Origin: Streptomyces catenulae
GTDB taxonomy: Bacteria; Actinomycetota; Actinomycetes; Streptomycetales; Streptomycetaceae
Reading direction: 5' to 3'
NCBI RefSeq assembly: GCF_000718015.1
Contig: NZ_JODY01000003.1
Coordinates: forward strand, 1-64,000
DNA length: 64,000 nucleotides
Positions within the stretch are counted from its first letter, which is position 1. Every line of letters begins with the position of its first letter. Positions 1 to 64,000 of the stretch are shown here, in pieces. The translations under genes were made by a program, and so were the position numbers. The notes under the pieces are model-generated. The model did no database searches. It saw nothing but the letters and a program-made list of their open reading frames with translations, and was not told the origin of the DNA.

Positions 1-1725
1 GATGAGTTTGGTGGGGTCGGAGTCGAGGTCGACCATGTTTCCGGCCTCCTTGGCGGCGGAGGTGCCGGTGTTCATGGCGACGCCGACGTCCGCCTGGGCG
101 AGGGCCGGGGCGTCGTTGGTGCCGTCGCCGGTCATCGCGACGAGTTTGCCGCCCGCCTGCTCCCGTTTGATGAGGGCCATCTTGTCCTCGGGGGTGGCCT
201 CGGCGAGGAAGTCGTCGACGCCCGCCTCGGCCGCGATGGCCTTGGCGGTGAGCGGGTTGTCGCCGGTGATCATGATGGTCTTGATGCCCATCCGGCGCAG
301 CTCGCCGAAGCGCTCCCGCATCCCCTTCTTGATCACGTCCTTGAGGTGGATGACACCCAGCACCCGCGCCGTCGCGGAGCCGCCGTCCCGGACGACCTCA
401 CCGACCACCAGCGGGGTGCCGCCGCTCGCCGAGATGCCGTCGACATGGTGGCCGATCTCCGCGGTCGGATGGCCGCCGTTGTCGCGGACCCAGCGCATCA
501 CCGCGGTCGCCGCGCCCTTCCGCAGCGACCGGCCGTCCGCCGCCAGATCCACACCGCTCATCCGGCTCTCCGCGGTGAACGGCACGAACCGCGCCCGGTG
601 CAGCTCGCCCTCGTCCCGTCCGCGCAGCGCGTACCGCTCCTTGGCGAGGACGACGATCGAGCGGCCCTCGGGCGTCGCGTCGGCGAGCGACGACAGCTGG
701 GCGGCGTCGGCGAGTTCCCCGATGTCCACCCCGTGCGCGGGCAGGAACGCCGCGGCCTGCCGGTTGCCGAGGGTGATGGTGCCGGTCTTGTCGAGCAGCA
801 GCGTGGTGACGTCGCCCGCCGCCTCCACCGCGCGGCCGGACATCGCCAGGACGTTCCGCTGCACCAGCCGGTCCATCCCGGCGATGCCGATGGCCGAGAG
901 CAGCGCACCGATCGTGGTGGGGATCAGCGCCACGACCAGCGCGGTGAGGACGACGAGGCTCTGCCCGGCACCCGCGAAGAGGGCGAACGGCTGGAGCGTC
1001 ACCACGGCGACCAGAAAGATGAGGGTCAGGGAGGCCAGCAGGATGTCGAGCGCGATCTCGTTCGGCGTCTTCTGCCGGGCCGCGCCCTCGACCAGCGCGA
1101 TCATCCGGTCGATGAAGGTCTCGCCCGGCTTCGAGGTGATCTTGACGACGATGCGGTCGGAGAGCACCTTCGTGCCGCCGGTGACGGCCGACCGGTCGCC
1201 GCCCGACTCCCGGATCACCGGCGCCGATTCCCCGGTGACGGCCGATTCGTCGACGCTGGCGATCCCCTCGACGACATCGCCGTCCCCCGGGACGGTCTGC
1301 CCCGCCTCGACCACCACATGGTCGCCCTGGCGCAGTTCGACGCCGGGCACCTCCTCCTCGGCGAGGTCGGCGGCGCCCGGCCGGTAACCGGTCAGCCGCC
1401 GCGCCGTCACCGTGGTCCGGGCCCGCCGCAACGCCTGGGCCTGCGCCTTCCCCCGGCCCTCGGCCACCGCCTCGGCGAGGTTGGCGAAGAGGACCGTCAG
1501 CCACAGCCAGGCGGTGATCGCCCAGGCGAAGACGCTCGGTGCCTGGGCGGCGGAGAGCGTGGTGAGGACCGCGCCGACCTCCACCACGAACATCACCGGA
1601 TGACGGAACATCACCCGCGGATCGAGCTTGCGCGCCGCACCGGGCAGCGACCGCACCAGCTGCCCCGGATCGAGCAGCCCGCCCGGTACCCGGTCCCGGG
1701 CCGGGGTGGAGAGGGGCGTGGACAT
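1..1725 (-). CDS. kdpB: KdpB, potassium-transporting P-type ATPase subunit B (3' end outside window)
   Basis: Catalytic subunit of the KdpFABC high-affinity K+ pump; it hydrolyses ATP and energises transport through KdpA in the membrane. The start is the ATG at 1725-1723, which overlaps the kdpA stop (TGATG). About 575 codons are present; the family is about 690 residues long, so the last 110-120 are missing at the window edge, which is simply truncation. The phosphorylation motif DKTGTIT begins near residue 312 and the hinge motif [11 protein letters not shown] lies near residue 530, so the P-type core is complete. kdpC would be expected next. Assignment is firm. Confidence 0.96.
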
Positions 1726-3389
1726 CAGTGCAGCGCCTCCGCGATCGGGCCCAGGGCGAGGGCCGGGAAGTACGTCAGCCCCACGACGACGATGACGACG
1801 CCGGTCAGCAGCGCGATGAACAGCGGCCGGTGGGTGGCGAGCGTCCCCGCGGTGACCGGGACGCGTCCCTGCCCGGCGAGCGAACCGGCGAGCGCCAGCA
1901 CGAACACCATCGGCAGATACCGGCCGAGCAGCATGACGACCCCGAGGACCGTGTTGTACCAGCCGGTGTCCGCGCTCAGCCCGGCGAACGCCGAACCGTT
2001 GTTGTTCGCCGCGGACGTCAGCGCGTACAGCACCTCGGAGAAACCGTGCGGACCGCCGTTGAGCATGGCCGCCCGCTCACCGGGGAGCGCCATCGCCAGC
2101 GCCGCACCGGCGAGGACGAGGCCGGGCGTGGTCAGCAGATAGAGCGAGGCGCACTTCATCTCCCGGCCGCGCAGCTTCTTGCCCAGGTACTCGGGCGTCC
2201 GGCCGACCATCAGCCCGGCGACGAAGACCGCGACGATCGCCAGGACGAGGATGCCGTACAGCCCCGAGCCGGTGCCGCCGGGCGCGATCTCGCCCAGCAT
2301 CATGTGGAACATCGTCATCCCGCCGCCGCCGGGCGTGTACGAGTCGTGGGCGGAGTTGGTGGCGCCGCAGGAGGTGAGCGTGGTGGCGACGGCGAACAGC
2401 GCCGAGCCCCAGATCCCGAACCGGGTCTCCTTGCCCTCCGTCATCCCGCCCGCCGCCCGCCCGGCGGCGGAGCTGACGGCGTGCAGTTCGTTGACGGTGA
2501 CGATGACCAGGGCGGCGATCCAGATCAGCGCCATGACGGTCACGACGGCGTAGCCCTGCCGCTGGTCGCCGGTCATCGTGCCGAAGGTCCGCGGCAGCGC
2601 GAACGCGATCACCAGCATCAGATAGATCTCGATGAGGTTGGTGAGCGCGGTGGGGTTCTCGAAGGGGTGCGCGGAGTTCGCGTTGTAGAAGCCGCCGCCG
2701 TTGGTCCCCAGCTGCTTGACGACCTCCTGGGACGCGACGGCACCGCCGGGCACCCGCTGCCGGTCACCCGCGAGCGTCAGCACCTCCTGGGCGCCGTGCA
2801 GATTCTGGACCACCCCGGAGGCGGCCAGTACGAGTGCGAAGACGACGGCGAGGGGGAGCAGGACCCGCAGCACGATCCGGGTCAGATCCACCCAGAAATT
2901 GCCGACCAGATCGGTCCGCCGCCGGGTGAAGCCGCGGATCAGCGCCGCGACGACGGCGATGCCCACGGCGGCGGAGACGAAGTTCTGCACCGTGAACCCG
3001 GCCAGCTGGACCAGATGCCCCATGACCGACTCGCCCGCGTACGCCTGCCAGTTGGTGTTGGTGGCGAACGACGCCGCGGTGTTGAACGACAGATCCGCGG
3101 GGACCGGCCCCCGGCCCAGGGAGAGCAGCAGATGGTGCTGCAGCCGCAGGAAGGCGTACAGGAAGAGCACCGACACCGCGGAGAACGCCAGCATGCTGCG
3201 GAGATAGGCGGGCCAGCGCTGCTCCGCCCCGGGGTGCACCCCACCGGCGCGGTACACCAGCCGCTCGACCCGCGCATGGCCGGTGGCGGTGAGCACCCGC
3301 GCCAGATGGTCGCCCAGCGGCCGGTACGACAGGGCCAGCGCCGCCACCAGCACCAGCGCCTGGAGGCATCCGGCGAGCGTCTCGTCCAT
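1725..3389 (-). CDS. kdpA: KdpA, potassium-binding and translocating subunit
   Basis: Membrane subunit of KdpFABC that binds and conducts K+, about 554 residues, the normal length. It has the repeated channel-like architecture with many hydrophobic segments, and P-loop-like stretches such as [14 protein letters not shown] near residue 105 and the [15 protein letters not shown] region further on, both typical of KdpA selectivity segments. The start is the ATG at 3389, seven bases after the kdpF stop; the stop overlaps the kdpB ATG. The tight spacing supports one transcript and fixed stoichiometry. No sensor or regulator gene (kdpD/kdpE) is visible in the window. Confidence 0.96.
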
Positions 3390-3396
3390 CCGCGCC

Positions 3397-3486
3397 CTAG
3401 AACTTCTCGGGGCGGACGAGGCAGACGATCAGGTAGATCACCAGCGCGACGGCGACCACCAGGCCGATGATGTCGTCCACGCTCAC
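3397..3486 (-). CDS. kdpF: KdpF, small membrane subunit of the potassium pump
   Basis: A 29-residue peptide starting GTG at 3486: a short acidic N-terminus (VSVDD), one transmembrane helix rich in Val/Ile/Leu, and the terminal motif LVRPEKF typical of actinobacterial KdpF. KdpF stabilises the KdpABC complex in the membrane. It sits directly before kdpA and its start overlaps the stop of another tiny reading frame (GTGA), so translation of the two is probably coupled. It is easily missed because of its size. Confidence 0.9.
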   Translation of the reverse strand: MSVDDIIGLVVAVALVIYLIVCLVRPEKF

Positions 3487-3566
3487 AGCCGCTCCGCCCC
3501 TCGGGCGGCCAGCTGGATGAGCGCGAACACCACGACCGTGAGGGCGATGTGGACGACGTCCGACAC
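3483..3566 (-). CDS. 27-residue membrane peptide upstream of kdpF
   Basis: Starts GTG at 3566, preceded by a Shine-Dalgarno-like GAGGTGG (3574-3580), and ends TGA overlapping the kdpF GTG. The peptide begins MSDVVHIALTVVVF, has one hydrophobic helix, and ends with a charged tail ARGAERL. Architecture (acidic N-terminus, one helix, basic tail) resembles KdpF without matching it. The good ribosome site and stop/start coupling make it a likely real gene and perhaps a second small Kdp accessory subunit. The function is inferred from position only. Confidence 0.6.
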   Translation of the reverse strand: MSDVVHIALTVVVFALIQLAARGAERL

Positions 3567-3621
3567 AGCTGAGCCACCTCGCAGCACCGGGGGAGCGGAT
3601 CTGGGGACCCACTCTCCCCGA

Positions 3622-3667
3622 GGAACCCCGGATCCCGGCGGCGACGCGGCTGACGACCGGGGGTTCC
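3622..3667. other. Inverted repeat between kdp and the nickel permease
   Basis: GGAACCCC (3622-3629) pairs with GGGGTTCC (3660-3667) across 30 bases. It lies in the 139-base gap holding the kdp promoter and the 3' end of the nickel permease gene on the same strand. It could be a permease terminator or part of the kdp leader; the sequence does not decide. Confidence 0.35.
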
Positions 3668-3705
3668 CGCGGTGCCGCGGGGCCGACGGGGTGACGGCGG
3701 CCCGG

Positions 3706-4866
3706 CTAGTCCGATGAGCTGAGCGCGCCTTCCTGCGCGGCGCCGGAGCGCAGCCCGGCGGTCCACTTCTCCTCGATACGGCCGAACTTCCAGACGGCGA
3801 GCGCGACCACCCAGGTGGCGAAGAAGAGGCCGACGATGACGAAGCCGACGAGGTTGAGGTCGAGCCCGGCGATCCAGTCCCAGAAGAAGCCGTGCAGATC
3901 GAGCTTCTCGGCGAGCAGCCCGAGGAGTTCGACGGTGCCGATGAGCAGCGCGACGGCGACCGAGAGCCCGGTGATGGTGAGGTTGTAGAAGACCTTGCGG
4001 ACCGGCTTGGAGAACGCCCAGCCGTAGGCGAAGTTCATGAACGAACCGTCGATGGTGTCCAGCAGCGACATCCCCGCCGCGAACAGCACCGGCAGGCAGA
4101 GGATGGCGTACCAGGGCAGCCCGGAGGCGGCGCCGGACCCGGCCAGCACCAGCAGCGCGACCTCGGTCGCGGTGTCGAAGCCGAGACCGAAGAGCAGGCC
4201 CAGCGGGTACATCTGCCAGGGCTTGGTGATCGACTTCATGACGCGGCCCAGGAGGCGGTTCATGAACCCGCGGTTGTTGAGCTGCTCCTCCAGCGCGTCC
4301 TCGTCGAACGATCCGGCCCGCATCCGCCGGAAGACCCGCCAGATGCCGACGAGGATGACGAGGTTGACGGCGGCGATGATGTAGAGGAAGACGCCGGAGA
4401 CGGTGGTGCCGATCAGCCCGGTGATGTCGTGCAGCCGGGAGTTGTCGTCCTGCACCGGTCCGGCGAGTGTCTTCACGCCGAGGGAGAGCAGGAAGGCCAG
4501 CGCGAAGACGACGCTGGAGTGCCCCAGCGAGAACCAGAAGCCGACCGACAGCGGCCGCTTCCCCTCACCCATGAGCTTGCGGGTGGTGTTGTCGATGGCG
4601 GCGATGTGGTCGGCGTCGAAGGCGTGACGCATGCCCAGCGTGTACGCGGTGACCCCGATGCCGATCCCGAAGGTCTTGGTGCCCAGGCTGTAGTGTTCCG
4701 GCGCCACGATGGCGATCAGCGTGAACCACCCGATGACGTGCAGGGCGATGATGAACGAGGCCATGCCCGCCATCCGCCCCCACTCGGCGCGGGTCATCGA
4801 GCGGGCGATGCGCTGACGGCGGGTGAGCGCGGTACCGGCCGCGGACGGGGACGGGGACGTGGGCAT
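3706..4866 (-). CDS. NiCoT-family nickel/cobalt permease
   Basis: Secondary transporter importing Ni2+ and/or Co2+ across the cytoplasmic membrane. The protein is 386 residues with about eight hydrophobic segments. The family signature HAFDADHI is at residues 81-88, with GHSSVV and LGFDTATEV further on, all metal-binding or signature elements of the HoxN/NixA/NicT family. ATG at 4866 was chosen because the signature then falls in the usual second membrane segment; longer in-frame extension upstream is low-complexity. It stands alone on its strand, behind a Nur-like operator, which favours nickel as the main substrate. Ni/Co preference cannot be read from sequence. Confidence 0.92.
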   Translation of the reverse strand: MPTSPSPSAAGTALTRRQRIARSMTRAEWGRMAGMASFIIALHVIGWFTLIAIVAPEHYSLGTKTFGIGIGVTAYTLGMRHAFDADHIAAIDNTTRKLMGEGKRPLSVGFWFSLGHSSVVFALAFLLSLGVKTLAGPVQDDNSRLHDITGLIGTTVSGVFLYIIAAVNLVILVGIWRVFRRMRAGSFDEDALEEQLNNRGFMNRLLGRVMKSITKPWQMYPLGLLFGLGFDTATEVALLVLAGSGAASGLPWYAILCLPVLFAAGMSLLDTIDGSFMNFAYGWAFSKPVRKVFYNLTITGLSVAVALLIGTVELLGLLAEKLDLHGFFWDWIAGLDLNLVGFVIVGLFFATWVVALAVWKFGRIEEKWTAGLRSGAAQEGALSSSD

Positions 4867-4923
4867 GGACACTGCTTTCTTCCGAAGGACGTACCTCTCC
4901 ACATTCCTGCGGGTCGGTTTTAC

Positions 4924-4940
4924 TTGCAACCAATGTGCAG
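4924..4940 (-). promoter_or_regulatory. Candidate Nur (nickel uptake regulator) box
   Basis: TTGCAA, five bases, GTGCAG, with two TGCA cores spaced exactly seven bases apart, as in the S. coelicolor Nur box (TTGCAA-N5-TTGCAA as I recall it). One half site is perfect, the other matches 4 of 6. It sits about 60 bases upstream of the nickel/cobalt permease start, where a repressor acting on that promoter would bind. Confidence 0.6.
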
Positions 4941-5268
4941 TAAAGCTTCGGAACGGCCCCCTCCGGTGAAAACCGCCACCGGACGGCGCCGATCGGCAGC
5001 GGATTTCCGCGCTCCGCCGCCCCTTTCGGAGGATGAACCCGCGCGGCGGCCCTTCCCGGAAAGGCGCGGTGTACGGGGTGAAGAGGCACACACAATCCCG
5101 ACGCGGGAAACCGCCCGGGCTGTCGGTTCCGGCCGGTGGGGATGGTGCAGGATGGGCCGCGGATGTGGTGCGATGTGTACCGCACCCGGCGGTGTTTGTA
5201 TGTTTATCCCTGGAATTGATCGATGTGGATATTGCGTCAGGCAGTGCCCCCACGAATGAGGTGAAGCG
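4941..5268. other. Divergent intergenic region
   Basis: Region between the nickel permease and the SepF-like gene. No gene with a plausible ribosome site was seen. The last 60 bases are AT-richer than the surroundings and should hold the promoter of the plus-strand gene; GAGGTG at 5259-5264 is its ribosome site. Confidence 0.4.
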
Positions 5269-5658
5269 GTGAACGGCCCCGATGCCACCGATGAGCAGTG
5301 GGAGGGTCTGGCCGAGGTCGTCCCGCTGCGTAGCGGCAGTGAATGGCCTTCCTGGCCGGATCACCGTGCGCTCCCCGAAGACGATCCGACCGAGGAGAGC
5401 CGCCGTTTCGTCGTGATCAGGGTGCAGACTTTCGCGGACGCCCGCGAGGTCGCCGAGTACCTGATGGCGCAGATCCCCGTACTCCTCGACCTCAGCAGCG
5501 CCGACGCGGATGTCGCCAAGCGCATCCTCGATTTCTCCAGCGGCGTCGTCTTCGGGCTGGCCAGCGGAATGCACCGGGTCGACACCAATGTCTTCCTGCT
5601 CGCACCCCCGGGAACGGAGGTCGCGGAACCGGCCGTCGGCGGCGTCCCTCATTCGTAG
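5269..5658 (+). CDS. sflB: SepF-like cell-division protein (probably SflB)
   Basis: A 129-residue protein starting GTG, with GAGGTG five bases upstream. Residues about 45-118 form a SepF/DUF552 domain: RRFVVIRVQTFADAREVAEYL, then VLLDLSSADADVAKRILDFSSGVVFGLASGMHRV and a final NVFLLAPPG strand. SepF proteins bind FtsZ and tether or shape the division ring; streptomycetes have SepF in the dcw cluster plus paralogues SflA and SflB. This copy is outside dcw, short, and lacks the long linker and N-terminal membrane helix of canonical SepF. The sflB name rests on remembered synteny (SCO5967), so it is likely, not proven. Confidence 0.72.
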   Translation: MNGPDATDEQWEGLAEVVPLRSGSEWPSWPDHRALPEDDPTEESRRFVVIRVQTFADAREVAEYLMAQIPVLLDLSSADADVAKRILDFSSGVVFGLASGMHRVDTNVFLLAPPGTEVAEPAVGGVPHS

Positions 5659-5722
5659 GAAGAGCCGACGGTGTAACGGTTCTCCGACGGGCGCCCCGTG
5701 GGACCCTGCATAGCGTCGGGCT

Positions 5723-7090
5723 ATGCATAGCGACAGCGCGCGTCCCGCGCTCACCGAGTTACGGCTCTCCGCCTTCCGCAACCACCGGGGCGTCAGCCTC
5801 CCGCTGAGCCCCGTCACCCTGCTCACCGGCCCGAGCGGCAGCGGCAAGACCGGGGCGCTCCAGGCGTACGGCATCCTCGCCCGGCTCGGCGCCGGGGAAC
5901 GCCTCGCCGACGCGCTGGCATCCGTACCCGGCGGCGCCCCGGCGTGCGTACCGGCCGACGCGCGCCCCGACGAACAGGGCCGCCGGGGGTTCCGGATCGG
6001 CTGCACCGTCGACGGGCCGGCCGGTCCGGTCCACCTCGATCTGGCCGTCCAGACCGAGCCCGACCTGCGGATCGCCGGGGAACGGCTGACCGGCGGCGGC
6101 ACCACCCTCCTCACCACCGCCCTGACGGACCCGGCCCGCCGCGCCGTCCAGGCCGCCTGGCACACCGCGGGCGCGGCGCCCGTCACCCGCGCACCCCTGC
6201 CCGACGACCGCCTCGGCACCCCGCTGCTACCGCTCCGCGTCGCGGGCAAGACCGCGGGTCAGCGCCTGGTGCTCGCCGCCGCGGAACAGGTCGTGGTGGC
6301 GCTCAGATCGGTGTTCCGGTGCGATCCGCGGCCGGAGGCGATCCGCGGCGAACGGCCCGCCACCGGATGCGCCGACACCGAACGGCCCGGGGGAGCGCCG
6401 GACGACCGGACGCCCCGGGAGCGGCGCACCGCCGTCCGCCCGGGCGCCACGAAGCGGACGGAGCCCCGCCCGGCCAGGGGCGAGGCGGCGTACGTGGCGC
6501 GGCTGCGGCCCTCCTGCGACAACCTCGCGGTGGTCCTGGAACGGATGGCCGAGGCGCGGGCACGGCGCCGTACCGGCCTGCTGACGGCGGCGCAGGGTGC
6601 CTGGACGGCGCCGGTCGAGGGGCTGCGCGCGGTGCCCCGGCAGCCGGACCGGCGGACGGCGGCCGACGGTCGGACGGCGGCCGACGGGCGGAGCGCCGCG
6701 GAACCGGCGCCGGGCCCGGTGGCGCTCCGGGAGGGGTCGACCGGACCGGCGGGCATCCGGGCCGTACTCGACCGGGTGCGCCCGGGGGAGATGCCGCTGG
6801 ACCGGCTCGGCGACGGCGAACTGCGCTACCTGGGGCTCGCCGTGGTGCTGCTCACCGGGCCCTGGGCGCTGGCGATGGACCCGGTGGCGGAGATCCCGGA
6901 GGCCCGTCAGCAGCTGACGGTGGTCGCGGACGGCGCGGACCGCTGTATGGACGCCCGGCAGGCCGCCGAACTGATCGCGCTGGCCGCGCGGATGGCCGAC
7001 CGCGGCCGGGTGCGGCTCCTGGGGACGGTGCGGGATCCGGTGGCCGCCGACGGACTGCCCGGGGTGCGGGTGCTACACCTGGGGGCATGA
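5723..7090 (+). CDS. AAA/RecF-SMC-like ATPase, divergent
   Basis: A 455-residue protein beginning with an SMC/RecF-type nucleotide-binding start: strand-rich N-terminus followed by FRNHRG and a Walker A loop GPSGSGKTG near residue 35. The C-terminus (GDGELRYLGLAVVLLTGPWALAMDP) looks like a degenerate signature/Walker B region; the acidic residue after the Walker B aspartate is not conserved (MDPVAEIP). The middle is Arg/Ala/Gly-rich and low-complexity. The stop overlaps the next gene (ATGA), so it is coupled to the MazG-like hydrolase. Codon 13 is TTA (5759-5761), the rare leucine codon read by bldA tRNA. The start has no clear ribosome site. Function not known. Confidence 0.65.
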   Translation: MHSDSARPALTELRLSAFRNHRGVSLPLSPVTLLTGPSGSGKTGALQAYGILARLGAGERLADALASVPGGAPACVPADARPDEQGRRGFRIGCTVDGPAGPVHLDLAVQTEPDLRIAGERLTGGGTTLLTTALTDPARRAVQAAWHTAGAAPVTRAPLPDDRLGTPLLPLRVAGKTAGQRLVLAAAEQVVVALRSVFRCDPRPEAIRGERPATGCADTERPGGAPDDRTPRERRTAVRPGATKRTEPRPARGEAAYVARLRPSCDNLAVVLERMAEARARRRTGLLTAAQGAWTAPVEGLRAVPRQPDRRTAADGRTAADGRSAAEPAPGPVALREGSTGPAGIRAVLDRVRPGEMPLDRLGDGELRYLGLAVVLLTGPWALAMDPVAEIPEARQQLTVVADGADRCMDARQAAELIALAARMADRGRVRLLGTVRDPVAADGLPGVRVLHLGA

Positions 7091-7494
7091 GTGAAGATCT
7101 CCCCACCCTCCAGCGGCGACTGGCCGCATTCGCCGCCGCCCGGGACTGGCAGCAGTACCACAACCCCAAGAACCTGGCGGCGGCGCTCAGCGTCGAGGCG
7201 TCCGAACTGGTCGAGATCTTCCAGTGGCTGACCCCTGAGCAGTCGGCCGCGGTGATGTCCGAACCCTCCTCCGCACACCGGGTGGAGGACGAGGTCGCGG
7301 ACGTCCTCGCGTATCTGCTGCAGTTCTGCGAGGCCCTGGGGATCGACGCCCTGGCGGCCCTGGCCGCGAAGATCGAACGGAACGAATCCCGCTTCCCCGC
7401 GGTACGCGACGCCCGCCCGGACCGCGACCGCGCCGCGGACGGGACGCCGGAGGGGACGCCGGACGGGCCCGGCGGGGCGGATTCCGCCTCCTGA
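7087..7494 (+). CDS. MazG-like nucleotide pyrophosphohydrolase
   Basis: A 135-residue protein of the all-alpha NTP pyrophosphohydrolase superfamily (MazG / dCTPase-like), which hydrolyses nucleoside triphosphates to the monophosphate and pyrophosphate, often to clear non-canonical dNTPs. The metal-binding pattern is visible: EASELVEIFQWL (about residues 38-49) and EDEVADVLAYLL (about 68-79), i.e. ExxE and ExxD elements on two helices. The core is about 105 residues, followed by an acidic, Gly/Pro-rich tail of about 30. Its ATG overlaps the stop of the upstream ATPase, suggesting the two act together, but no substrate can be named. Confidence 0.85.
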   Translation: MSEDLPTLQRRLAAFAAARDWQQYHNPKNLAAALSVEASELVEIFQWLTPEQSAAVMSEPSSAHRVEDEVADVLAYLLQFCEALGIDALAALAAKIERNESRFPAVRDARPDRDRAADGTPEGTPDGPGGADSAS

Positions 7495-7995
7495 GCTTCG
7501 TCCGGCGGCCCCCCGCCGTTCCCCGGGAGCGCCCGCGGACCGGGCAGGTACGGGGCGAGGGCCGGGTGACGCCTCCGGTTGCGAGAGGAGTGAGGACGGC
7601 CGGGCCCGCCGGGGACCGGCCGTCGGCATCGCCGGGGGTGGCCGGTTCGGGCACCCCCGCGGGGCGCTTTCGGGCGTTTCCCCCGGCACCGGACCGGGGC
7701 GTCCCTGCTGCGCCACCCGCCGACTGCCGTGGCGGAACGGAGCGCCGTGCCGTCCGGGACCGGGGCGACGGTCGCGCTCCGCGGGTGCGCCGGAGCGGGC
7801 CGGGGAGACCGTGCCGGAAGGGAACGGAGGGGCTCGGGCACGCCATAAGTCACTCTCCGGAGTTATCGATCTCTCCACACCGCCTTGGTTGTCCACAGAT
7901 TTGCGAATTCCCCTGGAGTTTTTGGGTGTTCACCCTCACTCTGGGTAGTGGAAGAGTGTGGGGTGAGACGGATGACGACGAAGGGAGGAACGCGC
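7495..7995. other. Intergenic region with a hairpin, a DnaA-box-like 9-mer and a promoter palindrome
   Basis: No coding region is convincing here. ACGGCCGG (7596-7603) and CCGGCCGT (7616-7623) form an 8-bp stem that may terminate the MazG-like transcript. TTGTCCACA at 7889-7897 equals the Streptomyces DnaA-box consensus. GGGTG-TT-CACCC at 7924-7935 is a perfect palindrome about 60 bases before the next start and is a plausible operator. Confidence 0.45.
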
Positions 7996-8451
7996 ATGGA
8001 CGCGGTGCGGATCATCGCGGCCAGTCGGCGCGGTCTGGCAGAGGCGAGCACGGTGCACGAAGTGGTCGTCGAGGCATGGCAGGCGCAAGCCCTGGCCGAG
8101 GCGGTCGGGAGCCATCTCGCGATATTCGGTCCGTACGAAGTGCGGTCCCGGGCACGGGGTTTGGGTGATGCGGGCGGGCGGTTCAGCGGGGGACTGCTCT
8201 GCCCGGTGACGGGAGGCGGTGGCCTGCGGGCGGCCCGGCTGACCGAAGTGAGGGACGTCAGAGCTGCGTTGACGGGGCTGAGCGGACTGCTGCGGGAGGT
8301 CTGCGAGGTGCTGGTCGGCGTCGTGTGCACGGCGGACGAGGAGGGCGTGTACTGGACCTGCGTCGAGGTGATGGACTCCGCGGACGAATCACGTGACCGC
8401 ATAGCCGGAATACTCGAAATACTGGAGGTACGCGACCGCGACCTCGCCTGA
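7996..8451 (+). CDS. Conserved actinobacterial protein, DUF6099-like
   Basis: A 151-residue protein. The ATG at 7996 is preferred over upstream in-frame starts because AAGGGAGG lies six bases before it. The N-terminus MDAVRIIAASRRGLAEA and the segment EAWQAQALAEAVGSHLAIFGP recall a Streptomyces-only family I know as DUF6099; I am not certain of the number. It has no signal peptide or membrane span and looks like an alpha-helical soluble protein with an acidic C-terminal half. A palindrome precedes the gene. No function can be assigned. Confidence 0.6.
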   Translation: MDAVRIIAASRRGLAEASTVHEVVVEAWQAQALAEAVGSHLAIFGPYEVRSRARGLGDAGGRFSGGLLCPVTGGGGLRAARLTEVRDVRAALTGLSGLLREVCEVLVGVVCTADEEGVYWTCVEVMDSADESRDRIAGILEILEVRDRDLA

Positions 8452-8766
8452 GACACGGCACCGCGGACCGGCCGGCTTCCCCCGGCCCTCCGCAGACCTG
8501 ATGCCGACGGCTGCGCGCTCCGGCCCTCCCCGGGCCCGATGACCCCAGCCGTCCGCCCCGGCCTTCCCCCGGGCCGGTCCCCGCCGGGCCCCTCCGGGTG
8601 GTGCCGGAGCCGCGCTCCCCGACGCGACGCCCGCCCCGGCAGGCCCGCGCCCCGGGGACGCACCCGCGGCTCCGCCGGTGGCTCCTTCCGTTCGCCGGAT
8701 GCCCCGATCCGGGGCGCGCGGTCCGCGGCGACGGTTCCGCGGGGGCTGAGCGTGCAGGATGGAGTC
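8452..8766. other. Intergenic region without recognisable features
   Basis: GC-rich spacer of about 315 bases. The reading frames crossing it are Pro/Arg/Gly-rich and have no ribosome site. I see no clear terminator or operator. Confidence 0.4.
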
Positions 8767-9690
8767 ATGGATCTGCGTATTTTCACGGAGCCTCAGCAGG
8801 GGGCTTCCTACGACACCCTTCTCACCGTCGCCAAGGCCACCGAAGACCTCGGCTTCGACGCCTTCTTCCGCTCCGACCACTACCTCGCGATGGGCAACTC
8901 CGACGGTCAACCCGGCCCGACGGACGCCTGGATCACCCTGGCCGGTCTCGCCCGCGAGACGCGGCGCATCCGCCTCGGCACCCTGATGACCGCCGGTACC
9001 TTCCGGCTGCCCGGTGTGCTGGCGATCCAGGTCGCCCAGGTCGACCAGATGTCCGGCGGCCGCGTCGAACTGGGCCTGGGCGCGGGCTGGTTCGAGGAGG
9101 AGCACAAGGCGTACGGCATCCCCTTCCCCAAGGAGAAGTTCGCCAGGCTGGAGGAGCAGCTCGCGATCGTCACCGGACTGTGGGGCACGGCGGCGGGCGA
9201 GGAGTTCTCCTACGACGGCACGCACTACCAGCTGACCAAGTCGCCCGCGCTGCCCAAGCCCGCCCAGCACAAGCTCCCGGTGCTGATCGGCGGCCACGGG
9301 GCGACGCGCACACCGCGGCTCGCCGCGCAGTACGCCGACGAGTTCAACATCCCGTTCGCATCCCTCCAGGACAGCGAGCGCCAGTTCGGCCGGGTGCGGG
9401 CGGCGGCGGAGGCGGCCGGACGCAAGGGCGACGACCTGGTGTACTCCAACGCCCTCGTCGCCTGTGTCGGCAAGGACGACGCCGAGGTGGCGCGCCGTGC
9501 GGCCGCCATCGGGCGGGAGGTGGACGAGCTGAAGGCCAACGGTCTGGCCGGTTCGCCCGCCGAGGTCGTCGACAAGATCGGGCGGTACGCCGAGATCGGT
9601 GCCTCCCGCGTCTACCTCCAGATGCTGGATCTGGACGACCTCGACCACCTGGAGCTGATCTCCGCCCAGGTGCAGTCGCAGCTCGGCTGA
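8767..9690 (+). CDS. LLM-class F420-dependent oxidoreductase
   Basis: A 307-residue TIM-barrel protein of the bacterial luciferase-like family that uses coenzyme F420 (or FMN) for hydride transfer. The N-terminus MDLRIFTEPQQGASYDTLLTVAKATEDLGFDAFFRSDHY, the RRIRLGTLMTAGTFRLPGVLAIQVAQVDQMSGGRVELGLGAGW core (residues about 75-120) and the later LPVLIGGHG strand match the TIGR03560-type subgroup. Start ATG at 8767 follows GGAG at short spacing; an upstream GTG in frame is possible. It has no operon partner and the substrate is unknown. Assignment to the superfamily is firm. Confidence 0.88.
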   Translation: MDLRIFTEPQQGASYDTLLTVAKATEDLGFDAFFRSDHYLAMGNSDGQPGPTDAWITLAGLARETRRIRLGTLMTAGTFRLPGVLAIQVAQVDQMSGGRVELGLGAGWFEEEHKAYGIPFPKEKFARLEEQLAIVTGLWGTAAGEEFSYDGTHYQLTKSPALPKPAQHKLPVLIGGHGATRTPRLAAQYADEFNIPFASLQDSERQFGRVRAAAEAAGRKGDDLVYSNALVACVGKDDAEVARRAAAIGREVDELKANGLAGSPAEVVDKIGRYAEIGASRVYLQMLDLDDLDHLELISAQVQSQLG

Positions 9691-9815
9691 GCCCTGCGGT
9701 CGCCGCACCGGACCGGGATCCGGGGCACGGCGACCGCACCGGGCACAGGGGGCCGTCGGCCCGGCGGGTCACCGCCGGTCGGCGGCCCTCGTGCCGTTGG
9801 CGTGCCGCCCGGGGT

Positions 9816-9851
9816 GTGCGGCGGGGCGTGCGGCGGGGCGTGCGGCGGGGC
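9816..9851. repeat. Three tandem copies of a 12-bp unit
   Basis: GTGCGGCGGGGC is repeated three times without change, followed by a partial fourth copy (GTGC). It is a microsatellite-like run in non-coding DNA. Confidence 0.8.
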
Positions 9852-10008
9852 GTGCCCTCAACTTCCGGGGCGGTCGGTCATCGCGGTCCGGGGCCCGGTG
9901 GGCGCGGTCCGGCACGGCCGTTCGCCGGGCGCCGGGTGAGGAGCGCGGACCGCCGGGCCGTGCGGGCGTTTCGTCGCCGCCGTCCATATGGTGCTTTGCC
10001 GTAATCGT

Positions 10009-10066
10009 CGTCAACCTGACGCCTCGCCGGACGGGTTTTCACGGCCCGTGAGGCGCCAAGTTGACG
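10009..10066. other. Long imperfect hairpin in non-coding DNA
   Basis: Nested inverted repeats: CGTCAAC (10009-10015) with GTTGACG (10060-10066), CGCCTC (10020-10025) with GAGGCG (10050-10055), and ACGGG (10031-10035) with CCCGT (10045-10049), closing a nine-base loop. This gives 18 base pairs interrupted by one internal loop and one bulge. It is about 320 bases after the oxidoreductase and 640 before arcA, too far from either to be an obvious terminator, and has no U-tract. Confidence 0.6.
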
Positions 10067-10703
10067 GCGGCTCGACGGAGGGCGGCGGCGCGCCGGTGGG
10101 CCCGATCGCCGTACCGGAATCCCGCCGCGCGCCGCGCCGGAGCCCGGCGGAGACGCTCCGGACCCCGGACGGAAGGGGCACAGGCGGGAAACCTGAGGCG
10201 AACGGAACCGGCCATGGAGGAGACCGCGGGCGGCCCGTGAACGGCGCGGCCCGGGCGGTCGCACGGGCCTCGGGCGCCCCTCGCGCAGCCCGTCCGTGGG
10301 CGCTCCGTGAGCCGCTTCGGCGGCCCCCACGGGAGGCGTCCGAGCGGTGTTCGCGGCGTCGCCACTGAAAAGATCCCGTTCTCCGCGGCACCGCACCGGC
10401 GCACCGATCGGGCGGGCGCAGGCACCGGGGAGCAGCGCCGACGCCGAACGGCGGTGCGGAGCGTACGCCTGGGAGGGGGCCCGGCGCTCACGCGGTGCAC
10501 GGCGCCAGGAGCGGAGCGCGGCGCGGACACCCGGCGCACGGAGTCTCCGGCGCGCCCCCTGGGGAACGCGCCCGCGCGGGTCCGGCCGTGCCCTCATGCC
10601 GACTCGGGGAACACCCCGACGCGTCCCCGAGCCGTACCCCCACTTCTCCCCCGAATCGCGCCCGTGGCGTTCCCCGCGGGGCGGAAGCGGCCAAGATGGA
10701 GAG

Positions 10704-11939
10704 ATGGGATTCCAAGTCGATTCCGAGGCCGGGCGGCTGCGCCGCGTCATCCTGCACCGTCCCGATCTGGAGCTGAAGCGGCTGACGCCGACCAACAAGG
10801 ACGCGCTCCTCTTCGACGATGTGCTGTGGGTGCGCCGGGCGCGGGCGGAGCACGACGGGTTCGCCGATGTGCTGCGTGACCGCGGGGTGGCGGTGCATCT
10901 CTTCGGTGATCTGCTGGCCGAGACGCTCGACCTGCCCGCCGCGCGCGAGCTGGTCCTGGACCGCGTCTTCGACGAGAAGGAGTACGGCCCGCTCGCCACC
11001 GATCATCTGCGGGCCGCGTTCGACGGGCTGCCGGTCGAGGAGTTGGTCGAGGCGCTGGTCGGCGGGATGACGAAGCGGGAGTTCCTGGAGCGGTACCCGG
11101 AGCCCACCTCCGTCCGCTTCCATGTGATGGAGCTGGACGACTTCCTGCTGGGCCCGCTGCCCAACCATCTCTTCACCCGTGACACCTCCGCCTGGGTCTA
11201 CGACGGGGTGTCGGTCAACGCCATGCGCTGGCCGGCCCGGCAGCGCGAGACGGTGCACTACGAGGCGATCTACGCCCACCATCCGCTCTTCCGCGACGAG
11301 GACTTCCACATCTGGTCGCAGGGCCAGGCGGACTATCCGTCCACCATCGAGGGCGGTGACGTGCTGGTGCTCGGCAACGGCGCGGTGCTCATCGGGATGA
11401 GTGAGCGGACCACGCCGCAGGCGGTCGAGATGCTGGCCAGAGGGTTGTTCGCCGCGGGATCGGCCCGCACCATCGTGGCGCTGGACATGCCCAAGAGCCG
11501 CGCCTTCATGCACCTCGACACGGTCATGACCATGATCGACGGCGACACCTTCACGCAGTACGCGGGGCTCGGCATGCTCCGCTCGTACACCATCGAGCCG
11601 GGTGGCGGCGAGGGCGATCTCAAGGTCACCGACCATCCGCCGGAGCACATGCACCGCGCGATGGCGGCGGCGCTCGGGCTGAGCGACATCCGGGTGCTCA
11701 CCGCCACCCAGGACGTCCACGCCGCCGAGCGGGAGCAGTGGGACGACGGCTGCAACGTCCTCGCGGTGGAGCCGGGCGTGGTGGTCGCCTACGAGAGAAA
11801 CGTCACGACCAACACCTTCCTGCGCAAGCGCGGCATCGAGGTCATCACCATCCCGGGCAGCGAACTGGGCCGTGGCCGGGGCGGTCCGCGCTGTATGAGC
11901 TGTCCGGTGGAGCGCGACGCCATACCGGGCACGGCCTGA
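10704..11939 (+). CDS. arcA: Arginine deiminase
   Basis: Converts L-arginine to citrulline and ammonia, the first step of the arginine deiminase (ADI) pathway, in the cytoplasm. The protein is 411 residues, normal length. Family marks: [20 protein letters not shown] at the N-terminus, [10 protein letters not shown] and GGDVLVLG in the core, and the C-terminal GGPRCMSCP, in which the first Cys (residue 397) aligns with the catalytic nucleophile. The ATG at 10704 matches the usual N-terminus. It is followed by argF and an amino-acid permease on the same strand, as expected for catabolic use of arginine. No carbamate kinase gene is nearby. Confidence 0.95.
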
Positions 11940-11954
11940 GGCGGCCCGGCCGCG

Positions 11955-11987
11955 GGGCGCCGCCCGGCCGTTACCGGGGCGGCGCCC
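11955..11987. terminator. Stem-loop after arcA
   Basis: GGGCGCCGCC (11955-11964) pairs perfectly with GGCGGCGCCC (11978-11987), loop of 13 bases, 16 bases after the arcA stop. There is no U-tract, which is usual for streptomycete terminators. Confidence 0.7.
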
Positions 11988-12193
11988 GATTAGGCTCCGT
12001 GCGGGTCCCGGCCCGGCTCCGGCCGTTCCCCGGCCATCCCTCGGCTCGCCCGGGGCCGCTCCCGCGTCCGCCCGGGGCCTGCCCCCCCGGCCCGCCCGGG
12101 ACCCGCTCCCGGACCGCTCCGCCCCGTCCGCAGGCATCCGGACCGGCCGTCGCCGGGCGCGCCGAGACGGCTCCGGCATCCCACCTCTGAATA

Positions 12194-12216
12194 GTGATAC
12201 GGCGGCTCGTATACAC
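12194..12216. promoter_or_regulatory. Inverted repeat in the argF promoter region
   Basis: GTGATACG (12194-12201) and CGTATACAC (12208-12216) are inverted copies apart from one extra base. They lie about 60 bases before argF in an AT-richer patch after the arcA terminator. It is a candidate operator for an arginine- or oxygen-responsive regulator; it does not closely match the ARG box I know. Confidence 0.35.
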
Positions 12217-12277
12217 TTCCAGAATTCGTTGTCCGAAACACACCCTCGTGCCCCGATGCCGTGAACCAGGAGTCACC

Positions 12278-13282
12278 ATGGCGATAGATCTCACCGGCCG
12301 CCACTTCCTCAAGGAGCTGGACTTCACCGCCGAGGAATTCCGCGGCCTGGTCGACCTGGCGGCCGAGCTGAAGGCCGCCAAGCGCGCCGGGACCGAGACC
12401 CAGCGGCTGCGCGGCCGCAACATCGCCCTCATCTTCGAGAAGACCTCGACCCGCACCCGCTGCGCCTTCGAGGTCGCCGCCGCCGACCAGGGCGCCTCGA
12501 CCACCTACCTCGACCCGTCCGCGTCCCAGATGGGCCACAAGGAGTCCGTCCGCGACACCGCGCGGGTGCTGGGCCGGATGTTCGACGGCATCGAGTTCCG
12601 CGGCAACGCCCAGGCGGACGTCGAGGAGCTGGCCGCGCACGCCGGTGTCCCGGTGTTCAACGGTCTGACCGACGACTGGCACCCCACCCAGATGCTCGCC
12701 GACATCCTCACCGTCGTCGAGCACGGCGGCGGCCGCCCGCTGACCGACACCGCCTTCGCCTACCTCGGCGACGCCCGCTACAACATGGGCAACTCCTACC
12801 TCGTCACCGGCGCCCTGCTCGGCATGGACATCCGGATCGTCGCGCCCCGCCTGCTCTGGCCTTCCGACGAGGTCGTGGCCCAGGTCCACGCCCTCGCCGC
12901 GGCCAGCGGCGCCCGCATCACGCTCACCGAGGACGTCGCCGAGGGCGTACGCGGCGCCGACTTCGTGACCACCGACGTCTGGGTCTCCATGGGCGAGCCC
13001 AAGGAGGTCTGGGACGAGCGGATCGCGCTGCTCTCCCCGTACGCCGTGACCATGGACGTGCTGCGGGCCACCGGCAGGCCGGACGTGAAGTTCCTGCACT
13101 GCCTGCCCGCCTTCCACGACCTGGGCACCGCGATCGGCCGGGAGATCCACGCCCGCCACGGACTGACCTCGCTGGAGGTCACCGACGAGGTCTTCGAATC
13201 CGCGCACTCCGTCGTCTTCGACGAGGCGGAGAACCGCATGCACACCATCAAGGCAGTCCTCGTCGCCACCCTCGGCCGCTGA
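12278..13282 (+). CDS. argF: Ornithine carbamoyltransferase
   Basis: Interconverts citrulline plus phosphate with ornithine plus carbamoyl phosphate. The protein is 334 residues, normal length. The carbamoyl-phosphate loop STRTR is at residues 57-61 ([12 protein letters not shown]) and the ornithine-site motif HCLPAFHD near residue 272. ATG at 12278 has AGGAG five bases upstream; an in-frame GTG further up is not needed. Next to arcA it is best read as the catabolic enzyme of the ADI pathway, although the fold cannot separate catabolic from biosynthetic forms. A terminator follows directly. Confidence 0.94.
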
Positions 13283-13294
13283 CGACCGCCGCCC

Positions 13295-13319
13295 GCGGGG
13301 TGCGCCCGGCGCACCCCGC
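13295..13319. terminator. Stem-loop after argF
   Basis: GCGGGGTGCG (13295-13304) pairs perfectly with CGCACCCCGC (13310-13319) around a five-base loop, 12 bases after the argF stop. It separates argF from the permease, so the permease probably has its own promoter. Confidence 0.8.
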
Positions 13320-13480
13320 ACCGCATACCCATACGCACAAATGGGCGATCATGCAGTCATAGCGGTTACCATCGACCGCTCACGGGAAAACCGGCCCACC
13401 GGCCGCCACCCGTTCTCCGCCCGCCGGACTCGACCAGCACCGGCAGCGCGCCCCGCACCACCAGAGATGAGAACCACCCC

Positions 13481-15010
13481 ATGCGCCCGTCCGCATCCCC
13501 CCGCCCGTCCCAGGCGCGGCGCACACCGCTCGCCGCCCGCCCCGTGCTGCGCATCAAGTCCCCCGATGCGCTCCTCGCCGAATCGGGCACGGACCTCGAC
13601 GGCAACGGCCTCACCCGCAGCATGGGCCTCTTCCAGGTCGTCTGCTTCGGCATCGGCGCGATCGTCGGCACCGGCATCTTCGTCGGCCTCTCCGACACCG
13701 TCGCCCACGCCGGTCCCGCCGTCCTCATCTCCTTTGTGCTCGCCGCGCTGACCTGCGTCTTCACCGCCTTCTCCTTCGCCGAGCTGGGCGGCGCGATACC
13801 GGTGTCCGGCAGCTCGTACTCCTACGCGTACGCCACCCTCGGCGAGCGGACCGCGTTCCTCGTCGGCTGGTGCCTGCTGCTGGAGTACGGCGTTTCGGTG
13901 TCGGCGGTCGCGGTCGGCTGGGGCCAGTACCTCAACGAACTGCTCGGCAGCCTCACCGGCTGGGAACTGCCCGCCGCGCTGGCCAGCCCGCCCGGTGACG
14001 GCGGCATCGTCAACATCCCGGCGGTCGTCGTGATGCTGCTCGCCGCGACGCTCCTGGTGCGGGGCATCCGCGAGAGCGCCCGTGCCACCGCCGCCATGGC
14101 CGTCCTGAAGATCGTGGTGCTGCTGCTCTTCTGCGGTATCGCCCTCTCCGCCTTCCGCGACGGCAACCTCACCCCGTTCGCGCCCGAGGGCGTCGCCGGG
14201 ATCACCTCCGGCGCCTCCGTCGCGTTCTTCTCGTACATCGGCTTCGACGCGATCACCACCGCGGGCGAGGAGGTCAAGAACCCGCGGCGGAACATCCCGC
14301 TGGCGATCATGATCTGCATCGGCGTGGTCACCGTGCTCTACTGTCTGGTCGCCCTCAGCGCCATCGGCGCGCTCTCCGCCGGGGACGTCGCCGACAAGCC
14401 CGCCGCGCTCTCGCTGATCGTCAACCACGTCACCCACTCCGCCGTCGGCGGCGGGGTGATCGCCTTCGGCGCGGTCGTCGCCATCGCCTCCGTCGTCCTG
14501 GCGGTCATGTACGGCCAGACCCGCATCCTGATGTCGATGTCGCGTGATGGCTTGATCCCGAGGGTCTTCGCCCGGATCTCACCCCGTACCGCCACGCCCG
14601 TCGCCAACACCTGGATCGTCGCGGTCGTCTTCGCGATCCCCGCGGCCGTCGTCCCGCTCGACGTGGTGATGAACCTGACCACCATCGGCACCCTGTCGAT
14701 CATGGCCGTGGTGAACATCAGCGTCATGGTGCTGCGCCGCACCCGCCCCGGTCTCGCCCGCCGCTTCCGGGTCCCGCTTTTCCCGCTCAGCCCGATCCTC
14801 GGCATCGCGTTCAGCATCTATCTGATCTACGGCACGGGCCGCGCGACCTGGCTGGAGTTCGCCGGATTCCTCGTCGTCGGCGCGATCGTCTACGCGTGCT
14901 ACGGACGCCGCCACTCCCGCCTGCGGGACGCCGGGGAGGCGGCGCCGGACGCGGCGGGCGCACCGTCCGTCGAGGAGGCGCACCGCTCGGAGCCCGCGCC
15001 CCTGAGCTGA
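13481..15010 (+). CDS. APC-family amino-acid permease (cationic amino-acid type)
   Basis: Secondary transporter of 509 residues with about 12 hydrophobic segments and the APC signature GIGAIVGTGIFV near residue 57. It shows the CAT-subfamily pattern of a conserved IGFDAITTAGEEVKNPRRNIP loop (about residues 245-265) and a C-terminal WLEFAGFLVVGAIVYACYGRRHSRLR. Position after arcA and argF suggests arginine/ornithine import or exchange for the ADI pathway; this is inferred. A second permease of the same type occurs at 54111. The ribosome site is weak (AGAGATGAG), so the exact start is less sure. Confidence 0.88.
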   Translation: MRPSASPRPSQARRTPLAARPVLRIKSPDALLAESGTDLDGNGLTRSMGLFQVVCFGIGAIVGTGIFVGLSDTVAHAGPAVLISFVLAALTCVFTAFSFAELGGAIPVSGSSYSYAYATLGERTAFLVGWCLLLEYGVSVSAVAVGWGQYLNELLGSLTGWELPAALASPPGDGGIVNIPAVVVMLLAATLLVRGIRESARATAAMAVLKIVVLLLFCGIALSAFRDGNLTPFAPEGVAGITSGASVAFFSYIGFDAITTAGEEVKNPRRNIPLAIMICIGVVTVLYCLVALSAIGALSAGDVADKPAALSLIVNHVTHSAVGGGVIAFGAVVAIASVVLAVMYGQTRILMSMSRDGLIPRVFARISPRTATPVANTWIVAVVFAIPAAVVPLDVVMNLTTIGTLSIMAVVNISVMVLRRTRPGLARRFRVPLFPLSPILGIAFSIYLIYGTGRATWLEFAGFLVVGAIVYACYGRRHSRLRDAGEAAPDAAGAPSVEEAHRSEPAPLS

Positions 15011-15059
15011 CCCGTAGGGGGCCGGGGCCGCCCCGCGGGCGGTGGCCGGTCCCCGGGGC

Positions 15060-15677
15060 TCAGACCGCGGCGCGTGCCTCGCTGCCGCGCGGCTCCAGGT
15101 GGCTCAGCGCGCCCGCCGTCGCGAGCCCCGGCAGGGTGTGCTTCCACAGCGTGGTGACCCGGTCCGGCAGGTCGTTACGGTCGCTCGCCGCCAGCGAGAA
15201 CAGCTGCACACCGAAGTACGACGAGACGAAGAACTCCGCCGCCCCCTCGGGCGAGACGCCGGGCAGCAGCTCGCCGTTCTCCTTGGCGTCCGAGAACATC
15301 CGCACGATGATGTCGATCCACGCCTGGTACGGCACCAGCGGTTCCTCGCTGAACGTCGTCTCCAACGCGATCCGGGTACCGGCCTGGAGCAGCGGGTCGT
15401 CCCGCAGGGCCACCGCCACCTGATGCGTGAAGTCGATCGCGTCCTGGAGCCGGGACTCGCTGACCTTCTGGTCGAAGTGCTGGGTCTGCTCCATGATCAC
15501 CGCACGGGCCAGCGCGTGCTTGGAGGAGAAGTGGAAATACAGCGCGCCCTTGGTGACACCGGCCCGCTGGATGATCTCCGCCATCGTCGCGGCCTCGTAT
15601 CCGCGGACGCCCATCACCTGCGCCGCCGCCTCAAGGACCGCACGCCGTGTGCGCACTGCGCGTTCCTGCTTGACCAC
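15060..15677 (-). CDS. TetR-family regulator, gamma-butyrolactone-receptor-like
   Basis: A 205-residue protein starting GTG at 15677 with GGAGG upstream. Residues about 8-55 are a TetR DNA-binding domain (TRRAVLEAAAQVMGVRGYEAATMAEIIQRAGVTKGALYFHFSSKHALA), closest in style to ArpA/ScbR-type receptors: the KGALYFHF turn and a C-terminal ligand domain with a Trp in the central part (YQAWIDII). Such proteins release DNA on binding a gamma-butyrolactone or related signal. No AfsA/ScbA-type synthase is in the window, so this could be an orphan or pseudo receptor. It is transcribed in the same direction as the related gene at 16252. Confidence 0.83.
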   Translation of the reverse strand: MVKQERAVRTRRAVLEAAAQVMGVRGYEAATMAEIIQRAGVTKGALYFHFSSKHALARAVIMEQTQHFDQKVSESRLQDAIDFTHQVAVALRDDPLLQAGTRIALETTFSEEPLVPYQAWIDIIVRMFSDAKENGELLPGVSPEGAAEFFVSSYFGVQLFSLAASDRNDLPDRVTTLWKHTLPGLATAGALSHLEPRGSEARAAV

Positions 15678-16251
15678 CGATCGCCCTCCGTCTGCTCTCG
15701 TGGAGTTGTTGTGCCCGAGTGCGCCCGTCGCACGTGGCGGGGGTCTCGTTCCGCATCATAAGGATCCAACCGCTCGGTACGGCCCGGGAATCGGTGCCGG
15801 TCCGTGCGTCACGGAGCGCAATCGTCGCACCGGGCGACCCCCGCCGTTCACCCTCGCCCGCCTCGCCGTTCACCGTCGTGTCCGATGTGTCGCCCCTCCC
15901 ACCGGCCCGCCCGTGGGGGAGCGCTGCCGCCCTGTCGGGGAGTCGGTCCGCACCCCTGGGACCTGCGTAATTACCGGCGCGTAGGCGGGAGAAGGGCGGT
16001 GCGGCGGTGACGGAGGGCTGTCCGGCGGGCCGTTGGGCGGCGGCGTCGCCGGGCCGCCGGGGCGGAGCGGTACGGGGTGCGGATACCGGTGGGAAGGGCG
16101 TGGATCCGTACGTCCGGTTGACGCACGGTGAAAATGTCCAACACCCCGGGGGTTGGCGGAAATTCATCGCCGTCGGTGTCTGACGGGTCTGACGGCTCGA
16201 ACGGGACGGGCCGTTCAGGGGCTGCCGCCCGGGGTGTGGGGGCCGCGCGGT
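15678..16251. other. Intergenic region between two TetR genes
   Basis: About 570 bases with no convincing gene. Near its right end an inverted repeat (16138-16156) may end the 16252-16851 transcript. I looked for an autoregulatory element in front of the 15677 start and did not find a clear one. Confidence 0.4.
16138..16156. terminator. Possible stem-loop downstream of the second TetR gene
   Basis: CCAAC-A-CCCC (16138-16147) pairs with GGGG-GTTGG (16148-16156), nine base pairs with one bulged A and almost no loop. About 95 bases beyond the TetR stop on the minus strand. It could instead be an operator. Confidence 0.35.
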
Positions 16252-16851
16252 TCAGCTCGCGGCGGGGGCCGGGACGGCGACGGGGGCGTTGGGGAGGAGC
16301 GTCCAGACGTCGGCGAGCGCCGCCTCCGCCCACCAGGCGGGGTCCTCGTAGCCGAGGTGCAGCAGGCCCACCACGACCGACGTCAACAGCTGTGCGGTGC
16401 GGCGCGGTTCGATTTCCGATCGCGAAGCGCCACCGGCGCCGCCGGTCATCGCCTTGTCGAGGAAGAGCGCGTACCAGCGCCGCTCCAGCGAGGTGATCTC
16501 CAGCCCCGGTGCGGTCTCCGGGCGCAGGCGGAGCCCCGCGCGCAGCACCGGGTCGCTCTCCACCCGCAGGAACAGCTCCGCGGCGAAGTCCTGTACGGCG
16601 GTGCCGATCGGCTGCGGGGAGCGGATCAGACCCTCCTCGATGTGCTGGAGGGTGCTCAGCGCCGTGTCGCGCACCGCGAGGGTCAGGTCGTCCTTGGAGG
16701 TGAAGTGGAAGTAGAGCGCACCCTTGCTCAGCCGGGCCCGCCGGCTGATCTCGACCATCCCGGCAGCGGCCACCCCTTTCTCCAGGAAGGTCTCGGCGGC
16801 CGAGCGGATGAGCGCCTGGCGGCTCTGGATGGCGCGATGCTGCGTGGGCAC
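16252..16851 (-). CDS. TetR-family regulator, gamma-butyrolactone-receptor-like (second copy)
   Basis: A 199-residue protein starting GTG at 16851. The DNA-binding domain spans about residues 7-55 (SRQALIRSAAETFLEKGVAAAGMVEISRRARLSKGALYFHFTSKDDL), again with the KGALYFHF turn of the ArpA/ScbR group. The C-terminal ligand domain has a Trp (RRWYALF) and an AWWAEAAL segment. An ARE-like palindrome about 50 bases upstream suggests autoregulation, usual for these receptors. With the neighbour at 15060 it may be a receptor/pseudo-receptor pair, but the signal is unknown and no synthase is nearby. Confidence 0.83.
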   Translation of the reverse strand: MPTQHRAIQSRQALIRSAAETFLEKGVAAAGMVEISRRARLSKGALYFHFTSKDDLTLAVRDTALSTLQHIEEGLIRSPQPIGTAVQDFAAELFLRVESDPVLRAGLRLRPETAPGLEITSLERRWYALFLDKAMTGGAGGASRSEIEPRRTAQLLTSVVVGLLHLGYEDPAWWAEAALADVWTLLPNAPVAVPAPAAS

Positions 16852-16902
16852 GGTGTCCGTCCCGTCTCTAGTGCGGCTGCGAGCTGGCAGGACAGTCTAC
16901 TG

Positions 16903-16929
16903 AGAAAACCAACCATGCGGTTCTGTATG
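16903..16929 (-). promoter_or_regulatory. Candidate autoregulatory element (ARE) for a butyrolactone receptor
   Basis: AAAACCAACC, three bases, CGGTTCTGTATG: two inverted half sites built around AACC and GGTT, as in AREs bound by ArpA/BarA/ScbR-type receptors. It lies 52-78 bases before the GTG of the second TetR gene, next to a TAGACT hexamer that could be its -10 box. Confidence 0.5.
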
Positions 16930-17070
16930 GGGTTCCGGAATGGCCGGTATGGGGTGCGTGGCGTCGCATATCGTTCGCCCGTCCGGCCGTGGGAAAATGG
17001 TTGAAGAGCCCACGATTTCCGTGTGGGGCCTGGGATCACGCGGGTGAGAGCCTTCTGGGACGGGAGTGCA

Positions 17071-17104
17071 TTGACAAACAGCGCAGACGGTTTTTAAATC
17101 TGCG
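17071..17104 (+). promoter_or_regulatory. Sigma-70-type promoter overlapped by an operator-like repeat
   Basis: TTGACA (17071-17076), 17 bases, TTAAAT (17094-17099): a perfect -35 and a fair -10 for the major streptomycete sigma factor. CGCAGA (17082-17087) and TCTGCG (17099-17104) are perfect inverted repeats straddling the -10, placed where a repressor would block RNA polymerase. The next start codon is about 195 bases downstream, so the mRNA would have a long leader. Confidence 0.6.
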
Positions 17105-17294
17105 AAGGCGGTAAACGGGATCCTCCTCTTCCGTGGTGACCGCCACGGCGGTGGCGCACCGCGTCGGGACAGCGGTGTGCCACGGAGGACCCTCCCCAGC
17201 CGTCGCCCGTCGTCGACCGCGGGCCACCGGGACCAGCCGGACGGCCACGCTCCCCAGCCAGTGCACCCATCGGAATCCGGAAAGGTCTCCAGCC

Positions 17295-18065
17295 ATGCGC
17301 GTATCAGCGGTAGTCGGCGAACGTCCTGTGAGAGGCGTACGGGGCGCCGGAAGCGAGACGATCAAGGCTGCCGTCTTCGATCTGGACGGCACCCTCGCCA
17401 ATACGCGCCCGGCCATCGCCAAACTCCTCGTCAAGGTGGCCGCCGAGCAGGGCCGTACGGTGACCCCACGGCAGGCCGCGGCCGCCGTCGGCAAGCCTCC
17501 GGGCCAGGCGTTCGGACGGCTGCTGGGCAAGCCCGAGGACGATGCCCAGGTGCTCGCCGCGATCAATCGCTACCGCGAGCAGTTCGCCGTCGACGTCATG
17601 TGCCTGGGGCCGCAGTTGCTGTTCCCGGGTGTAACGGCCGGACTCTCCGCGCTCCGCGCCCACGGTGTGGAGCTGGCGGTCGCGACGTCCAAGTCGACCC
17701 GTGGCGCCGAGGCGCTGCTGGATGTCATGGGCATCCGGGAGCTGGTCGGTCCGGTCATCGGCCAGGACATGGTCCGCCGCGGCAAGCCGCACCCGGAGAT
17801 GGTGCTGCGGGCCGCCGGGCGGCTCGGCGTCGCCGCCTGGGAGAGCGCGTACGTCGGCGACACCGTCGGCGACATGCGGATGGCGGTGACCGCGCGGATG
17901 GAGGCGGTGGCCGTCACCTACGGCGCCGGGACGTTCGGGGAGCTGGCGGCGGTCGCCGGTACCCGGATGTGCAGCTCGTTCAAGGATGTGGTGTCGGTGA
18001 TCGCCGCGGCCCGGCCGCGGCGGATGCCGGCTCCGGCGCTGGCGGCGCAGCGACGCCGCCGGTGA
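17295..18065 (+). CDS. HAD-family phosphatase, phosphoglycolate-phosphatase-like
   Basis: A 256-residue cytosolic hydrolase. The catalytic motif DLDGTLAN is at residues 29-36 (nucleophile D29, acid/base D31); an alpha-helical cap follows, then ATSKSTRGAEALL (motif II), RRGKPHPEM (motif III lysine) and GDTVGDMRMA (motif IV acids). This is the Gph/PGMB-type subgroup with a C1 cap, which removes phosphate from small organic phosphates. The substrate is not predictable. ATG at 17295 follows GGAAAGG; the first 22 residues before the core are an extension. A nearby promoter with an operator-like repeat suggests regulated expression. Confidence 0.87.
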   Translation: MRVSAVVGERPVRGVRGAGSETIKAAVFDLDGTLANTRPAIAKLLVKVAAEQGRTVTPRQAAAAVGKPPGQAFGRLLGKPEDDAQVLAAINRYREQFAVDVMCLGPQLLFPGVTAGLSALRAHGVELAVATSKSTRGAEALLDVMGIRELVGPVIGQDMVRRGKPHPEMVLRAAGRLGVAAWESAYVGDTVGDMRMAVTARMEAVAVTYGAGTFGELAAVAGTRMCSSFKDVVSVIAAARPRRMPAPALAAQRRRR

Positions 18066-18106
18066 CAACCGTGCGGGCGCGGTGTGCGCCCGTGGCACGA
18101 ACCTGA

Positions 18107-18121
18107 AGGGCCGACGGCCCT
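18107..18121. terminator. Small perfect hairpin after the HAD gene
   Basis: AGGGCCG-A-CGGCCCT, seven base pairs around one base, 42 bases after the HAD stop; first of a series of stem-loops. Confidence 0.5.
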
Positions 18122-18128
18122 GACGGGG

Positions 18129-18152
18129 CAGCGGCGCCGGGGGGCGCCGCTG
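18129..18152. terminator. Strong stem-loop after the HAD gene
   Basis: CAGCGGCGCC (18129-18138) pairs perfectly with GGCGCCGCTG (18143-18152) around GGGG, 64 bases after the HAD stop. It is the best terminator candidate for that gene. Confidence 0.75.
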
Positions 18153-18229
18153 TCCGGTGCCGGTACCGGGGGGTGCCGTCACCGAGGGGGAAGGGGCTGC
18201 CGCCGGGGGGCGGTGCCCGTAGGGGGAAC

Positions 18230-18278
18230 GGGCGTCCGTGGGGACGGACGCCCGCAGTGATGCCCGCCGGGGGGCGGG
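18230..18278. other. Two further tandem stem-loops in the HAD-VOC gap
   Basis: GGGCGTCCG/CGGACGCCC (18230-18253, perfect 9-bp stem) and CCCGCC/GGCGGG (18263-18278). With the two hairpins upstream, four stem-loops lie within about 170 bases. The rest of the 18066-18677 gap shows no gene. Confidence 0.55.
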
Positions 18279-18677
18279 TTGCAGGAGGGGCGTTCCGGGG
18301 GGAACCGGATTCCGCGGTCACCGCGGCCTGCCGCAGAGCCGTGCGGCGGGCCGTCGCGCCGTGGTGCCGAACCGAAACGCCCACCCGTCCGTCGCCGCGT
18401 TCACCGGCGACGGACGGAGACCGCCGCGCGGGCCCCCGGTCAGCCCTCCGTAAGGAGGGGAGAGGGCAGACCGGGGTCCGCCGAGCGGACGGGGGCACTT
18501 CCCGGGACCACCCGTACGAGCGAGGGCATGGCGCGGGGGCCGCGCCTTTCGGGCGCCGTTGCCGCGCCGGGCGGCGCCGTCGGGTGCCGGGCCGCTTCCG
18601 GGCGGCGGGGCGTCGGGCGGCGACTGTCAGTGGTGGGTGTCACGCTGGGTCGGGAGTGCCTCGTGAAAGGGACAGTC

Positions 18678-19481
18678 ATGATCACCACCGAATTTCTGCT
18701 CGGCTCGCCCTGCTGGCTCGATCTCGGCACCCCGGATCTCCGGAAGTCCACGGCCTTCTACAGCGAGGTCTTCGACTGGACCACCGAGCCGTTCGGCGGC
18801 CAGGAGCCCGGCGGGTACACGGTCTGCCGCCGGGACGGGAAGGTGGCCGCCGCGATCGGCCCGTCGGCGGAGGACGGCGCCGGAGCCTCCTGGACGGTCT
18901 ACTTCCACACGCCCGACGCCGAGGAGACGGTACGGGCGGTGCGGGAGGCCGGTGGCGAGGTGCGGGTCCCGCCGTCGCCCGTCGGGGGTGACAACGGATG
19001 GCACGCCCAGCTCACCGATCCGCAGGGCGGCCGGTTCGCGGTCTGGCAGCCCGGTGCGCATCCGGGGCTGGAGGTGGCGGACGTCCCCGGCAGCCTGGAG
19101 TGGACGGAGCTGTGCACCACCGACACGGCGGCGGCGCAGCGGTTCTACGGCAAGGTCTTCGGCTGGCACACCCAGGAGATCCCGCTGCCCGGTGGCGGCG
19201 GGGGCAGCTACACGCTGGTGACACCGCGCGGCGGCGGGCAGGAGCGGACGCAGGGCGGCATCGTGCAGCTCCCGGCCCAGGCGCTCTCCGGGACCGGCGG
19301 CGCGGCGTACTGGCACCCGGTGTTCGGCTCCGCCGACTGCGACGCCACGGTCGCCGCCGTCACCGCGCGCGGCGGCGCCGTCCGGATGGGCCCGGAGGAC
19401 GCCGAGGGCGTCGGCCGCCTCGCGGTCTGCACGGACCCGGACGGCGCGGAGTTCGTGGTGCTGACACCGGAGAGGAGCTAG
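18678..19481 (+). CDS. VOC-family protein with two glyoxalase-like domains
   Basis: A 267-residue protein made of two vicinal-oxygen-chelate modules. The first (about residues 8-125) opens PCWLDLGTPDLRKSTAFYSEVFDW and ends PQGGRFAVWQPG; the second (about 138-265) opens LEWTELCTTDTAAAQRFYGKVFGW and ends DPDGAEFVVLTP. This layout matches the streptomycete group sometimes annotated as hydroxylase/27-kDa-antigen-like VOC proteins. Metal-binding positions of true glyoxalases are not clearly kept, so it may bind a ligand without catalysis. ATG at 18678 follows GAAAGGGA. No operon partner. Confidence 0.82.
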   Translation: MITTEFLLGSPCWLDLGTPDLRKSTAFYSEVFDWTTEPFGGQEPGGYTVCRRDGKVAAAIGPSAEDGAGASWTVYFHTPDAEETVRAVREAGGEVRVPPSPVGGDNGWHAQLTDPQGGRFAVWQPGAHPGLEVADVPGSLEWTELCTTDTAAAQRFYGKVFGWHTQEIPLPGGGGGSYTLVTPRGGGQERTQGGIVQLPAQALSGTGGAAYWHPVFGSADCDATVAAVTARGGAVRMGPEDAEGVGRLAVCTDPDGAEFVVLTPERS

Positions 19482-19520
19482 GGGGCGACGGCTCGGGCGG
19501 CGTGACCCCGGGGCCCGTCG

Positions 19521-19826
19521 CTACCCCGCGGCCGTCTCCCGGTGGGCCCGTAGCGCCCGGGAGAAGAGGTCGCGGTCCTGGCCCAGGACGAAGGCGGTGA
19601 CGCCGTCGGCCCGCCACTCCCGGCGGCGTTCCTCGGTGGTGGCCATCGCGCAGAACGGCACACCGTGCCGGGCGCAGGCCGCGCGCAGGGTGTTCACCGC
19701 CTCCCGGACCCGGGGGTGGCGCACCTGCCAGGGCACGCCGTACGACTGCGACAGGTCGCCCGGCCCGGGCAGTACGAGGTCGATGCCGCCGCCGGCTTCC
19801 GCTTGACCTCGTCGGGGCGCAGCGCC
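19521..19826 (-). pseudogene. C-terminal remnant of an HpcH/HpaI-aldolase-type (SbnG-like) citrate synthase
   Basis: An open frame of about 100 codons starting right after the decarboxylase stop and ending TAG at 19521. It contains GGGIDLVLPGPGDLSQSYGV, VRHPRVREAVNTLRAACARHG and PFCAMATTEE, the last third of the HpcH/HpaI aldolase fold, to which the staphyloferrin B citrate synthase SbnG belongs (about 255 residues). The first 150 or so residues, including the metal- and substrate-binding N-terminal part, are absent. An ATG overlapping the decarboxylase stop (19830-19828) is in a different frame, as if a coupled start codon remained after an internal deletion. The position after an SbnH-like gene supports SbnG origin. 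Non-functional as it stands. Confidence 0.7.
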
Positions 19827-21041
19827 TCATGCCTCCCCGCCGGAGGTGACGAAGTGGAAGCCGGGGCGCGGATGCATCAGGAAGTCGTGGTGCGAGATGT
19901 TCCAGGCGTACGCCCCGGCCAGGCCGAACGCCACCCGGTCACCGGCGCGCAGCCCCGGCGCCGCCACCCCGCGGGCCAGCAGGTCCTTCGGGGTGCACAA
20001 CTGGCCGGTGAGGGTGATCCGGTCGCCCCGGGCGGCGGGCCGCGGCCACGGGTGCGGCCACGGCGCGTCGGACGGCAGCACGGTGCAGGGCTGGTCGTGG
20101 CCCTTGGTCGCGGGGGTGCGCAGATGGTGGGTGCCGCCGCGCACCACCGCGAACTCCTCGCCGTGGCTGGCCTTCACGTCCAGCACCTCCGTCGCGTACC
20201 AGCCGCAGTACGCGGTCAGCGCGCGGCCCGGTTCGATCCGCAGCGTCAGTTCCGGGTGGGCGCCCGCGAGTCGGCCCAGCCCCCCGCCGTACGTCTGCCA
20301 GGCGAAGCGTTCCCCGGGCGCCCCGTAGTCGACGGCCATACCGCCGCCGACGACGACCTCGGCGAGCGGGACGCCGTGCCGGGCGGCGAGCGCCGCCGCC
20401 CAGGTGACGATCGCGGTGGCCACCGCCAGCTGCTCGGGCGCCCGCAGACCGCTCGCCAGATGGGCGTGGACGCCGCGCAGTTCCAGCTGCGGCAGGGAGG
20501 CCACCGCCTCGACCAGGGCGTCCGCCTCGGCGGGGTCCGCGCCGAACGGGGTGGGGCGGCCGCCCATCGCCAGCGACACCCCGTCCAGGGCGTCGCCGTC
20601 CACCGGCAGGTTGAACCGCAGCAGCACCGCGATCCGCCGCCCCGGGGCGTGCCGGGCGGCGAGCGCACCGAGCATCCGCAGCTCGTGGCCGGACTCCACA
20701 TGGAAGCGCGCCACGCCCAGCTCCAGCGCCCGGACCAGCTCCGCGGGCGTCTTGCCGGGGCCGCCGAACGCCAGCGGCGCGTCCGGCACCGCCCCGTGCA
20801 CATGGGCGAGTTCACCGCCGGACGACACCTCGTAGCCGTCGACGTGCGGGCGCAGCGCCGTCAGGAGCCGCGGTTCCGGGTTGGCCTTCGCCGCGTAGTA
20901 CAGCTCGACGCGGGGCGGCAGGGCGGCGCGGACCCGGGCGGCGTGGGTGGCGAGCGCCGTCAGGTCGTAGACGTAGGCGGGCAGGGCGTCCGGCGGCAGC
21001 GTGGCGATACGGGCGCGGACGGCGGGGGTGGGGTCGGTCAC
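19827..21041 (-). CDS. PLP-dependent decarboxylase of siderophore synthesis (SbnH-like)
   Basis: A 404-residue fold-type III (alanine-racemase barrel, DAPDC/ODC-like) decarboxylase. The PLP lysine is in YYAAKANPEPRLL near residue 45; GGGMAVDYG, RIEPGRALTAYCGWYATEV and the C-terminal GAYAWNISHHDFLMHPRPGF are visible. The last is typical of SbnH, which decarboxylates the citryl-diaminopropionate intermediate of staphyloferrin B. It starts GTG, overlapping the stop of the synthetase gene upstream (GTGA). In this operon it should decarboxylate either an amino acid building block or a citryl-amino-acid intermediate; which one is unknown. Length and motifs look intact. Confidence 0.86.
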   Translation of the reverse strand: MTDPTPAVRARIATLPPDALPAYVYDLTALATHAARVRAALPPRVELYYAAKANPEPRLLTALRPHVDGYEVSSGGELAHVHGAVPDAPLAFGGPGKTPAELVRALELGVARFHVESGHELRMLGALAARHAPGRRIAVLLRFNLPVDGDALDGVSLAMGGRPTPFGADPAEADALVEAVASLPQLELRGVHAHLASGLRAPEQLAVATAIVTWAAALAARHGVPLAEVVVGGGMAVDYGAPGERFAWQTYGGGLGRLAGAHPELTLRIEPGRALTAYCGWYATEVLDVKASHGEEFAVVRGGTHHLRTPATKGHDQPCTVLPSDAPWPHPWPRPAARGDRITLTGQLCTPKDLLARGVAAPGLRAGDRVAFGLAGAYAWNISHHDFLMHPRPGFHFVTSGGEA

Positions 21042-22804
21042 GGGGCGTTCCGGGGGGTGGTGCCGGCGCCGGTGAGGACGGATTCGGCGAGCGGGGAGGG
21101 CAGCCGGACGTATCCGGCGTCCCGGTCGGCCTTGCGCTCCCAGCGGGTGAGCAGATTGGCCTTGGCGGGCAGCGGGACCCCGGCCAGCAGCGCGGCCAGC
21201 CGCGGCGGGCAGCCGTACCGCTCGGCGTGCGACGCCAGCGTGGCGCGGACCCGCGCCCACAGCGCCGCCTCGGTGCCGGGGTGCAGATCGGCGAGGGCGG
21301 CGAGGAGTTCGGCGACGTGGTTGACGAGCAGGCAGTACACGACGCGGTCCCAGCCGCGCTGCGCGTCGTACGTCAGGGGCCCGGCGACCTCGGGCGGCAG
21401 CGCGGCGAGGGTGGCGGTGTGGTGTTCGGGGACGAGCTTGGTGCCCTCCAGGTCGCGGAAGAGGACCTGCGCGGGCATCCCGTCGCCGTCCACGCAGATC
21501 AGCACGTTCTGCAGATGCGGTTCGAGGACGAGTCCGTGGTCGAAGTAGGCGGCGAGGACCGGCGGGATCAGCAGGTCGAGGTAGGCGGCCCACCAGGCCA
21601 GCGCCTCGGCGGGGCCGCGTCCGGCGGGCAGACGGGAGACGTGCGCCGGGCTGGTTGGGTACTCGTCGGCGACGGCACCGGCCAGCAGCGGGGTGGTGCC
21701 GGGCAGCAGCCGCCGCGACAGCCCCTCGCGGACGATCACCCCGAACCCCTCGAAGAGCGCGGTGTCCGGCGTGCCGTCCGGGCCGGGCAGCGCCACGCTG
21801 CGGTAGGCCGGTTCGCGGAGCACGGCGCTGCCGGGGAAGCGGGTGGCCAGCTCGTCGAGGGTGGGGGCGAGCAGCCGGGTGAGGGCGACCGCGCCGGAGA
21901 GTTCGTAGGTGGCGTTCTTCCGCAGGCAGTTGGTGATCCGCACGTTCAGGCTGAACTTCAGGAATGTGTCGGGGGTGTGCAGGGTGCGCACCGAGGCGGT
22001 CGCGGTGAACGGGGTGGAGCCGGTGCCCAGGACGCGCAGGTCGCCGCGGTCGACGGCGGCGCGGAGCACCGGGTTGTCGCGGAGCAGGGCGTACTGCCAG
22101 GGGTGGGCGGGGAGCAGGCGGTAGCCGTCGGGGACGTCGGCGAGCGCGTCCAGCGGGGCGGCGGCGCCGTCGGCGGCGGTCTCCTGCGCCAGGAGGTCCT
22201 CGCGGACGGCGAGGTGCAGCAGCCCGAAGCGGCCGCCGGTCTCCGGCGCGTACGTCCGCCAGGCCGCCGGGTCGCCGGTGCGGGCCTTGGGGGTGGGGTG
22301 GAAGCGGTGGCCGAAGAGGAGGGCCTGTTCGGAGGCGACATAGGCGCCGGTCCACTCCGGGGCACCGGCGGGCACCGGCGGCTGCGGCAGCGGCCGGGCG
22401 GCGAGGGCTCCGGCCAGCGCCCGGTGGCCGGAGGCGAACTGGTCGAGGAACTCGTCGTTGTCGACGCCGGTGCGCAGCGCCAGCTCGGTGTGGACGTACT
22501 CGGCCAGGCGCCGCGGGCCGATCTCGCGCCAGCCGTCGCCGTCCCGGGCGGTGACCGGGCCGGTGAAGCGGTGCGCGCCCAGCAGCGAGGTGCGGCGCAG
22601 CGCGACCCGCAGCAGCACCCCGCGGCGCGGCAGCCGGAGCAGCAGATGGCCGCGGTCGACGGCGGTCTGGTGCTCGGGTCCGGAGACCTCGCGCAGCAGG
22701 CAGTTGAGGAGGGTGTGGGCCGCGGCGTGGTCCGCGGTGGGCAGGGGGCCGGGGGAGGCGGCGGGCACGGTCGTGGGACCGGCGGGGTTGGTGAGCGGGG
22801 GCAT
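21038..22804 (-). CDS. IucA/IucC-family siderophore synthetase (first of two)
   Basis: NRPS-independent siderophore (NIS) synthetase, 588 residues, normal length. It adenylates a carboxylate such as citrate and condenses it with an amine or alcohol. Family motifs in order: HPTPKARTG, LLPAHPWQYALL, the ATP/citrate-binding KFSLNVRITNCLRKNA (mid-protein), LEPHLQNVLICVDG and FRDLEGTKL, then the C-terminal IucC/FhuF-like LPAKANLLTRW. It starts ATG overlapping the stop of the MFS gene and ends overlapping the decarboxylase start, so production is coupled. It differs clearly from the second synthetase (24039), implying two distinct condensation steps. Confidence 0.93.
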   Translation of the reverse strand: MPPLTNPAGPTTVPAASPGPLPTADHAAAHTLLNCLLREVSGPEHQTAVDRGHLLLRLPRRGVLLRVALRRTSLLGAHRFTGPVTARDGDGWREIGPRRLAEYVHTELALRTGVDNDEFLDQFASGHRALAGALAARPLPQPPVPAGAPEWTGAYVASEQALLFGHRFHPTPKARTGDPAAWRTYAPETGGRFGLLHLAVREDLLAQETAADGAAAPLDALADVPDGYRLLPAHPWQYALLRDNPVLRAAVDRGDLRVLGTGSTPFTATASVRTLHTPDTFLKFSLNVRITNCLRKNATYELSGAVALTRLLAPTLDELATRFPGSAVLREPAYRSVALPGPDGTPDTALFEGFGVIVREGLSRRLLPGTTPLLAGAVADEYPTSPAHVSRLPAGRGPAEALAWWAAYLDLLIPPVLAAYFDHGLVLEPHLQNVLICVDGDGMPAQVLFRDLEGTKLVPEHHTATLAALPPEVAGPLTYDAQRGWDRVVYCLLVNHVAELLAALADLHPGTEAALWARVRATLASHAERYGCPPRLAALLAGVPLPAKANLLTRWERKADRDAGYVRLPSPLAESVLTGAGTTPRNAP

Positions 22805-24042
22805 CACAGGCTCCTGCGGAGGCGGGGACGGCGGATGAGGGGGAGGGCGCAGGCGAACACCGTGGCCAGGGCGAGGGCGGTGCCGATGAGCAGCGGCGCG
22901 GACGGCCCGAACCAGGCGTTGCCGGCCGCGGCGGCCAGACCGGCGGCGACCGCACCGGCCTTGGAGAAGAATTCGATGGAGCCGAAGAGCCCGCCGGGCG
23001 CCCGGCCCGCGGCGCAGTCGGCGGCCAGCACCGACAGGCCGACCAGGCCCAGCGTCAGCCCGGCGCCCAGCACCAGCCGGACGGCGGCGAACCCCGCGAG
23101 CGAGGTGGCGGCGGCGTGCCCGGCGGACCCGGCGGCTGTGCAGGCGAAGCCGAGCACCAGGCCGGGGCGGGGGCGGCGTCGGCAGAAGCGGTGCGCGGCC
23201 ACCGCGCCGACCAGGTAACACATGTGCGGCAGCGCGAACAGCGCACCGGAGGTCACCGGTCCGGTGCCCGGCAACCGCTCCTCGACGAGGGAGAGCAGAT
23301 AGGGGAAGGAGATCACCGTCGAGAGGACGAAGACGAACTCCAGGGCGTAGAGGGAGCGCAGGGCGCCGGGGGCGGCGACCGCGGGGGCGGCGCCCACAGC
23401 GGTATCGGGCCCGTCGTCCCCGGCGGGGGTGTCGGCCGGTGCGGCGGTGCGCGGCGGCTCCGGCAGCGCCGCCAGCATCCCGGCGGCGGCCAGCGGCAAC
23501 ACCGCGAGCAGCGCGTACTGCCGGTGCGGGGAGAGCCACGGTGTCAGCGCGCCGACGACGACGGGCGCGCAGACCAGCGCGGCGCGGGCGCTGCCCTGCA
23601 TCAGCGTCAGCGCCCGGGACAGCTCCGCGCCCTCCAGCGTCGCGCCGAGATAGCCGTTGGACGCGGCGAAGGTGCCGCCCAGCACGCCCTGGAGGACCAG
23701 CGCCGCGGCGAACAGCTCCAGCGAGTCGGCGAACCCGGCCAGCAGAAACGCCGCGGCCAGCCCCAACTGCGCCCGCAGCAGCAGCCGTTTGCGGCCGTAG
23801 CGGTCGGCGAGGCGGCCCCACAGCGGGGCGCCCACCGCGCCGAAGACGGTGGGGACGACGTAGAGCAGCCCGGCCCAGCGGGCGGCGCCCTCGCCCAGCT
23901 CCGGCAGGATCGCGGTGAGGTACGGCGGCAGGCCCAGCGCGGCGAACGACGCCACGAAGTAGCACCCGGCCACGGCGTGGACCTGGCGGCGGCCCGGCCG
24001 GGCGGGCGCCGGGGCGGCCGGGGCCGGGGCGGAGAGCGTCAC
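22804..24042 (-). CDS. MFS transporter, probable siderophore exporter
   Basis: A 412-residue major facilitator with about 12 hydrophobic segments and the loop 2-3 motif A GRLADRYGRKRLLL near residue 80. The central loop (about residues 195-225) is Ala/Pro/Asp-rich. It lies between the two NIS synthetases, as SbnD does in the staphyloferrin B operon, so export of the finished siderophore is the likely job. GTG at 24042 overlaps the upstream stop (GTGA) and its own stop overlaps the next ATG. Substrate is inferred from context only. Confidence 0.88.
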   Translation of the reverse strand: MTLSAPAPAAPAPARPGRRQVHAVAGCYFVASFAALGLPPYLTAILPELGEGAARWAGLLYVVPTVFGAVGAPLWGRLADRYGRKRLLLRAQLGLAAAFLLAGFADSLELFAAALVLQGVLGGTFAASNGYLGATLEGAELSRALTLMQGSARAALVCAPVVVGALTPWLSPHRQYALLAVLPLAAAGMLAALPEPPRTAAPADTPAGDDGPDTAVGAAPAVAAPGALRSLYALEFVFVLSTVISFPYLLSLVEERLPGTGPVTSGALFALPHMCYLVGAVAAHRFCRRRPRPGLVLGFACTAAGSAGHAAATSLAGFAAVRLVLGAGLTLGLVGLSVLAADCAAGRAPGGLFGSIEFFSKAGAVAAGLAAAAGNAWFGPSAPLLIGTALALATVFACALPLIRRPRLRRSL

Positions 24043-25838
24043 CGCGGATCACCGCCGGGCAGCAGGTAGTTGGGCCCCTCGGTGTAGTACTTGTTGATGT
24101 CGGCGGCGCCGGAGCGTTCCTTGGAGAGCAGCGTCCCGGCGCTGACCATCGCCTTCACCGGCAGCGTCGGCGCCTCCAGCACCCGGGCCCGCAGCACCGC
24201 GCCGGGCGTGCCGGGCGCGGTGCCCTGCCGGTCGGCCGCCTCGGTCAGCCGGTCCCGTATCAGGTCCAGCAGGCGCGGCAGCGGGGCGCGGCCGGTGCGG
24301 GCCAGCCCGAACGCGTACGAGGCGGCGCAGAGGTGGACGGTGATGGTGGTGAAGACGGCGGCGAGGGCGGCTTCGTCGTAGGTGAAGATCCGCGGGTCGT
24401 CGAAGTCGGCGAGGCCCGGCGTGGCGTCGCCCAGGCGCTCCCGCATCCGGCCCGGGTGCAGCCGCGGCGCGTCGTTGTCCTTGAAGAGCAGCCGCAGCCG
24501 GGTGGGCCCGCCGTCGGGCCGGTCCAGCGCCACCGAGACGTTCTGCTGGTGCGACTCCAGCGCGATGCCGTAGCCGAAGAGGGTGGCCTGCCAGTCCAGG
24601 AGCAGTGCGAGGACCGCGTCGAGCAGGGCGAGCGGATCGCCGCCGTGGAAGCGGTCGGCGAGGTGGTCGAGGACGGAGCCGCCGCCGGGCGCCGGGGCGA
24701 GCAGCGCGGCCAGCGGCACCACGCAGCTGTCGTCCAGCCCGGCCGGGTAGCGGCGGCAGAGCACCGCCAGCATCTCGTGTCCGGCGTGCGCGTACACCGT
24801 CTCGTCGGCCTGCAGTATCCGTCCGGCGAAGCGCGGCTCGCGGGCGAGGACCTGGTCGAGGAGGTGCTGTGCGGCGGCGCCGTCGACGAGGGTGCGGGGC
24901 TTGATGGTGCGCCGGTTGCGCAGGCCCAGGGTGGCGGTGGCCAGCGGGAGCTTGAGGTGGAGCAGCGGGTCGTCGGCCACCGCCACCGTCCGCATCGACA
25001 GCGTCGGGACGGCGTCGAGGTACGGCCGCTCCGCGAGGACCGCCCGCTCGGTCAGCCCCCGGTCGCGCAGCGCCTGCACCAGCGGGGTGCCGGTGCTCAG
25101 CGGGTGGACGGGCAGCACGAAATGGCTGGCGTCCAGGTGCTCCAGGCCCACCGCGGCGGCCGTCGGCAGACACCCGGCCAGCGCGCCCGGGGCGCCCGCG
25201 ACGTCCACCGCCTCCCGGGGCAGCGCCAGCCAGCGCAGCGCGAAGCGCGGATGGAACTCCGGTGCGTACGAGCGGAGCTGCTCCTCGGTCAGGCCGGAGC
25301 GGCCCCGGGAGGTCGGGTAGACGGGGTGGTCCAGACGGGCGGCGAGGGTGTCGTACGCCAGGCTCGCGGCGGGGCCCGTCCAGTGCGCCGGATCCGCGCC
25401 GTGCCGGGCGGTGAGCGCCGCCTCCACCGTGTGCCGGGTGCGGGTGTGCAGCCGCAGGGTGGCGAGGGTCTGGTGGCACTCCTCGGCGAAGGCGTCGTGG
25501 CCGCCATGGTCGACCGGGTCGGCGTGGGCGCGCAGCGCGCCGAGCGCCGCGCCGAGGGTGTCGAGGCGGGCGCCGTCGGCCTCCCGGACCAGCAGCGGCA
25601 GCCGGGCGGCGTCCGTGCTCTGGTAGCCGTCGCCGGTCACCGGCAGCAGCAGCGCCGGGGCCGCGCCGTCGGCGGGCAGCCGCAGCCACCGGCCGCCGGG
25701 GCGCACCAGCGGCGTGGTGCGGGTGCGCAGCCCGGCGACGTCCTCGCGCAGCAGGGCGCTCAGCACCCGCAGCAGCAGCGCGCCCTCGTCGTCGGCGTCC
25801 CCGGCGGTGTCCGGCGTGGTGGCGGTGGCGGTGGTCAC
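24039..25838 (-). CDS. IucA/IucC-family siderophore synthetase (second of two)
   Basis: NIS synthetase of 599 residues. Motifs: DHPVYPTSRGRSGL near residue 175 (HP..K/SRxG nucleotide loop), LKLPLATATLGLRNRRTIKPRTLVDGA, a central ALESHQQNVSVAL, LFKDNDAPRLH, and a C-terminal LPVKAMVSAGTL. The sequence is far from the first synthetase and its ESHQQN/KDND variants fit a different NIS type (SbnE/AcsD-like side of the family). GTG at 25838 overlaps the ATP-grasp stop. No sign of truncation. The order of the two condensations and their substrates cannot be set from sequence. Confidence 0.93.
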   Translation of the reverse strand: MTTATATTPDTAGDADDEGALLLRVLSALLREDVAGLRTRTTPLVRPGGRWLRLPADGAAPALLLPVTGDGYQSTDAARLPLLVREADGARLDTLGAALGALRAHADPVDHGGHDAFAEECHQTLATLRLHTRTRHTVEAALTARHGADPAHWTGPAASLAYDTLAARLDHPVYPTSRGRSGLTEEQLRSYAPEFHPRFALRWLALPREAVDVAGAPGALAGCLPTAAAVGLEHLDASHFVLPVHPLSTGTPLVQALRDRGLTERAVLAERPYLDAVPTLSMRTVAVADDPLLHLKLPLATATLGLRNRRTIKPRTLVDGAAAQHLLDQVLAREPRFAGRILQADETVYAHAGHEMLAVLCRRYPAGLDDSCVVPLAALLAPAPGGGSVLDHLADRFHGGDPLALLDAVLALLLDWQATLFGYGIALESHQQNVSVALDRPDGGPTRLRLLFKDNDAPRLHPGRMRERLGDATPGLADFDDPRIFTYDEAALAAVFTTITVHLCAASYAFGLARTGRAPLPRLLDLIRDRLTEAADRQGTAPGTPGAVLRARVLEAPTLPVKAMVSAGTLLSKERSGAADINKYYTEGPNYLLPGGDPR

Positions 25839-27025
25839 GCGGTGATCTCCCAGCGTCCGTCGGCGAGGAAGGCGTCCGTGGCCCGGACGACGGCGTCCCG
25901 GTCGTCGCCGGTGGCCCGGATCACGCCGAGGTAGTCACGGTTGGTGTGGTGGTGCGGCCGGGTGGTGCCGACGGCGCGCAGCGGGCGGTAGGCGAGGTGG
26001 ACGCCGTCGGCGGTGCGGTCGGTGGCGGCGGGCGCGGCGGTCAGCGTCCCGGCGCGGTCGGCGAGGGCATAGACGACGCGGGCGGCGCGGTCGGTGCGGG
26101 TGCCGAGGTCGGCGGGGAGCGGCTCGCCGAGGTGGGTGCGGAGGATGAGGGCGAAGAGCGGGACGCCCAGGACGTCGGCGAGTACCTGGTCGCACTGGTC
26201 GCCGATGGCACGGTAGTTGACCTCGATGAGCCGGGCCCGGCCCTGGTGCACCACGAACTCGGTGTGACAGGCGCCGAACCCGACGCCCAGCGCGTCGAGT
26301 TGGGCCAGCACCTGCGCGGTGACCGGCTCCGGTTGGGCGGCCACGAAGTCGTGCTGCGCCTCGATGAAGGCGGGTGGGGCGGAGACGGTGGTGCGGAAGC
26401 CGCCCAGGACGTGGCGGCAGTGGCCGTCGCCCAGCGTCTCCAGTGTGTACAACTGCCCGAGCAGGAACTCCTCGGCGAGCAGCGGGGCGTCCGGGCGGCG
26501 GCCGCGGATCGCGGTGGCGTGCGCCACCAGCTCGTCCGCGTCCCGGGCCAGCAGCACGTCCTCGCTGGCCACGCCCTCGCGCGGTTTGACGACGCACGGG
26601 TAGGGGAGCGCGGCACCGGCGAGGGCGGACGGGTCCTGGCCCGCGGGGAGTTCGGTGGCGTGGACGGTGTCGGCGCCGCGGGCGGCGAGGTGGCGGCGGA
26701 GCTCGGCCTTGTTCTTGGCCCGCAGCGTGGCCCGCCAGTCCTTGCCGGGCAGCCCGAAGTAGGCGGCGGCCAGCGCGGTCTGCGTCTGGAGATGGTCGCT
26801 GTTGGTGAAGACGGCGTCGGCCCGGTGGTGGGTGGCGATCCGCCCGATGACGGCGGCGACATCGGTGACCTCGCAGGCCAGGACCTCGACGCCGGGGCAG
26901 GCGGCCCGGTGGTCGTCCGGGTGGTCGGTCAGCACGGTGACGTCGAGGCCGAGCGCGGCGGCGGCGGGGAGGAAGCCGTCGGTGACCGAGTCGGTGGGGT
27001 TGCGGGCGAGCAGGTACATCCGCAT
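25835..27025 (-). CDS. ATP-grasp ligase in the siderophore operon
   Basis: A 396-residue ATP-grasp enzyme: N-terminal Rossmann-like domain (MRMYLLARNPTDSVTDGF), then the grasp fold with YPCVVKPREGVASEDVLL (about residues 140-157), LLAEEFLLGQLYTLETL and the metal site RARLIEVNYRAIGDQ. Such enzymes form an amide by way of an acyl phosphate. Staphyloferrin B operons have no such gene; here it may join an amino acid to the citrate backbone or prepare an amine precursor. The start is the ATG at 27025 with AAGGGG upstream; a second ATG two codons later is possible. The gene appears intact. Confidence 0.87.
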   Translation of the reverse strand: MRMYLLARNPTDSVTDGFLPAAAALGLDVTVLTDHPDDHRAACPGVEVLACEVTDVAAVIGRIATHHRADAVFTNSDHLQTQTALAAAYFGLPGKDWRATLRAKNKAELRRHLAARGADTVHATELPAGQDPSALAGAALPYPCVVKPREGVASEDVLLARDADELVAHATAIRGRRPDAPLLAEEFLLGQLYTLETLGDGHCRHVLGGFRTTVSAPPAFIEAQHDFVAAQPEPVTAQVLAQLDALGVGFGACHTEFVVHQGRARLIEVNYRAIGDQCDQVLADVLGVPLFALILRTHLGEPLPADLGTRTDRAARVVYALADRAGTLTAAPAATDRTADGVHLAYRPLRAVGTTRPHHHTNRDYLGVIRATGDDRDAVVRATDAFLADGRWEITA

Positions 27026-27108
27026 GAGCGGGAACCCCTTCAGGGTCGGGGGCGGTGCGGGGGAGGGGAGCGGGCGTTCCGGAGACGTGAACCGCTCGCC
27101 CCGGTGGA

Positions 27109-27771
27109 TCACTTGGCGGGCAGCGGTACGCCCGCGGCCTTCGCCACGTCGGCGAACATGTGCTCGGCCGCCTGGATACCGATGCCGGACATCCAGGTCT
27201 CGTCCGGCACCTCGAAGACCTTGCCGTGCTTCACGGCGGGCAGGCTCTTCCGGACCGGATTGGAGGTGACGTCCTCGCGCCGGGTCTTCTCCGGCACGTC
27301 CGCGACGGTGACGAGGACCAGGGTGCCGTGGTTCTTCCTGCGGATGGCCTCGCCCAGGTGGTGGGCGCGCTCCCGGTAGCTCGCCATCGCCGCGTCGGCC
27401 TTCTTCTCCAGGCCGGGCTCCGGCAGTGGCCCGGCGTCGGTGACCCCGCCGATCTCCGGCTTCAGGTAGGTGGGGAAGCCGCCCTCGGTCCTCATGTGCG
27501 GCGAGACCGCGCCGACCGGGTCGACGCCGAGCAGCGTGACGTCGTCCAGCTCCCCGGTGTCCGGCACCACGACCCGCTTGGGCTTCGACGGGACCGTCAC
27601 CTCCGCCATCGCGGTCCTGATCGTACGGGGGAAGGCGCCGCCCGCGGTGTCCTTCGCCCCCGCGCCGCCGGAGCCGCCGCCGCACGCGGTGAGCGAGGCG
27701 GCACCCAGGACGGTGGCGAGCAGCGCGGCGGTGAACCGGCGACGGCCGCGCGGTACGGATCTGATGCCCAT
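27109..27771 (-). CDS. Iron-siderophore binding lipoprotein, short form with apparent internal deletions
   Basis: Starts ATG at 27771. It has a lipoprotein signal (RRRFTAALLATVLGAASLTAC, lipid Cys near residue 30) and a FecB/FhuD-like beginning (VPSKPKRVVVPDTGELDDVTLLGVDPVGAVSP), and ends like the family (SLPAVKHGKVFEVPDETWMSGIGIQAAEHM). It has 220 residues, whereas relatives have about 320-340. Two stretches normally present are missing: after PEPGLE (about 45 residues, the LKPDLIL part) and after AIRRKN (about 60 residues of the C-lobe). Both gaps keep the frame. It would deliver ferric siderophore to an ABC importer, but as shortened it is probably unable to fold normally. Confidence 0.75.
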   Translation of the reverse strand: MGIRSVPRGRRRFTAALLATVLGAASLTACGGGSGGAGAKDTAGGAFPRTIRTAMAEVTVPSKPKRVVVPDTGELDDVTLLGVDPVGAVSPHMRTEGGFPTYLKPEIGGVTDAGPLPEPGLEKKADAAMASYRERAHHLGEAIRRKNHGTLVLVTVADVPEKTRREDVTSNPVRKSLPAVKHGKVFEVPDETWMSGIGIQAAEHMFADVAKAAGVPLPAK

Positions 27772-27820
27772 GAGTGGTGTCCTCCTCGGTCGGCGGTGTA
27801 CGGGGTGCGGGGCGGGCGGG

Positions 27821-28138
27821 TCAGGCGGTGCCGGTGCCGCGGCGGGCGGCCCGGCCCGGCGGGACGACCAGCGGGGTGCCGGTCTCCGGGTCGGGCACCA
27901 CCCGGCACTCCATGCCGAACACCGACCGGACCAGCTCCGCGTCGAGCACGTCGGCGGGGGCGCCGGACGAGGCGAGGCGGCCGTCCTTGAGGACCACGAG
28001 ATGGTCGGCGTAGCGGGCCGCCTGACCGAGGTCGTGCAGGACCCTCACCACGGTCCGGCCCGCCTCGGCGTGCGGTTCGGCGACGAGATCGAGGACATCG
28101 AGCTGGTGGCGCAGGTCCAGGAAGGTGGTCGGCTCGCC
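27821..28138 (-). pseudogene. C-terminal fragment of a FecE-type iron-siderophore ABC ATPase
   Basis: About 105 codons beginning EPTTFLDLRHQLDVLDLV (Walker B glutamate and D-loop), followed by RTVVRVLHDLGQAARYADHLVVLKDGR (H-loop) and the usual FecE C-terminus ending at 27821. Walker A, the Q-loop and the signature motif are missing. Upstream of EPTT the reading frame runs into permease-derived DNA in another frame. Without an ATP-binding loop it cannot be an active ATPase. Confidence 0.8.
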
Positions 28139-28710
28139 GGTATCACCGTCGACGTCCAGGAGAGCAGCACCGGTTGGCGCACCGTGCCGCCGAGCGCGAG
28201 CCGGACGGGATCGAGGTCCCCGGCGCGCCGGGCGAGGGCCCGGGCGAAGAGCGCGGCTGCCGCGGCGCCCGCGAAGGCGAACCAGACGTACCGGCCGGGC
28301 CGGGTGAGAGGGGGCGCGTGGACGGCGGTGACGACGGCGGAGCCCGCACCGGCGTTGATGCCGAGAGTGGTGGGGGAGGCCAGGGGGTTGCGGGTGCTGC
28401 CCTGGACGACGGCTCCGGCGACGCCGAGCGCCGCGCCGACCGCGAGCCCCACCAGGGTGCGCGGCAGCCGCAGTCCGGTGATCACCAGGGCGTCGCGGCC
28501 GTGGGCGGTGCCGGTCAGGGCGTCCAGCACGGTGGAGAGCGGCACGGAACGGGTGCCCCGGGCGAGGCCGAGGGCGGCGCAGAGTGCCGGCGCGGCGAGC
28601 CCGGCGGCCGCTAACGGCAGCCGACGCAGCAGCGGCGGCGGCAGGGCCCGCGCGGACCCCGAACGGGTCACCGTCGCAGGGGGTTTGGTCGTCGACACGC
28701 GTCGTGACAT
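28139..28710 (-). pseudogene. N-terminal fragment of a FecCD-type siderophore permease
   Basis: Begins ATG at 28710 (MSRRVSTTK; a GTG at 28698 is also possible). It has the FecCD marks VPLSTVLDAL, RLPRTLVGLAVGAALGVAGAVVQGSTRNPLASPTTLGINAGA and DLDPVRLALGGT. After about 190 of 340 residues the homology stops near 28140-28180 and the frame continues through the ATPase fragment to a stop near 28045. The second half of this permease, any second permease and the first half of the ATPase appear to be lost in one deletion. It is the first gene after the iron box. Confidence 0.8.
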
Positions 28711-28728
28711 TAGGTTAGGCAAACCTAA
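28710..28728 (-). promoter_or_regulatory. Iron box (DmdR1/IdeR operator)
   Basis: TTAGGTTAGGCAAACCTAA, differing at one position from the actinobacterial iron-box consensus TTAGGTTAGGCTAACCTAA. It lies directly in front of the minus-strand siderophore operon, touching the first ATG. By established knowledge DmdR1/IdeR binds here with Fe2+ and represses under iron sufficiency. Confidence 0.92.
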
Positions 28729-28881
28729 AGATGCAAGCGGCGGGCCGGGGATCCGGGGATACGTCCGCTTCTGCGCCACAGTCGCCCCACCAGCACCTCC
28801 GACCCCACCCCCGATTCCCGGCCCGCCGCAACGCGAAGGCGGCCGCCGGTACGGAACCGACGGCCGCCCGAGAAGGGAGGA

Positions 28882-30492
28882 TCAGTGGCCGAACGACCGC
28901 TCGAACCGCTGGAAGGCGCCCTCCTGACGCCACTCCGCGGCCGCCTTCGGGCTGGAGTCGAGCAGTCGGCGGCACGCCGCCCCCGGCGCGGGGCTGCCGG
29001 GCCGCACCCCGCGGCAGGCGTCGACGGTGCGGTAGCCGTCACGGGTGGGGTTGCCCCGCCACAGATCGGCACCTTGCAGGAAGCCGTACTCCAACGACGC
29101 CCGGGCGAGGTCCTTCAGCTCCGGGTACGACAGACCGTAGGTACGGGCGGCGTAGGCGTACTCGTGGCTGATGTCGGTGCGGCTGATGCCCGGGTCGTCG
29201 GTGGACAGCACCACGGGCACACCGAAGGCGCGGTACGTCTGGAAGGGGTGCTCCGCACCGCGGACGCCGAGGATCTGGGAGTTGCTGGTCAGCGGGACCT
29301 CCACGGCGGTCTCCCGGGCGGCCATGGTGCGCGCCGTGCGCTGCCAGTTGTCCTCGTGGACGAGGTCCACGCCGTGGCCGATACGGTCGGCGTGCGCGAC
29401 GTCGACCGCCTCCTGGATGTGGAACTTCAGCGCCTCCGGCTTGACCAGACCGGGCCACAACTCACCGGCGTGCAGCGTGACATGGGCCTTGGGGTAGACC
29501 GTGCGCAGATACTTCAGCATGCGCATCTGCAGACGGTAGTCGCGCACCGCCGTCTCCCCGTCCTCCGGCTGGACGAGGTTGATCGCGACGAACCGCCGGT
29601 CGCGCTCGGCCAGCCGCAGCCCGACGGCCATCTGGGTGAAGACCCGCTCCGGCGCACTGCCCCGGGAGACCTGGGAGATCCAGCGGACGGGCAGTCGGCA
29701 GCCGGGCTCGGCGCGGTCGGTGCCGCAGTGCGCGGTGGTGCGGAACTCCTCGTCCGTGGCGTCCGCCTCCCGCCGCGCCTCCGCGACGACGCGGTCGAGT
29801 CGGCCACCGGCCACCAACTTGTGGTGGAGCGCGGCGAAGTCGTCGTCCCAGCCGACCGCGTCGGCCAGCTTCTTCGCCCCGTCGGACGCGGGCGTGACCA
29901 TCGTCTCCAGGTAGAACTGGTGCTGCGCGGCGGCGGTGTTGGCCACCTGGGCGAGCTGCTTGCCGCGGTGGCGCCAGGTCACCTCGCCGAACTTGCCGAA
30001 GGCGTCGAAGAAGTGGTCGTGGCCGTTGCCGTCGGCGGGGAAGTCCTGCATGGACCAGGCGCGTACGAGGGCGTCGTGGAACGCGCGGTCGTGGCGGGCG
30101 TCGGCGGCGGGGCGGGTGCCCGCCTTGCAGGGTGCGGTGACGGCGGTCATCGTGGCGGTTTCGATGCAGAGCCCGTCCTCGGCCGCCTGCGCGATGAGGT
30201 ACTCGGGCGTGACCGCGCCGGAGAGGTGGTTGTGCAGGTCACCGCCCTTGGGGAGCCGTTTGAAGAAGGACTGCAGGGCACGCGGGTCGTGGCGGATGGA
30301 CGCCAGATAGGCGTTGGTTCCCCACTCCGCCGCGGTCGCCGGGCGGAGGGCGGGGGCCGCGGCGCGGCCGCTGCCCGCGGGGGACGGGTCGGCGTGGGCG
30401 ACGGGACCGGCGGTCACCGTGGCCACCAGGGCGAGGACGCCGAGTCCGGCGACGGCAGGGGTGCGGGGCCGGAACCGGCCCGGAGTATTCAC
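28882..30492 (-). CDS. Secreted adenosine-deaminase-like enzyme
   Basis: About 536 residues with a Sec-type signal peptide (RFRPRTPAVAGLGVLALVATVTAGPVAHA, cleavage near residue 35). The amidohydrolase core has the adenosine deaminase metal site: GDLHNHLSG, HAGELW, DRIGHGVDL and LSTDDPGIS. Insertions and length fit the secreted ADGF-like or extracellular bacterial group rather than the 340-residue cytosolic enzyme; it likely deaminates extracellular adenosine or related purines. Start GTG at 30492 was preferred because GGAG lies eight bases upstream; a GTG at 30501 is an alternative. Same strand as the siderophore operon but before its iron box, so it is an independent unit. Confidence 0.88.
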   Translation of the reverse strand: MNTPGRFRPRTPAVAGLGVLALVATVTAGPVAHADPSPAGSGRAAAPALRPATAAEWGTNAYLASIRHDPRALQSFFKRLPKGGDLHNHLSGAVTPEYLIAQAAEDGLCIETATMTAVTAPCKAGTRPAADARHDRAFHDALVRAWSMQDFPADGNGHDHFFDAFGKFGEVTWRHRGKQLAQVANTAAAQHQFYLETMVTPASDGAKKLADAVGWDDDFAALHHKLVAGGRLDRVVAEARREADATDEEFRTTAHCGTDRAEPGCRLPVRWISQVSRGSAPERVFTQMAVGLRLAERDRRFVAINLVQPEDGETAVRDYRLQMRMLKYLRTVYPKAHVTLHAGELWPGLVKPEALKFHIQEAVDVAHADRIGHGVDLVHEDNWQRTARTMAARETAVEVPLTSNSQILGVRGAEHPFQTYRAFGVPVVLSTDDPGISRTDISHEYAYAARTYGLSYPELKDLARASLEYGFLQGADLWRGNPTRDGYRTVDACRGVRPGSPAPGAACRRLLDSSPKAAAEWRQEGAFQRFERSFGH

Positions 30493-30621
30493 AGGAGTCA
30501 CTCCGGCATGATTGTGGCCCGACGCCCCGTACGTCCCCGAGCTGCCGTTCCATCACTCGTGTGGGTGATAGCGAGCGGCCCCGCCCCCGGAGGGACGGGG
30601 CCGCCGCGGAACGGTCCGGAT

Positions 30622-32580
30622 TCAGCCGCGGGACGCCTTCGCCGCGACATCCTCCCGGTCCGGCTCCGTACGGGCGGCGGGCACCGGCGCGGAGATCCGC
30701 CCGGTCTCGGCGAGCACCACGATCGCGTCGTCCGCCGCCAGCGAGAGCGGCGCGCTCTTGGGCGGGTTGAGGACGACGCCGTACCCGGGCGGGGTGTCGC
30801 TCTCGCTCGCCCGGCGGTAGCCGATGGCGGTCTCCCCGCGCTGCCGGGCCGCCTCGATGACCGTCGCGAAGTTGGCCGGGGTGTCCGGCGCGAGGTAGCT
30901 ACCGGCGGGCTTGAGGTAGATCTCCGAACCCTCGGGGTCGAAGAGGTCGCTGAAGACGGCGTACAGCTTGCGGTCCTCGACGAGTTGGGTCAGCAGCAGG
31001 CTGATGATCTTGGTGCTGACGATGAAGTCGTCCGCCTTGGTGACCTGCGCGATCTCCCGGTTGGCGTCGCTGTTCATCTCCGTGACGATCGAGTACGGGC
31101 TGCCGGTGCGGGTCGCGATGTCCCGCAGGTGCAGCAGCGTCACCAGGGTGCGGTCGTCGGCACGGTCGGAGCCGATGTCGTCGTCGGTCAGCACGATGAT
31201 GTGCCGGTAGCGGTCGAGCCCCAGCGCCTCCAGCGACGGGCGGTGCGTCGGCTCGCAGCGGCGGAAGCCGACGGCGAGGTTCTCCAGCCCCTCCCGGGGC
31301 AGCGCCGCGGGTTCACGGGTCGCCGCGATATCGATCACCGAACCGGGCTCCACCAGCCGGTCGAGCAGCGTGATGATCTTCGCCGCACGGGAGTTCCAGC
31401 CGATGACGAGGGTGTGGTCGGGCCTGGACTCGCCGCCGCTGCCGGTGGTCATCGCCGACTCGACGATCTCCGGCCGGGTCTGCGCCCGCCGGATCAGCAG
31501 ATCGTCCTCCGCGACCACCAGGATCTCGTCCCCGTCCGCGATCACCGCCTCCATCGGCGGGTTGACCTGCACCTCCCCGTTCTCCCGGCGCAGCCCGACG
31601 GGCACGCCCAACTCGAACCCGTTGAGCGCCTCACCGTACGTGCCACCCGCCAGGGGGCCCGCCGCGTACGGGTAGATCTCGTTGCCCTCGAAGCTGAGCA
31701 GCTCGTTGAAGACGGTCGACAGACCGGACTGCCGGTGCGACTGCACGATCAGCCGTACGGCGATGTCGTCGGCGTCGATGACGAGCGCCGCGTCCCCGGC
31801 CGCCAGCCGCGCCGCCGCCAGGTTCGGCGAACTCTGCACCGCCGCCACGATGTTGGGCCGCCGCCGCTTCCAGACCCGGCTGTTGAGCAGCAGCAACACC
31901 TTGATGACCTCGGTGTCGTTGTCGTCCCCGACCGGCGGCAGCACCATGACGGACTTGGCCGCGTCCAGGCTCACCAACTCCAGGTCCTGCCGCTGCAACG
32001 GGCTCCCGGAGCGGCAGATCACCCGGGTGCGGCCGGTCTCCGGGATCCGGCGGCGGATCTCCTCCTCCATCTTGACCTTGTCCCGGTCGGCGAGGATCAC
32101 CACACACGAGCGCCGCTCGCTCTGATTGGCCTCCACCAGCTCCGCGAGCACCGTGAACACCTGCTCCGACCAGCCCAGCACCACGGTGTGCCCACGCTCG
32201 ACCAGCCGCGACTTCCCCCGCCGCAGCTCCTCGATCCGCGCCTCAAGTCCGGTCGTCAGCACACCGATCAGGGCGCTGACGATGAAGATCCCGCCGATCG
32301 TCACGATCAGCATCAGCCCGAGGAAGACCGGCCCGCCGGTGTCCCCGCCCATCGTCCCGGGGTCGAGCGTGCGCAGCACACTCATCCAGACGACACCGGC
32401 CCAACCGCCGTTCTTCTCGGTGTCCTCGTCGGTGAAGAGCACCACCAGCACGGTCACCGCCGCGATCAGCACCACCGAGGCGAGCCCCAGCCAGCCGATC
32501 AGCGCGGGCGTCCCCCGGTCCATCGTCCCGTCGAACCAGTACCGCAACCGGCCCCGCAGGCCCCGTAGTTTTCTGCCCAC
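30622..32580 (-). CDS. CASTOR/POLLUX-type ion-channel protein
   Basis: A 652-residue membrane protein. Two hydrophobic segments near residues 20-50 and 80-110 flank a pore-like region (WAGVVWMSVLRTLDPGT), followed by two RCK/NAD-binding-like domains (RGHTVVLGWSEQVFTVLAEL from about 130; HTLVIGWNSRAAKIITLLDRL from about 390). This matches the CASTOR/POLLUX/SYM8 family known from plant nuclear membranes, with homologues in streptomycetes. It probably conducts K+ or other cations under RCK control. GTG at 32580 was chosen for its GAGGGAG ribosome site; the frame stays open further upstream without support. Ion and ligand are unknown. Confidence 0.85.
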   Translation of the reverse strand: MGRKLRGLRGRLRYWFDGTMDRGTPALIGWLGLASVVLIAAVTVLVVLFTDEDTEKNGGWAGVVWMSVLRTLDPGTMGGDTGGPVFLGLMLIVTIGGIFIVSALIGVLTTGLEARIEELRRGKSRLVERGHTVVLGWSEQVFTVLAELVEANQSERRSCVVILADRDKVKMEEEIRRRIPETGRTRVICRSGSPLQRQDLELVSLDAAKSVMVLPPVGDDNDTEVIKVLLLLNSRVWKRRRPNIVAAVQSSPNLAAARLAAGDAALVIDADDIAVRLIVQSHRQSGLSTVFNELLSFEGNEIYPYAAGPLAGGTYGEALNGFELGVPVGLRRENGEVQVNPPMEAVIADGDEILVVAEDDLLIRRAQTRPEIVESAMTTGSGGESRPDHTLVIGWNSRAAKIITLLDRLVEPGSVIDIAATREPAALPREGLENLAVGFRRCEPTHRPSLEALGLDRYRHIIVLTDDDIGSDRADDRTLVTLLHLRDIATRTGSPYSIVTEMNSDANREIAQVTKADDFIVSTKIISLLLTQLVEDRKLYAVFSDLFDPEGSEIYLKPAGSYLAPDTPANFATVIEAARQRGETAIGYRRASESDTPPGYGVVLNPPKSAPLSLAADDAIVVLAETGRISAPVPAARTEPDREDVAAKASRG

Positions 32581-32751
32581 CTGAAAAACTCCCTCACCGC
32601 GACCGGCTTCCCCCGCGCTCCGGCACGTCGCCATATTTGAAGATCAGTTAACCCTGAACCCTTACGCGATAAGGAACTTGAGCCTCCGATTGACCCGTTC
32701 GGGGACTTTCGACGAGATCAAGCCAGGCACGGACGAACACGCTTCGGGGAA

Positions 32752-32800
32752 CCGCCACGCCCCCGGGTCCGCGGAGCTGCGGTACCCGGGGGCGTGGCGG
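32752..32800. terminator. Strong terminator after the HTH-MurA gene
   Basis: A perfect 17-bp stem: 32752-32768 (CCGCCACGCCCCCGGGT) with 32784-32800. The 15-base loop can itself pair (CCGC/GCGG). It lies 31 bases beyond the minus-strand stop at 32831. Confidence 0.9.
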
Positions 32801-32830
32801 GGGAGCGCCGGGGTGCGGCGCGTCGGCCGA

Positions 32831-34360
32831 TCAAATATCCCGGAACGTCTCGATCTGGGCTCCGACGGAGTTGAGGCGTTCGGCCAGGTCCTCGTAGCCG
32901 CGGTTGATGACGTAGACGTTGCGGAGGACGGAGGTGCCCTCGGCGGCCATCATGGCGAGGAGGACGACGACGGCGGGGCGCAGGGCCGGGGGGCACATCA
33001 TTTCCGCCGAGCGCCAGCGGGTGGAGCCGTCGACCAGGACGCGGTGCGGGTCGAGCAACTTGACCTGGGCGCCGAGGCGGTTGAGGTCGGTGAGGTAGAT
33101 GGCGCGGTTGTCGTAGACCCAGTCGTGGATCAGGGTCTGGCCCTGTGCGGCGGCGGCGATGGCCGCGAAGAACGGGACGTTGTCGATGTTGAGGCCGGGG
33201 AACGGCATCGGGTGGATCTTGTCCAGCGGTGCCTGGAGTTTGGATGGGCGGACCGTCAGGTCGATCAGCCGGGTGCGGCCGTTGTCGGCCGGGTACTCCG
33301 CGCTGCGCTCGTGGTCGAGGCCCATCTCCTCCAGGACCGCCAGCTCGATCTCCAGGAACTCCACCGGGACGCGCCGGATGGTGAGTTCGGACTCGGTGAC
33401 GACCGCGGCGGCCAGCAGGCTCATCGCCTCGACCGGGTCCTCGGAGGGCGCGTAGTCGACGGTGCGGTCGATGTGGGCGACGCCGTGGACGGTGAGGGTG
33501 GTGGTGCCGACGCCCTCGACCCGTACGCCCAACTGCTCCAGGAAGAAGCAGAGGTCTTGGACCATGTAGTTGGAGGAGGCGTTGCGGATGACGGTGGTGC
33601 CGTCGTGGCGGGCGGCGGCCAGCAGCGCGTTCTCGGTGACGGTGTCGCCGCGTTCGGTCAGGACGATGGCGCGGCGCGGGGTGACGGTGCGGTCGACCTC
33701 GGCGAGGTAGACACCGTCGGTCGCGGTGATCTCCAGCCCGAAGTGGCGCAGCGCCGTCATGTGCGGGGTGACCGTACGGGTGCCGAGATCGCAACCGCCC
33801 GCGTACGGCAGCCGGAAGTGGTCCATGCGGTGCAGCAGCGGGCCGAGGAACATGATGACGCTGCGGGTGCGGCGGGCCGCCTCGTTGTCCATCGAGGCGA
33901 GGTCCAGTTCGGCGGGCGGCACGATCTCCAGGTCGTTGCCGTCGTTGATCCAGCGGGTGCGTACGCCGATGCTGCCCAGGACTTCGAGGATGCGGTAGAC
34001 CTCCTCGATCCGGGCCACCCGGCGCAGGGTGGTGCGGCCCGCGTTGAGGAGTGAGGCGCAGAGCAGCGCCACGCAGGCGTTCTTGCTGGTCTTGACGGCG
34101 ATGGAGCCGGAGAGCCGGCGGCCGCCGACCACGCGCAGGTGCATCGGTCCGGGGAAGCCGAGCGACACGATTTCGCTGTCGAGGGCCTCGCCGATGCGGG
34201 CGATCATCTCAAGGCTGATGTTCTGGTTGCCGCGTTCGATGCGGTTGACCGCGCTCTGGCTGGTGCCGAGAGCGTCGGCGAGCTGCGTCTGTGTCCAACC
34301 GCGGTGCTGTCGGGCGTCACGGATCAGCCGGCCGATGCGTTCGAGGTAGTCGTCTGCCAT
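32831..34360 (-). CDS. HTH-MurA fusion: XRE DNA-binding domain plus enolpyruvyl transferase domain
   Basis: A 509-residue protein. Residues about 5-62 are an XRE helix-turn-helix (RLIRDARQHRGWTQTQLADALGTSQSAVNRIERG). Residues 70-509 are a MurA-type UDP-GlcNAc enolpyruvyl transferase: TSKNACVALL (K93/N94 match MurA K22/N23) and AGGCDLGTR, where C190 matches the catalytic Cys of MurA. MurA makes UDP-GlcNAc-enolpyruvate for peptidoglycan. The fused HTH suggests a regulator that senses the same nucleotide sugar, or an enzyme that controls its own gene. A palindrome 12 bases upstream of the ATG supports DNA binding. A streptomycete-type second MurA; probably not the essential copy. Confidence 0.88.
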   Translation of the reverse strand: MADDYLERIGRLIRDARQHRGWTQTQLADALGTSQSAVNRIERGNQNISLEMIARIGEALDSEIVSLGFPGPMHLRVVGGRRLSGSIAVKTSKNACVALLCASLLNAGRTTLRRVARIEEVYRILEVLGSIGVRTRWINDGNDLEIVPPAELDLASMDNEAARRTRSVIMFLGPLLHRMDHFRLPYAGGCDLGTRTVTPHMTALRHFGLEITATDGVYLAEVDRTVTPRRAIVLTERGDTVTENALLAAARHDGTTVIRNASSNYMVQDLCFFLEQLGVRVEGVGTTTLTVHGVAHIDRTVDYAPSEDPVEAMSLLAAAVVTESELTIRRVPVEFLEIELAVLEEMGLDHERSAEYPADNGRTRLIDLTVRPSKLQAPLDKIHPMPFPGLNIDNVPFFAAIAAAAQGQTLIHDWVYDNRAIYLTDLNRLGAQVKLLDPHRVLVDGSTRWRSAEMMCPPALRPAVVVLLAMMAAEGTSVLRNVYVINRGYEDLAERLNSVGAQIETFRDI

Positions 34361-34371
34361 GACATGACCGT

Positions 34372-34387
34372 ATCTCAGATATGAGAT
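34372..34387. promoter_or_regulatory. Palindromic operator in front of the HTH-MurA gene
   Basis: ATCTCA-GATA-TGAGAT, perfect six-base arms, between the two divergent promoters and 12 bases before the HTH-MurA start. XRE regulators often bind such short palindromes and repress their own gene. Confidence 0.6.
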
Positions 34388-34390
34388 GTG

Positions 34391-34429
34391 TTCATTTTCG
34401 CTAGTTGTTCTACTACTATGCGAATAACT
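34391..34429 (+). promoter_or_regulatory. Promoter and operator of the DUF1648-GntR operon
   Basis: TTCATT (34391-34396), 17 bases, TACTAT (34414-34419) is a plausible -35/-10 pair. AGTTGTTC (34403-34410) and GAATAACT (34422-34429) are inverted copies with one mismatch and flank the -10, fitting autorepression by the YtrA-type GntR protein encoded second in the operon. Confidence 0.55.
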
Positions 34430-34439
34430 GGAGGTTGAC

Positions 34440-35426
34440 ATGAACCCTGCCACTCCCTTCACCCGTCCCCCGGCCGACACCCTGCGGGTCGCGATCGCCG
34501 CGTTCCCCTTCCTGGTCGCGGTCGCCGTCGTCGTCGGCGTCCATCACCAGACTGCCGACCGGTTGCCGGATCCGCTCGCCACCCATTTCGGTGCCGACGG
34601 CACCGCGGACGGCTTCACCTCGGTCCACGGGTTCGTTCTCGGCATCGTTCTGGCGCTGTTGGCGCTGGGGATCGGCGGCGCCGTCCTCGCCCACCTGAAA
34701 CGCCTGGTCCCGGCCGCGCCCTGGCTGCTCGCCACCGGCTGGTCCCTCGCCGCCGTCCTCGCCGTTCCGGCCTGCGCGACGCTGCTGGCCAACGCCGGTG
34801 CGGGGCGGGCGGAGGCGGCCCGGCTGCCGCTGTGGCAGCTGCTGCCCGCGCTCGCCGCCGGGCTGCTGGCGGGCGCCGTCGGACTGTGGCTCGGGGGCCC
34901 GCGGCGCCGCCCGGAACCGTCCGGTGCGCAGGGCGGTCCGCGCCTGCCGCTGGCGGCGGGGGAGCGCGCCGGATGGAGCCGGACGACCGGCTCCCCGCTG
35001 CTTGCGGCCCTCGGCCTGTTCACCTGCTGCGCCGGGGTCCTGCTCGGCTTCGTGTCCGGGCCGTTCGCCGGGGTCGCGCTGGGGCTGACGGGCGTGGTGG
35101 CCGGGGCGCTCGCCTCGGTCCGGGTGACCGTCGACCGGCGCGGGCTGGCCCTCGCGCCCGCCCTGCTGCCGTACGCTTTCCGGCGCATCCCCCTCGACCG
35201 GGTCACCGAGGCCACCTGCAGAAATGTCGAACCCTTCGCCGAGTTCGGCGGCTGGGGCTACCGCGTCCGCGCACACCGCAGCGGGCTGGTGCTCCGATCG
35301 GGTGAGGGGATCGTCCTGCAGCTGCGCAGCGGCCGGGAATTCGTGGTGACGGTCGACGACGCGGCGACCGCCGCCGCGCTGCTGAACACCCTGCTCGACC
35401 GCGCCCGTCCGCACCGAGGAGACTGA
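34440..35426 (+). CDS. DUF1648-containing membrane protein
   Basis: A 328-residue protein with five to six hydrophobic segments. The N-terminal part has the DUF1648 pattern LPDPLATHFGADGTADGFTS (about residues 42-61) after the first membrane helix. The C-terminal third (about 225-320) is soluble, strand-rich and PH-like, with RIPLDRVTEATCRN. ATG at 34440 follows GGAGG at good spacing. The stop is directly followed by the GntR gene start, so they form one operon; YtrA-type regulators often control small membrane or ABC modules responding to cell-envelope stress. No precise function is known. Confidence 0.8.
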   Translation: MNPATPFTRPPADTLRVAIAAFPFLVAVAVVVGVHHQTADRLPDPLATHFGADGTADGFTSVHGFVLGIVLALLALGIGGAVLAHLKRLVPAAPWLLATGWSLAAVLAVPACATLLANAGAGRAEAARLPLWQLLPALAAGLLAGAVGLWLGGPRRRPEPSGAQGGPRLPLAAGERAGWSRTTGSPLLAALGLFTCCAGVLLGFVSGPFAGVALGLTGVVAGALASVRVTVDRRGLALAPALLPYAFRRIPLDRVTEATCRNVEPFAEFGGWGYRVRAHRSGLVLRSGEGIVLQLRSGREFVVTVDDAATAAALLNTLLDRARPHRGD

Positions 35427-35786
35427 GTGCTGTTCCGGGTCGACCCCCGCTCCGCCGTGCCGCTCGGTGACCAGATCGCCGCCGCGGTCCGCGGCGCCAT
35501 CGCCGACGGCTCGGTCCGTGCGGGGGAGCGGCTGCCCGCGGGCCGGGAGCTGGCCGCCTCGCTCGGCGTCAACGTCCACACCGTCCTCCGCGGCTACCAG
35601 CGGCTCAAGGAGGAGGGGCTGATCGAACTCCGCCGGGGCCGCGGCGCGGTGGTCACCGGCGCCGCGTCCCCGGCCCGCGCCCGCCTCGGCGAGGCGGCCG
35701 AACACCTCATCGCCCAGGCGCGGCAGCTCGGGCTGACCGACGACGAGATCGTCGGCGTGGTGCGCCAGGGGCTGGCCCCGCGCTGA
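35427..35786 (+). CDS. GntR-family regulator, YtrA subfamily
   Basis: A 119-residue protein starting GTG immediately after the stop of the membrane protein gene (TGAGTG). Residues about 8-78 are a winged helix (PLGDQIAAAVRGAIADGSVRAGERLPAGRELAASLGVNVHTVLRGYQRLKEEGLIELRRGRGAVV); the short C-terminal part of about 35 residues is the YtrA-type dimerisation helix without a ligand domain. Such proteins usually repress their own operon, matching the inverted repeat around the -10 box upstream of 34440. The inducer is unknown. Confidence 0.9.
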   Translation: MLFRVDPRSAVPLGDQIAAAVRGAIADGSVRAGERLPAGRELAASLGVNVHTVLRGYQRLKEEGLIELRRGRGAVVTGAASPARARLGEAAEHLIAQARQLGLTDDEIVGVVRQGLAPR

Positions 35787-35814
35787 CCCGCCCGTACGGT
35801 CACCGGTCCCGAGG

Positions 35815-36321
35815 TCAGGCTCCGGTGGTCCCGTCCAGGGCCTCGCGCAGGAAGTCGGCGTGGCCGTTGTGCCGGGCGTACTCGTGGACCAGATGCAGCA
35901 TCACCGTCCGCAGCGACACGTCCTCGCCCCACCGGGCCGCGTGGTACGCGGTGTCGAGGGACGGCGCCGCCGCCTCGATCCGGCGGGCGTGCGCCGCCTC
36001 TGCCTCCCAGGCGGCGAACGCCTGCGCGCGCGTCGCGCCCCGCGCGTCGTACGCCGCCTGGTAGTCACCCTCCGGCGACCAGACCAGCGGGACGTCCTCG
36101 CCGCCCACCACCCGCCGGAACCACGCCCGCTCCACCTCGGCCAGATGCCGTACCAGCCCGAGCAGCGAGAGCGCCGAGGGCGGACTGGCCGGGCGGCGCA
36201 GCTGGTCGTCCGTCAGGCCCTCGCACTTCATGGCGAGCGTGGCGCGGTGGAAGTCGAGAGCGGCGCGGAGCGTCTCCCGCTCGCCTCCGGTGCGCGGCGG
36301 ATCGATCCGTTCGACGGCCAT
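35815..36321 (-). CDS. DinB-family protein (DUF664, mycothiol-dependent enzyme-like)
   Basis: A 168-residue four-helix-bundle protein. Metal-site elements typical of the DinB/YfiT fold are present: HLAEVERAWFRR (about residues 58-70) and HLVHEYARHNGHADFLRE (about 143-160), giving a three-His centre. Many actinobacterial members are mycothiol S-transferases; the substrate here is unknown. Start ATG at 36321. It runs against the GntR operon with only 28 bases between stops. Confidence 0.85.
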   Translation of the reverse strand: MAVERIDPPRTGGERETLRAALDFHRATLAMKCEGLTDDQLRRPASPPSALSLLGLVRHLAEVERAWFRRVVGGEDVPLVWSPEGDYQAAYDARGATRAQAFAAWEAEAAHARRIEAAAPSLDTAYHAARWGEDVSLRTVMLHLVHEYARHNGHADFLREALDGTTGA

Positions 36322-36576
36322 GGGTCCCCCCGTTCCGGCCCGGTCCCGGCGCGCCGCGGGCGCGGCGCCCGGCCGGGCAGCGGCCCGAACCTACCGCCCG
36401 TACCGCGCCCCTGTCCGGCGGATGCGCGGCAGGGCGGGCGGCCAGGGGGGCGACCCGAACAGCCCCGTCTGCGCGCGCGGACCCGGTCGCGGGCCTACGT
36501 TCGTCCTCGCGGCGGGAGGCGCGATGCGGTATCGGGCCCGCCGGGGCATGACCAGGTCGCGGCGATGTACTAGAGT

Positions 36577-36594
36577 TATCTCGACATCGAGATA
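36577..36594. promoter_or_regulatory. Perfect 18-bp palindrome upstream of aconitase (TamR-like site)
   Basis: TATCTCGA-CA-TCGAGATA. As I recall, the MarR-family regulator TamR of S. coelicolor controls the aconitase gene through a palindrome of this kind and responds to citrate and aconitate. The site is about 130 bases before the acnA start. Confidence 0.6.
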
Positions 36595-36623
36595 TCTGCC
36601 CAGAGGCGTACCGCTGCCGCGCC

Positions 36624-39442
<2,819 letters not shown>

Positions 39443-39476
39443 TCCGGGACCCGGCCGCCTGACGGCCGGAAACGCC

Positions 39477-39516
39477 CGAAGGGCCGCACCCCGCTCACCC
39501 GGGGTGCGGCCCTTCG
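39477..39516. terminator. Bidirectional terminator between acnA and the GH92 gene
   Basis: A perfect 17-bp stem, 39477-39493 (CGAAGGGCCGCACCCCG) with 39500-39516, six-base loop. It serves the two convergent genes. Confidence 0.92.
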
Positions 39517-39525
39517 GCGTGTCGG

Positions 39526-42500
39526 CTACCCCAGCAGCTCCACCTCCGCCAGCGTCCCCGGGCCGTCCGGGACGAGGCGGTAGTGCCGGTACGCGGCGGG
39601 GGACGGGACGGTGAACGCCCGGGTCTGGTGGTCCCAGCGGAAGGGCTCGGCGGTGCGGTGGTCGAGCCGCTTCCAGGTGGTGCCGTCCGGGGAGCCCTCC
39701 AGGGTCCAGCCCTTGGGCGCCGTGGTGCGGTCGGCCGAGGTGAGGGTGTAGGTGGTGACCCGGGCGGCCTTCGGCAGGTCGATACGGGTCGGGGTGAGCG
39801 GTGCCGCCGTCGCGGAGGTGTTGTCGAAGAGCGGCCCGGCGGACGGGTCGGTGACGTCCGTGGGCGGTGCGGGCACCTTGTCGTCGTGGGTGAGGGAGGT
39901 CGGCGCATCGTCCTTGCCGGTGCCCCAGGACGAGGGGCGGTCGCCCATCGCGAAGTCCAGGGTGGCGCCGCGGGCGAGCAGGGCGTGCGGCAGCGCGGTG
40001 GACGTCCAGGGCTTGCCGTTGACGCGCAGCCCCTGGACGTAGACGTTCCGGGCACTGTTGCGCGGGGCGTTGACCACCAGGTCGCGGCCGTTCTCCAGAT
40101 GCACGGTGGCCTTGGTGAAGAGCGGCGAGCCGACCGCGTACTCGCCCTGACCCATCACCAGCGGATGGAAGCCGAGGGCGCCGAAGACGTACCAGGCGGA
40201 CATCTCGCCGTTGTCCTCGTCGCCTGGGTAGCCCTGGCCGATGTCGCTGCCGACGTAGAGCCGGGAGAGCACCTCGCGGACCTTCGCCTGGGTCTTCCAG
40301 GGCTGCCCCGCCGCGTCGTAGAGATAGGCGATGTGGTGCGAGGGCTGGTTGCTGTGGCCGTACATGCCCATACGGGTGTCGCGCGCCTCGGTCATCTCGT
40401 GGATGACGTCACCGTAGGAACCGGCGAACTCCTTGGTGCCCGTCTCCGGCGTCGCGAAGTACGCGTCGAGCTTCTTCGCGAGGCCCGCCCGGCCCCCGTA
40501 GAGGTTGGCCAGGCCGCGGGTGTCCTGCGGGGCGGGGAAGGCGTACGTCCAGGCGTTGGTCTCGGTGTAGTCGTGGCCCCAGACGCGCGGATCGAATTTC
40601 TCCGGCGGCAGCCGCCAGGCGCCCCGCGCGTCGCGGCCCTGGAAGAAGCCGACGGCGGGGTCGAAGAGGCGGACGTAGTTCCGCGCCCGGCCGAGGAAGT
40701 ACGCCGCCTCCTCCTTGTAGCGCGCCCGGTGGGTCTTCGCGTACAGCGCCTGTCCCATCCGGGCGATGCCGAAGTCGTTGAGGTAGCCCTCCAGCGCCCA
40801 GGACAGGCCCTCGTGGGTGTCGGTCGAGGTGTAGCCGAGGAAGGGCGAGGTGGTCATGCCCTTGCGGCCCACCCCGGACTGCGGCGGCGCCACCGTCGCG
40901 TTCTTCACCGCGGCGTCGTAGGCGGCCTCGGCGTCGAAGTGGACGCCCTTGAGGTACGCGTCGGCGAACGCCACGTCCGAGCTGGTGCCCGTCATCAGGT
41001 CCGCGTAGCCGGGGGAGGACCAGCGGGAGGTCCAGCCGCCGTCCTTGTACTGCTGGACGAAACCGTCGACCAGCTTCCCGGCCCGGCCGGGGGTGAGCAG
41101 GGCGTAGGCGGGCCAGGCGGTGCGGTAGGTGTCCCAGAAGCCGTTGTTGACGAAGACGGAGCCGTCGACGATCTTCGCGCCGGTGTGTGTCGGGGTGTCC
41201 TCGCCGGTCGGCGGGGTGAACGGGCTGGCGTAGCGGGTGCGCGAACCGACCCGCTCGGAGCCGGAGTTGGGGTAGAGGTACATCCGGTAGAGGTTGGAGT
41301 AGAGCGTCGTCAGCTGGTCGGCAGTGGCGCCCTCGACCTCGACGCGGCCCAGCAGACCGTCCCACTGCTTCTGGGCGCGGCGCTCGGTGGTGGTGAACGG
41401 CGTCCCGGCGGGGATCTCCCGGTCGAGGTTGGCCTTGGCCTGGGCGGTGCCGATCAGGGAGGTGGCGAGCCGCAGCGTCACCGTCCGGTCCGCGCCGGGC
41501 GCGAACCGCAGATAGCCGGTGACGTCCTTGCCGCCGCCCCCGCCGAGCCGTCCGCCCTTGGTGACCGGCGCGTCGAACGTCCCGTAGACGAAGAGGCGGG
41601 TGGCGCCGGTGGACAGGCCGCTCCTGACGTCGGAGTAGCCGCTGACGGTGGCGTGCTCGGGGTCGAGGGTGAGGCCGCCCTTGTTGTTGACGTTGTCGAA
41701 GATCAGGTTCGCGTCGTCGCCGGGGAAGGTGAAGCGCATCTGGGCGGCGTGGTCGGTGGGGGCGATCTCCGCCTTGAGACCGTTGTCGAAGGTGACGCCG
41801 TAGTAGTGCGGCCGGGCCGTCTCGTGCTCGTGGTGGAACGGCAGCGCGCGGGCGGTGCGCGAGGCGTCCGGGGTGCCCGCCGCGGTGGACGGCATGACCT
41901 GGAACGTCTGCCGGTCGCCCATCCACGGGCTGGGTTCATGGCTGGCGGCGAACGCCTGGAGGGTGGGCAGGTTGTCGGCGTTGTTCTTGCGGGCGTACTC
42001 GTAGAGCCAGTCCGTGGAGCCCGCGTCGGTCACCGGCGTCCAGAAGGTGAAGCCGTTCGGGACGGCGGTCGCCGGGAAGGTGTTGCCGCGCGAGAAGCTG
42101 CCGCTGGAGAGGGTGCCGCGGGTGGTCCGCACGTAGTCGGAGAGGTGAGCGCGCGGCTTCTGGGGCGCCTGCCGCCCGAGGGTGAGGTCGTCGATCCAGC
42201 CGCGGAACGAGGGGGCCTTGTGCGGGGCGCGCGGGGCGTCGTACGCGACGAGGATCCGGGCGACGGTCTTCCCGGCGGCGACCGCGCCGATGCGGGCGGT
42301 GCGCGCGTTCCACTGGTTGACGTAGAGCATCCGCGCCTCGGCCTGACCGCGTGGCGTCAGGGGCGCCCCGTACTGGTCGGTGGCGCCCAGGTCGCTGAGG
42401 TAACTGCCGTCGGTGAAGGCGAGATCCACCGCGACATGGGTGGCCGGATACTCCGGATCCACCGTCGCCATCTGCGGAAAGACCTTGTACGAGAGTGTGG

Positions 42501-42930
42501 TGTCCGCGGTGACGGGGGTGTGGACGGCGAAGACCTTGTTGTACGCGTAGCCGCGGCCGGTGGCGGTGTGGGTCCCGGCGTACTCCAGGGCGTGCCGACC
42601 GGAGAACCCGGCGCCGTTCCTGGACGTCGGGGTGGCGTCGGGCCCGGTGCCGATACGGGTGGCCATGCCCGGGGCGGCGGGGCCGGAGGGCGGGGTGACG
42701 CCGTCCGTCCGCGGGCGGCCTTCGGGGTCCCGGTCGGCGGTGTCGGTCCAGTCGGGCGCCGGTTGCCCCGGCTCGAAGGAGGAGCGGAACTCCCCGGCGG
42801 CGGGCGGTGGTTGGCGCGGGGTGGCCCGGGCCGCCGGGCCGAAGGCGGTGACGGTGAGCAGCGCGGCCGCGACCAGCGCGGTGGGCCGGGCGAGCGTCCG
42901 TAGCGGGGTGTGCCGGTGTCCGATCCGCAC
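39526..42930 (-). CDS. Secreted GH92 family alpha-1,2-mannosidase
   Basis: About 1134 residues. A signal peptide (TLARPTALVAAALLTVTAFGPAARA) is followed by an accessory beta-sandwich region (about residues 60-280), the GH92 N-domain and catalytic (alpha/alpha)6 barrel (about 290-990), and a C-terminal F5/8-type or NPCBM-like domain ending in AEVELLG. Barrel motifs include FWDTYRTAWPAY, GYTSTDTHEGLSWALEGYLND and DEDNGEMSAWYVFGALGF with the catalytic acids. GH92 enzymes are Ca2+-dependent inverting exo-mannosidases acting on mannans or N-glycans. GTG at 42930 was chosen (GAGAGG upstream); a longer TTG start would put a palindromic operator inside the gene. It is divergent from the ngcEFG-like transporter. 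Confidence 0.92.
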   Translation of the reverse strand: MRIGHRHTPLRTLARPTALVAAALLTVTAFGPAARATPRQPPPAAGEFRSSFEPGQPAPDWTDTADRDPEGRPRTDGVTPPSGPAAPGMATRIGTGPDATPTSRNGAGFSGRHALEYAGTHTATGRGYAYNKVFAVHTPVTADTTLSYKVFPQMATVDPEYPATHVAVDLAFTDGSYLSDLGATDQYGAPLTPRGQAEARMLYVNQWNARTARIGAVAAGKTVARILVAYDAPRAPHKAPSFRGWIDDLTLGRQAPQKPRAHLSDYVRTTRGTLSSGSFSRGNTFPATAVPNGFTFWTPVTDAGSTDWLYEYARKNNADNLPTLQAFAASHEPSPWMGDRQTFQVMPSTAAGTPDASRTARALPFHHEHETARPHYYGVTFDNGLKAEIAPTDHAAQMRFTFPGDDANLIFDNVNNKGGLTLDPEHATVSGYSDVRSGLSTGATRLFVYGTFDAPVTKGGRLGGGGGKDVTGYLRFAPGADRTVTLRLATSLIGTAQAKANLDREIPAGTPFTTTERRAQKQWDGLLGRVEVEGATADQLTTLYSNLYRMYLYPNSGSERVGSRTRYASPFTPPTGEDTPTHTGAKIVDGSVFVNNGFWDTYRTAWPAYALLTPGRAGKLVDGFVQQYKDGGWTSRWSSPGYADLMTGTSSDVAFADAYLKGVHFDAEAAYDAAVKNATVAPPQSGVGRKGMTTSPFLGYTSTDTHEGLSWALEGYLNDFGIARMGQALYAKTHRARYKEEAAYFLGRARNYVRLFDPAVGFFQGRDARGAWRLPPEKFDPRVWGHDYTETNAWTYAFPAPQDTRGLANLYGGRAGLAKKLDAYFATPETGTKEFAGSYGDVIHEMTEARDTRMGMYGHSNQPSHHIAYLYDAAGQPWKTQAKVREVLSRLYVGSDIGQGYPGDEDNGEMSAWYVFGALGFHPLVMGQGEYAVGSPLFTKATVHLENGRDLVVNAPRNSARNVYVQGLRVNGKPWTSTALPHALLARGATLDFAMGDRPSSWGTGKDDAPTSLTHDDKVPAPPTDVTDPSAGPLFDNTSATAAPLTPTRIDLPKAARVTTYTLTSADRTTAPKGWTLEGSPDGTTWKRLDHRTAEPFRWDHQTRAFTVPSPAAYRHYRLVPDGPGTLAEVELLG

Positions 42931-42950
42931 GCGAACCCTCTCAACGTGGT

Positions 42951-42964
42951 TGACATCGTTGTCA
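42951..42964. promoter_or_regulatory. Operator-like palindrome in front of GH92
   Basis: TGACA-TCGT-TGTCA, 20 bases before the GH92 start. Nearly the same sequence (TGGCA-CCGT-TGTCA) occurs upstream of xylF at 48233, suggesting one sugar-responsive repressor for both. Confidence 0.55.
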
Positions 42965-43156
42965 GTTGGAGCGAGTAGAGACAAGTAAGGAGGGCGGCCG
43001 GGTGGGTGTCAAGAGTGGGGGAGGCGGCGCACGGGCCGGGGTGTACGCCGTGGTGCGGCAGGGTGCGCGCCGGGGTGCGCCCGGGCGGTTCGACCAGGTC
43101 TCAACTCGGGAAAGAGAGTGAGGAACGCCGCATTCGATCTTGCCCCGTCACCCGAA

Positions 43157-43172
43157 AGTGGACTATACCTGT
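43157..43172 (+). promoter_or_regulatory. DasR-like site upstream of the ngcE-like gene
   Basis: AGTGGACTATACCTGT matches the DasR-responsive element as I recall it (A-C/G-TGGTCTAGACCA-C/G-T) at 12 of 16 positions. DasR represses N-acetylglucosamine and chitin genes in streptomycetes, which fits an ngc-type transporter. The rest of the 42931-43352 divergent gap shows no gene. Confidence 0.45.
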
Positions 43173-43352
43173 CGGCGTCCGAACGGCCCGTCAACGGCCG
43201 TGGATCCGGGGGGAAATGCGGGTGGCCGAATGTGCCCGCGGTTTCCCGGCAGACCCGGCGCACATCCCGTACCACTCAGCTCCATCTGACGACCTGCGGT
43301 GCCGGGGAGTTTCGTGCACCGCCTGAGTCCTGAAGAAGGCGAGGACTTGAGC

Positions 43353-44792
43353 ATGGGATCCACCTCGGAATTCAACCGGCGCGATCTGGTCAAGCGGGCG
43401 GCGGCCCTGGGAATTGTCGCGCTTCCCGCGATGAGTCTCCTTTCCGCCTGCGCCAGCTCCGGCGGTGGCGGCGGTGACAAGGCGGCGAAGGGCACCAAGT
43501 CGGCGAAGAACCCGCTGGCCGTCAACGACAGCGCCGGTCTGGACGTCGTGATCTTCGACGGCGGCTTCGGCGACGCCTATGCGAAGAACGCGCTGGCGGA
43601 GTACACCAAGGAATTCCCGAAGGCCGCCGGAAAGGCCAAGCTGACTTCCACCCAGAAGATCCAGTCGACGCTGCAGCCGCGTTTCAACGGTGGCAACCCG
43701 CCGGATCTCGTCGACAACTCCGGCGCCGAGCAGATGGATTTCGGCACCCTCGTCAGCAAGGACCAGCTGACCGATCTCAACGCCCTCCTCGACGCCCCGT
43801 CGATCGACGACCCGAGCAAGAAAGTACGCGAGACGCTGCGCCCCGGCGTCGTCGAAATGGGGCAGTTCGGCGGCAAGGAAACCTGGATTCTCTACTACGC
43901 GTACACCGTCTACGGCGTGTGGTATTCGAGAGGTAATCTCGCGAAACTCGACGCGGAATACCCGGAGACCTGGGACGATATGCTCGCGCTCTGCGCGAAG
44001 GCCAAGAAGAAGGGGATAGCCGGGTGGACGTACCCGGGTAAGTACCCCTACTACTTCCCGTTCTCCCTCTACCCGTTCATCGGCAAGATCGGTGGGCCGG
44101 AGGTGCTGCGGCGGATCGACAACCTGGAGCCGAACGCCTGGCACGACCCGGCGGTCAAGGCGGCGTTCGAGGCGTACTACGAGCTGTACCGCAAGGGCTA
44201 CATCCTCAAGGGCTCGCCCGGTCTCGACCACCTCCAGTCGCAGAACGCCTGGGCGGAGGGGAAGGCGCTCTTCATCCCCAACGGCTCCTGGGTGGAGAAC
44301 GAGTCCGCCAAGCAGATCGCCCAGGACCCGCACTTCCAGCTCGCGGTCGGCGCCCCGTCCAGCCTCTCCGCCGCGGACAAGATGCCCTTCGGCACCCTCT
44401 GGGCGTCCGGCGGCGAGCCGTACATCGTCCCGAAGGAGGCGCACAACGCCGAGGGCGGTATGGAGCTGCTGCGCGTCATGCTCGGCCGGAAGGCGGCGCA
44501 GAACTTCATCAAGCAGGTCTCCTCGCTGACCTCGCTGGACGGCGGCACGGACGGCGTCCAGCTGCCGCCGGGGCTCGAATCCGCGCAGTCCGTGCTGGAG
44601 AAGGCGGGCAAGAACGTCCTCAATCCCCGGCTCCAGGACTGGTACGTCGCGCTGCAGAAGGAAAAGATCGGTGTCGGCGCCATCGGCGAAATGATGGCCG
44701 GTCGGATGACGCCCGACGAGGCGATCAAAAAGATCCAGAAGTACGCGGACGACACCCGCGCCGACTCCAGCGTCACCAAGTACAAGCGCTGA
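43353..44792 (+). CDS. ngcE: Sugar-binding lipoprotein of an NgcEFG-type ABC transporter
   Basis: Solute-binding protein of 479 residues, anchored outside the membrane. The N-terminus has a twin-arginine motif (NRRDLVKRAAALG) and a lipobox (LLSAC, lipid Cys near residue 33). The mature part is a cluster-B extracellular binding protein (FDGGFGDAYAKNALAEYTKEFPKA ... WILYYAYTVYGVWYSRGNLAKL). It resembles NgcE, the N-acetylglucosamine/diacetylchitobiose binder of streptomycetes, and the order binding protein-permease-permease-ROK-xylFGH is the known ngc context. A DasR-like site lies about 180 bases upstream. The exact sugar is inferred. Confidence 0.85.
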   Translation: MGSTSEFNRRDLVKRAAALGIVALPAMSLLSACASSGGGGGDKAAKGTKSAKNPLAVNDSAGLDVVIFDGGFGDAYAKNALAEYTKEFPKAAGKAKLTSTQKIQSTLQPRFNGGNPPDLVDNSGAEQMDFGTLVSKDQLTDLNALLDAPSIDDPSKKVRETLRPGVVEMGQFGGKETWILYYAYTVYGVWYSRGNLAKLDAEYPETWDDMLALCAKAKKKGIAGWTYPGKYPYYFPFSLYPFIGKIGGPEVLRRIDNLEPNAWHDPAVKAAFEAYYELYRKGYILKGSPGLDHLQSQNAWAEGKALFIPNGSWVENESAKQIAQDPHFQLAVGAPSSLSAADKMPFGTLWASGGEPYIVPKEAHNAEGGMELLRVMLGRKAAQNFIKQVSSLTSLDGGTDGVQLPPGLESAQSVLEKAGKNVLNPRLQDWYVALQKEKIGVGAIGEMMAGRMTPDEAIKKIQKYADDTRADSSVTKYKR

Positions 44793-44850
44793 CCCATGAG
44801 GGGAGCGAGCCACCGGCACCATCCGCAGCGCAAGAACGGGACCGGCAGTC

Positions 44851-45774
44851 ATGCAGCACGGTAAATACCGTTTCATCGCGGGATTCCTGATCGTTCCGCT
44901 GGTGATTTACGCGGTCTTCGTGATCTCACCTTTCGTACAGGCCATCTACTACTCCCTCACGGACTGGACGGGCCTGAGCCCGAACCTGCGGATGGTCGGC
45001 TTCGACAACTACGTACGCCTCTTCCACGACTCCGTCTTCTGGGCCGCGGTGGGAAACAGTGTGACGCTGTTGCTGCTGCTTCCCGTGGTCACGCTCAGTC
45101 TCGGGCTGTTCTTCGCCTTCATGCTCAATGTCGGTGGCCGCCGCCGGAAGAAGGCGGTCATCGGCGGAGTACGCGGATCCGGCGTCTACAAGATCATTTA
45201 TTTCTTCCCGCAGGTCCTCTCCGTCCCGATCGTCGCGCTGCTCTTCCAGTTCGCGTACAACCCGGAAAGCGGCGCCCTGAACTCCTTTCTCGGCGCCATC
45301 GGTCTCGACGGTGTGCAGCCGGACTGGCTGGGCGATCCGCAACTGGCGCTCTGGTGCGTCATGGGCGCGATGGTGTGGGCCAATGTCGGCTTCTACGTGG
45401 TGCTGTTCTCGGCCGGGATGAGTTCGATCCCCAAGGACTTCTACGAAGCCGCGCTGCTGGACGGCGCGAACCGCGTGAACACGTTCTTCCGGATCACCCT
45501 GCCGCTGCTCTGGGACACCGTGCAGACCGGCTGGATCTACATGGGAATTCTCGCCCTGGACGTCTCCGCCTTCGCTTTCGTGCAGATCATGAGCGTCGGT
45601 CCGGGCGGCCCCGACTACTCGACCGAGGTCCTGCCGCTCTACGTCTACCAGCGGACCTTCCGCGACGGTCAGGCCGGATACGCGACCGCCATCGGCGTCT
45701 CCCTGCTGATCGTGACCCTCGTCTTCTCGGCCGTCGTCATGCGGCTGGGACGGCGCGAGCGACTGGAGTTCTGA
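44851..45774 (+). CDS. ngcF: ABC sugar permease (NgcF-like)
   Basis: A 307-residue inner-membrane protein with six hydrophobic segments (first FIAGFLIVPLVIYAVFVISPFVQAIYYSL). The EAA loop that contacts the ATPase is visible as DFYEAALLDGANRVNTFFRITLPLLWDTV (about residues 190-220). MalF-type partner of NgcG. It starts 58 bases after ngcE and its stop overlaps the next start (TGATG), so the permeases are translated together. No ATPase gene is in this operon; such transporters in streptomycetes use the shared ATPase MsiK encoded elsewhere. Confidence 0.9.
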   Translation: MQHGKYRFIAGFLIVPLVIYAVFVISPFVQAIYYSLTDWTGLSPNLRMVGFDNYVRLFHDSVFWAAVGNSVTLLLLLPVVTLSLGLFFAFMLNVGGRRRKKAVIGGVRGSGVYKIIYFFPQVLSVPIVALLFQFAYNPESGALNSFLGAIGLDGVQPDWLGDPQLALWCVMGAMVWANVGFYVVLFSAGMSSIPKDFYEAALLDGANRVNTFFRITLPLLWDTVQTGWIYMGILALDVSAFAFVQIMSVGPGGPDYSTEVLPLYVYQRTFRDGQAGYATAIGVSLLIVTLVFSAVVMRLGRRERLEF

Positions 45775-46679
45775 TGAGTGCGCAGACCGAGCCCGCCGCC
45801 CGCCACGCCGCACCGAAGGGCGGACCGGGCCGCGCGGGGCGCCGCGGCGGCGAGGGCGGCGTGCTGAACGTCTTCTCCCACGGCGTCCTGGTGATCTGGG
45901 GCCTGCTGGTCACCATGCCGCTGCTGTGGGCGGTGGTCTCCTCCTTCAAGGACGACGCGGAGATCTTCAGCTCGCCCTGGAGCCTGCCCTCGGTGTTCCA
46001 CCCGGACAACTGGGTGCGCGCCTGGGAGAAGGCGAACATGAGCGAGTACTTCCTCAACTCGCTGATCGTGGTGGGCGGTTCGCTGATCGGCACGATGGTG
46101 CTCGGCTCGATGGCGGCCTATGTGCTGGCCCGCTTCGACTTCCCCGGCAACCGCTTCCTGTACTTCCTCTTCGTCGGCGGCATGGGCTTCCCGGTGATCC
46201 TGGCGCTGGTGCCGCTCTTCTTCGTCATGAAGAACATGGCGCTGCTGGACACCTACCACGGGCTGATATGCGTCTACATCGCGTATTCGCTGCCGTTCAC
46301 GGTCTTCTTCCTCAGCGGGTTCTTCAAGACGCTGCCGACCTCGGTGGCGGAGGCGGCGCTCATCGACGGCGCCTCCCACACCCGGACGTTCTTCCAGGTC
46401 ATGCTGCCGATGGCGAAGCCGGGCCTGATCAGCGTCGGCATCTTCAACTTCCTGGGGCAGTGGAACCAGTACCTGCTGCCGACGGTGCTCAACGTCGGCG
46501 ACCCGCACAAGAAGATGCTCACCCAGGGGCTGGTCGCGCTCGCGGTCAGCCAGGGGTACAAGGGCGACTGGTCCGGGCTCTTCGCCGGGCTGACCATCGC
46601 GATGCTCCCGGTGCTCGCGGCGTACATCATCTTCCAGCGGCAGGTGGTCGCCGGGCTCACCGCCGGCGCGCTCAAGTAG
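45774..46679 (+). CDS. ngcG: ABC sugar permease (NgcG-like)
   Basis: A 301-residue MalG-type permease with six hydrophobic segments and a polar Gly/Arg-rich N-terminal tail of about 30 residues. The EAA loop is SVAEAALIDGASHTRTFFQVMLPMAKPGL (about residues 180-208). It starts one base before the ngcF stop ends. A 14-bp terminator stem lies 13 bases after its stop, closing the ngcEFG-like operon before the ROK gene. Confidence 0.9.
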   Translation: MSAQTEPAARHAAPKGGPGRAGRRGGEGGVLNVFSHGVLVIWGLLVTMPLLWAVVSSFKDDAEIFSSPWSLPSVFHPDNWVRAWEKANMSEYFLNSLIVVGGSLIGTMVLGSMAAYVLARFDFPGNRFLYFLFVGGMGFPVILALVPLFFVMKNMALLDTYHGLICVYIAYSLPFTVFFLSGFFKTLPTSVAEAALIDGASHTRTFFQVMLPMAKPGLISVGIFNFLGQWNQYLLPTVLNVGDPHKKMLTQGLVALAVSQGYKGDWSGLFAGLTIAMLPVLAAYIIFQRQVVAGLTAGALK

Positions 46680-46692
46680 CCGCCGGGGCTGT

Positions 46693-46730
46693 GAGGGCCC
46701 CGCGCCGCCTTCCCGGGGCGCGGGGCCCTC
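46693..46730. terminator. Terminator after the ngc operon
   Basis: GAGGGCCCCGCGCC (46693-46706) pairs perfectly with GGCGCGGGGCCCTC (46717-46730), 10-base loop. Confidence 0.9.
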
Positions 46731-46975
46731 GGCTGCCCGGAGCGTCCGGCGCGGCGGGCCCCGCGGCGCCGTCGCCGGGGCGCTCCCGGGCGTCGCACCG
46801 CTCCGGCGCGGGCGCCCGTCCCGCCCCTTCCACCTCCGGTCGAGGACTTGACGGGAGGTGATCCGTACGGCTCAGCTTAGATTCACATGTTGGAGACAAG
46901 CCGGGCCCCGCTGGTGTGGTCCGGTCGGGCGGGCGGTCGTCGTGCCGTACGCCTCAGGCGGGAGTGGATGAGCCG

Positions 46976-48175
46976 ATGGAGACTCCGGGGTCGCAGTCCT
47001 CGCTGCACCGGGCCAATCTGGAGCGGGTCGTGCGCGCGGTACGTATGGCGGGCTCGCTCACCCAGGCGGAGATCGCCCGGAGCACGGGGCTGTCCGCGGC
47101 GACCGTCTCGAACATCGTTCGTGAGTTGAAGGACGGCGGCACCGTCGAGGTGACGCCCACCTCCGCCGGGGGGCGCCGGGCCCGCAGCGTGTCGCTCTCC
47201 GGTGACGCCGGGATCGTCGTCGGCATCGATTTCGGCCACTCCCATCTGCGGGTCGCGGTCGGCAACCTCGCCCACCAGGTGCTCGCCGAGGACGCCGAGC
47301 CGATCGACGTGGACGCCTCCGCCGCCGAGGGGATGGACCGCGCCGAGCGGCTGGTCGCCCGGCTCGTCGAGGCGACCGGTATCGCCCGGGACAAGGTCAT
47401 CGGCGTCGGGCTCGGCGTGCCCGGCCCCATCGACGTCGAGTCGGGCACCCTCGGCTCCACCGCGATCCTGCCGGGCTGGACGGGCACCAACCCGGGCGCG
47501 GAACTGTCCGGGCGCCTCGGCGTCCCCGTCCACGTCGACAACGACGCCAACCTCGGCGCCCTGGGCGAGCTGGTCTGGGGCAGCGGGCGGGGCGCCGCCG
47601 ACCTGGCGTACATCAAGGTGGCCAGCGGCGTCGGCGCCGGTCTGGTCATCGGCGGGCGGATCTACCGCGGGCCGGGCGGTACGGCGGGCGAGATCGGCCA
47701 CATCACGCTCGACGAGTCCGGGCCGGTCTGCCGCTGCGGCAACCGCGGCTGCCTGGAGACGTTCACCGCCGCCCGCTACGTCCTGCCGCTGCTCCGGCCC
47801 GGCCACGGCCCGGATCTGACGATGGCGCGCGTGGTGGAGCTGGCCCGCGAGGGCGACCCCGGGTGCCGACGGGTCATCGCGGACGTGGGCCGCCACGTGG
47901 GCAGCGGCGTCGCCAACCTCTGCAATCTGCTCAACCCGAGCCGGGTGGTGCTCGGCGGCGATCTCGCGGAGGCGGGGGAGCTGGTGCTCGGGCCGATCCG
48001 GGAGTCGGTGTCGCGGTACGCGATCCCCAGCGCGGCACGGCAGTTGGGCATCGTGCCCGGCACGCTGGGCGGCCGCGCGGAGGTGCTCGGGGCGCTCGCG
48101 CTGGTGCTCAGCGAGATGGGGGACGCCACCCTGCTCGACGGCGCGCAGGCCGTCCACGGCGCCGCGTCCGCATGA
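46976..48175 (+). CDS. ROK-family transcriptional regulator (Rok7B7-like)
   Basis: A 399-residue protein. N-terminal winged helix (about residues 12-65: RANLERVVRAVRMAGSLTQAEIARSTGLSAATVSNIVREL), then the ROK sugar-kinase-like fold with the ATP-site start GIDFGHSHLRVAVG, VDNDANLGALGE, GEIGHI and the zinc motif CRCGNRGCLE. Its place between ngcEFG and xylFGH is that of Rok7B7 in S. coelicolor, which controls xylose and N-acetylglucosamine uptake and affects antibiotic production. The shared palindrome in front of GH92 and xylF is a good target candidate. Start ATG at 46976; a GTG four codons earlier is as likely. Confidence 0.88.
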   Translation: METPGSQSSLHRANLERVVRAVRMAGSLTQAEIARSTGLSAATVSNIVRELKDGGTVEVTPTSAGGRRARSVSLSGDAGIVVGIDFGHSHLRVAVGNLAHQVLAEDAEPIDVDASAAEGMDRAERLVARLVEATGIARDKVIGVGLGVPGPIDVESGTLGSTAILPGWTGTNPGAELSGRLGVPVHVDNDANLGALGELVWGSGRGAADLAYIKVASGVGAGLVIGGRIYRGPGGTAGEIGHITLDESGPVCRCGNRGCLETFTAARYVLPLLRPGHGPDLTMARVVELAREGDPGCRRVIADVGRHVGSGVANLCNLLNPSRVVLGGDLAEAGELVLGPIRESVSRYAIPSAARQLGIVPGTLGGRAEVLGALALVLSEMGDATLLDGAQAVHGAASA

Positions 48176-48232
48176 GGAGGCCCGGTGCACGGAAGGTGGC
48201 TGAGCCGCGTATGACTTCAGGCACCTAACGTA

Positions 48233-48246
48233 TGGCACCGTTGTCA
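48233..48246. promoter_or_regulatory. Operator-like palindrome upstream of xylF
   Basis: TGGCA-CCGT-TGTCA, about 100 bases before the xylF start and just after the ROK gene. It differs from the GH92 copy at two of 14 positions. Confidence 0.55.
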
Positions 48247-48346
48247 TCTCGTTAAGAATTTACTCCTTGACGGCCCGCTGGCGGCCGAGTTGACTTCCAG
48301 CCACCTCGGCCGCAAGGACGCGGCCTCGTCAGGGAGGCAAGCTCAC

Positions 48347-49441
48347 ATGAATGTCTGGACGCGTCGCGCCGTCATAGGCACCGCCGCCGTTTCGATGGCC
48401 CTCTCGGTCGCCGCCTGCGGCAAGGCGGGCGGCGACGGCAAGGCCGCGGGCGGGGACGGCAAGACCATCGGCCTGCTGCTGCCGGAGAACAAGACCACCC
48501 GCTACGAGACCTTCGACCGGCCGCTCATGGAGGCGAAGATCAAGGCGCTCTGCGCCGACTGCGAGGTCAAGTACAACAACGCGGCGCAGGAGACGGAGAC
48601 CCAGAAGAAGCAGTTCGACGCGCTGATCACCCAGGGCGTCAAGGTGATCATCCTGGACCCGGTCGACTACAAGGCCACCAAGTCCTGGGTCAACCAGGCG
48701 GCCAAGAAGGGCGTCAAGGTCGTCGCGTACGACCGGCTGGCCGAGGGCGAGATCTCCGCGTACGTCTCCTACGACAACGAGAAGATCGGCCGCCTCCAGG
48801 GCGAGGCGCTGGTCAAGGCGCTCGGCAGCGACGCGAAGAACAGCAACGTCGTGATGATCAACGGCTCGCCGACCGACGCCAACGCGCCGTTCTTCAAGCG
48901 GGGCGCGCACACCGTCCTCGACAAGCAGGTCAAGAAGATCGTCTACGAGCAGGACATCCCGGACTGGTCGTCGGACGAGGCCAACAAGAAGATGAGCGCG
49001 GCCATCGACTCGCTCGGCAAGGACGGCTTCCAGGGCGTCTACGCCGCCAACGACGGCGAGGCGGGCGGCGTGATCACCGCCCTCAAGCAGCAGGGCGTCA
49101 AGGTCCCGGTCGGCGGCCAGGACTCCGAACTGGCGGGCCTGCAGCGCGTTCTCAAGGGTGACCAGGCGTTCACCATCTACAAGCAGATCAAGCCGCAGGC
49201 GGACGCCACCGCCGAGATCGCGGTGAAGCTCCTCAAGGGCGAGAAGATCGACGGGCTGACGTCCACCGAGGTCGACAGCCTCAGCGGCGACGTCAAGGGC
49301 ATCCCGGCGAAGCTCTACGACGCCCAGGTCGTGACCAAGGACAACGTCAAGGACACGATCATCAAGGACAAGGTCTACAAGGCGAGCCAGCTCTGCACCG
49401 CCGATGTGAAGGCGGCGTGCGAGAAGGCCGGTATCAAGTAG
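48347..49441 (+). CDS. xylF: Sugar-binding lipoprotein XylF-like
   Basis: A 364-residue binding protein with a lipoprotein signal (TRRAVIGTAAVSMALSVAAC, lipid Cys near residue 24) and a type I periplasmic-binding fold: TIGLLLPENKTTRYETFDRPLMEAKIKAL, AAQETETQKKQFDALITQGVKVIILDPVD and VPVGGQDSELAGLQRVLKGDQAFTIYKQIK match the D-xylose binder XylF. Two Cys near the N-terminus (ALCADCEV) and two near the C-terminus (QLCTADVKAACEKAG) may form disulfides. ATG at 48347 follows AGGGAGG. It is the first gene of the xylFGH operon. Xylose is the likely ligand but not proven. Confidence 0.88.
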   Translation: MNVWTRRAVIGTAAVSMALSVAACGKAGGDGKAAGGDGKTIGLLLPENKTTRYETFDRPLMEAKIKALCADCEVKYNNAAQETETQKKQFDALITQGVKVIILDPVDYKATKSWVNQAAKKGVKVVAYDRLAEGEISAYVSYDNEKIGRLQGEALVKALGSDAKNSNVVMINGSPTDANAPFFKRGAHTVLDKQVKKIVYEQDIPDWSSDEANKKMSAAIDSLGKDGFQGVYAANDGEAGGVITALKQQGVKVPVGGQDSELAGLQRVLKGDQAFTIYKQIKPQADATAEIAVKLLKGEKIDGLTSTEVDSLSGDVKGIPAKLYDAQVVTKDNVKDTIIKDKVYKASQLCTADVKAACEKAGIK

Positions 49442-49642
49442 CCCGTCCGGTCCGCCCGGGGCGCGCGAGGCGGCAGCCGCCGCCGGACCCGCGGCCCGGG
49501 CGGACCGCCGCACCGGCCCCGCGCCGCGCCCCGGCCCGCGCCCCCGTATCCCGGTGCCCCGTCACACCCCACCCCCCTCGCACAACCCGGTGCCCCGCAC
49601 CACCGTCCCGCCCCTGTGAAGGCGGCGAAGGAGATGATGTCC

Positions 49643-50434
49643 GTGTCCGCTACGCCCGTGCTGGCGTTGCGCAAGGTCTCCAAGCGGTTCGGCGCCGTCC
49701 AGGCGCTCACCGACGTCACGCTGGAGATCCACCCCGGTGAGGTGGTCGCCCTGGTCGGCGACAACGGCGCCGGTAAGTCCACCCTCGTCAAGACGATCTC
49801 GGGTGTGCACCCGGTCGACGACGGCACCATCGAGTGGGAGGGCGCGCCGGTCCGCATCGCCAAGCCGCACGACGCCCAGGAGTTGGGCGTCGCCACCGTC
49901 TACCAGGACCTCGCGCTCTGCGACAACCTCGACGTCGTCGCCAACCTCTACCTCGGCAACGAGCTGCGCGGCGCGGGCGTCCTGGACGAGATCGCGATGG
50001 AGAAGCGGGCCAAGGAACTGCTGGACACCCTGTCCATCCGTATCCCCAGCGTCCGTATCCCGGTCGCGGCGCTCTCCGGCGGGCAGCGGCAGGTCGTGGC
50101 CATCGCCCGCGCGCTGATCGGCGAGCCGAAGGTCGTCATCCTCGACGAGCCGACCGCCGCGCTCGGCGTCGAGCAGACCGCGCAGGTCCTCGACCTCGTG
50201 GAGCGGCTGCGGGAGCGGAACCTCGGCACCATCCTCATCAGCCACAACATGGCCGATGTGCAGGCCGTCGCCGACCGGGTCGCGGTGCTCCGGCTGGGCC
50301 GCAACAACGGCGTCTTCGACGTCGCCGACACCTCGCACGAAGAGATCATCGCGGCCATCACCGGCGCCTCGGACAACGCCGTCACCCGCCGCAGGGCCCG
50401 TACCGAGCAGGTCAGGAAGGAGGAGGCGCGATGA
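49643..50434 (+). CDS. xylG: Sugar ABC ATPase XylG-like (single domain)
   Basis: About 263 residues with one complete ATPase domain: Walker A GDNGAGKSTL (about residues 41-50), signature LSGGQRQ (about 142), Walker B VVILDEPTA and H-loop ISHN. Typical XylG/RbsA/AraG ATPases carry two fused copies (about 500 residues); this one has a single copy and should work as a homodimer, as in other streptomycetes. GTG at 49643 was chosen because AAGGAG lies nine bases upstream; ATG codons at 49634 and 49637 are alternatives. Its end overlaps the xylH start (ATGA). The gap after xylF is about 200 bases without a clear terminator. Confidence 0.88.
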   Translation: MSATPVLALRKVSKRFGAVQALTDVTLEIHPGEVVALVGDNGAGKSTLVKTISGVHPVDDGTIEWEGAPVRIAKPHDAQELGVATVYQDLALCDNLDVVANLYLGNELRGAGVLDEIAMEKRAKELLDTLSIRIPSVRIPVAALSGGQRQVVAIARALIGEPKVVILDEPTAALGVEQTAQVLDLVERLRERNLGTILISHNMADVQAVADRVAVLRLGRNNGVFDVADTSHEEIIAAITGASDNAVTRRRARTEQVRKEEAR

Positions 50435-51723
50435 GTGACCTCACGAAGAAGACGGCGGAGACCGCCGAGCCGGAGACCGCCGAGGCGCCCGCCGTCCCGG
50501 CCGTCGACCCCCGCCTCCTCGTCCGGGAGCGGGGCTTCGCCGGGTATCTGGAAGAGTTCGCCCGCCGCCTGCGCGGCGGTGAGCTGGGGTCGCTGCCGGT
50601 CGTCGTCGGGCTGATCGTCATCGCCGTCGTCTTCCAGCTGAAGAACAGCTCCTTCCTCTCCGCCGACAGCCTCGCCAACATCGGCGTCTACACCTCCGGC
50701 CTCGGCATCATGGCCGTCGGCATCGTCTTCGTGCTGCTGCTCGGCGAGATCGACCTCTCCGTCGGCTCGGTCGCCGGTGTCGGCGCGGCGGTGTGGGCGG
50801 TGCTGAGCGTCACCCACGGCGTCAACGACTGGCTCGCTGTCCTCCTCGCCGTCGCGGCGGGCGCCGCCATCGGCACCCTGCACGGCTTCTTCTTCGCCAA
50901 GATCGGCGTCCCCGCGTTCGTCGTCACGCTCGCCGGATTCCTCGGCTGGAGCGGTCTGCAGATCTGGCTGATGGGCAAGGAGGGCTCCATCAACACGCCC
51001 TCGGGCAGTGTGGTGGAGAACCTCACCGGCTACTACTTCGAGGACAAGGCGGCCGCCTACGGCCTCGCCCTCGTCGCCGTCCTGGCGTACGCCGGGTCGC
51101 TGCTGTGGGAGGCGCGCCGCCGCCGGGCCGCGGCGCTGCCGTCCCGCCCGGCGAGCGAGATCGCGCTGCGCACCGGCGTCGTCGCGGTCCTCGCCTTCGC
51201 CGTCGCCTACGTCCTGAACGAGCCGGACGGCGCCCGCGGGCTGCCGCTGGCGCTGGTGCTCTTCCTCGCCGTCCTCGTCCTCGCGGACTTCGTGGTGCGC
51301 CGCACCTCCTACGGGCGGCAGATCTTCGCGGTCGGCGGCAACGCGGAGGCGGCCCGCCGCGCCGGTATCAACGTCAACCGGATCCGCGTCACGGTCTTCG
51401 CGGTCTCCGGCATGCTGGCGGCCTTCGGCGGGCTCTTCATCGCCAGCCTCTCCGGCGGCGCCACCAAGAACCTCGGCGCCGGGAACACCCTGATGAATGT
51501 GATCGCCGCGGCGGTCATCGGCGGCACCAGCCTCTTCGGCGGGCGCGGCAAGATCTGGTCGGCGCTGCTCGGCATGCTCGTGATCCAGTCGATTCAGCAG
51601 GGTCTGAACCTCCTCGGCATGGCGAGCGAGATCCAGTACATGATCACCGGTGCGGTGCTGCTCGCGGCGGTGGTCATCGACTCGCTCTCCCGCCGGACGC
51701 AGAAGACCGCCGGACGGACCTGA
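50431..51723 (+). CDS. xylH: Sugar ABC permease XylH-like
   Basis: A 430-residue permease of the ribose/xylose class with 10 or more hydrophobic segments after a polar acidic N-terminal tail (about 45 residues). Signature parts: VLLLGEIDLSVGSVAGVGAA (about residues 102-121), GLQIWLMGKEGSINTPSG, and GRQIFAVGGNAEAARRAGINV with the following IGGTSLFGGRGKIWSALLG. The ATG overlaps the xylG stop. It pairs with XylF and XylG to import a pentose or related sugar. A strong terminator follows. Confidence 0.9.
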   Translation: MSDLTKKTAETAEPETAEAPAVPAVDPRLLVRERGFAGYLEEFARRLRGGELGSLPVVVGLIVIAVVFQLKNSSFLSADSLANIGVYTSGLGIMAVGIVFVLLLGEIDLSVGSVAGVGAAVWAVLSVTHGVNDWLAVLLAVAAGAAIGTLHGFFFAKIGVPAFVVTLAGFLGWSGLQIWLMGKEGSINTPSGSVVENLTGYYFEDKAAAYGLALVAVLAYAGSLLWEARRRRAAALPSRPASEIALRTGVVAVLAFAVAYVLNEPDGARGLPLALVLFLAVLVLADFVVRRTSYGRQIFAVGGNAEAARRAGINVNRIRVTVFAVSGMLAAFGGLFIASLSGGATKNLGAGNTLMNVIAAAVIGGTSLFGGRGKIWSALLGMLVIQSIQQGLNLLGMASEIQYMITGAVLLAAVVIDSLSRRTQKTAGRT

Positions 51724-51747
51724 GCCCGGCCCGTACCCGCGCGCAGC

Positions 51748-51778
51748 GGCCCCCACCAGGCACCTTCCGGTGGGGGCC
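51748..51778. terminator. Terminator after xylH
   Basis: GGCCCCCACC (51748-51757) pairs perfectly with GGTGGGGGCC (51769-51778), 11-base loop, 24 bases after the stop. Confidence 0.88.
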
Positions 51779-51926
51779 GCCGTATGTGCGGCGGGCGGCC
51801 GAATCCCACGGGTCACCCGAGTGACATACATCGCGAGGCCCGAAGGTCGCGGCGGGCACCGGAACATTAGACTCGGCTGATCAGCAACCTCGACCAGTTT
51901 CGAAGCACGACAAGCAGGGAGGCACA

Positions 51927-53927
51927 GTGCAGAAGGTGCCGCGCGAAGCGCGCCAGGCCGGGGCGGTGGCCGGAGACGGACGGGAGTTGCTGACCCGTAT
52001 CGAAGGTCCACGCGACCTGGACCGGCTCACCCCGCAGCAGCTCGGACAGCTCGCCGGGGAGATCCGTACCTTCCTCGTCGACGCCGTCGCCCGGACCGGC
52101 GGCCACCTCGGCCCCAACCTCGGTGTGGTCGAGCTGACCATCGCCCTGCACCGGGTCTTCGACTCCCCGAAGGACCGCGTCCTCTTCGACACCGGACACC
52201 AGTCCTACGTCCACAAGCTGCTCACCGGCCGCCAGGACTTCGGCCGGCTGCGCGCCAAGGGCGGCCTGTCCGGCTACCCCTCGCGCGCCGAGTCCGAGCA
52301 CGACGTCATCGAGAACAGCCACGCCTCGACGGTGCTGGGCTGGGCCGACGGTCTGGCCAAGGCCAACCAGGTGCGCGGCAAGGACGACCATGTCGTCGCG
52401 GTGATCGGCGACGGCGCGCTGACCGGCGGTATGGCCTGGGAGGCGCTCAACAACATCGCGGTCGCCAAGGACCGCCCGCTGGTCATCGTCGTCAACGACA
52501 ACGAGCGCTCCTACGCGCCGACCATCGGCGGCCTCGCCGACCACCTCGCCACGCTGCGCACCACCGACGGGTACGAGAAGTTCCTCGCCCGCGGCAAGGA
52601 CCTGCTGGAGCGCACCCCGGTCGTCGGCAAGCCGCTCTACGAGACGCTGCACGGCGCCAAGAAGGGCCTCAAGGACTTCATCGCCCCGCAGGGCATGTTC
52701 GAGGACCTGGGCCTGAAGTACGTCGGCCCGATCGACGGCCACGACCTGGAGGCGCTGGAGTCGGCGCTGACGCGCGCCAAGCGCTTCGGCGGCCCCGTCA
52801 TCGTCCACTGCCTGACGGAGAAGGGCCGCGGCTACAAGCCCGCCGAGCAGGACGAGGCGGACCGTTTCCACGGCATCGGCGTCATCCATCCGGACACCGG
52901 TCTGCCGGTCGCCGCGTCCGGCGCCGACTGGACCTCCGTCTTCGGCGAGGAGATGGTCAAGCTCGGCCACGAGCGCGCGGACATCGTCGCGATCACCGCC
53001 GCGATGCTCCAGCCCGTCGGCCTGAAGAAGTTCGCCGCCGCCTTCCCCGACCGGATCTACGACGTCGGCATCGCCGAGCAGCACGGCGCGGTCTCCGCCG
53101 CCGGTCTGGCCACCGGCGGTCTCCACCCGGTCTTCGCGCTGTACGCCACGTTCCTCAACCGCGCCTTCGACCAGGTGCTGATGGACGTCGCGTTGCACAG
53201 GTGCGGCGTGACCTTCGTCCTGGACCGCTCCGGTGTCACCGGCACCGACGGCGCCTCCCACAACGGCATGTGGGACATGTCACTGCTCCAGGTCGTGCCC
53301 GGCCTGCGGATCGCCGCGCCGCGCGACGCCGACCAGGTCCGCGCGCAGCTGCGGGAGGCCGTCGAGGTCGATGACGCGCCGACGGTGGTGCGCTACTCCA
53401 AGGGCGCGGTCGGTCCGGCCGTCGAGGCGGTCGGCACGGTCGGCGGCATGGATGTGCTGCGCGCCCCGGTGGCGGTCGCCGGGCGCCCCGATGTGCTGCT
53501 GGTCTCGGTCGGCGCGCTCGCCCCGATGTGCCTGGAGGTCGCCGCCCTCCTCGACAAGCAGGGCATCTCCTCCACCGTCGTCGACCCGCGCTGGGTCAAG
53601 CCGGTCGACCCGGAGCTGCCCGGTCTCGCCGCCGAGCACCGCGTCGTGGTCACCGTCGAGGACAACATCCGCACCGGTGGCGTCGGCGCGGCCGTGGCGC
53701 AGGCGCTGCGGGATGCGGGCGTGGACCTCCCGCTGCGTGACTTCGGCATCCCCGAGCGCTTCCTCGACCACGCCTCCCGCAAGGAGGTCATGGCCGAGAT
53801 CGGGCTGACCGCGCCGGACATCGCCCGGCAGGTCACCGGTCTGGTGGCCAAGCTGGACGGCCGGTTCGAGGGCGCGTCGGCGAGCGCCGCGGGCTCGCCG
53901 CGTCCGGCGGAGGTCGCGGGCGACTGA
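51927..53927 (+). CDS. dxs: 1-Deoxy-D-xylulose-5-phosphate synthase
   Basis: First enzyme of the MEP isoprenoid pathway: condenses pyruvate and glyceraldehyde 3-phosphate with thiamine diphosphate. The protein is 666 residues. Marks: [34 protein letters not shown], the ThDP motif [16 protein letters not shown] (about residues 156-171) with [12 protein letters not shown], and the transketolase Pyr domain with [21 protein letters not shown] at 51927 follows AGGGAGG; this gives an 18-residue extension before [14 protein letters not shown], where many homologues begin, so a later start remains possible. It is followed by a terminator and is a single-gene unit. Confidence 0.95.
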
Positions 53928-53944
53928 CGCCCCTCGCGCTTCCT

Positions 53945-53981
53945 GGGCCGGTCGGCCACCTCCGGGTGCGCCGACCGGCCC
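53945..53981. terminator. Terminator after dxs
   Basis: GGGCCGGTCGGC (53945-53956) pairs perfectly with GCCGACCGGCCC (53970-53981), 13-base loop, 17 bases after the stop. Confidence 0.88.
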
Positions 53982-54110
53982 ATCCGTTTGTCCGCCGCCG
54001 CGCTCCAAAGGGTGAATCGCCGCCGCCCGGGCCCGCCACCCCTGACGATTTGTCTGTGTTGCAGAGAATCTGCCAGTTCAGGTGAGGGTCGTCCAGGCGG
54101 AGGTTCGCCC

Positions 54111-55649
54111 ATGAGCACAGAGCAGGGGCCACAGGCCCGGACACGCCGCGACCGCGGGGTGTTCCGGACCAAGAGCGTCGAGCAGTCCATCCAGGACACC
54201 GAGGAGCCGGAGCACGCGCTCAAGAAGTCCCTGTCGGCGTTGGACCTGACGGTCTTCGGCGTCGGTGTGGTCATCGGCACCGGCATCTTCGTCCTCACCG
54301 GCAAGATCGCGAAGGAGCAGGCGGGCCCGGCGGTCGCCCTCTCCTTCGTCGTCGCCGGAGTGGTCTGCGCCCTCGCCGCGCTCTGCTACGCGGAGTTCGC
54401 CTCCACCGTGCCGGTCGCCGGATCGGCGTACACCTTCTCCTACGCCTCGCTCGGCGAGTTCCCCGCCTGGATCATCGGCTGGGACCTGGTCCTGGAGCTG
54501 GCGCTGGGGTGCGCGGTGGTCGCGGTCGGCTGGTCCGGCTACATCCGCTCGCTGCTGGACTCGGCGGGCTGGCACCTGCCCGCCGAGCTGTCCGGGACCC
54601 AGGGCGGGATGTTCGGCTTCGACCTGCTCGCCTGCGTCCTGGTCCTGGTGCTGACCGCCATCCTCGTCCTCGGCATGAAGCTCTCGTCCCGGGTGACGAA
54701 CGTGATCGTCGGGATCAAGGTGACGGTGGTGCTGCTCGTCGTCATCGCCGGGGCATTCTTCATCAGCGGCGAGAACTACCACCCGTTCCTGCCGCCCACC
54801 CGCCCGCACGCGGGGGAGAGCGGCTACGCCGCCCCGCTCTCCCAGCTCCTGTTCGGCTTCACCCCGTCCAACTACGGCGTCATGGGCATCTTCGCCGCCG
54901 CCGCGGTCGTCTTCTTCGCCTTCATCGGCTTCGACATCGTCGCCACCGCCGCCGAGGAGACCCGCCACCCGCAGCGCGATGTGCCCCGCGGCATCCTCGG
55001 CTCCCTCGCCATCTGCACCTTCCTCTACGTCGCGGTGTCGATCGTGGTCACCGGGATGCAGAAGTACACCGAGCTGTCGACCGACGCCCCGCTCGCCGAC
55101 GCCTTCAAGGCGGTCGGCCACCCCGTCTACGCCGGGATCATCAGCTTCGGCGCGGCGGTCGGTCTCACCTCGGTCTGCATGATCCTGCTGCTGGGGCAGA
55201 GCCGGGTGTTCTTCGCGATGAGCCGCGACGGGCTGCTGCCGCAGTTCTTCTCCCGGGTGCACCCCACCTTCGGCACGCCCTACCGCTCCACGGTCCTGCT
55301 GGGCACGGTCGTCGCCGTCGTCGCCGGGTTCACCTCGATCAACGAGCTGGCCGAACTGGTCAACATCGGCACGCTCTTCGCCTTCGTCGTGGTCGCCCTC
55401 GGCGTCGTCCTGCTGCGCCGCTCCCGCCCCGACCTGCCCCGCGCCTTCCGCACCCCGCTGGTCCCGCTGGTCCCCGTGCTGTCGGTGCTCGCCTCGCTCT
55501 GGCTGATGCTCAACCTGCCCGCCGAGACCTGGCTCCGCTTCGCCGTCTGGATGGTCGTCGGCTTCGTCGTCTACGTCACCTACGGCCGGACGCACAGCCG
55601 TCTGGAGGGCCGCCGGGCGGCCGAGAAGGGCGCGGTCGGCGGCGGTTGA
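54111..55649 (+). CDS. APC-family amino-acid permease (cationic amino-acid type)
   Basis: A 512-residue transporter with about 12 membrane segments and a charged N-terminal tail of about 40 residues. APC signature FGVGVVIGTGIFVLTGKIA near residue 48; VAGSAYTFSYASLGEFPAWIIGWDLVLELALG and IGFDIVATAAEETRHPQRDVP match the CAT subfamily. ATG at 54111 has GGCGGAGG upstream. It is related to the permease at 13481 but distinct. No catabolic genes adjoin it, so the substrate is open; basic amino acids are most likely by family. Confidence 0.9.
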   Translation: MSTEQGPQARTRRDRGVFRTKSVEQSIQDTEEPEHALKKSLSALDLTVFGVGVVIGTGIFVLTGKIAKEQAGPAVALSFVVAGVVCALAALCYAEFASTVPVAGSAYTFSYASLGEFPAWIIGWDLVLELALGCAVVAVGWSGYIRSLLDSAGWHLPAELSGTQGGMFGFDLLACVLVLVLTAILVLGMKLSSRVTNVIVGIKVTVVLLVVIAGAFFISGENYHPFLPPTRPHAGESGYAAPLSQLLFGFTPSNYGVMGIFAAAAVVFFAFIGFDIVATAAEETRHPQRDVPRGILGSLAICTFLYVAVSIVVTGMQKYTELSTDAPLADAFKAVGHPVYAGIISFGAAVGLTSVCMILLLGQSRVFFAMSRDGLLPQFFSRVHPTFGTPYRSTVLLGTVVAVVAGFTSINELAELVNIGTLFAFVVVALGVVLLRRSRPDLPRAFRTPLVPLVPVLSVLASLWLMLNLPAETWLRFAVWMVVGFVVYVTYGRTHSRLEGRRAAEKGAVGGG

Positions 55650-55698
55650 AGACGCGGCCGCCCCACCCGTCCGCCGCGTTGAGGAGGCGGGGCCGCCC

Positions 55699-56115
55699 TC
55701 AGTCGTCCGCCTCGGCTCCCGGACGGCGACCGCCGCCCCGGGCGTCACGGACCGCGCGCGGGCCCGTCACCCGCGCGCCCAGCGCCTCGACACGGGCCCG
55801 CAGCCCGCGGTCGGCGGTCACCACCAGACAGTCCCGCCCGGCGCCCTCGGCCGCCACCAACTCCACCATCCGGTCGTCGCCGCTGCCGGGCGCGGACTCC
55901 ACCCGCACCCCGTCGACGGAGGCCACCTCCCGCGCCGCGCCCTCGACCACCAGCACCAGCTCCACCGGCGGTTCGGCGTACCCGGGCAGACCCGCGGCGG
56001 CATGCACGGCCAGTCCGTCCCGCAGCCGCTCCGCGGCGCCGCGCCGATCGCGCCACCAGCCGTCCGGGACCGACCCGACGACGTTCGCCGCATCGACGAT
56101 GACCAAGGAATCCAT
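55699..56115 (-). CDS. NYN-domain protein (YacP-like nuclease fold)
   Basis: A 138-residue protein with a PIN-like NYN fold: MDSLVIVDAANVVGSVPDGWW supplies the first acidic residues (D8 and N11), SAPGSGDDRMVEL the central ones, and CLVVTADRGLRARVEALG the last. NYN proteins are predicted metal-dependent RNases. The C-terminus is short and basic-acidic mixed. It lies on the opposite strand to its neighbours. No operon partner shows which RNA it might act on. Confidence 0.83.
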   Translation of the reverse strand: MDSLVIVDAANVVGSVPDGWWRDRRGAAERLRDGLAVHAAAGLPGYAEPPVELVLVVEGAAREVASVDGVRVESAPGSGDDRMVELVAAEGAGRDCLVVTADRGLRARVEALGARVTGPRAVRDARGGGRRPGAEADD

Positions 56116-56207
56116 GGCCCCACCCTGTCATGTGCCGGACGGACGGCAGCACGACGGCGCGGGCCGACTCCACCGAGCCGACCCGCGCCGCCGCGTTGCC
56201 AGGTGCC

Positions 56208-58337
56208 TTACGCGGGCACGCTCGCCAGGCCCGGGGCCAGGAACTTCTTGCCCGTCACCCGCTCGGAGACGCCCGCGCGGTCCAGGTACGGCGTGATGCC
56301 GCCCAGGTGGAAGGGCCAGCCCGCGCCGGTGATCAGGCACAGGTCGATGTCCTGCGCCTCGGCGACGACGTCCTCGTCCAGCATCAGACCGATCTCCTGC
56401 GCCACGGCGTCCAGCACGCGGTCGCGGACCTGCTCCTCGGTCAGCACCGAGTCGCCCTGCTTCAGCAGCGCGGCGACCTCCGGGTCCAGCTCCGGCTTGC
56501 CGGAATCGTAGACGTAGAAGCCGCGCTTGCCGGCCTCGACGACGGCCTTGAGGTTCGGCGAGACGGTGAACCGCTCGGGGAACGCGCCGTGCAGCGTCTC
56601 GGAGACGTGCAGACCGATCGCCGGGCCGACCAGCTCCAGCAGGACCAGCGGCGACATCGGCAGCCCCAGCGGCTCGACGGCCTTCTCCGCCACGGCGACG
56701 GGCGTGCCCTCGTCGATGACGTTCTGGATCTCGCCCATGAAGCGGGTCAGGATGCGGTTGACGACGAACGCCGGGGCGTCCTTCACCAGCACCGCGGTCT
56801 TCTTCAGCGACTTGGCGACGGCGAAGGCGGTGGCCAGCGACGCGTCGTCGGTCCGCTCGGCGCGGACGATCTCCAGCAGCGGCAGGATCGCGACCGGGTT
56901 GAAGAAGTGGAAGCCGACGACCCGCTCGGGGTTCTTCAGCTTCGACGCCATCTCGGTGACCGACAGCGAGGAGGTGTTGGTCGCCAGGATCGCGTGCGCC
57001 GGGACGACCGCCTCGACCTCGGCGAACACCTGCTGCTTGACGCCCATCTCCTCGAAGACGGCCTCGATGACGAAGTCCGCGTCGCCGAAGGCGGCGGCCT
57101 TGTCGAGGTGACCGCTGACCAGGCCCTTGAGGCGGTTCGCCTTGTCCTGGTTGACGCGGCCCTTGAGCAGCAGCTTGTCGATCTCGCCGTGGACGTACGC
57201 GACGCCCTTGTCGATCCGGGCCTGGTCGATGTCGGTGAGGACGACCGGGACCTCCAGACGGCGCGCGAAGAGCAGCGCCAGCTGGGAGGCCATCAGACCG
57301 GCGCCGACGACACCGACCTTGGTGACCGGGCGGGCCAGCTTCTTGTCCGGCGCACCGGCGGGCCGCTTGGCGCGCTTCTGCACCAGGTTGAACGCGTAGA
57401 TGCCGGAGCGGAGTTCGCCGCCCATGATCAGGTCGGCGAGCGCCCGGTCCTCGGCGTCGAAGCCCTGCTGACGGTCGCCGTTCTTCGCGGCGGCGATGAT
57501 GTCCAGCGCGCGGTAGGCGGCCGGGGCGGCGCCGTGCACCTTGCCGTCGGCGATGGCCCGGCCGCGGGCGACGGCCTCGTCCCAGGCGGCGCCGCGGTCC
57601 GGCTCGGGGCGGGCGACCTCGGTCTCACCGGTCAGCACCGAGGCGGTCCAGATCAGCGACTGCTCCAGGAAGTCCGCGCCCTCGAACAGCGCGTCCGCGA
57701 TGCCGAGGTCGAAGACCTGCTCCCCCTTGAGCTGCTTGTTCTGGTTGAGCGAGTTCTCGATGACCACGCTCACCGCGCGGTCCGCGCCGATGAGGTTCGG
57801 CAGCAGCACGCAGCCGCCCCAGCCGGGCACCAGACCGAGGAAGACCTCGGGCAGCGAGAACGCGGGCACGGCCTTCGAGACGGTGCGGTACGAGCAGTGC
57901 AGCCCGACCTCGACGCCACCGCCCATCGCCGCGCCGTTGTAGTACGCGAACGTCGGCACGGCCAGGCCCGACAGCCGCTTGAAGACGTCGTGGCCGCCCT
58001 TGCCGATGGCCAGCGCGTCCTCGTGACGCTTCAGCAGCTCGACGCCCTTGAGGTCGGCGCCGACGGCGAAGATGAACGGCTTGCCGGTGATGCCGACGCC
58101 GACGACGGAGCCGTCCGCCGCCTCCTTCTCGACCTGGTCGATCGCGGCGTTCAGATTGGCCAGCGACTGCGGGCCGAAGGTGGTCGGCTTGGTGTGGTCC
58201 AGGCCGTTGTCCAGCGTGATGAGCGCGAAGCGGCCCGCGCCCTTCGGCAGGTCGAGGTGGCGTACGTGCGCCTGGGTCACGACCTCGTCCGGGAACAGCT
58301 CGGCCGCACCCTTCAACAGCTCAGCGGTGGTGCTCAC
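56208..58337 (-). CDS. fadB: Fatty-acid oxidation multifunctional protein (enoyl-CoA hydratase / 3-hydroxyacyl-CoA dehydrogenase)
   Basis: A 709-residue fusion. Residues about 10-250 are a crotonase domain (GKPFIFAVGADLKGVELL oxyanion region; YYNGAAMGGGVEVGLHC; FSLPEVFLGLVPGWGG with the catalytic glutamate). Residues about 335-620 are the NAD-binding and C-terminal dehydrogenase domains (VGVVGAGLMASQLALLFA; catalytic VVGFHFFNPV). Together they perform steps two and three of beta-oxidation. GTG at 58337 overlaps the thiolase stop (GTGA), giving the usual thiolase-FadB complex order. Length and motifs are intact. Confidence 0.93.
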   Translation of the reverse strand: MSTTAELLKGAAELFPDEVVTQAHVRHLDLPKGAGRFALITLDNGLDHTKPTTFGPQSLANLNAAIDQVEKEAADGSVVGVGITGKPFIFAVGADLKGVELLKRHEDALAIGKGGHDVFKRLSGLAVPTFAYYNGAAMGGGVEVGLHCSYRTVSKAVPAFSLPEVFLGLVPGWGGCVLLPNLIGADRAVSVVIENSLNQNKQLKGEQVFDLGIADALFEGADFLEQSLIWTASVLTGETEVARPEPDRGAAWDEAVARGRAIADGKVHGAAPAAYRALDIIAAAKNGDRQQGFDAEDRALADLIMGGELRSGIYAFNLVQKRAKRPAGAPDKKLARPVTKVGVVGAGLMASQLALLFARRLEVPVVLTDIDQARIDKGVAYVHGEIDKLLLKGRVNQDKANRLKGLVSGHLDKAAAFGDADFVIEAVFEEMGVKQQVFAEVEAVVPAHAILATNTSSLSVTEMASKLKNPERVVGFHFFNPVAILPLLEIVRAERTDDASLATAFAVAKSLKKTAVLVKDAPAFVVNRILTRFMGEIQNVIDEGTPVAVAEKAVEPLGLPMSPLVLLELVGPAIGLHVSETLHGAFPERFTVSPNLKAVVEAGKRGFYVYDSGKPELDPEVAALLKQGDSVLTEEQVRDRVLDAVAQEIGLMLDEDVVAEAQDIDLCLITGAGWPFHLGGITPYLDRAGVSERVTGKKFLAPGLASVPA

Positions 58338-59554
58338 TTGCCTGCCCCCTCGAAGTGCGGGTTCTCCCAGATCACGGTGGCGCCCATGCCGAAGCCGACG
58401 CACATGGTGGTGATGCCGTAGCGGACGTGCGGCTGCTCCTCGAACTGCCGGGCCAGCTGCGTCATCAGCCGGACGCCGGAGGAGGCCAGCGGGTGGCCGA
58501 AGGCGATGGCGCCGCCGTACTGGTTGACGCGCGGGTCGTCGTCGGCGATGCCGTAGTGGTCGAGCAGCGAGAGCACCTGGACGGCGAACGCCTCGTTGAT
58601 CTCGAACAGGCCGATGTCGTCGATGGTCAGACCGGCCTTGGCCAGCGCCTTCTCCGTCGCCGGGACCGGGCCGATGCCCATGACCTCCGGCTCCACGCCC
58701 GCGAAGGCGAAGTCGACCAGGCGCATCTTGACGGGCAGCCCCAGCTCGCGCGCCACGTCCTCGGCGGCGATCAGCGAGGCGGTCGCGCCGTCGTTGAGAC
58801 CGGCGGCGTTGCCCGCGGTCACCCGGCCGTGCGGACGGAACGGCGTCTTGAGCCCGGCGAGGTTCTCCAGCGTGGTGCCCGGGCGCATCGGCTCGTCGGC
58901 GGTGGCCAGACCCCAACCGGTCTCGCCCGCCTCGGCGTTGGTGCGGCGTACCGAGATCGGCACCAGGTCGGCCTGGATCTGGCCGTTGGCGTACGCCTTC
59001 GCGGCCTTCTCCTGGCTGCGGACGGCGTAGGCGTCGGCGCGCTCCTTGGTCAGGTGCGGCAGCCGGTCGTGGAGGTTCTCCGCCGTCATGCCCATGAACA
59101 GCGCCGACTGGTCGACCAGCTTCTCGCTGACGAACCGCGGGTTGGGGTCGACGCCCTCACCCATGGGGTGGCGACCCATGTGCTCGACGCCACCGGCGAC
59201 GGCGATGTCGTACGCACCGAAGGAGACACCACCGGCGATGCTGGTGACGGCGGTCATCGCACCGGCGCACATACGGTCGATGGAGAAGCCGGGCACCGAC
59301 TGCGGCAGGCCCGCCAGGATGCCGGCGGTGCGGCCCAGGGTCAGGCCCTGGTCGCCGATCTGCGTGGTCGCCGCGAGCGCGACCTCGTCGATCTTCGCGG
59401 GGTCCAGGTCCGGGTTGCGGCGCAGCAGCTCCCGGATGCACTTGACGACCAGGTCGTCGGCGCGGGTCTCGTGGTAGATGCCCTTCGGGCCCGCCTTGCC
59501 GAACGGGGTGCGGACGCCGTCGACGAAGACGACGTCCCTAGCGGTACGAGGCAC
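58334..59554 (-). CDS. fadA: Acetyl-CoA C-acyltransferase (3-ketoacyl-CoA thiolase)
   Basis: A 406-residue thiolase, last step of beta-oxidation. The nucleophilic Cys is residue 96 in SIDRMCAGAMTAV; GGVEHMGRHPM, NEAFAVQVL, the catalytic His in GHPLASSG and the second Cys in MCVGFGMGAT are all present. GTG at 59554 follows GGAGGAG. It is translationally coupled to the multifunctional fadB gene. A TTAC-GG-GTAA motif lies about 75 bases upstream. Confidence 0.94.
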   Translation of the reverse strand: MPRTARDVVFVDGVRTPFGKAGPKGIYHETRADDLVVKCIRELLRRNPDLDPAKIDEVALAATTQIGDQGLTLGRTAGILAGLPQSVPGFSIDRMCAGAMTAVTSIAGGVSFGAYDIAVAGGVEHMGRHPMGEGVDPNPRFVSEKLVDQSALFMGMTAENLHDRLPHLTKERADAYAVRSQEKAAKAYANGQIQADLVPISVRRTNAEAGETGWGLATADEPMRPGTTLENLAGLKTPFRPHGRVTAGNAAGLNDGATASLIAAEDVARELGLPVKMRLVDFAFAGVEPEVMGIGPVPATEKALAKAGLTIDDIGLFEINEAFAVQVLSLLDHYGIADDDPRVNQYGGAIAFGHPLASSGVRLMTQLARQFEEQPHVRYGITTMCVGFGMGATVIWENPHFEGAGK

Positions 59555-59629
59555 GTTGGCTCTCCTCCAGGTGCGGGATGGCACTGCTGCGGGGCGCCCC
59601 CGGAGGGACGCATCACACCGACATGCTAC

Positions 59630-59639
59630 TTACGGGTAA
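59630..59639. promoter_or_regulatory. Short palindrome upstream of the thiolase gene
   Basis: TTAC-GG-GTAA, flanked by two copies of CATGCT. It lies between the divergent thiolase and lipoprotein genes. TTAC...GTAA cores occur in operators of TetR-type lipid regulators in actinobacteria, so control of beta-oxidation is possible. Confidence 0.35.
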
Positions 59640-59741
59640 CCATGCTGCACAGCCCCCTCGCCCGGAGCGGTGAAGGTCACATCGCGCGGGGCGCGGCGCC
59701 GTGGAGATGTGATCAACCGAAGGCGCACATAAAGTGCCCTT

Positions 59742-60452
59742 ATGGACACAAAGCGTAAGGATCTGGTGGTGCGCGGTCGGCGGCGTCCCGTAGGGCCCCG
59801 CACGCTGGGAGCGGTGTGCGCGGTCGCCGCCGCCGGTGCGCTCCTCGCGGGCTGCGGCAGCGGCGGCAAGAGCGTGAGCGGCGCGCCGGACAGTCCCGAG
59901 GTGGCGTCCCCGGCGGCGGCCACCTCCCCGGGCGGCTCCCCGATGGCCTCACCCGGCCGGAATCTGACCAAGGCGCAGAGCGAGCGCAAGGAACTCTTCG
60001 CGAAGACCAAGGCCGACTACGAGCATGTGCTGACCGCCGCGGAGGGCGCCGTACCACACAGCAAGCCCGTCTCCACCGAGCTGAAGGGCGGCGACGGCGG
60101 CAACCCCGTGTGGGAGACGGTGATGGCGACGCGCGACGGCACCGCGCACGCGCTCCGCGTCGACGCGGTCACCGGAAAGGCGGGCAAACCCGTCACCGAG
60201 CAGCAGAAGTCCGAGGACCGCAAGGCGCTGGCCACACGGCTGCGGGACGCCACGGTCACCGCGCCGATGGCGGCGAAGACCGCGATGGCGAAGAAGAGCG
60301 GCAAGGTGTCGGCGGTCGAGCTGGAGAACGCCGATCACGGCAAGCCGGTCTGGAAGGTGGACGTCGTCTCGACCTCCGACTGGAAGAAGACGACCTTCGA
60401 CGTCGACGCCAAGGACAACAAGATCCTCAAGGAACACACCGACCAGCACTGA
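59742..60452 (+). CDS. PepSY-domain lipoprotein
   Basis: A 236-residue exported protein with a long basic N-terminus and a lipoprotein signal (AVCAVAAAGALLAGC, lipid Cys near residue 38). A Ser/Pro/Ala-rich linker is followed by two PepSY-like repeats (about residues 95-150, ending WETVMATRDGTAHALRVDAVTGK, and 165-232, ending WKVDVVSTSDWKKTTFDVDAKDNKIL). PepSY proteins sit at the outer face of the membrane and may restrain proteases; the target is unknown. It is convergent with rnd across a perfect 42-bp palindrome. Confidence 0.85.
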   Translation: MDTKRKDLVVRGRRRPVGPRTLGAVCAVAAAGALLAGCGSGGKSVSGAPDSPEVASPAAATSPGGSPMASPGRNLTKAQSERKELFAKTKADYEHVLTAAEGAVPHSKPVSTELKGGDGGNPVWETVMATRDGTAHALRVDAVTGKAGKPVTEQQKSEDRKALATRLRDATVTAPMAAKTAMAKKSGKVSAVELENADHGKPVWKVDVVSTSDWKKTTFDVDAKDNKILKEHTDQH

Positions 60453-60498
60453 CCCCGCGCTCCGGTCGGCGGCCCGGCGCCGTACGGCCCGAGCGGCC

Positions 60499-60540
60499 GT
60501 CCGTGCCCCGGCGGGCCCATGGGCCCGCCGGGGCACGGAC
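60499..60540. terminator. Perfect 42-bp palindrome, bidirectional terminator
   Basis: The left half begins GTCCGTGCCCCGGCGGGCCC and the right half is its exact reverse complement around a central AT, with no mismatch. It lies between the stops of the PepSY lipoprotein gene and rnd, which converge, so it can terminate both. Confidence 0.92.
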
Positions 60541-60546
60541 GCGCCG

Positions 60547-61821
60547 TCAGTCGCTGTGCTGCGTCAGCGCCTGGGCGAGCAGCGGCGTGACCAGCTGGAC
60601 CTGCCAGGGGCGGGCGCCGTACCCGGACAGCGCGGCGGAGACCGTGTCCCCGGTCGGCTCGGCGGGCGGCTCCCAGCACACCCGGCGCACCGTGTCCGGC
60701 GTGATCAGGTTCTCCTGCGGGAGGTTCAGCTCCTCCGCCAGCGCGGTCACCGCGGCACGCGCCGCCGAGAGCCGCGCCGCGGCCACCGGGTCCTTGTCCG
60801 CCCAGGCGCGGGGCGGCGGCGGGCCGTTGAGAGGCGCGCCGGGCTGCGGCAGCTCGCTGTCGGGCAGCGCCCGCGCCCGGTCCACGGCCGCCTGCCACTG
60901 CTCCAGCTGACGGCGGCCCATACGGTGCCCGAAGCCGGGCAGCGCGGCCAGCGCGTGGGCGTTCGGCGGGAGGTTCAGCGCCGCCTCCACGATCGCGGCG
61001 TCGCCGAGCACCTTGCCCGGGGAGACGTCGCGCTTCTGGGCCACCTTGTCGCGCGCCGTCCACAGTTCACGGACGACGGCCATCTGGCGTCGGCGGCGCA
61101 CCTTGTGCATCCCGGAGGTGCGGCGCCAGGGATCCTTGCGCGGCGGGGCCGGGGGAGCGGCGGCGATGGCGGCGAACTCCTGCCGGGCCCACTCCAGCTT
61201 CCCCTGCTGCTCCAGCTCCTCCTCCAGCGCATCGCGCAGATCCACCAGCAGCTCGACGTCGAGCGCGGCGTAGCGCAGCCACGGGTCGGGGAGCGGACGG
61301 GTGGACCAGTCGACGGCGGAGTGGCCCTTCTCCAGCGCGAAGCCGAGGACGTTCTCGACCATCGCGCCGAGACCCACCCGCGCGAAACCGGCGAGCCGGC
61401 CCGCCAGCTCGGTGTCGAACAGCCGGGTCGGCACCATCCCTATGTCGCGCAGGCACGGCAGGTCCTGGGTGGCGGCGTGCAGCACCCACTCGGTGTCGGC
61501 GACGGCCGCGCCCAGCGTGCCGAGGTCCGGGCAGCCGACCGGGTCGATCAGGACGCTGCCCGCGCCCTGACGGCGCAGCTGGACGAGGTAGGCGCGCTGG
61601 CCGTAGCGGTAGCCCGAGGCGCGCTCGGCGTCGACGGCGAGGGGGCCGCTGCCCGCCGCGAGGGCGGCGACGACCTCGGCGAGGGCGTCACCGCTGGCGG
61701 TCACCGGGGGGATGCCCTCACGGGGCTCCAACAGGGGTTCCGGCGCCGGTCGGGAATCCGGAGGCGAGTCTCCGGCTGCTCGCAGTGGAGTGTCTGCTGC
61801 GGTCTTTTGGGCGTCGGTCAC
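60547..61821 (-). CDS. rnd: Ribonuclease D family 3'-5' exonuclease
   Basis: A 424-residue protein with a DEDD exonuclease domain: GPLAVDAERASGYRYGQRAYLVQL (first acids, about residue 60), WVLHAATQDLPCLRDIG, and the final WLRYAALDVELLVDLRDAL. An HRDC domain follows (about residues 245-320, VRELWTARDKVAQKRDVSPGKVLGDAAIVEAAL). RNase D trims 3' ends of stable RNAs. The N-terminal 40 residues are low-complexity and the start (GTG at 61821) could be later. The C-terminal extension of about 80 residues is usual in actinobacteria. Confidence 0.92.
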   Translation of the reverse strand: MTDAQKTAADTPLRAAGDSPPDSRPAPEPLLEPREGIPPVTASGDALAEVVAALAAGSGPLAVDAERASGYRYGQRAYLVQLRRQGAGSVLIDPVGCPDLGTLGAAVADTEWVLHAATQDLPCLRDIGMVPTRLFDTELAGRLAGFARVGLGAMVENVLGFALEKGHSAVDWSTRPLPDPWLRYAALDVELLVDLRDALEEELEQQGKLEWARQEFAAIAAAPPAPPRKDPWRRTSGMHKVRRRRQMAVVRELWTARDKVAQKRDVSPGKVLGDAAIVEAALNLPPNAHALAALPGFGHRMGRRQLEQWQAAVDRARALPDSELPQPGAPLNGPPPPRAWADKDPVAAARLSAARAAVTALAEELNLPQENLITPDTVRRVCWEPPAEPTGDTVSAALSGYGARPWQVQLVTPLLAQALTQHSD

Positions 61822-61899
61822 CGGTCAAGGGTATCTGTGTATGCGCATCGCCCGTCGAGGGGAACGTTCCCTCGGCGGGCGATGTGTCGAGGGTGCAGG

Positions 61900-62562
61900 T
61901 CAGTGGATGATGCCGGTGCGCAGCGCCACGGCCACCATTCCGGCCCGGTCGCCGGTGCCGAGCTTGCGGGCGATCCGGGCGAGGTGGCTCTTGACGGTCA
62001 GGGCGGACAGGCCCATCGACACGCCGATCGCCTTGTTGGACTGGCCCTCCGCCACCAGCCGCAGCACCTCGACCTCCCGGCCCGACAGTTCGCGGTAGCC
62101 GCCGGGGTGGCCCGGGGCGCCCGGCGGGCGGCGCTGCATCCGGGCGGCGTGGGCGCCGATCGGCGCGGCCCCCGGGCGGCCCGGCAGGCCGAGGTTGGTG
62201 CGGGTGCCGGTGACGACATAGCCCTTGACGCCGCCCGCGAGGGCGTTGCGTACCGCGCCGATGTCGTCGGCGGCGGAGAGGGCGAGGCCGTTGGGCCAGC
62301 CCGCGGCGCGGGTCTCGGACAGCAGCGTCAGGCCGGAGCCGTCGGGCAGATGGACGTCGGCAACGCAGATGTCGCGTGGGTTGCCGACCCGGGGGCGGGC
62401 CTCCGCGATCGACGACGCCTCGATCACGTCCCGTACTCCGAGGGCCCACAGGTGGCGGGTGACGGTGGAGCGGACGCGAGGGTCGGCCACGACGACCATG
62501 GCCGTCGGCTTGTTCGGGCGGTAGGCGACCAGGCTCGAAGGTTGCTCGAGGAGAACAGACAC
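61900..62562 (-). CDS. Orphan response regulator, NarL/LuxR type
   Basis: A 220-residue protein. The receiver domain (about residues 20-130) has the phospho-acceptor D69 in CVADVHLPDGSGL, but the usual acidic pair near residue 26 is reduced to one Asp (VVVADPR). The LuxR helix-turn-helix is at about 155-212 (YRELSGREVEVLRLVAEGQSNKAIGVSMGLSALTVKSHLARIARKL). No histidine kinase gene is adjacent, and the incomplete acidic pocket suggests atypical or no phosphorylation. GTG at 62562. The leader (62563-62720) is AT-richer and holds TTGACA (minus, 62705-62700) as a possible -35 element. Confidence 0.87.
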   Translation of the reverse strand: MSVLLEQPSSLVAYRPNKPTAMVVVADPRVRSTVTRHLWALGVRDVIEASSIAEARPRVGNPRDICVADVHLPDGSGLTLLSETRAAGWPNGLALSAADDIGAVRNALAGGVKGYVVTGTRTNLGLPGRPGAAPIGAHAARMQRRPPGAPGHPGGYRELSGREVEVLRLVAEGQSNKAIGVSMGLSALTVKSHLARIARKLGTGDRAGMVAVALRTGIIH

Positions 62563-62820
62563 CGGGCCTCCTGGGGGAGTGGCGGGACGGTTGCGACCGG
62601 GCTACAAGGGGCGAGCCGGGACGTTCCGTATCTGAAGGGTCACTGACCTCTTCGGCAGCAATCGGAGGGGACTTTAGGCATCGATCACGATTTAGTTAGT
62701 GTCAATTCGGACAAATCGGATGCGTGAGCGATCATACGTGAACACCGGGGTGATCAGCGGTGCCCCTGTTCCCGCACACCACCCGTGAGGACGGCGCCGA
62801 TCGTGCGGCGGGGGCAAGCA

Positions 62821-62855
62821 CGAGGGCGCCGCACCGTCGTGGTGCGACGCCCTCG
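62821..62855. terminator. Stem-loop after the DUF3000 gene
   Basis: CGAGGGCG (62821-62828) with CGCCCTCG (62848-62855) and, inside, GCACC (62831-62835) with GGTGC (62841-62845). It starts 32 bases beyond the minus-strand stop. Confidence 0.85.
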
Positions 62856-62886
62856 TCCGGGGTCCGGGGTCCGGCCCGGGAACACT

Positions 62887-63543
62887 TCAGCGGGGCTGGG
62901 CCCCCCGGCGCTGGGGCAGCGGCACCACCCCGCCGCGCGGGCCCGGCTCCTGCGGCGCCGGGGGCAACCCGGCCACCTGACACAGCAGATCGCACCAGGC
63001 CGCCAGGTGCGCGCCCGCGTCGGGCACCCCGCCGGGGCCCTCCGCCGGGGTCCACGACGCGCGGATCTCCAGCTGGGTGGCGGGCTCCCGCGCCGCCAGC
63101 CCCCCGAAGTGGTGCGACGACGCCCGGGTCACCGTCCCGCTCGCCTCGCCGTACCGCACCCCGCGGGCGTCCAGCGCGCCCGTCAGCCACGACCAGGAGA
63201 CCTCGGGCAGCAGCGGATCGGCGCCCATCTCCGGCTCCAGCTCCGCGCGGGCCAGCGTCACCACCCGGAACGTGCCCTGCCACGCCTCGTGCCCGGCGGG
63301 ATGGTGCAGCAGCACCAGCCGCCCGTCCGCCAGATCCGCGTCCTCGCCGTCCGCGCCCGCGCCCCGCTCGACCACCGTGGCCTCCAGCGCGGCGGCGTAC
63401 GGCGCGAGCCGTTTCGGCGCCGGGACCACCTCCAGCTCGATCTCGGGACGCGGCCGGGCCGCGCGGAGCGACTCGACCGCTCGTCGGAAGGGGATCGGGG
63501 TCTCGTCCGCGCTGTCCGAGAGGTGTTCGTACGCCGCAGCCAT
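62887..63543 (-). CDS. DUF3000 domain protein
   Basis: A 218-residue soluble protein conserved in actinobacteria next to hemE. Core segments: [38 protein letters not shown] and [32 protein letters not shown], then [37 protein letters not shown]. The ATG at 63543 gives the usual start of the family. It is divergent from hemE with about 100 bases between starts, so promoters may be shared. Function is not known. Confidence 0.87.
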
Positions 63544-63645
63544 GCCCGGAAGCGTAGGCGGAAGTGGCGCCGCGGAGGGGGAGGACACCCGGTGCGCGCG
63601 TCGCCCGTTCGGAGGTGTCCGGCGCCGCATGCGAAGATTCCGTCC

Positions 63646-64000
63646 GTGAGCGCCAACGACCGCCCGACGGGCCAGCAGCAGACCGGAACGTACGACTCGG
63701 CCTTCCTCAGGGCCTGCCGGCGCGAGCCGGTGCCGCACACCCCCGTGTGGTTCATGCGGCAGGCGGGGCGGTCGCTGCCCGAGTACCACAAGGTCCGCAA
63801 GGGCATCGCGATGCTCGACTCCTGCACCCGGCCCGAGCTGGTCACGGAGATCACCCTCCAGCCGGTGCGCCGCCACCACGTCGACGCCGCCGTCTACTAC
63901 AGCGACATCGTCGTGCCGCTCAAGGCCATCGGCATCGACCTCGACATCAAGCCGGGCGTCGGCCCCGTCATCGAGAACCCGATCCGCACCCGCGCCGACC
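63646..64000 (+). CDS. hemE: Uroporphyrinogen decarboxylase (3' part outside window)
   Basis: First 118 codons from GTG at 63646. The heme-pathway enzyme converts uroporphyrinogen III to coproporphyrinogen III. The signature [15 protein letters not shown] (about residues 33-47, substrate-binding Arg) and [15 protein letters not shown] are present. About 235 residues lie beyond the window edge. GGAGGTG at 63611-63617 is too far upstream for a ribosome site, so the mRNA may be leaderless or the site weak. Confidence 0.94.

Follow-up and report, generated by a model that had tools for sequence, protein, structure and literature searches.

A predicted vibrioferrin-type siderophore operon with a broken importer in Streptomyces catenulae

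The operon at positions 19,521 to 28,728 of the 64,000-nt stretch of Streptomyces catenulae DNA analyzed here (the window) is very probably of the vibrioferrin type, i.e., a pvsABCDE-like operon with an iron box, and is predicted to make vibrioferrin or a close analogue of it. As an operon it is ordinary and of a known kind; the more interesting part, and the one worth following, is the loss of its importer.

The host DNA is rich in GC (72% over the whole window and 76% in the operon), and the closest named relatives of the window DNA are Streptomyces. An element at 28710–28728, which we take to be a DmdR/DtxR-type operator (iron box), is immediately followed by the first start codons of the operon and abuts the first possible ATG. 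It has one mismatch in 19 positions to the consensus, with a mean of 0.00 in 100 shuffles, which bears out the near-perfect iron box of the preliminary description. With such an operator present, the operon is putatively iron-controlled. Among 80 related loci, an iron box near a cluster gene was found in only 25, even when the pattern was allowed up to three substitutions. The next gene upstream of the iron box, on the operon strand (28882–30501, minus), is adenosine-deaminase-like with a signal-like N-terminus as judged by eye, and a similar frame adjoins the importer genes in Streptomyces benahoarensis (L179). At 32831–34480 on the minus strand, the translation of a 549-aa frame reads as an XRE-type helix-turn-helix-like start followed by a MurA-like enolpyruvyl transferase.

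Behind the iron box, on the minus strand, come fragments of a permease and of an ATPase, then a binding protein that is shortened, and then five intact genes, all with open frames. The first of the five, and as previously described the first of the biosynthetic genes, encodes an ATP-grasp ligase in the PvsA position (25835–27025, minus, 396 aa), in which 0 of 112 near-invariant positions are changed. It is followed on the same strand by NIS synthetase 1 (NIS-1) in the PvsB position (24039–25838, 599 aa), for which SbnC is the closest NCBIfam model at a score far below the cut-off, a predicted MFS exporter in the PvsC position (22804–24042, 412 aa), NIS synthetase 2 (NIS-2) in the PvsD position (21038–22804, 588 aa) and a PLP-dependent decarboxylase in the PvsE position (19827–21041, 404 aa). 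The two IucA/IucC synthetases, the MFS gene between them and the SbnH-like PLP decarboxylase of the preliminary description are thus all present as open frames. It had also described GTGA/ATGA coupling throughout; the genes do overlap at all five junctions from the ATP-grasp gene through the SbnG remnant (three GTGA and one ATGA), but the overlap between the MFS gene and NIS-2 is TGATG. Gene-family models placed none of the five intact proteins in a named siderophore family above cut-off, and a megablast search of the operon against plasmids matched five records (two from Embleya and one each from Streptomyces, Nonomuraea and Caballeronia), none over more than 80% of the query.

The five genes match pvsABCDE gene for gene, in the same order and on one strand, so that the set of enzyme and transport genes and their arrangement are common to S. 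catenulae and to Vibrio parahaemolyticus and its relatives (for the pvsABCDE naming and an accession table for V. parahaemolyticus, see the excerpted parts of PMC5812596). Four named clusters from plasmid records were used for comparison, those of Vibrio fortis, Cupriavidus necator H16, Pantoea soli and Rhodococcus sp. WAY2. The pvs gene order recurs in V. fortis, C. necator and Rhodococcus, and likewise in P. soli with an SbnG-like gene placed first; the P. soli ATP-grasp enzyme is annotated as 'siderophore biosynthesis protein PvsA'. By blastp, the S. catenulae proteins are 37, 38, 36, 31 and 42% identical to A to E of V. fortis, with B matched over 72% of its length. NIS-1 matched B best and NIS-2 matched D best in all four comparison clusters, and A, C and E had one counterpart each. 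A protein cluster named for V. parahaemolyticus (P0140; 1,719 member sequences) shares 72% identity with the V. fortis ATP-grasp protein and 36% with that of S. catenulae. The S. catenulae protein is also 38% and 42% identical to proteins named PvsA by their sources, from Pseudomonas psychrophila and Rothia nasimurium, respectively. The presence of an ATP-grasp gene is explained by this comparison, because the gene occupies the PvsA position of a pvs-type operon, and the suggestion that its product takes part in siderophore assembly fits this placement.

The likeness has limits. TonB receptor genes stand beside the Vibrio cluster, whereas S. catenulae has remnants of a Gram-positive-type ABC importer instead, together with an SbnG-like remnant and a DmdR/DtxR-type iron box. 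The identity to the V. fortis proteins is 31–42%, and there is therefore room for other building blocks. The clusters on C. necator plasmid pHG1 and Rhodococcus plasmid pRWAY01 come closer, as six genes and their order are shared, including the SbnG-like gene, which is intact in both but broken in S. catenulae. An identical cluster with a known product, which the preliminary description had named as a ground for refuting its reading, exists in that of vibrioferrin, with the identity applying to the gene set only.

Similar clusters have been described from Streptomyces. In the excerpted parts of PMC9394381, avsABCD of Streptomyces avermitilis is called a 'vibrioferrin-like polyhydroxycarboxylate siderophore' cluster. 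Its three 'siderophore synthetase components' and a diaminopimelate-decarboxylase-like enzyme fit an A-B-D-E core, a likeness drawn from the gene descriptions given there. Four genes are listed for avsABCD in that excerpt, whereas S. catenulae adds the MFS gene, the importer remnants and the SbnG remnant. A siderophore region 18% similar to vibrioferrin appears in a table excerpted from PMC7385001, which we take to be that of S. tunisialbus, and the vibrioferrin gene paper is cited in the excerpted text of PMC9022529, which deals with Streptomyces sp. GQFP, the source of one of the loci compared below (L018). Within a partial coverage of the literature, which makes this a weak negative, no paper was found that joins SbnG to vibrioferrin, or pvsA with ATP-grasp and vibrioferrin.

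A pathway can be proposed from the closest relatives of the enzymes. The best PDB match of NIS-2 is AcsD (E 1.8e-66; next enzyme IucA, 1.7e-29), and that of the PLP enzyme among solved structures is 6knh (E 3.2e-77), presumably SbnH. The ATP-grasp protein matches an L-amino acid ligase best (E 7.2e-11), and NIS-1 has only weak solved relatives (best E 5.3e-10). AcsD joins citrate and serine, SbnH decarboxylates a citryl amino acid, and SbnC uses 2-oxoglutarate. Because of this chemistry in the closest relatives, we propose that the AcsD-like NIS-2 would join citrate to serine to give citryl-serine, that the PLP enzyme would decarboxylate the seryl part to an ethanolamine part, that the ATP-grasp ligase would add alanine and that NIS-1 would add 2-oxoglutarate, after which the MFS protein may export the product, vibrioferrin or a close analogue. 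As the gene for a dedicated SbnG-like enzyme is broken, citrate would be drawn from central metabolism. In the excerpted section 3.8 of PMC5577590 the four building blocks are identical and the specific functions of the Pvs enzymes are still given as proposals; the steps are assigned otherwise there, with PvsE acting on free serine and PvsA as the ester former.

The preliminary description had read the operon as staphyloferrin-B-like and nearly in sbn order; the order is, however, that of pvsABCDE. The sbn locus contains SbnA and SbnB, three NIS synthetases, an SbnH-like decarboxylase, an SbnG-like citrate synthase and an MFS exporter. The S. catenulae operon has the NIS chemistry, the decarboxylase, the SbnG-like gene and the MFS exporter in common with it, but is without SbnA and SbnB, has two NIS synthetases rather than three and adds the ATP-grasp ligase. 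A staphyloferrin-B-like pathway on the sbn plan, in which the ATP-grasp enzyme replaces the diaminopropionate part, would account for the PLP enzyme being closest to 6knh, for the intact relatives of the SbnG remnant being closest to 4tv5 and for SbnC being the closest NCBIfam model to NIS-1. We nevertheless consider such a pathway very unlikely, as the pvs order is exact, NIS-2 is AcsD-like and the NCBIfam sbn models score far below their cut-offs. Inspection of the operon frames revealed no sbnA- or sbnB-like frame, in line with the earlier statement that diaminopropionate genes are absent. Set against the three NIS synthetases of staphyloferrin B, the operon has two, and the two further IucA_IucC matches in this genome are on another contig. 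SbnG is present only as a frame-shifted remnant. Membership in the staphyloferrin B class was dropped on these three grounds, i.e., no sbnA/sbnB in the operon, two NIS genes and a broken SbnG. The SbnH-like character of the decarboxylase is upheld (263 bits by phmmer); the PvsE-position protein of V. fortis also matches it strongly, at 312 bits by blastp, a score from a different program that is not directly comparable. From the earlier idea of an unusual operon for a related but different carboxylate siderophore, the carboxylate type stands, related to staphyloferrin B but distinct from it, and the word unusual does not, as many Streptomyces carry such operons. Elsewhere in the genome (C39:44066-47642, L182), a second adjacent IucA/IucC pair is 26–33% identical to the NIS proteins of the operon.

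The SbnG-like aldolase/citrate synthase gene at the end of the operon (19521–19829, minus) is a remnant, as previously described, and consists of a short N-terminal piece followed by the C-terminal part in another frame. Roughly 460 bp have been lost relative to the related locus L054, leaving the remainder out of frame, and no second copy was found in the S. catenulae genome. Compared with solved HpcH/HpaI enzymes, the intact SbnG-like protein of Streptomyces chattanoogensis (L006) matches 4tv5 at E 2.3e-65 (next enzyme 1.3e-34) and that of C. necator at 3.7e-66 (next enzyme 9.5e-43). We assume that 4tv5 is SbnG, and the alignments show that the S. chattanoogensis protein retains the glutamate that sets 4tv5 apart from 4tv6. 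Being closest to 4tv5 by a wide margin, the intact relatives are SbnG-type proteins and putative citrate synthases. The S. chattanoogensis protein is 71% identical to that of Rhodococcus, 51% to that of Cupriavidus and 37% to that of Pantoea. Of the 74 loci with at least 1 kb of sequence beyond the decarboxylase gene, only 7 have an intact SbnG-like gene (four Streptomyces and three Nocardia), and the idea that it is a fixed part of the system was rejected. Its place also differs between clusters, as it stands before and not after the pvs-type genes on the P. soli plasmid (L126).

The preliminary description had overlooked a set of importer remnants, which are found in the stretch from the iron box to the ATP-grasp gene. 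A FecCD permease 1 remnant (28132–28698, minus) comprises the N-terminal part only and is 84% identical over 41% of the intact S. chattanoogensis permease. Permease 2 is gone, and a ferric-siderophore ABC ATPase is left with its C-terminal part only (27821–28126, minus). The ferric-siderophore binding lipoprotein (27109–27771, minus) has two in-frame internal deletions and measures 220 aa compared to 338 aa in S. chattanoogensis. Judged from these sequence remnants, an importer of four genes originally stood at the head of the operon. The nearest relative with comparable DNA, S. benahoarensis (matches of 85–91%), has a complete importer. Compared to it, about 2,030 bp are missing, which covers the end of permease 1, all of permease 2 and the start of the ATPase, and the binding protein lacks two pieces of about 160 and 183 bp with the frame kept. 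The S. catenulae importer is thus predicted to be no longer usable, and any recovery of the iron carrier would go through another system.

The junctions of the deletions in the importer and SbnG genes carry short direct repeats of roughly 3–11 bp. Such repeats, in a draft genome of 90 contigs, could mean that the breaks are assembly errors and that the strain has an intact importer and SbnG. This is extremely unlikely. For the importer, an artefact is disfavored because misassembly would not yield an excess of substitutions, and the remnants show such an excess (43 residue changes vs. 8), some of them at near-invariant positions. The missing SbnG also has no second copy, and no other binding protein above 48% was found.

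The excess was measured by comparing S. catenulae with S. benahoarensis, using S. chattanoogensis as outgroup and leaving out codons in poorly aligned stretches. Residue changes found only in the window and only in the relative numbered 18 and 2 in permease 1, 6 and 2 in the ATPase (not significant alone) and 19 and 4 in the binding protein, compared to 18 and 10 in the ATP-grasp protein, 29 and 22 in NIS-1 and 1 and 11 in the part of the MFS protein that could be compared. When pooled, the importer remnants (43/8) differ from the ATP-grasp protein, NIS-1 and the MFS part (48/43; Fisher p = 0.0002). For the MFS gene, about half of the length was compared, and the count there is skewed in its own right, with most changes on the side of the relative (1 vs. 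11, p = 0.006); with the ATP-grasp protein and NIS-1 alone, the difference from the importer remnants remains (p = 0.003), and the slight window-only surplus in these two is not significant. The S. benahoarensis contig ends in the MFS gene, with no strong match on other contigs, and NIS-2 and the decarboxylase were therefore compared by near-invariant positions only. That test, which left out orthologues below 70% of the query length, below 50% identity or on the other strand, found deviations at 4 of 577 near-invariant positions in the five intact proteins, compared to 10 of 100 for what is left of the binding protein and the permease. The binding protein deviates at 7 of 59 such positions, and as many were found in 1 of 39 other loci. 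From the residue-change and near-invariant-position tests, it seems that the importer decayed for some time while biosynthesis stayed constrained.

Alternatively, the whole operon might be dying, with the importer and SbnG having broken first and biosynthesis merely spared so far, and there would be no product. Four separate deletions within 9 kb are in keeping with such decay, while the 20 kb on the iron-box side (28701–48700) match S. benahoarensis at 92–94% over two long blocks, one of 14.0 kb and one of 6.0 kb; the losses are therefore local on that side. We consider a dying operon rather unlikely, however, since all five biosynthetic and export frames are open, the near-invariant positions deviate far less in their proteins than in the remnants, and window-only changes are not in excess in A, B and the compared part of C.

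The five-gene type is common in Streptomyces. With one genome per species scanned, 287 stretches encode a relative of the ATP-grasp protein, and a decarboxylase match at E <= 1e-60 was found in 132 of 392 Streptomyces genomes, weaker paralogues included. The best 80 of the 287 loci were kept, and gene presence was called by a 60% coverage rule. Among these 80, seven have importer, five genes and SbnG, 29 have the same without SbnG, 30 have A, B, D and E only (three of them with less than 4.5 kb of upstream sequence) and 14 show other patterns, several of which are cut by contig ends. Leaving aside six loci without a usable A-B-D-E set, 74 remain, of which 36 combine a full importer with the exporter, 24 have neither, eight are unscored due to too little upstream sequence for the importer, and six are intermediate or different (L016, L017, L018, L027, L056 and L081). 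A full importer without the exporter occurs in 0 of 36 loci.

By parsimony, the importer requires 14 changes (shuffled mean 20.5, minimum 11) and the exporter 14 (mean 21.8, minimum 16). Importer status follows the tree only loosely; the tree shows no support values, and the changes are counted without direction. Gene fragments, of the permease in L016 and L018 and of the MFS gene in L015, L016 and L056, suggest that the changes were losses. Importer and exporter thus seem to have been lost repeatedly in related loci, while horizontal transfer could lie behind a similar pattern. In Streptomyces sp. GQFP (L018) the importer is broken differently: both permeases (1 and 2) and the ATPase are reduced to fragments, the binding protein is nearly whole, and core and exporter are intact.

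In 16 genomes with importer-less clusters, no binding protein exceeded 49% identity to that of S. chattanoogensis, and 11 of the 16 had no match at E <= 1e-30; three importer-bearing controls had proteins 73, 75 and 100% identical to it, the last being the source of the query. A divergent gene with an FhuF-type 2Fe-2S C-terminus lies beside the cluster in 46 of the 80 loci (e.g., L022:8609-9556). In 16 of 27 importer-less loci, gene calls place it immediately ahead of the ATP-grasp gene, at a median of 292 bp. Its product scores above the Pfam FhuF_C cut-off and below that of NCBIfam (27.9 vs. 63.85 bits). This neighbor may be a sign that uptake and reduction of the ferric complex continue where importer-less loci have it. 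No FhuF-like gene lies beside the cluster in L006–L013, L054 or S. catenulae, where a 47% relative is found elsewhere on the contig. On another contig of S. catenulae (C24) there are genes for two permeases (45 and 37% identity to the S. chattanoogensis proteins) and an ATPase (61%), with one for a binding protein (46%) some 3 kb on; this system could be a substitute importer.

Tentatively, and with somewhat less than even confidence, we suggest that the A, B, D and E core has been kept under selection in Streptomyces after the importer and then the exporter were lost many times independently, with S. catenulae midway, its importer and SbnG decayed but its exporter and core still intact. If true, the product would serve its maker through an unrelated importer, or would do its job without self-uptake. 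The analysis replaces the guess of an unusual staphyloferrin B with a precise prediction, vibrioferrin or a close analogue, for a common Streptomyces operon type. Producers without their own importer would be the reverse of the usual 'cheater', which keeps uptake and drops synthesis, and the pattern seen over the loci compared makes the user of the siderophore a testable question.
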